In this document: positions 1-29,235 of the stretch, piece after piece | Layout: every line of letters begins with the position of its first letter | Numbering within the stretch: the first letter of the stretch is position 1 | NCBI GenBank assembly: GCA_002786065.1 | Contig: NHNY01000051.1 | Coordinates: forward strand, 1 to 29,235 | From: Microcyclospora pomicola | Taxonomy: Eukaryota; Ascomycota; Dothideomycetes; Capnodiales | Direction of reading: 5' to 3' | DNA length: 29,235 nucleotides | Translations under genes and position numbers: made by a program | Notes under the pieces: generated by a model | What the model was told of the DNA's origin: nothing | Databases searched by the model: none | Seen by the model: only the letters and a program-made list of their open reading frames with translations

Positions 1-485
1 ATAAGCGAGATCAGACTACTGATGTCTTGAAGATGTGGAGAATGCTTACTAGCGAGTTTCCAACTATTGCGAAGATGGCACAGGACATTCACTGTATTCC
101 TGCTTCTAGTGTTGGTGTTGAGAGAACGTTCAGTATTGCGCGACACCAGTCTCGTTACAACCGCAAGTACAGTGCAGTAACCTTTACTGCGCTTATGATG
201 ACACGCCATCGTCTTATAGCAGCAGCAGAGGATATCGACCAGGAGATGCAAAAGCTATTAGACGATCCTCTTACTCAGGATGATGTTCAGCAGGACTATA
301 CTGAAACACTCAAAGATCTTAACCAGATACTAGCGCACGACTGTATCAGCGACGACGAGGATGATCGTCGTGCTGCTGAACTCTCAAGCCACCTTACCCC
401 TTCGACTACCCAAACAAGAAGGACATCGCCATCAAGTTCCCAGCGCCGCGTCTCCCCACGTAGCTCAAGATACTCCCAAGATTAG
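1..485 (+). CDS. hAT-family transposase, C-terminal part (gene runs off the left edge)
   Basis: The reading frame is open from base 3 to the TAG at 483-485, so the gene continues to the left of the window; the first in-window Met is at 33. The first part matches the hAT C-terminal dimerisation domain: a D-V-L-K-M-W segment, then a P-T-I-A-K-M-A-x-D block, then I-P-A-S-S-V-G-V-E-R-T-F-S and a following R-x-x-L/Y-type helix ending L-M-M-T-R-H-R-L. In hAT transposases this domain drives multimerisation and completes the RNase-H-like catalytic core with its conserved Glu; the upstream catalytic Asp residues would lie outside the window. The last 40 or so residues are Ser/Thr/Arg-rich and low in complexity. 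Unlike the block from 851 on, this frame shows no RIP-like decay, which suggests a recent or single-copy gene. It may be an active transposon or a domesticated gene; the window cannot tell which. Confidence 0.9.
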   Translation, partial: KRDQTTDVLKMWRMLTSEFPTIAKMAQDIHCIPASSVGVERTFSIARHQSRYNRKYSAVTFTALMMTRHRLIAAAEDIDQEMQKLLDDPLTQDDVQQDYTETLKDLNQILAHDCISDDEDDRRAAELSSHLTPSTTQTRRTSPSSSQRRVSPRSSRYSQD

Positions 486-546
486 CTTTCATTGTGTAGA
501 GCGTATATAGCGTGAACACCGAGTCTTGCAGTTATCTTACAATAGT

Positions 547-568
547 GTGATTGGCAGTGTGATTGGCA
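547..568 (+). repeat. GTGATTGGCA pair, 12-bp spacing
   Basis: Two direct copies of GTGATTGGCA start at 547 and 559, about 60 bp past the hAT stop codon. The position suggests the subterminal region of the hAT element, but the same motif also surrounds the histone genes at the other end of the window. Confidence 0.85.
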
Positions 569-617
569 TTCTAAAGACCCTTAGTAAAGATTACAAGACC
601 AAAATCTTGACAGTTAC

Positions 618-638
618 GTGATTGGCAGGTGATTGGCA
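618..638 (+). repeat. GTGATTGGCA pair, 11-bp spacing
   Basis: Two direct copies start at 618 and 629, in the same orientation as the pair at 547-568. Apart from these pairs I see nothing recognisable between the hAT stop and 722. Confidence 0.85.
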
Positions 639-722
639 GCGAAGCGCCGATTATGTAAGTGATCTACACTATTTAGTGCCTAAACGGTTTTAGTCTATTC
701 TAAAGGAGGAATCATGGGGAAT

Positions 723-757
723 TTTTGGGGCAACCCAAAAATTGGGTTGCCCCAAAA
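723..757. repeat. Perfect 16-bp inverted repeat with 3-nt loop
   Basis: TTTTGGGGCAACCCAA (723-738) is followed by AAA and then by its exact reverse complement (742-757). It lies at the outer part of the left GC-rich border of the decayed repeat nest. It could form a cruciform or hairpin; its function is unknown. Confidence 0.9.
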
Positions 758-850
758 TAGTAGGAAGAACCCCAATTATAGTTTGGGGCGAATCCCCAAC
801 CCAACCCACTTCCTACGGGTTGGGGAATCCCCTCCCCGTGGTGGCCTCTA
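758..850. repeat. Left GC-rich border, ends with 12-bp inverted match to right border
   Basis: This is a stretch of alternating GGGG and CCCC/AACCC runs. Its last 12 bases, TGGTGGCCTCTA (839-850), are the reverse complement of 26473-26484. RIP-like sequence starts directly after 850. It could be the terminal inverted repeat of a large element or a foldback repeat split by later insertions; I do not recognise the family. Confidence 0.6.
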
Positions 851-3800
851 ACCGGCCCTAAGCTAAACGAAGGCAAGTCCTAGAACTAACGCGACGATCG
901 AAACCGCGAGTCTACTAGGACGAGGGAGTCGGTAGGCCGCTCTTAGGGCTAGCGAGACGAAAACAACAAGGACTCGTCCTAGCGATAGAACGATCGTAAG
1001 TCCGATAATAAACGTAAAGGCTAGCGCGACTCTGAATAGCGACGAAATTATCACGTTAATAATGATGATAACAGAAGTTATAAGGAGACCGCACTAGATA
1101 ACGCTCTAGACTCGGACTCTGCTTCGTCGGCGTCGTTTAAAGACACTAATTTCGTCTCTATAGGAGGACAGTCGCCGACCTCGCTATAGGCATTAGTACA
1201 GCCGACGAAGTCCTCGCTACTTATAGCGACCTTGTAGCTATACTCCGGTTTACTTAAGCCGGACCTTATCTACAAGACGTGCAGCAACCGTTTCTAGTCG
1301 AATAATACCTTACATAAACACATCCGCATTAGCTACCTAAAAGGCTTGCCGACGGTTTCGAAAAACACGGCTATAACTAAGGTCCTCCTAAAGGCGTCGG
1401 GCAGCTACGCGTTAAAATCGTCGAAGAAAAACCGTAAGAAGGACCGTTAAGCTAGCGCGTCGCTAAAGGTCTCTAACCTTAAAGAAAGCAAAACACTGTA
1501 GCTAGAGATTATCTAGTCCGCGAATGTTAAACCTGCGAACACAAAAGGTCTCGCGTACCGTACTTAGTTCTATACCCGATGCAAGATTCGAGTCCGCTTA
1601 GTAAATAGGAACGAGACCGACGTCGCGGTGTGCCTTAACACAGGAACAACTATTATACTAGCGGACAAGAAGTAGTTAGTCGGAGCCTACCTAGGCCTGC
1701 CTATACTAGAGATAGAGGATTCGATCCTATTAGGCGGCGTTACTAGTAAGACCAAGTCGATACAATATACGAATGTCCCTCTAACGTTTCCTAGGACTTA
1801 TAAAGGTAGACTAGCAATCTTCTAGACCACACGTAAGGTTCACCTCGTAGACAACCTTAAGGCAAAGATGTTAATTAGGATAGATGTTATTAGGCTAGAA
1901 GACATCTTAATAAACACGCCGCTAAGGCTAGCTACAATAGCTGGTAAGGTCGACATTCCGATTGAAGTTAAACGTAAGGGCGGCCTAATCGTGTAAAAGG
2001 TCGTTATAACTACTAAGAGGACAGTAGTCCTGCCTAAATCGGTAGTTAGAGTACCTATACATTTTGTCGGATACCTTCCTAACGATAGGGACTACGCTTT
2101 CGAGTCCGATAGACAGACCGCGGGCGTTACCGTCTACAACTACCTTATAGACAGTTAATTTACTCGTACTATAGTCCGGAACGATACCGACTCGCTAGTG
2201 ATCCTTCCCTAGAACAATCGATTAGGAATGATCATAAAGTACGAATATGAAGGGGTATACGCAGTCTATAATAACGAACACAGCATCGCCGCTCTCCGCC
2301 CTTTACAGACAGTCGTAGACAAAGACTAGGAATGGCTTTACTAGAGTAGGGTGACTATTTATAGATCCGAAGACGATCGGAATGTCCTCGTAGAAGTCGT
2401 CGAGAGATATCCGGACTTATAGAGAGACCGCGGTACCGTAGTCGACATACTAAAGGAACAATAGATGAAGATACCCTTTAAGCATAACTACCTCGACTAT
2501 ATTCTAAAACCTAAGATGTATAATCTCGGGAAAAGAGACTAGAAAGTCGTAGATAATACCCTTAATCCGATACAACGACAAGGGAAGGTCGTCTACACTA
2601 CATAACCTACACCTTTCGGGTTCCTAGTATTTGTCGTCTAGAAGAAGGTTCCTAATAGGAAAGGAGGAGTCGTCGACAAAGGTCGCGCGGTAGTAGACAT
2701 CTGTAGCGCGAACAAGATTTCGATCCCGGACTCCTACTAAGTCCTGTTATAAGCCGATATGTTTGCGCTGTTAGCTAGTTACACATACATCTCTACTATA
2801 GACATAATCTCTTTCTTCTACTAGTTTCCGATTGCGCTAGAAGACTAGCACAAGATGACTATTAACACTTACCGAGGTTAGGAGTCTTTTCGTGTAGCAA
2901 TTATAGGCTACTACAATTCGGTATAGTATGTCTAGCGGTCGATAGACAATTTCCTGCGGCTATGCCGAGCTTTCGCGCGAGCATATATCGACGACTTAGT
3001 AATTTTCTTAAAGACCTTAGATAACTACTAGCGCTATCTTAATAAGGTTTTCAAAATCCTAAACAAGAGACGCTTAAGCGTGTCCTCTAAGAAGTCCTTC
3101 CTAGGATATCCGTCTACTACTTTATTAGGCTAGTATGTTAGCAGTATAGGCATAGCCACGCACGAAGAGAAACTTAAGGCGTTGACCTTACTCGAGTTCC
3201 TATACACCTTGCAGAAGCTAGAATACTATATTAGTTTAACTAATTAGCTCTGTACTTCTATACCTTATTACGCTTAGGTTTCTAAACCCTTATAGCGTAA
3301 GAAGACCCGCCTATTAAAGGCTAGACCCGTCGAAGGTAGTACTAGAAAGAAATATACGGCTCGGACTTTGCTTAGTAGCAGAGATGATCCTCCGGATATA
3401 GACGAACTTAAGAACTCGTTCGCACTCTTGTAATAACAGTTCGCGGACTCTGCGGACTCCCTCCTGTTCTATCCGGATCCGGACCGTCGTCTGTACATAG
3501 ACGTAGACTCCTCTTTCGAGTAGGGTATAGGTGTAATGATGTATATAGTTAAGGGAGATCTAGATCCTGCTATAGAGAACGGTCGGGCGCTGTTGTTTCT
3601 ACGTAAGGACATTTAGGTAGTTACCTTCCTTAGCAAAGCGCTAACGCCCGCCGAGTTAAGGTACTAGCCGACAGAACTCGAGGTCGGTAGAGTTACCTAG
3701 GTAGTGAAGAAGCTACACTACTACCTATAGGCTAGCCGACATCTAGTAACGGTGTTTACCGACTATTACGCTGTAGTTAGATTAACTAAGCACTACTTAT

Positions 3801-6057
3801 TAACGACTACGACCTCTACTAATCGATTGAACCTCAAACTCGTTAGAGCGGCTACGTACCTGTCGGCTTTCCGTCTTAACGTAGTGTATAGACCGGGACG
3901 AATCCATCTTGTGCTAGACGCTCTTAGCTGTCTAATAACGAAGAAACTAGGCGAAGACCCCGACACGGAAATGCTAGACGTCGACACCGATGATTAGCAT
4001 CGTAGAGACGCGCTAACTTTCCATGTTATGCTCGTAGAGATGGACGCCGAATTCCGGGAGAGATTGGCTCTACAGTACGAACATAACCCCTACTAGGCGC
4101 GTGTGTTGCAAATAGTCCTCTAAGCGTAGGCGAGGAACGCGGCTAACTCTACTAACGACGCCTTAGTGCTTCGCCCTAACGCGCAAAGTAGTCTCTGTAG
4201 AGACGAGTTTAACAGCCCTTTAGGACTTCTATTCTTTAAAAGGAACAGACTGCTATACGCGAGGGACACCGAGAACGGTAGAGATCGTTTGTGTATTCCG
4301 CGTTCTATAGTGCCGGACATCTTCCGACAGGCTTACGATAAGAGATACTATTAAGGGTTCTAGCGAGTATACGACAGAGTCCGGGAGTCCTTCTTTATAC
4401 ACTATCTCTCGCGTGAGCTTAAGAAGTATATTCGTTACTACCTAGAGTGCCGTAGGAACGAGACGCTTAGACATACGCCCTATAGAGAATTGAATCTAAT
4501 ACAGCCTAGGTTAGAGGTCTTCCGCGAAATAACAATAGACTTCGTAATGCCCTTACCGACGACGAAGAAGGGCAAGAATGCCTTACTTACTACTACTAAT
4601 AAGATGTCTAAGAAGGTCGCGCTTATTACGGGTAGAGACGACTAGAGCGCTAAACAATGGGCTAAACGTTAGCTCGTCAAACTTTAGAAGATGGATTGGC
4701 CTATACCTGCAGTCCTTATCTGCGACCGAGACCCGCGCTTCCTCTCCGGATTCTAGGCGAAGGTCCTAAAGCTCCTTAATGTCTATATACTTACCGCTAC
4801 TATATACTATCTACAGACGGACGGTTAGTCGGAACGAACGAATTAGACAGTGGAAATAGCTATGCGATACTTCGTAACAGGCTCGCCGGACCGCGACTAG
4901 AGTAAATATCTACCTACGCTGCAGTCTATTCTAAACAACTCTCGTAGCGCGACTACCGGCTATGCCCTTAACGAGGCCATTATAGGATTTAAGACCAACC
5001 TTGACTTATTAAATGTCCTAGACTCACTTCTAGAGCAAGACCACGCCGCGGTACGAGCTACGATCAGACGCGAGATCTAGGATGCTATCGCTATAGCTAA
5101 CGTGTTTATAAAAGAAAGGTACGATAGCAAGCACAAGCTACTGTCCCTCTACCTAGGAGATATAGTGTTCCTCCGCCTACACTACGGGTATAAGTTAGTC
5201 GGAGATATGCCGGCTAAGCTTAGCCATTAGCGAGAAGGCCCTTTTAAGGTGCTCGCTAAGGTCGGCAGCCTCGCCTACCGATTAGAGCTCCTAGCCGCGT
5301 ACAAGATCCACCTAGTAGTGTCTATCGCCTAGATCGAACTAGCGCCGAAGGGAGATGATCCTTTTAGAAGGACAGCCGGCTACGAGCTAGGTCCGATCGC
5401 CGTTGTAAACGATAATCCTATAGACTAGTACGAAATCGAACGACTAGTCGCGAAAAGAATTACTACTAGGAAAGGAGCGACGGTTACCTAATATCATGTA
5501 AAGTAGAAGGGTTAGAACAACCTCTACAACGCCTAGTATGACGAGGATGATCTTAACAACGCTAGGGACCTAATCGACGACTATAAACGCTAACACCCTA
5601 ATAATAGAGGATTCCGTCGCCTAAAGACGCGCCGTCCTAGCGCGAAGGCAGGCGCCTTACACCCTTAGGGGTTGTGAATCTTCCTCTAGGACGCGGATCA
5701 TTTTTCGGAAGCATGTTTTTCAGCAGGATAGGACTAAGCTAGCATCGGTATTCTTTAAAGTATGCCCGTAACCTTTCGTGTAGCTATTTAATCTTAAGGA
5801 GTCGTGTTGCTTTCTAGTATGTAACAAGCCGTTGTTTGTTTACGATTGTCGCGACACCTCCGCAGCAGTAGCGACACTATTTGTTTTTTCGTGTCCGTAC
5901 TACATAACATATCTACTAAACTTCACAAACCTTTATATCTATACAATCACACCCTACTATAAGCATACTAACCTAGTTCGTCCTCTAAGCATATTCCCTC
6001 CTCGGTTAAACACGTCCTTATTACGTTGACCGCAGTGTACGACACCCTAAGAGCACA
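851..6057 (+). mobile_element. Element 1: Ty3/Gypsy LTR retrotransposon fossil, 5'-truncated
   Basis: This is a broken copy with many breaks, consistent with RIP. The order of parts on the + strand is: aspartic protease-like region about 1560-1950, reverse transcriptase about 2580-3260, RNase H about 3430-3990, zinc-binding and core integrase about 4080-5100, an integrase tail or chromodomain-like region about 5130-5580, then a candidate 3' LTR. A gag region and 5' LTR were not found; the left side stops at the GC-rich border. The pol order RT-RH-IN is diagnostic for Ty3/Gypsy. It differs enough from elements 2 and 3 to be another family. Age cannot be clocked because RIP inflates divergence. 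Confidence 0.8.
5673..6057 (+). repeat. Candidate 3' LTR of element 1
   Basis: The segment begins TGTG and ends CACA, is about 385 bp long, and follows the end of the pol region after a short purine-rich run (about 5666-5671). No second copy is present in the window, so the boundaries rest only on the terminal dinucleotides and position. Confidence 0.45.
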
Positions 6058-9000
6058 TAAATAAGAGCTTCGAGCTTAGATTCGTCTCCCTATAGCAGCA
6101 TCTTCTCCTTAAGCACTAAGAACTGCTTTTTCCCTAATTTGAAAACCTTCCTACGGACCTCTAGTAGGTCTCTAACTGCCCTCTAGCGCAACTTGCACTA
6201 GCTAACCTACGGAAGGGGTAGTACTATAACGAGTTTTACTAACTCCTTAACGCATTTGTTACTAGCACGTATATAGGTAACATCGCGAGCTACATCTTTT
6301 TCCGCTAACCCTACCTCTGCAGTAGGGACATCGTCGAAAGACTCCATTAGAGCGGCTATACCTCCCTTTTCTATCTGCCGGGCATAAGGTAGATCCGCGG
6401 CATTCGTTATTACTTACAGGTCGACGAAGAAGCTTTCCGATCGTTAGTCGGCGACCGAACACGTTCCCCTAATTACGCACTATCACACTTTACTCCTAAT
6501 TTAGAAGTCCCTCCTCTGCTAGCCACTTCTCTTAGAACAGCGACACTAGCGGCTCGCAAGGCGAATTAGCAGGTTGTAGGCACCGTCCTCTTATAAGAGC
6601 CTGCCCCTGTCGAGGACACCTATCCGCCATTACCTACAACAGCGTAACTCCCCTCCTCTACCCTACTACCTATCTCCGAACAAAATCTTACGGCACATAA
6701 CGCTGCTTCGCGACTCTAATATAGCCCTAGTTACGAGAAGATCGTTCGTAAGCTAGCTAAGGAGTCCGATACTTTATACTCTAACCTAGGTTAACTATTT
6801 GTCCCTCTAGCGTTAAAGCGGGAAACCCTAGCGCTCGAGCGGATAGCCTTCTAGAAGGGAACGAGGTTCCTTATCGAAGGCTAAGCTAAGGTCCTTCGAG
6901 AACAAGACGTTACCTTCCTAGCCTACGAACCACCCTACGAGATCGCGTAGACTTCTAAGTAGCTAGTAGCTCTCCTGCTTGCTGTTAACTTAGATAAAGA
7001 GTAGGCCTTTAACGACTTCCGACTCCTGCTTGTAGCACTTACGTACCGTAACAAAGAGTCCTAGGCTTTAACTGTCTAGTTGTTCTCTGTCGACGCGCCT
7101 GTACGTTTAGGACATAATCTTTTTACTAACCTTTAGATTGCAAACTACAACTAGTCCTACGACATTCCTAAAAAGCTCTAGTTCCGCTACGAAGCTACTA
7201 AGCCTCCGGAAGGAGTCTAATACGCTACGAAGTGCGACCCGCGCGCTTAGATAGACTTCGCGCCTACTAACGCCGACCTAAACATATAAGACTCGCCCGA
7301 AAGCTCGCTCTCCGACGACTACGTCCTGGCCTATCTAACCGGTTTCTCGAAAAAGCAGGAAAAGTTCTTCGAAAAGCATAGCTGCTTATTCCCTAGACAG
7401 TCGCTCTCTAACGACCTTCCTAGCACTTTGCGTTAGGGGTACGAATCCGCCTTAGTCTTGTTCTTCGCCGTAAACCTCGTATACTATTAGAAACGCTAGG
7501 TTTTCGTCAAGGATCTTAATCTTTTATTTAGCAACCGTCTCACACGGAGGATTACTTCCTACATCTTCTACGACGACGACACTATTCAAAGCGGCTGCCA
7601 AATCTTAAACAGCCTCTTACGCGCGTATTATCTAGCAAACTTCCGTGACCTTAACACCGTGAAATTCGTCAGTCGGGGTTCTATCGCATAGGACAGCCTA
7701 AACGTCGAACTCGCTAACGCATTTGACCACGACACCTAGAACAAATTCACTACCGAAGTAGAGCTCTTACGCGACACTATTAACGCTTACATACTTAAAT
7801 TAAACCTTGAGCAGGAGGCGAAGGAGCGTTCTGCCCCTGTCTAGGATTCCACTACAGGTTAACACGAATCCCGCGCTAGTGTAGACACGGAGCCTAACCT
7901 CCCTACTGCATAGAACGACGCCCTAAAAGAGAACGAGTCCGACTCGAGAAGTAAGACCGCTAACACTCTGGAACCCGCCCCGACTACGCACTTCGACTCT
8001 ACCCTCCGCACACTTAGCTAACTAGTGCGAGCAGGAGTCGCCCTTCTAAAAGAGACCCTCGAAGAGGCAGCGATCTACGCCGGAGAGTAAGGTCTCTACA
8101 TTCCTAAGTTTAAGCACCTAGTGTGTTAGAAGGAGTCTAATTAAGTCCTTTCTATTTACAAGGACGTAGTTTGCGACCTCTCGCTTTTCCGCTCGACTTC
8201 TAACTTCGCGATCGAGTCCGCCGATCTTCGCTCTATTAAGCGTTACAAAGAAAAGTACACCGACTTACGCACTAGTTACCCGATTATTACTACCCTCGTT
8301 CAATTACTCGTAGAAATCATTTACCCGATTCTCCTACAAACCTACAGCTTTACCTTACGCGAACTAGTCCTGTAAGCTCGTTCTTACAGTCTCGCTACAC
8401 GAAACCTCGTTAACGGACTTGTCGACTTCCGCAACCTCTAGCCCTAATACTTAGAGGCCGCCCTTAACGTTACTATAAACCTGCACAACAACCCTATTTA
8501 AGCACAACTAGTTACTACAATAGCTAGCGGCGGAATAGCACACCCCTATACGTAAGGACACTGTAAGCCCTTCTATAAGCTATAGACACCTAGCGCGAAG
8601 ACCGCCTCCACGGAGGTTAAGCTAGCATCGCATTCCGAGATAGACATAAAGCGGACCGCGCATCTCCTTATATACACGACTATTTGCTAGCTACTATCTT
8701 TCCTCCTAAATAGAGAACAACTCCTACCTTCCAGAGTTATGCTAATAGATATGCATGTCGGACGACTCGCTAAGCTTTGCTATCGCTTTAATGTTATTAG
8801 TAAGTAGTACCTTAGCAAGTACTAGGGTAGAGATTTCTCGAGCTAGGGTTTTCTGCACCCTGCTCGTAGATAATTAGGACTACTAGCGGTCGTAAAAGTT
8901 AAAGGAACTTAGTACCTAATGAAGATATGCTAAGCATACTCCCTTATAGAGGAGGCATAGATTAAACACCTCTTCTGTAATAAGCCTGCTAAGCTAGACT

Positions 9001-10690
9001 AAACCGAGAAAGACGCCTTAGGCTCCTTCCCTTAGACCTCTCCTAACTCGCGGGAGAGGTATACTTATAACAGCTACATACAGAAAGTCCCTAACGGCGA
9101 GATATACGGCGCGGACCTCGACAATCCTATTATGTAGAACCTCGTTACTTACCTAGCGACAGTAGATATAGACCGGGTTTCCGACGAGTTTTACGACTTT
9201 ATGCTCGACACTAATAGACAGATCCCTAATAACGTCCGACAGGCCATCGTTTAACAGGACGTTACATCTAACCCGCCGTAACCCCTTATCGTTAAGGACA
9301 TTAACTAGAGTTAGCTTAGCAGTCGCTACATCAACCTGATTCAGAACCTGCTTAACCCGGATGTCTACCCGACCTTGTGCTACATATACCCTTCTAAAGT
9401 CGAGTTCCTATCGCTAAAGCGACCCTCTGCTAAGCGAACCTTCGCGAGACGAGCCTCCACAGTACTAGACAACTCTGATACAGACATGCCGGACGTCGAG
9501 GAGATCCTCCTGCCTAAACGGAGCGCCCGCAGCATTCCTAAGGAGATGTCGGACCGTAGCTAGACAGTAACTAACGTAAGGGACTCTAACGTACTCTAGG
9601 CAGTTAACACTACGGCACAGGTCTTATTCTATGCTCTACTATCCAGCGTATTATACATGCAACGTACTACCGAGCTCCTCCGCGCGATAGCTAACGGACG
9701 CGACAGGGAGTCCTCCGCCCCTCTCCGTAAGATTGTAGACCGATTAGACAGTTCCGTAGCTACGAGTCTTAATGTAGCTATAGCAGCACGAGACACCGCC
9801 TCCCGCTTTATAAGGAACCTTATTAGGGACTGTACTAAGGAACTCCCTACACGACCCCTACCTATCTCTGCGGAAACCTATAGGACCTTAGGCATATAGA
9901 ATGCAAAGAAGGACCTCTTATAGTAAGCACTAGACAACAGCAAGAAGACTAAATCCCTCGTGCCTCTAAATCAGTTCTAGAAGCTCCTACCGCCTTTGCT
10001 GCCGTCGTCTGCTAAGCCCTCTAACGACGCCGAGGACTCCTACATAGCGGAATTAGACTCTAGCATAACGACGCCTACGTCACTAACTATCTAGCTCGGC
10101 AAGCCTACGCACTTAGGGAGCCGATCTAGTGCCCGTAAGCGCCGCTAAGCGCCCGAAGACCTGTTCTCACCTCCGGAATTCTACTCGTCGGACTCTTTAC
10201 TAGAACCTCTAACTAAAGGCGTCGCCCGACTAAAGGTTAAGCCTAGCACCACCCTGCGAAAGATTCCCCTACCTATCTTCGGCCTACCGAAGAGGAACGT
10301 TTCGTCCCTAACGCTAAGCGCGACTCCATCTAAGGCATAAACGCGCGCAAACTTCCTTAATTAAGCAAACCCGTTCGTAACGCCGGTCAAAGGGAAGTCC
10401 TCTGCTAGACGCCGCGCTACGATACCACAAATAGGTAACAAAAAGCGCCGACGGACTTCGCCGGCTAGTTAACAGTCCTGATCATCATTAGGACACCCTT
10501 TTCTACAATCCCGATTCCCCTCTTTCCTAACGATGTCCGACTACACATCTGCTACTCGAAGGTTTTTTCCTCTAGTTACTAGGACGGTGACTGTTATAGT
10601 AGGGGGGGGGTTATTACGACTCGCGACTCCCGCACTAGGGAGCGCGACTCCCTTACTATCATTAGCGTCCTTTATATAGAGTTTCCTTTA
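6058..10690 (+). pseudogene. Unidentified long decayed frame
   Basis: From about 6640 to about 10680 a single + strand frame can be followed as coding-like sequence, well over 1,000 codons. It is interrupted by many RIP-type breaks. Short open stretches survive at 9375-9563 and 9657-9899. I do not recognise the family: no RT, integrase, DDE or zinc-knuckle block was seen. The C-terminal end is rich in Ser, Pro and basic residues. The first 580 bases (6058-6640) contain nothing I can assign. It may be the gag-like part of an LTR element, an open reading frame of a large DNA element, or a captured gene. Confidence 0.45.
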
Positions 10691-12508
10691 TAGTTTACAG
10701 TATAAGACACACATTCGTCTGCTAAGATCATTTTCTACTAGTAGATTAGTGTGTTTTTGCCTGTCCGACGCCTCTAAGGACTCCTAATTGTCACCTCCGC
10801 TCCTTACAGGACTCCTCCGCCTACTACCGCGTATAGAAGAAGTCCTCTCTACTCGCGGCGTGACTACAGGACTCCCTAGCCCGCGACATTAGTGCCTTTC
10901 TAGCTAGCTTTTCAACTTCTAGTTCTCCCTCAACTTCTGCTAATTAAGTAGGCATGTTTAATACCTGTTTAACTAACAGTAGAATGTCTGATCTAATTAG
11001 GCCTCTCTTCCTCTTCTTTCTAATATAAAAGGCCTTATTAGCCTGTTGTAGATTATAGACCTATACCTAGAACAAGGTAGCTGTTGTAGCTATAATTGTA
11101 GCTCCCTTTAACAACTGCTCAATTATGTCATATATAGGAGTTAGTAAGCTACTTTAGTGCCTCTAGAGCCTGTGTTTAATGCTTGTAGTCTACCTAGTGA
11201 CTTGTAATGTATTATGTAGTGTCTAGGGCTGCTATAAATAGCTTAATAACTAACTTAATAGCAGAGATATTAGTAATAGATCAAGCCTAGCTAAAACAAC
11301 CTCTAGATTAAATAGATTAATGCCTGCTCCTCTAAAACATGCTCGGATGTTAGCCTTAGTAATTGCCTGTATATATACTATATAGAAACTGTAGATAAAT
11401 GCTAGTTTATCTATATAGAATATGTGCCTCTAGATTAGGCCCTAGTTCTGTTTTAAAAAGGCCTGTTTTAATAGACTAAAACAACTAACATCTATAGGCT
11501 GTAATATATAAGATAAATATAGTAGCATCTATAACAATATAATGCCTTAATCCTTACAGAATTGCCTAAATTCTAAGGTAGTATAGCTACTATAATTATC
11601 TAGAATTAGTAGCCTCTTAGATCTAATTATATATGCCTTTATATACCTGTCAAAGTACTAGATCTACTAATATCCAATTTGATCTGTTGTCTAGCTATTT
11701 AGGCTTATACTAAATACCTAGTCTAGTAGTAGGCCTTTAAACTATACCTTGTTGTATTCCTTACCTTTGAAGATAATAAATACAGGTATGGCTCTGCTAG
11801 TTGTACTGCTACCTTATATAAGGGTGATCTACTTAGTATTAGTTAGCTTAATCTGCTTAGGTCTCCCTTCTCCCTCTGTAGCAGTAACTACCTTAGAGGC
11901 AGATATCTAGCCTATTTAAAAGCTAGTTTTATCAAAGTTGTAGATGTCTTTATTCTAGATGCTATACTTGTTAATTGTGTTCCTTATAAGGTTAAACTAG
12001 CCTTATATAATCTGTAGTTACTTACATAGCCTTCTCTAGTATTTATATGCCCTACTAAGTCTTACACTAAGCTGTAGTGTCCTTTTTATAAATGTATTAG
12101 CCTATTTCATACTAACTAGTAGTATACCTTTAGCCTAGTATATTAAGTCTGCTATGCCTTTAATTATGCTAATTAATAGAGATAATCCCTACCTATCTAG
12201 TTCTAGAATCTTGTTTATTATTACTATCTCTTTATGTAAATCTAGCCTCTTGTTTTTAACCTTGTAATCTGCCTTTAAAGGTGTTCTATTAATTCTTCTC
12301 TAGAGTATAGTTATAGGGACTTAGTAGGCAGCTATATAGGTATTAATAGACTAAAATTAGCCTTACTTAAAAGCCTGTATTGTAAGGAGAATACTACCTT
12401 CTTTTAAGGCTATAATAGATGAAATTAGTAGTATTTTAATAGATTAAAGGTGGTTAATAGTATCTATAGAAATCTAGTATTTTACACCCCTGTCTATTTT
12501 ACACCCCC
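10690..12508 (-). mobile_element. Fot1/pogo-like (Tc1/mariner) DNA transposon, RIP-decayed
   Basis: Read on the - strand, about 12420-12060 matches the N-terminal DNA-binding part of Fot1/pogo transposases: a psq-type helix-turn-helix followed by a CENP-B-type helix region with K-N-K-R-L and I-L-E-L-D-R segments. About 11940-11880 matches the N-F-D-x-T-x-F block that carries the first catalytic Asp of the DDE core, followed by I-S-A-S-K-V-V-T-A. A basic, coiled-coil-like C-terminal tail runs to about 10700. Many TAA and TAG codons interrupt one otherwise continuous frame, so it is dead. At the 5' (right) end TATTTTACACCCC occurs twice (12478-12490 and 12495-12507), which may be an inverted terminal repeat with internal duplication; I could not find its partner at the left end. 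The boundaries are approximate. Confidence 0.75.
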
Positions 12509-15195
12509 GACCTCCGCGTTAGAGACTACAACGACATTTACATACTACTATCTGCGAAATACTTGTCGTCGGAGGTGTAGGGATAAGCCACACCTCTAGG
12601 GTCCGGATCCTAGTCTTTTAGTAAGATCCGCACTATAATCGCGGGTTGCACACCTATTATCTAGTTAAATATCCTAATATATAGCTCTTTTTAAAGCTCC
12701 GATTTTGCTCTTTAAAGGTGTTGTGATATTAGCTATAAGACCTGAAAAACGCGTCCGTGCTCTAACCCTTAAGGCGTCTAAGCTGTTGCCTATACTACTA
12801 GCTACTAGTAGTAGTAGTAAGCGATCTTATACTAGTGTAGAGGGTATAGCTACTAGTAAGGTTGCTAGTAAGGTTGCTAGTATAGACGAAGACTATAAGA
12901 GCTCCTTAGTTAGCGAGTTGTTAGAGGAAGACCTTATTACGTAGCTATAAATACAAGATCTTAACGCGATTACGTAGATACAGACCCTTAAAAGGAGCTC
13001 GAAAAACCGTCTATTTAAGCTATTAGCAAAGGATCTTAACAAGCTAATAACTAGTATCGTTAACAAGGCCGTTAGTAGAGGGAAGTCGAAGAGGAAGACT
13101 AAGCTAAAGGTGTCTAAGAAGCCTATAAAATCGTTAGTAAAGAAGATAAGACCGGTACTATAACCTCCTTCTTAAAGGGGCCCCTTTTACCTGTTACTAA
13201 AGACGCTAAGAAAGGCCCTCGTAGACGACTTTTCGCTCGAGCTACTACCTCGATCGTAGTAGCTACTAATTAATATCACGTCCTTACTGCTGCTACTACT
13301 ATAACCTCTTGTTTACGACTCGTCTTAGTCCCTTATACTTATTAGTAAAAGGGTAAAAGAGAAGGTTCTAAGCAACGCGTTAAGGACGTGTAGTAGTAAT
13401 ACGTTACTACTAGTAGAAGCACGTAACTAGGGATATCTACTAGTAGTAGCTACTAGTGTAGTTGTGTAAAGGATTAATACCTTACTATATTATAGTACGC
13501 TAAGGACCGTTGCTATAAGATTAACGATAGATCTAACTAGCGAAGAGGTCTTTAAGGATTGTATTATATAGCTATAAAAGTAGTTAGACGAAGGGCGTAT
13601 AGATATCTACTACGACCTTAAGATCTTCGCTATAGCTATAGTACTACTATAATCGTCGTAAAGGCTAATAGCTATCGAGCGTTAAAGGTTACTACAATAA
13701 GTAGCTCTTAACGACCTTCCGGAAGGTAGTCTTTAAGTAGTTAATCTCTATAGTAAGTAGTCGTATAACTAAACCTCGTATAGTAACTACGGCTTCTATT
13801 ACTATTATATAGGTACTAATACTACTAACTAGTACCTGCTTATAATAGCTGTAATACAGACGTAATAGACGTCGGAGATCCTCGTATATAAAGCCTTAAT
13901 CGACGAGCTATCTATATTAACTGTATTAAAATTAGCTCGTCCTTAAGAGCGAAGAAAGAAGCTAGTTCTACTAGCTATAGCTATACTAGTAGCTTCCTTA
14001 CTACACGTTATTAATGTTAACCTCTCGTACCCCTTTTAGCAACCCTTTGTAGCGCTACCTTCGCTAGAAGGCTACGCGCTAAGCTCTTTACCGGATAAAG
14101 CTTCTATAGTAGAGCGGATTATAGAGCTAATTACATAGCTATAAAGGCTACTAGCTAGTAAAAGATAGACTAGTAAAGAAGTAGACCTTATAACTATAAA
14201 GAACGTACTTATTAGTAATAGCTATAACCTTAAAGGCATTGAAAATATATCGTAGAAGGATTAGTTAGACTATAGCTTAAAAGCTAGCTATAGGCTCCGC
14301 ATTTAGTTAGAAATTAAGCGGTTTAAAGTACTACTTAATAAAGAACGGAGAGTATCGCTTAACGAGTAATTTATATATAATTTATATATAATAGCTTCTA
14401 TATATAGTAAGTAGTTAAATTGTCCTCGAAATCTGCTTCCCTATCGCCGAAAATCCGAGAAAATTTTGTACGAGTTAAGGTCAAAAGCGACTAATTAGAG
14501 ACTACGGAAGTAGCCGTGCCGTTAGCGCCGCTATAGAGGCATCCCTATTAGGTATGTTAATTCTAGCTACGTACGTAGCTATAGTAACTAAAATATAGCT
14601 CGGTAATGCCTATACTACTAGTACTACTATTACTAGCTATTACGCTATTTATCGTATAACGAAGGAAGGTTCCGAAGTTATCGAAGTCTATATACTCGTA
14701 AAAATAGCGCTTTATCTATATCTTAAGGGTATTAAATGTTAATTTAATAGGGTTAAGATCTAGTAAATATAGGGGGAGATATTAGATCTTAAAGCTATAT
14801 TCTACGCACAGATCCGTAACCTCGCTATAGTAGATTGCGTAGTTATCTATTATAAGGATATAATAACTAGCTTATAGCTTCGGAAGAACCTTTAATTAAA
14901 GCTATTATACGAAAAGCTTACGATTAATACTGCCTTAGTAGATTAATATAGCGTCCCTTAAATAGCTGTTAACTATTAGAGCTAGTAAAATTGACTACCT
15001 CTCCGACCTTTTTATCCCTTATAATATAGAGTAAGATATTCCTTTTAGTAACTAACCTCTCTTTCGCTAACTAGTACGCTTGTTAGCACTACTTTTATCT
15101 ATAAAGACTAGCTAGTTAATAGACTACGTAGCTACTTTCACGCTCTAAAGGTCCCTTATTAGCTTACTAGACTCGAGAACCCTCCTCTTAGCGAC
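12509..15195 (+). pseudogene. Second unidentified decayed frame
   Basis: From about 12660 to about 14400 one + strand frame reads as coding-like, Leu/Ser/Lys-rich sequence with many RIP-type breaks. Open stretches survive at 12705-12944. Coding-like character weakens toward 15190. I recognise no domain. It ends at the LTR of element 2. It may belong to an older element into which element 2 inserted. Confidence 0.35.
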
Positions 15196-15548
15196 TATTA
15201 CAAAGGTAGGTCGGCGGAGCTAAGATTTAGTGTATAGGAGTTTTGTATAAGACAAGTTAAGAGAAGGGGTTAGCAATAGTTAAGGCGATTAGCAACCTAG
15301 GGTATAGATTATAACATAAATTAAGTACGAACTCCTAACTATCTATAAAAGATTACTCGTTATATACAAAGGAGATTCGTGTAATTAGTTAACGCTAACG
15401 CGTAAGTCGGTCTAATCAGGTTGTAGATTAGACCGATTCTTATACCCGATTAGACTAATCGCGGGTTAGGCCGCGCTAATCGGCTCGAGCACGTGCCTTT
15501 ACTATACGTGCTATGTTACCCTAGCTTCCTAGGGTTAGCTATATAACA
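15196..15548 (-). repeat. 3' LTR of element 2
   Basis: This 353-bp segment aligns by eye over its outer half with the LTRs of element 3 (shared blocks around AAAGGTAGGTCGG and CGAACTCCTAACTA), then diverges, and ends AACA like them. It is followed by a pyrimidine-rich tract (PPT on the - strand). No matching 5' LTR is in the window. Confidence 0.8.
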
Positions 15549-15649
15549 CTATCCCCCTCCTAAGCTAGCGTCGTCCCGATGCTATACGTTAAAGGCTAGT
15601 GCTTCGTTATTCTGCTTCCTTTCTCTAACACGACATGTTCTAATATCGT

Positions 15650-16150
15650 CCGCCGCTAATCAGAATCGCACAGCCTTAAGACGCGAACTTAAAAACACCG
15701 GACTCGAGATAGCACCTTATACCGCCTACCGTAAGGTAAAGACGAAACCCGGCTACACGCGTCTAAAATACATCGTTAGTACGAAATCCGGTCGCTACTC
15801 TAAATGTGTCCGTAAGGGTTACTTAAAATGCGATGTGACCCTCTCTACACTAGAGTAGACTCGTTTCTACGACCTTTACAAGCGGTTAAGGAAGGAGCTA
15901 GAGGATGTAGACGAGGTAGAGGTTTCGCTACTACATAAGCAATAAGACATCCTACAAAAGATCCTCTAGCATAAGGCGAAGAAGATTCGGCTACGAAAAC
16001 AGCTTCGCTTAGCTAGGGAGAAAACCGACTCGGCTATAGCGCGCGAGTTAGAGGAACTAGACGCAGTCGATGCTATCGAGGGCGCCTCTAAGAACCCCTT
16101 AGAGGAAGGCGTTAAAGCCCTTAAGGCGACTAACGGTTCTTTGTAGGAGA
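15650..16150 (+). pseudogene. Antisense accessory frame of element 2 (decayed)
   Basis: It lies on the strand opposite to pol, between the 3' LTR and the chromodomain. A Cys-containing segment is followed by a charged, Glu/Lys/Arg-rich region likely to form a coiled coil. It is the positional and compositional counterpart of the better preserved frame in element 3 (17970-18410). It is broken. Confidence 0.55.
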
Positions 16151-17492
16151 TGCCTCCTATAGACTAGGTCGGGCTCTACAACCCTTTCTTCCCTTTAAAT
16201 AGCCTTAAGACGTTTCCTAATAGTGTCGGAGGGCTATCTTTACGTTCTTTAGATGTTCTATAGGTTCCTATATGTTATTAGAGTATAGGTACCCTTTCTA
16301 CTTAACGAGATACTTAGTAACCCGTCTACTAACTTAGTATTACAGTATTTCCTCGACTTCGTATTCTTCTGTAACGAAATCCTCGTCAATTTCTAGGGGT
16401 ATAGTCTAGAGTTCGGTAAAACGATTTGCTAGTTCTAGTAAGGATATATAGAAGTTTAGGTAGATCTTTATTTATTTTGGTAGATCTAATTCGAAGTTCA
16501 TAGGTCTATTCTTCCTCTTAATTTTAAATAGCCCTAACTTTGTAAAGTCTAGTTTGTTGCTTAGTCGTTTCGTTCGAATATTTCGGTAGAGGAGATAGAC
16601 CTTATCCCCCTCCTTAAGAGTTAGTCCCTTAACTCTCTTTCGATTTGCGTAGTGTTCTATTCTAGAACGTAAGTATTCTAGATCCTTATAGAGGTTAGAG
16701 TGTAAGTCCTTTTATTTATTAGCGTATTACAACGCTCTAGTAGCCGGGGTAAGGTCTTCTAATAGTAGCAAGTCCTTAGAGTCTAGCTGTAAAACCTAAA
16801 AGGGCGACAATCTAGATGCCCCTACGGACGAATTGTAACTATACTGCGCTATAGGTAATAGTGCGACCTAGTTATCTTGCTAATAATTAACGTAGTAGCG
16901 CAAGTATTATTCTATAATCTAGTTCGTTCGTTCGGTTTGTCTATCCGTCTACAGGTAAAAAGATGTAGATAGCTTATACTTAACACTAAGCTGCTTTATT
17001 AAGGACTTCTAGAAGTTAGATATAAACAGCTTATCTCTGTCTAAGACTAACTGTCGCGGCATCCTGTAGTTAGCGATAATCGTTCTATAGAAGACATACG
17101 CGAGGTCTTCTGTAGTTGACTTTTCTCTAAAAGGGAGATAATACGCGAACTTAGAGAATCGATCCACAATCACTAGTATAGAATTATACTCGATTCCCGA
17201 TACTAGTTCCTTAGATTTAGGCAATTTGACCACAAAGTCTAAGGATACTAATTGCTAGGGTCCGTCTAGGATCGGCAATAGTTAAAGCAATCTATAAGGT
17301 TTGTGTCGCGAATGCTTAGTACGATAACAGATCGTATAGGCGTCAATGTGATTCGTGACGGCTCTTCGAAGTCCTAGGAACATATAGTTTTCCGTAATTC
17401 GAGCGATTGTCTTTTCTACGCCTTCGTATCTAGCCGTAGGTTTATTATAATACATCTTAAGGATGTCCCGCTAACACATTTACGGTATATAT

Positions 17493-17497
17493 ACTGC
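17493..17497 (+). repeat. Target site duplication ACTGC (left copy)
   Basis: ACTGC directly before the left LTR of element 3 is repeated directly after its right LTR at 24325-24329. This fixes the insertion into element 2. Confidence 0.92.
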
Positions 17498-17903
17498 TGT
17501 TATAAAGGTAGGTCGGTCTAGCCGAGATTTAGTGTACGGTGTGTTCGATAGGACAAGAGAGGAAGGGGTTTGCAATAGTTAAGGTAGATGTTCAACCTAG
17601 GGTAAAGATCATAACATAAATTGAGCACGAACTCCTAACTACCTATAAAACATCATTCGTTATATATAAAGGAGATTCGTAGTTGCTCTGCGCGCTCTTA
17701 GTAATCTTTCCTAGATTACTAAGAGCAGTAAGAGTACTTGTAGTCTGCTCTGTCTACTCTGTCTGCTCTAAGCTAGGAGTATAAAGAGCAGGCGGAGCAG
17801 CTACAGTCCTGCTCTGTGCTAAGCCTTACTTAGTAACTTAGAGCAGTACTAGGAGTACTGCGGTTAGACGCAGTACGTGTTACGACTCTAGCAGTCCGTA
17901 ACA
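17498..17903 (-). repeat. 3' LTR of element 3
   Basis: Begins TGTTATAAAGG and ends GTCCGTAACA; 406 bp. It is rich in GAGCAG/CTGCTC motifs and carries a perfect 14-bp inverted repeat (17694-17707 with 17713-17726, 5-nt loop TTCCT). Confidence 0.95.
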
Positions 17904-17969
17904 CTAGCTCCCCCTCCTTAGGAACCTTGCCCTAAGGTTCGTTATCCTTTCTCTAACATAGCTTCCTTA

Positions 17970-18410
17970 GTGAAAACTAACATATTAACTAAAACTTCCT
18001 GTGGTCCTAAACAAAAGAAAGCTTCGTCGAACAGCACTAAGCGTCGAGAGGTTCTAGCTGCTTTTATCGAGAAGAACAGAGACATTATGCCTCGAGCGTG
18101 CTCCGAATGTCGTAAACATCGTAGGGTGTGTCGGGTCTACGTTCGATCCGGTCGATGTAGACAGTGTAATGTAACTAACTCGAAGTGCGACATTCGAATA
18201 ACCGAGAACGAGTAGAAACGGTTAGGGGAAGAGCGTCGGAAACTGATAGACGCTCTAGAAGTAGCGCGAGAGGAAACCTCTCGGGCGGTTGTAAGAGAAC
18301 GACGTCTTCTTACGCAACTAGACCTAGTAGAGTAGAGGGTAGACAACGCGCGAGCGGTCGACGCTCGCGAGAATGCCGAGGTAGAGCTAACTAAGCAAGC
18401 GGAGGATTAA
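17970..18410 (+). pseudogene. Antisense accessory frame of element 3: six-cysteine Zn2Cys6-like plus coiled coil
   Basis: This frame lies on the strand opposite to gag-pol, between the 3' LTR and the chromodomain. A plausible start is the ATG at 18087. Soon after it comes a six-cysteine array with spacing C-x2-C-x6-C-x8-C-x2-C-x6-C, which fits the fungal Zn(II)2Cys6 binuclear cluster consensus. A charged, Glu/Arg-rich segment likely to be helical follows to about 18410. It is broken. Similar small Cys-rich frames are, to my knowledge, seen in fungal Gypsy elements, but their role is not established. An alternative is a captured host transcription factor fragment. Confidence 0.65.
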
Positions 18411-21400
18411 GTATCCTTAGCGTTATCGCCTTTCACCTAGTTAGCGATAGAAGGGATACTAGATAAATTCTTTACTACAGGTCCCCTAGACTTCCTTCTT
18501 ACTAAGTCTAGCCTAGTAGATAGGGTCTTATAAAGTCCTACAACGCCCTATCGTAGTTAGTAAGGTTCTTCTATAGTTCCTAAGTGTTTTCCGCACTTAG
18601 GTAACCCTTCTATTTTATGAGGTACTACGTGCTTCCTTTGCTAACTCTTTTTTGCAGTATCTTTTCTACCTTATATTCTACTTTAACGAAATTATCGTTA
18701 ATATCCGGAGGCGTTGTCTGTAACGGGGTCTCTTCGTAGGCCGGTTTAAGGAGTGATATATAGAAGTTTAGGTGGATCTTTATTGTCTTTAGTAGATCTA
18801 GCTCGAAATTGACGAGTCCTCTTTTCTTCTTAATCTTAAATGGTCCTAATTTCGTAAAGTCCAACTTGTTGCTAGGCCTCTTAGTTCGGATATTTTGTTA
18901 GAGGAGATAAACTTTGTCCCCCTCCTTAAGAGTTAGTCCTTTAACTCTCTTCTTATTTGCGAAATACTCTATTCTAGAGCGAAGGAATTGTAGGTCCTTT
19001 TAAAGGTTCGCGTAAAGAACTTTCTAATTGCCTACGTACTGTAGGGCTTTAGCAGCTAGGTTAGCGTCTTTAAGAGGTAGTAGGTCTATCGAAGAGGGTT
19101 AAAGCACTTACAACAGGGACAACCTAGCAGCTCCGACAGATAAGTTGTAGCTATATTGCGCTGTAGGTAATAGCGATACCTAATTATCCTGCTAATAGTT
19201 AACATAGTAGCGTAGATATTGTTCTATAACCTAGTTTATCCGCTCGGTCTGTCTATCTGTCTAAGGATGGAATGATGTAGACAACTTATACTTAACACTA
19301 AGTTGTCTTATTAACAACTTCTAAAAGTTGGAAGTAAACAGCTTATCTCGATCTAAGACCAATTGCTGTAGAACTCCGTGATTTGCAATTACTGTACGGT
19401 AGAAGACATAAGCGAGGTCTTCTACGCTAGAGCTTTCTCTAAACAGAAGGTAGTAGGCGAACTTAGAGAACCTGTCGACGATAACGAGTATCGAGTCATA
19501 CTCGATCCTAGATACTAGCTCCTTAGACTTAGGTAGTTTGACCACAAAGTCTAGGGATACTGACTGCTATAGTCTATTAGGGACTAGCAATGATTAGAGC
19601 AATCTATAGGGTTTGTGTCGGGAATGCTTCGTGCGTTAACAAGTGGCATAAGCGTCGACATAGTTCGATACTACTTTCTGGATTCCCGGGATTATATAAT
19701 TCTACGTGATCCAGGCAATGGTTTTCTCGACTCCTTTATAACTAGCACTGAAAGAGTCGTAGTGTTGTTCTAAGATGTCCTTCTAACAAGTCTTAGGTAT
19801 ATACACTATCTCCTAGAACAAGAGCAGTCCGTTGTCTTGTTTCTACTTTAGTTAGTTTTGAGCTAGATTATTAACAATGCCTTTTGCGAAAGCGTCATTG
19901 TCTAACTCAACTCGGATCTTAGCGAGGATGTTATGTTGCACAATCGACGTCGCTACAACCGTGACACGCTTAAGGGATCTATCTAAGTCTATCTAGAAGA
20001 TCGGTCCTTTAAGCTTAATTTCTCCTTTAACGAAGTTACTTCGTCGGCTTAACGCGTCGGCTCGCGCATTCTTAGACCCCTTCCGATACCTGATACGGAA
20101 GTTATAGTACGCGAGTTCTTAAGACTAGCAAACATGTCGACGACTTAGTTCCTTTATAGTCATAAAATACTGTAGGTTTTCACATAATCCGTGTACACGA
20201 GGGTCTCGTATATCGATCCTTCGAGGTAATGCTTCTAATGCTTAAAAGCTTCAATTATCGCTAAGAGTTCTTTGTCATGAATCTCGTAATTCAGTTCTGC
20301 TAACGATAGTTTCCTCGAGTAATATACGACTAGGTGAAGTTTGCCGTTATCGCTAGTCTAGCTGATGCATCCTCCTAGCGCTTTATCGCATAAGTCGGTT
20401 TCGACAATGCTTATCTTGTTTAGGTTAAACATAACGAGAATTAGTTCTTCGCTAACTATTCTTTTAAGTTTCTCGAACAGTTCCTTATGTTCCTTCGTCT
20501 ATTTAAAAGGAACATCTTTCTTAGTAAGGTCTGTAAGAGGTGCCGTAATCCTCGAATATCCTTTAATAAAGATTCGGTAGAAGTTCACAAATCCTAAGAA
20601 GGATAAGACTTCTTTCGGCGATCTAGGTCAGGGCTAGGTCATAACTGCCTCGATCTTTACAGGATCTATTTAGAGACCTTTATCGGATATAATGAAGCCT
20701 AGGAATGCGACTTCCTTCTAGTAGAATTCACTCTTCTTAGGGTAGACGCGCAGTCCAGCCTTTTGAAGTGCCTTAAGTACTGTCCTTACATAGTGGACGT
20801 ATTCCTCCTTAGTCTTGCTATATACTAGTATGTCGTCTAAATATACGACAACAAAGACGTCTAGACATTCGCGAAGAATGTTATCAATATAGTTTTGCCA
20901 CGTCGCTAGTACGTTGGTAAGACTAAATAGCATTACCAAATACTTATAGAGTCCGGAAGGTGTTAGGAAAGCCGTTTTCTATTCGTCTCCTTCGGCGATG
21001 CGTATCCTGTTAAACGTAGCCGGGATGTCGAACTTACTAAACACTGTAGCTCCTTAGAGCTTGTTCCTTAAGTTACTAGCTAATAGCAATAGGTAGCTGT
21101 TCTTAATAGTAACATTGTTTAGTCCTTAGTAATCCACGCACATACGGAATCCGTCCCCTTTTTAGACGAATAGTACAGCGGATGCTACAGGGGATTTTGA
21201 AGGTCTAATAAGCCCTTTCTTCGTTACATCTTCGAGGTTGTCCTTAAGTACCTATAACTTAATCAGAGAAAGTAGTCTTAGTTTGTCCTTAGGTAGCTTG
21301 CTACTAGGAATCAATTCAATCTTGTGATCCTAAGGTCCTCTTATAGGTAACGAGTTCGTCTTGTCCGAGGGTTCGAATAACTCGGCGAAGTCTTTGTATT

Positions 21401-23918
21401 CTTTTAGTATCTCTAATGTGACTTTGCCGGACTTCGCAGTAGTAGCCCACATCGCGTGCACTTGTTATAGTTTCTTACAAATCTATTAATCTATCTGTTT
21501 CGTTGTTATAAAACTAATGTTGCCTACTTTCTAACCTAGCTTCGTGCTAGCGTTAGACCGCGTAGTCTTAGGACCTTTAAACGTAAAGGCTCCTATAGTC
21601 TAGTCTATAGTTAGATTATTTTTTCTTAACTATAGTAATCTAAGCACTACGTCGTATTCTAGCAGCGTGCTAGTAATGCTAAACTAGCATTCCTCTCGGT
21701 AGCGTCCTATCTCGAGAGACACAATCTGTGTTTCCGTATCAACTATTCCCTAGTTAGTACTAACAAGCGTCCTGTTGTAATTCTATAACTGAAATGCTTG
21801 CTTCATTCGCTAAGTGCCTATCTTAGCTCGTCTAGCGAAATCCTTACTTATAAACAATCCAGTAGCACTAGAGTTAACTATAGCCTTAGTAACCGTGCTA
21901 TCGATCCGAACTAGTTTAATGAGGTAAGTCCCTAAGCTTGCTACAATCGTCTTAACTCTTTCAGTGCGGTCGTTAGTTGTAGACGTGCATCCGGTCTCTT
22001 AGCTAGTTAGGCAGACTTCTACTGTTGAATCTTGGCTCTTACAGCTATCTCTGCAAGGTTAGTTAAGCTTAGGTTTAAGCTCGGGCGGATGCTCTGTTAC
22101 GACCGAGCTTTGCCTTTTCCTAAAGGCATTGCGTAGAGTATACGGTTTTGTTCCTCGAGTTCTCGGTATTGCATTTGCAACATTCGAACTGTATTTCTAG
22201 CTAAAAGAGGAACTAGAATGCTTTTAGGGGTAAGGTACCCTTTACTAGAGAAGGTACTTCCGATCGGGGGTCTTTCTGTTACGAAGGTAGCGTAATTGTA
22301 ATAGACCTCGATTAAGGGGTGTCTTTAGAACATGCTTCGTAAGTTCTTAAGTATGCGATCGAAACGGTAAGGGTGCAACAGTCGTTTTCCTGCAACCTTA
22401 GGGAAAACATCCTCGTTCTGTTACGCAATGTACAAGACTATCTTCTTGATCTCGTCTAGACATTAGATCGTAAGGGTGTAGGTCGTCTCTAGATGTTCCT
22501 CCTCGTCCTCGCTAATCTTAAAATCTTCTTCTTTAGAAGTTTTAGGAGTATTTTCTTATACGGTTTCGAAGTCCGTCTCTAGGATCTCCTATATCCTAGT
22601 AGCGGCAAGGCGTTGACTAGGTAGCTTGAATAGGAACTAGTTAGCGTCCTCCTTAGAGGATAGATAAGTAAGGCAGGCGTCGTCAAAACAGGCAGTCTAG
22701 GACATGCTCTCGTAGGAGTCCTAGTAACCTCCTCGCCCCTAGGTAGCTACGAGTTGCTAAATAGCAGGTTTCTGCTACGTAGTAGCGACGCGTCCCTTGT
22801 CCTATTTAGGAGACTTACACTCGTTTGCATAGTGTCCTATTTTGTGGCAATTATAACATTCTACTTTAGATTTGTCCTTTAGAGGGTTCTTCCCTTTTCC
22901 TTAGGGTCTTTTGCTTCCTTAGAACTTCTTAGGCTAACGGGTCGCGTCAATGTGTATAGGCTAGGGTCCCGTTCCCTAGTAGTATCTAGGAGTATAGGAT
23001 TTCTTAGGGGCCCCTATATTAGCTCGTAGGACAAATCTACCCTTCTTTTCCATTCGTCTTTTGTATTAGTACTAGTTAATACGAATAGCCTTCTAAAAGA
23101 ACTCCTCTAGTTCCTTAGGCTAATTATCCTTAATAAGTTCGTCCTTAACGATGTCCTTTAGTCCTATGTAGAACTGATCCTTAATAAGCTCTAGAGTGTA
23201 ATCGAGCTTTGCGATCAAGGTCTAGAACTCGGTTAGGTACTTCGTAATAGAAGTAGTCTAAGCGAGGAGGCGTAAGTCTCTCTTAGCCTCGCGTTTCTTA
23301 TTAGCGTTCCTAAACGCTCCCTGTATCTTACTCTATAGGGCGCTAGGTCTAGCAAACACAGCTTGTGTTAATAGCTTAGTAGAAGCTAAGTCTGTATAGT
23401 CTAAGAAATCCGCTAGGTGTGGTTCAATCCAATCAAACGCTACTCCCCTAAGGTAGAAGACGATAAACAGCATGCGCGTCTAGTTAGTCGGGAACTGTTT
23501 ATAGTTCACGGCAATATACAGGTTGCATTGTGTCTTAAAGACCTTAAGCTACGACCTTTCTCCCTTAAACTAGTCCAGAGTGTTGACCTTAGTAACTCGG
23601 TTACTGCTTCTATTAGTCGGCGCTCTAGTAACAGAGGCGGCTCTCGTAGATATATCGACGTCGTTGATCTAGGTGTTGATAACTTAATCTGTCGTAGGGG
23701 GTTGCGAGATCCTGTCTAGGGCTTCCTGAAGATTCATAATAGGTCTTACGACTGTCCCTTATAGTTAGGATTCCGAGCTAGTGTCGTCGTAAGAAGAGTC
23801 GTTTAATTCTGAAGAGTCGTCTTTAGATTCCGCGTTGTAGATAGATGCTATCTCGAATAGGGGGGTGCTAGTTATAGACTAGTCTTGTCCTATAAGTCCG
23901 TAGAGTTAGTGCTTAAAG

Positions 23919-24324
23919 TGTTATAAAGGTAGGTCGGTCTAGCCGAGATTTAGTGTACGGTGTGTTCGATAGGACAAGAGAGGAAGGGGTTTATAATAGT
24001 TAAGGTAGATGTTCAACCTAGGGTAAAGATCATAACATAAATTAAGCACGAACTCCTAACTACCTATAAAACATTATTCGTTATATACAAAGGAGATTCG
24101 TGGTTGCTCTACGCGCTCTTAGTGATCTTTCCTAGATCACCGAGAGCAGTAAGAGCACTTGTAGTCTGCTCTGTCTGCTCTGTCTGCTCTAAGCTAGGAG
24201 CATAAAGAGCAGGCAGAGCAGCTGTAGTCCTGCTCTGTGCTAAGCCTTGCTTAGTAACTTAGAGCAGTACTAGGAGTACTGCGGTTAGGCGCAGTACGTG
24301 TTACGACTCTAGCGGTCCGTAACA
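23919..24324 (-). repeat. 5' LTR of element 3
   Basis: Same length (406 bp) and ends as the copy at 17498-17903, to which it is about 95% identical by eye. No convincing primer binding site complementary to a tRNA 3' end was recognised just inside it. Confidence 0.95.
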
Positions 24325-24329
24325 ACTGC
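24325..24329 (+). repeat. Target site duplication ACTGC (right copy)
   Basis: Identical to 17493-17497; element 2 sequence resumes here. Confidence 0.92.
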
Positions 24330-26472
24330 TTCTTTAAACAGTAATAGCCTGTCGCTGACCTTCTAGTATAGCTAATAGTTGGCTAGATTTATTATTATCT
24401 GTTTCGAGAATGAGTTAGAATCTAGGTGCGTTTAGATTTCTTAGAAAATGTTATACTAGACTACTAAAGTAGCAGCAATCCTAACACGTTCTAATAAACT
24501 ATCCGGGCAGCGTTGTAGAATAGGTCCTTTGACCTTAACTTCTCCTTTAACGAAGTCGCTTCTCCTACTTAGTACATCTGCCCGGGCGTTTTCCGATCCC
24601 TTCCGGTACTTGATTTGGAAGTTGTAATAGGCAAGTTCCTGCGCCTAGCGGACTTGTCTTCGATTTAGTTCCTTCGTCGTTATAAAGTACTAAAGGTTTT
24701 TATAATCTGTATACACGAGCGTTTCGTGTTTAGACCCTTTAAGGTAATGCTTCTAATGTTTAAAAGCCTTAACAATAGCTAGAAGTTCCTTATCGTGGAT
24801 CTTATAGTTGAGTTCTGCTAAATTGAGTTTCCTCGAGTAATAGGCCACTAGGTAGAGTTTGCTATCTTTGCCCGTCTAGCTAATATATCCTCCTAGTGCC
24901 TTGTTGTATAAGTCGGTCTCTACTATACTTATCTTACTTAGGTTAAACATAGTAAGGATCGGTTCCTCGCTCACTATTCGTTTAAGCTTCTCGAACAGTT
25001 CCTTATAATCCGTAGTCTAACTAAATAGTACGTCTTTCTTCGTAAGGTCTATAAGAGGTGCCGTGATCTTCGAATATCCTTTAATAAAGATCTAGTAGAA
25101 GTTTACAAATCCTAGAAAGGATAGGACTTCTTTTAGTAATCCTAGTCGAGGCTAAGTCTTAACTGCCTTGATCTTTGCTAGATCTATTCGGAGACCTTTG
25201 TCTAATATAATAAATCCTAGGAAAGTAGTTTCCGTCTAGTAGAATTTACTCTTCTTAGGGTAGACGCGGAGTCTAGCCTTTTGAAGGGCCGAGAGTACTA
25301 TCCTTACATAGTAGACGTGTTCCTCCTTAGTCTTGCTAGTTTGTAAGTCTAAATAGTATAACCAAATACTCGTAGAGTCCAGATAGTGTAAGGAAAGCTG
25401 TCTTCTATTCGTCTCCTTCCGCGATACGTATTCTATTGAACGTAGCCGGAATGTCGAACTTACTAAACACTGTAGCTCCCTAGAGCTTATTTCTTAAGTC
25501 GTTAGCTAATAGCAATAGGTAACTGTTCTTAATAGTAATATTGTTCAGTCCTTAGTAATTAACGTATATGCGGAATCCGTCTCCTTTCTAGACGAATAGC
25601 ACGGCGGATCCCGCGGGAGACTTCGAAGGTCGCACTATCCCTTTCTTCGTAGCGTCTTCGAGGTTATCTTTTAACGCTTAAAGCTTAATTAGGGAGAGTA
25701 GTCGAAGTTTGTCCTTAGATAGCTTACTACTAGGAATTAACTCAATTTTGTGATCCTAAGGTCCTCTTACAGGTAGCGAATTTGTTTCGTCTAAGGGTTC
25801 GAATAATTCTGCGAAGTCCTAGTATTCCTTCGGGATCTCTAGTTTGACTTCTCCTAATTCGGCAATCGTAGCCTACATCGCGTACACTCGTTACGGCTTC
25901 TTACGAATCTATCTATCTATCTGCTTCTACGATATAAAGCTAATATTGCCTACCTTCTAACCCGGCTTCGTGCTAGCGTTAGACAGTGTAGTGCTAGGTC
26001 GCTTAAACTTAAACGTTCCTATAGCCTAATTAATAGACGGGTTGTTTCTTTTTAACTATAGTAGTCCTAACACTACGTTATATTCTTACGGCGTAATTGT
26101 TATATAGAACTAGTATTTCTCTCGGTAGCGTCCTATCTCGAAAGACACTTCCTGTGTTTCTGTGTTAACTATACCCTAGTTAATACTAATAAGGGTTCTA
26201 TCGTAATTCTGTAATTAGAACGGTCGTTTCATCCTCTAGGTTCTTATCTTTAAACGCTCCGCGAACTAGTAGCTTATAAACAGTCCGGTCGCTCTAGAGT
26301 CTACTATAGCCTTAGCTATAAGTCCGGCAATTTAGACCTCCTTAATAAGGTAGCTACCTGTATTAGCGGCAATCCTATCTACCTCTTTAAGGTAGTGTCT
26401 ACCTATAAGCGTAAGCCGCGGTCTTAGGCTAGTTCTTTAGGTTTTCCTTTCTTCGCTTCCTTCCTACTAGAT
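24325..26472 (-). mobile_element. Element 2, 5' part: RNase H, reverse transcriptase and protease regions
   Basis: Continuation of the element cut at 17497. Read on the - strand it holds an aspartic protease-like region (about 26450-25950), reverse transcriptase (about 25720-25150) and RNase H (about 25130-24540), closely matching the same parts of element 3. It is broken. Gag and the 5' LTR are absent: the copy stops at the right GC-rich border, in mirror image to element 1 at the left border. Confidence 0.87.
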
Positions 26473-26650
26473 TAGAGGCCACCATGGGGCGGGTTGGGGC
26501 GGAGGTGGAGGAAAATTTGGGGCTTACCCAATTGTTTGGGTTCTTCTATTTAACCTCTATATTGTGCGGGGACCCATGTTATTCGGGTCCCCGGTCCTGA
26601 ATTTGGGTTTAATTGGGGAAGTTACCCTAATAGAAATTGGGGAATGACCG
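26473..26650. repeat. Right GC-rich border with inverted match to left border
   Basis: The first 12 bases, TAGAGGCCACCA (26473-26484), are the reverse complement of 839-850. A GGGG/CCCC-rich stretch follows, similar in composition to 758-850, and contains a 9-bp perfect inverted repeat, CGGGGACCC (26567-26575) with GGGTCCCCG (26585-26593). Nothing recognisable lies between 26650 and 26743. Confidence 0.6.
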
Positions 26651-26743
26651 TTAGAGCGTTAGAAGCTACGCTAGCTCTAAAAGGAAGGTTAGACGCTAAT
26701 CTTACATACTAGTATGAAACGTTTATACTAACGCTATTTCGAA

Positions 26744-26777
26744 TGCCAATCACAGTGCCAATCACAGTGCCAATCAC
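26744..26777 (-). repeat. Triple TGCCAATCAC array, 12-bp period
   Basis: Three copies start at 26744, 26756 and 26768, in reverse orientation to those at 547-638. It lies about 180 bp beyond the stop codon of histone gene A, with CAGTG between copies; CAGTG is also a common hAT terminus. Confidence 0.9.
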
Positions 26778-26836
26778 AGTGCTGCTTATATCACGTGTAG
26801 GAGATAGTTTATAAGACACAAGGCATTACGATATAG

Positions 26837-26916
26837 TGGGTATCATCGGTTTTTAGTAGCTATCTACGCTACTATATGGGTATCATTGTTGTTTAGTAGC
26901 CAACCTTGCTACTAGG
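26837..26916. repeat. Two tandem 40-bp units, each with a 7-bp stem hairpin
   Basis: Two imperfect 40-bp units start TGGGTATCAT at 26837 and 26877. Each contains TAGTAGC, a 7-nt loop and GCTACTA (26854-26874 and 26894-26914). The loops differ while the stems are identical. They lie 39 bp past the stop codon of gene A, so they are probably transcribed in its 3' UTR. Confidence 0.8.
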
Positions 26917-26952
26917 AGCCTAACTAAGCAAACAGCCTAGCCTAGTCTAGCC

Positions 26953-27631
26953 TCAATTGCCGTCCATCCTTACAGGGCTCTCCATAAGAAGCTTAAGTAG
27001 CTGCATGTCTTTCTGCTGGATAGTGACACGCTTCGAGTGAATAGCAAGCAGGTTCGTCACTAGAAACAGGGGATTAGCTAAGTAAAAGAACTAGAAGCTA
27101 AACAGACGACTTACTCTCGAAGACTCGAACCAAGAACGCCTCTGCAGCCTCCTGAAGACACTCAAGCGCGCTAGCCTGGAACCTGAGATCGAACTTGTAA
27201 CCCAGGCCAATCTCACGGACGAGACGAGCAAAAGGCGTTCTCGGGATGAGAAGTGAGACACTCTTCTGAAAGTGGCGAATCTCTTTGATTTGAGAGACTA
27301 AACACAAGTTAGTAAGTGCCAATCACTATGCCAATCACTATTACTCACGCTCTGGCCTGATAGCTTTCTTCTGTCCATGCTTGTTCTTCCTGTACTTTCC
27401 AGGGATCTTGTTGAAAGGCACCCAGTCACGACCTTGTGTGAGCCTCTTACGGACTGTCTTAGACTTTTTTGGAGCGAGAGTCTTTCTTGGACCCTTTCCG
27501 CCTGTAGATTTGAAGCCTGTCTGTCTCCTGACTGCAGTACGCTTGATGGGTGATGCGTCGACCCGGATGCGCGTCGAAGGGGTCTCGCCGTCTTGCTGGG
27601 TGGTCGCGGGTGGTGGATTGGCGTCGGCCAT
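26953..27631 (-). CDS. Histone H3-like variant, gene A (three exons, 190 aa)
   Basis: I infer exons 27631-27349, 27297-27115 and 27059-26953. The 51-bp intron 1 has donor GTGAGT, branch-like TACTAAC and acceptor TTTAG; the 55-bp intron 2 has donor GTAAGT and acceptor TTCTAG. Removing them gives one continuous 190-codon frame with H3 order. Residues 41-50 ([10 protein letters not shown]) match H3 residues 9-18, retaining K9, S10, K14, R17 and K18 equivalents, but 32 extra residues precede them and about 18 extra residues lie before R92-P93 (H3 R42-P43). The histone fold follows: alpha-N to about 107, P-F-A-R-L-V-R-E-I at 116-124, D-L-R-F-Q at 131-135, Q-E-A-A-E-A-F-L at 143-150, K-R-V-T-I at 165-169, K-D-M-Q-L at 172-176. 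Loop 1 has canonical length; the C-terminal A-R-R-I-R-G-E-R is replaced. I chose the ATG at 27631 (context CACAATGG) over one at 27865 because the upstream stretch consists partly of the GTGATTGGCA repeat. Expected role: nucleosomal H3 variant in the nucleus. The specialised function is unknown. Confidence 0.88.
27317..27338 (-). repeat. TGCCAATCAC pair inside intron 1 of gene A
   Basis: Two copies start at 27317 and 27329 (12-bp spacing) and fill most of the 51-bp intron (27298-27348), leaving only the splice signals outside. In the sense of the gene they read GTGATTGGCA. Confidence 0.9.
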
Positions 27632-27659
27632 TGTGTGGGAGTGTGAGGTACCCAGGATT

Positions 27660-27680
27660 GTGATTGGCAAGTGATTGGCA
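27660..27680 (+). repeat. GTGATTGGCA pair, 11-bp spacing
   Basis: Copies start at 27660 and 27671. It is the first pair upstream of the gene A start codon and is inverted relative to the pair in intron 1, so exon 1 lies between oppositely facing pairs. Confidence 0.88.
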
Positions 27681-27757
27681 GGTATGTAGATGGCGGACGA
27701 GTTTTGATGGGTTTCGCAGTGTCTGGCGATGCGAGGAACGACAGCGGGGCAGCAGGT

Positions 27758-27777
27758 GTGATTGGCAGTGATTGGCA
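27758..27777 (+). repeat. GTGATTGGCA pair, 10-bp spacing
   Basis: Exact head-to-tail copies at 27758 and 27768. Confidence 0.88.
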
Positions 27778-27856
27778 GCAATGTAGGGCAGCTTGTCAAA
27801 AGGATGTGCAGGGGTTTGTCAAAGTGAAGGTGATGACTGGTGGAACGTTGAGGCGG

Positions 27857-27864
27857 TGACGTCA
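27857..27864. promoter_or_regulatory. TGACGTCA palindrome (ATF/CREB-type site)
   Basis: A perfect 8-bp palindrome 226 bp upstream of the gene A start codon. This is the consensus site for bZIP proteins of the ATF/CREB class; whether it is used is not known. Confidence 0.5.
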
Positions 27865-27979
27865 TAAAAATTGGGTGGCTGGGGCGGGGTAATCACGTGG
27901 CGACCTCTGATTGGTCAGGTAAGCGAACCGTCACATGCCTGAAGTGAAGCCTGGGATGTTTTTTCCAAAACCGCTGAGA

Positions 27980-28001
27980 GTGATTGGCTTTGTGATTGGC
28001 A
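27980..28001 (+). repeat. GTGATTGGC(T/A) pair, 12-bp spacing
   Basis: Copies start at 27980 (last base T) and 27992. A looser relative, TGATTGGTCA, lies at 27908-27917. Confidence 0.8.
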
Positions 28002-28269
28002 GTGTATGACGCTGAATCCCGCGACATCTGGCAGTGTGAGCGCATAGCGCGCGAAATAAGGCTGTTGTAGACACTTGTCGCTTTTGGGTAACTTGAAAAT
28101 AAACCGAAAAATCTGAAAAGCTCTAGGGAGAGGATAGTTAGCTTAAGAGCACTATATCGACAACAAGAGCTCGAAAGGACGTACTAATAATCGTTTTACA
28201 ACTTTCTAGAAGGAGAAATTTAGTTCTTTTGCTTATAGCGGGTATAAAAATTTCGTATACATACTAGGT

Positions 28270-28289
28270 GTGATTGGCAGTGATTGGCA
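28270..28289 (+). repeat. GTGATTGGCA pair, 10-bp spacing
   Basis: Exact head-to-tail copies at 28270 and 28280 in the spacer between the two histone genes. No gene is seen in the rest of the spacer (28010-28494). Confidence 0.88.
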
Positions 28290-28388
28290 GTAAAGAGTGA
28301 TTTTTAGCTCATAAGGGGCTACACAAAGTCGTTAGGTTACGCGAAAATGAATTTCTGTAGATAGCAAGGAACAGTACATGTGGAAGGT

Positions 28389-28408
28389 GTGATTGGCAGT
28401 GATTGGCA
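28389..28408 (+). repeat. GTGATTGGCA pair, 10-bp spacing
   Basis: Exact head-to-tail copies at 28389 and 28399, just past the 3' end of histone gene B. Confidence 0.88.
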
Positions 28409-28494
28409 CTAGTAATAGAGACGATCTCAAAGTAAAGCTAGAAAAGAATGTTAGCAATTAGGTAATATATACATGTGAATAAAAGGAGCTTACA

Positions 28495-29023
28495 CTAGTC
28501 TAGCTCGTAGTATGGGTCGCCATTCATCCTATGTCGGAGCATCCGGATCAGGCGCATGTCCTTAACTGCCATCGTGACGCGTTTTGCGTGGAGGGTCGCG
28601 AGTAAGGACATCTCGAACTCTGTTATAAGAAATGCCTCCGCAGCTTCCTGTAAGGCTCCTAACGCAGAGCCTTGAATGCGAAGCTGACCCTCTGATGATA
28701 TATCTGACATTATCTCACGTACAAGACGCGAAAAGGGAAGGCGCGGTATACATAGAACGGTCGTTTTCTGGATCTGTCGAATAGCGCGTAATGCAGCAGT
28801 GCCAGGCTTAAGTCTTCGCTTTTTTCGTGACTGAGACTGCTGTCCCATACGAGGTCGTTTTAAAGGGAACTTGACACTGCGTTTTGCTACAAGTTTCGTG
28901 CGCCCTTTACGTATGATAGCTAATTTTTTTCGTTAGTTAGAAGATCGGTGTGTTAAAAGAAGGCATAAATTACATACCATTGCTAGAAGACAATGCAGTA
29001 GATGCAGGTGTAAGAGGCGGCAT
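28495..29023 (-). CDS. Histone H3-like variant with CENP-A-type loop 1, gene B (two exons, 156 aa)
   Basis: I infer exons 29023-28978 and 28919-28495. The 58-bp intron has donor GTATGT, branch-like CTAACTAAC and acceptor TTAG; its phase joins G to CT in frame. The 156-residue product begins MPPLTP. Its first 50 or so residues are basic and Ser-rich and keep no H3 tail block. The fold starts at K53-P-G-T-A-A-L-R (H3 R42-P-G-T-V-A-L-R), then P-F-S-R-L-V-R-E-I (77-85), Q-E-A-A-E-A-F-L (106-113), H-A-K-R-V-T (126-131) and K-D-M-R-L (135-139). Between REI and LR there are nine residues (86-94) against seven in canonical H3, the two-residue loop 1 lengthening typical of CenH3/CENP-A. The C-terminal end is unusual (to D156). 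A shorter one-exon version starting at residue 40 is possible but less likely, since the splice signals are good. It could be a CenH3 paralogue or a lineage-specific H3 variant. Confidence 0.88.
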
Positions 29024-29030
29024 TGTAGAG

Positions 29031-29120
29031 GGATTAATAGCTGATAAGGAATGGTAGAGGAGGTCAGAAATCAGAGAGAGAGGGAAGGAGAGGGAAGAGG
29101 AGAAGCAATCTAAGAATAAA
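29031..29120 (-). promoter_or_regulatory. Pyrimidine-rich upstream region of gene B
   Basis: On the coding strand, about 29065-29105 is an almost pure CT tract (GA-rich as written), a common feature upstream of fungal transcription starts, ending some 45 bp before the gene B start codon. I see nothing recognisable in 29121-29235, which is AT-rich at its end. Confidence 0.45.
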
Positions 29121-29235
29121 AGCTTACATATGTTGAGAATCACGCTAGATCTACGCTAGTGATATCCCTATTATCACGCTTTAAAACTGGTTCTTAAATC
29201 GCTTACTTTTGATTTTGTTTATTTATTAATATTGC

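Follow-up and report, generated by a model that had tools for sequence, protein, structure and literature searches.

The analysed window covers contig C47 (29,235 bp; NHNY01000051.1) of the Microcyclospora pomicola assembly (23.37 Mb, 58 contigs) over its entire length. Near the right-hand end of the window two adjacent minus-strand genes encode different H3-like histones, designated H3a and H3b. The pair is set in the right-hand portion of a hAT DNA transposon with recent activity, which carries transposase exons, an orphan gene and the two H3-like genes. The features are listed below by position in the window.

1..850, plus strand: left end of a second copy of this transposon (99.8% to the copy on contig C14)
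3..485, plus strand: end of the transposase in the left-hand copy, hAT dimerisation domain (PF05699, E 5.5e-12)
839..850, minus strand: left terminal inverted repeat TAGAGGCCACCA (comparison with C14 and flanks)
851..858, no strand: 8-bp target-site duplication, left-hand copy (GGGCCGGT outward), partner on contig C3 (flank comparison)
859..26464, no strand: repeats decayed by RIP, separating the two copies of the transposon (RIP index for 851-26472; retroelement remnants)
26465..26472, no strand: 8-bp target-site duplication, right-hand copy (ATCTAGTA outward), partner at the left end on contig C6 (flank comparison)
26473..26484, plus strand: right terminal inverted repeat TAGAGGCCACCA (inverted 12-base match to the left end)
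26473..29235, minus strand: right end of a hAT copy, 2763 bp, with both H3 genes inside, truncated by the contig end (block common to 11 contigs; complete copy on C14)
26953..27059, minus strand: H3b exon 3 including stop (gene model)
27060..27114, minus strand: H3b intron 2, 55 nt (gene model)
27115..27297, minus strand: H3b exon 2 (gene model)
27298..27348, minus strand: H3b intron 1, 51 nt, containing two TGATTGGCA motifs (gene model)
27349..27631, minus strand: H3b exon 1, with an N-terminal extension and an H3-like tail that has Phe in place of R8 (gene model and PDB chain alignment)
28495..28919, minus strand: H3a exon 2 including stop, histone fold (gene model and Pfam)
28920..28977, minus strand: H3a intron, 58 nt, GT..AG, phase 1 (gene model)
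28978..29023, minus strand: H3a exon 1 (spliced gene model)

The spliced products of H3a and H3b are 156 and 190 aa long, respectively, and both reading frames are intact. All three introns are 51–58 nt long and in phase 1; the junctions named in the original prediction (28977/28920, 27348/27298 and 27114/27060) lie at exact GT..AG borders. The claim that both genes read as full H3 folds once spliced was confirmed by the intact frames and by matches to Pfam Histone PF00125 (E 6.8e-26 for H3a and 2.2e-30 for H3b) and to histone H3 chains in PDB (best E 4.9e-27 and 8.7e-30, respectively). Because of these E-values, the assignment to histones is not a matter of chance. Among the core residues retained in the two proteins are HxKRVT and KD. 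In the two H3 frames 13 and 14 codons are one transition away from a stop, yet frames and introns are preserved. The motifs IPRxPF and FEM, proposed earlier as marks of the pair that canonical H3 lacks, are indeed present in both proteins but are not unique to them among 238 retrieved homologues: IP[RK]xPF was found in 43 (as IPRxPF in eight of these) and FEM[STQ] in four. None of the 238 carried both motif types in one protein.

Neither protein is canonical, as had been expected. Core identity to canonical H3 is 55.8% for H3a and 55.3% for H3b, and the tails are altered or lacking. Between H3a and H3b core identity is only 46.9%, so that each is closer to canonical H3 than to the other, and recent local duplication, suggested earlier as the origin of the pair, is therefore unlikely; the tree does not support it either. 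The two may go back to an old common ancestor (H3a and H3b as sisters, p-AU 0.078, not rejected). According to our phylogenetic reconstruction based on 33 rows, from which P0125 with its internal duplication had been removed beforehand, H3a groups with P0027 and P0029 (98/94), P0030 (97/84) and, less surely, P0103 (86/75). The first three are divergent H3s from sequence archives and the last is a hypothetical protein of Pseudogymnoascus. Their identity to H3a is 50–57% over the alignment, and P0027 shares the C-terminal RMxGDP with H3a. Forcing H3a into CenH3 was rejected by the AU test (p-AU 0.0096). By the tree and the AU test, H3a belongs to neither ordinary H3 nor CenH3, in agreement with the original prediction. 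H3b has a very long branch and stands beside the H3a group in the best tree with a support of 47/7; its placement with H3 was not rejected (p-AU 0.257), and H3b has no supported place. Close orthologues were found neither for H3a among the best 120 of 6370 protein matches nor for H3b among the best 120 of 1155. A viral origin of the H3a group was also considered and dropped, as none of 61 pattern matches in viral contigs was confirmed as a relative.

The only complete assembled copy of the element is 8259 bp long (C14:426729-434987). It contains the hAT transposase exons, followed by the orphan gene (359 aa) and then both H3 genes, so that transposase and histones are enclosed by one pair of inverted repeats, TAGAGGCCACCA at both element ends with a 12-base inverted match. 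The hAT dimerisation domain (PF05699, E 9.2e-13) and a BED finger (PF02892, E 1.4e-5) were detected in separate exon ORFs. Read exon by exon, and with the join of the last exon left aside, the transposase ORFs of C14 are each open. The corresponding exon on C37 has seven stops, and the remaining copies are without this part in the assembly. For the orphan gene, no homologues were found at E <= 10 among 7999 scored candidates, and nothing in Pfam exceeded the cut-off. The location of the pair inside hAT inverted repeats flanked by 8-bp target duplications, at no fewer than ten sites, overturns its earlier reading as an accessory host locus: the two genes are transposon cargo. A Helitron end was dropped from consideration when the inverted repeats and the 8-bp duplications were found. 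A subtelomeric block had been considered since on many contigs the distance of the pair from the end is identical; the common edge and the target duplications point instead to assembly breaks inside the transposon. None of the pair-bearing contigs was found among the first 100 of the 157 places with telomere repeats, which cover contigs C1 to C34.

The histone search of the assembly revealed the same H3 pair on 11 contigs. A DNA search with a 2283-bp query gave 11 full-length matches, each of 100%, and a further match of 90 bp at the end of C37. The block common to the 11 contigs comprises 2763 bases (window 26473-29235) and has an abrupt edge (...GGCCTCTA), past which the DNA is unrelated. 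On ten contigs the block is terminal and ends at the identical base; on C14 it is followed by another 57 bp before the contig ends. Differences are confined to three within the last 14 bases on C12 and one mismatch in 2763 on C14. Comparison of the flanks (8 left and 10 right) revealed an identical 8-mer in six pairs, C14-C2, C47-C3, C6-C47, C22-C42, C36-C46 and C10-C30. In addition, the 8-mers of C37 and C12 are one RIP-type base apart, and that of C9 and C4 is offset by a base; for C7 and C56 no partner was found among these 18 flanks. The flanks are distinct, and at least 10 insertions are therefore present. The window itself spans the DNA between two such copies, with the left end of one in its first 850 bases and the right end of another in its last 2763. 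By their matching target duplications, contigs can be ordered across copies (e.g., C3 - C47 - C6), which is usable for scaffolding.

As assembled, the C14 copy has the left flank CTTCTAGC and the right flank GGGCCGGT; the latter also occurs on C3, and the duplication partner of C14 is C2. Because its two flanks are unequal, the right-hand join of C14 is doubtful and is probably an assembly error. The ten contig ends breaking at the same base look like the reuse of one repeat consensus by the assembler. The identity between copies is partly a property of the assembly, because the RIP-mutated copy on C37 and C12 is unmutated over 2749 of the 2763 block bases; the number of insertion sites is not, being based on distinct flanks. 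The unmutated H3 block of 2749 bases in this copy reflects either assembly collapse or real sparing. In the same copy (C37:93378-106168 and C12:1-2763), additional DNA of about 7.2 kb separates the left end from the H3 block.

The repeat nest beside the pair is RIP-decayed, as had been predicted. The composite RIP index was 1.55 for window 851-26472 vs. -0.05 for the complete C14 element and -1.20 to 0.31 for 20 background samples of 700 bp, hand-placed at round positions on large contigs. Over the first 700 bp, the ten right flanks had indices of 0.47 to 2.32 (above 0.5 in nine of ten, vs. 0/20 in the background), and every one of them exceeded all background samples. Over 5 kb, the index was below 0.5 in four of the ten flanks (C2, C7, C12 and C56). 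The element is not immune to RIP, because one copy, that of C37/C12, has been mutated. Compared to C14, one stretch of C37 has 40 substitutions in 923 bp, 33 of them C>T or G>A, including 31 in CpA/TpG context; a second stretch has 63 in 1169 bp, with 59 and 56, respectively. Between the two copies in the window, a repeat that also occurs on six other contigs at 91–93% was observed along with retroelement remnants, SH3_Tf2-1 (E 1.5e-9) and Integrase_H2C2 (E 0.0037, below the cut-off), at positions 851-1200, 4364-4642 and 18628-18897.

A check for separate host histones gave a divided result. The genome has its own CenH3 (C34:521151-521635), but canonical H3 was not found in the searched assembly of 23.37 Mb. 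A tail-pattern hit at C34:312453, taken as a candidate for canonical H3, turned out to be a DUF7025 protein. The frame there (C34:311300-314000, minus strand, start near C34:312480) opens with MARTKQTARK and continues into DUF7025 (E 1.8e-26), which is either a non-histone protein that begins like an H3 tail or an accident of gene model or assembly. Canonical H4 was not found either; the sole H4 match in the assembly (C55:472028-472496, minus strand) is divergent, with 74% and 68% in its two exons. H2A-like and H2A.Z-like loci were observed in the genome. On the simplest reading, the missing canonical H3 and H4 represent a gap in the assembly.

Histone cargo of this kind has already been published for hAT elements of similar layout. 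The 2013 account of Pyrenophora tritici-repentis describes a 5.6-kb hAT with a transposase, a central ORF of unknown function and one intact H3-like gene with ESTs; its product fits with neither H3 nor CenH3 and contains insertions in the tail, and the element occurs in many near-identical copies as well as in a 2.3-kb short form (PMC3538342). Compared by description, it differs from the present element of 8.26 kb with two unlike H3s. The 2019 account reports hATs of about 9.5 kb in Pseudocercospora fijiensis, Cercospora and Sphaerulina with two H3-like copies per full-length element, all RIP-inactivated and attributed to an intronless captured transcript (PMC6710886). Features in common with the present element are 8-bp target duplications, terminal inverted repeats, two H3-like genes and RIP-marked blocks. 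Again compared by description, the H3s of those elements are RIP-inactivated and intronless, whereas here both are intact with introns, and a dimerisation domain, not found in them according to the available text, is present here (PMC6710886). No hAT-H3 literature beyond PMC3538342 and PMC6710886 was found; preprints (bioRxiv) and most subscription journals were outside the search, and absence from print is not implied. New here are two H3 genes that are both intact and intron-bearing, and the RIP marking of all ten examined flanks above the 20 background samples. An intact, intron-bearing and unlike H3 pair is more in keeping with a maintained module than with a recent accident, although this is no proof.

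The tail of H3b aligns to that of H3 from Gln5 and retains the motif QTxxKSTGGKxPRK. K9, S10, T11, G12, G13, K14, K18 and K23 are kept, A7 is replaced by Gly and R8 by Phe. In H3a, the H3 tail is not recognisable. In the available text of a Neurospora study, R8A in H3 completely inhibited DIM-5 in vitro, A7M did not significantly affect it, and R8 substitutions were viable (PMC3248561). An extra R8A gene alongside wild-type H3 gave hygromycin resistance, i.e., reporter release, in three of five transformations. The effect of R8A in trans was variable (hypomethylation in one of three resistant transformations according to Table 1 vs. about half of the resistant colonies according to the text) and weaker than that of K9, S10, T11 and K14 changes (PMC3248561).

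Because of the Phe at the R8 position and these R8A results, we tentatively prefer a mechanism in which the element encodes anti-silencing histones, by analogy with Neurospora. The element would make its own H3 proteins, which would pair with host H4 in nucleosomes and would be unable to carry the H3K9-methyl silencing mark. H3b would imitate the H3 tail around K9 with Phe in place of Arg8, and H3a would contribute without a recognisable H3 tail. Acting in trans, the two could dilute or block DIM-5/HP1 silencing of repeats, and the relief might extend to copies of the element itself that lie in RIP-marked DNA, thereby keeping the transposase expressed. The long N-terminal extension is a reason why the tail of H3b may miss chromatin enzymes altogether. 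For the identity of the element as a hAT transposon and the anti-silencing mechanism taken together, we estimate a probability of about 0.35.

Passenger capture (transduplication), in which a hAT accidentally took up host H3 sequence and multiplied it, the copies now drifting with no function, is a serious explanation whose chances we put somewhat short of even. Recent near-identical copies would stay intact without selection, drift could account for the divergent H3 domains, and the 2013 and 2019 papers, as far as their available text goes, lean to it (PMC3538342; PMC6710886). It accounts less readily for one element with two unlike H3s whose frames, introns and fold residues are all intact, for the membership of H3a in a wider group of divergent H3s, and for the recurrence of H3-like genes in hAT elements described from other fungi.

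The RIP-marked flanks raise a different idea, namely that the H3s serve transposition by packaging the element or steering its insertion into RIP-marked DNA. The consistent marking over 700 bp speaks for it, but a TA-rich target preference or selection against insertions into genes explains the flanks equally well, and with the four flanks of low index over 5 kb we consider such a role unlikely. Highly improbable is the earlier proposal of host chromatin variants acting at repeats, centromeres or a life stage. The full H3 folds with altered tails agree with it; the position of the pair inside transposon ends at ten or more sites, the host's own CenH3 and the rejection of H3a as a CenH3 all oppose it. 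Returning to the anti-silencing histones, a broader and more doubtful version is that of a two-histone module maintained in a fungal hAT lineage, in which a tail-less H3a and a decoy H3b disabled at Arg8 would jointly counteract DIM-5/HP1 in trans; the elements published as "captured host H3" would also belong to this lineage, some living and some dead.

In the available descriptions, elements of this type were taken to have captured a housekeeping gene by accident, and those with two H3s were known from RIP-destroyed copies only. With a pair that is intact, intron-bearing and deeply divergent, the transposon-encoded content becomes directly readable. The H3b tail is altered at a position where a substitution prevents DIM-5 from methylating H3K9, and the question why hATs carry H3 becomes experimentally addressable. 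Inventories of H3 variants in fungal genomes may include genes of transposons.

Within the 8259-bp element (L023 1897-9664), a short motif, TGATTGGCA/TGCCAATCA, was counted 37 times, mostly paired, vs. 0.08 expected. Fourteen of its occurrences are in the H3 block, none in the H3 exons and two in H3b intron 1 (window 27317-27337); window 851-26472 has none.
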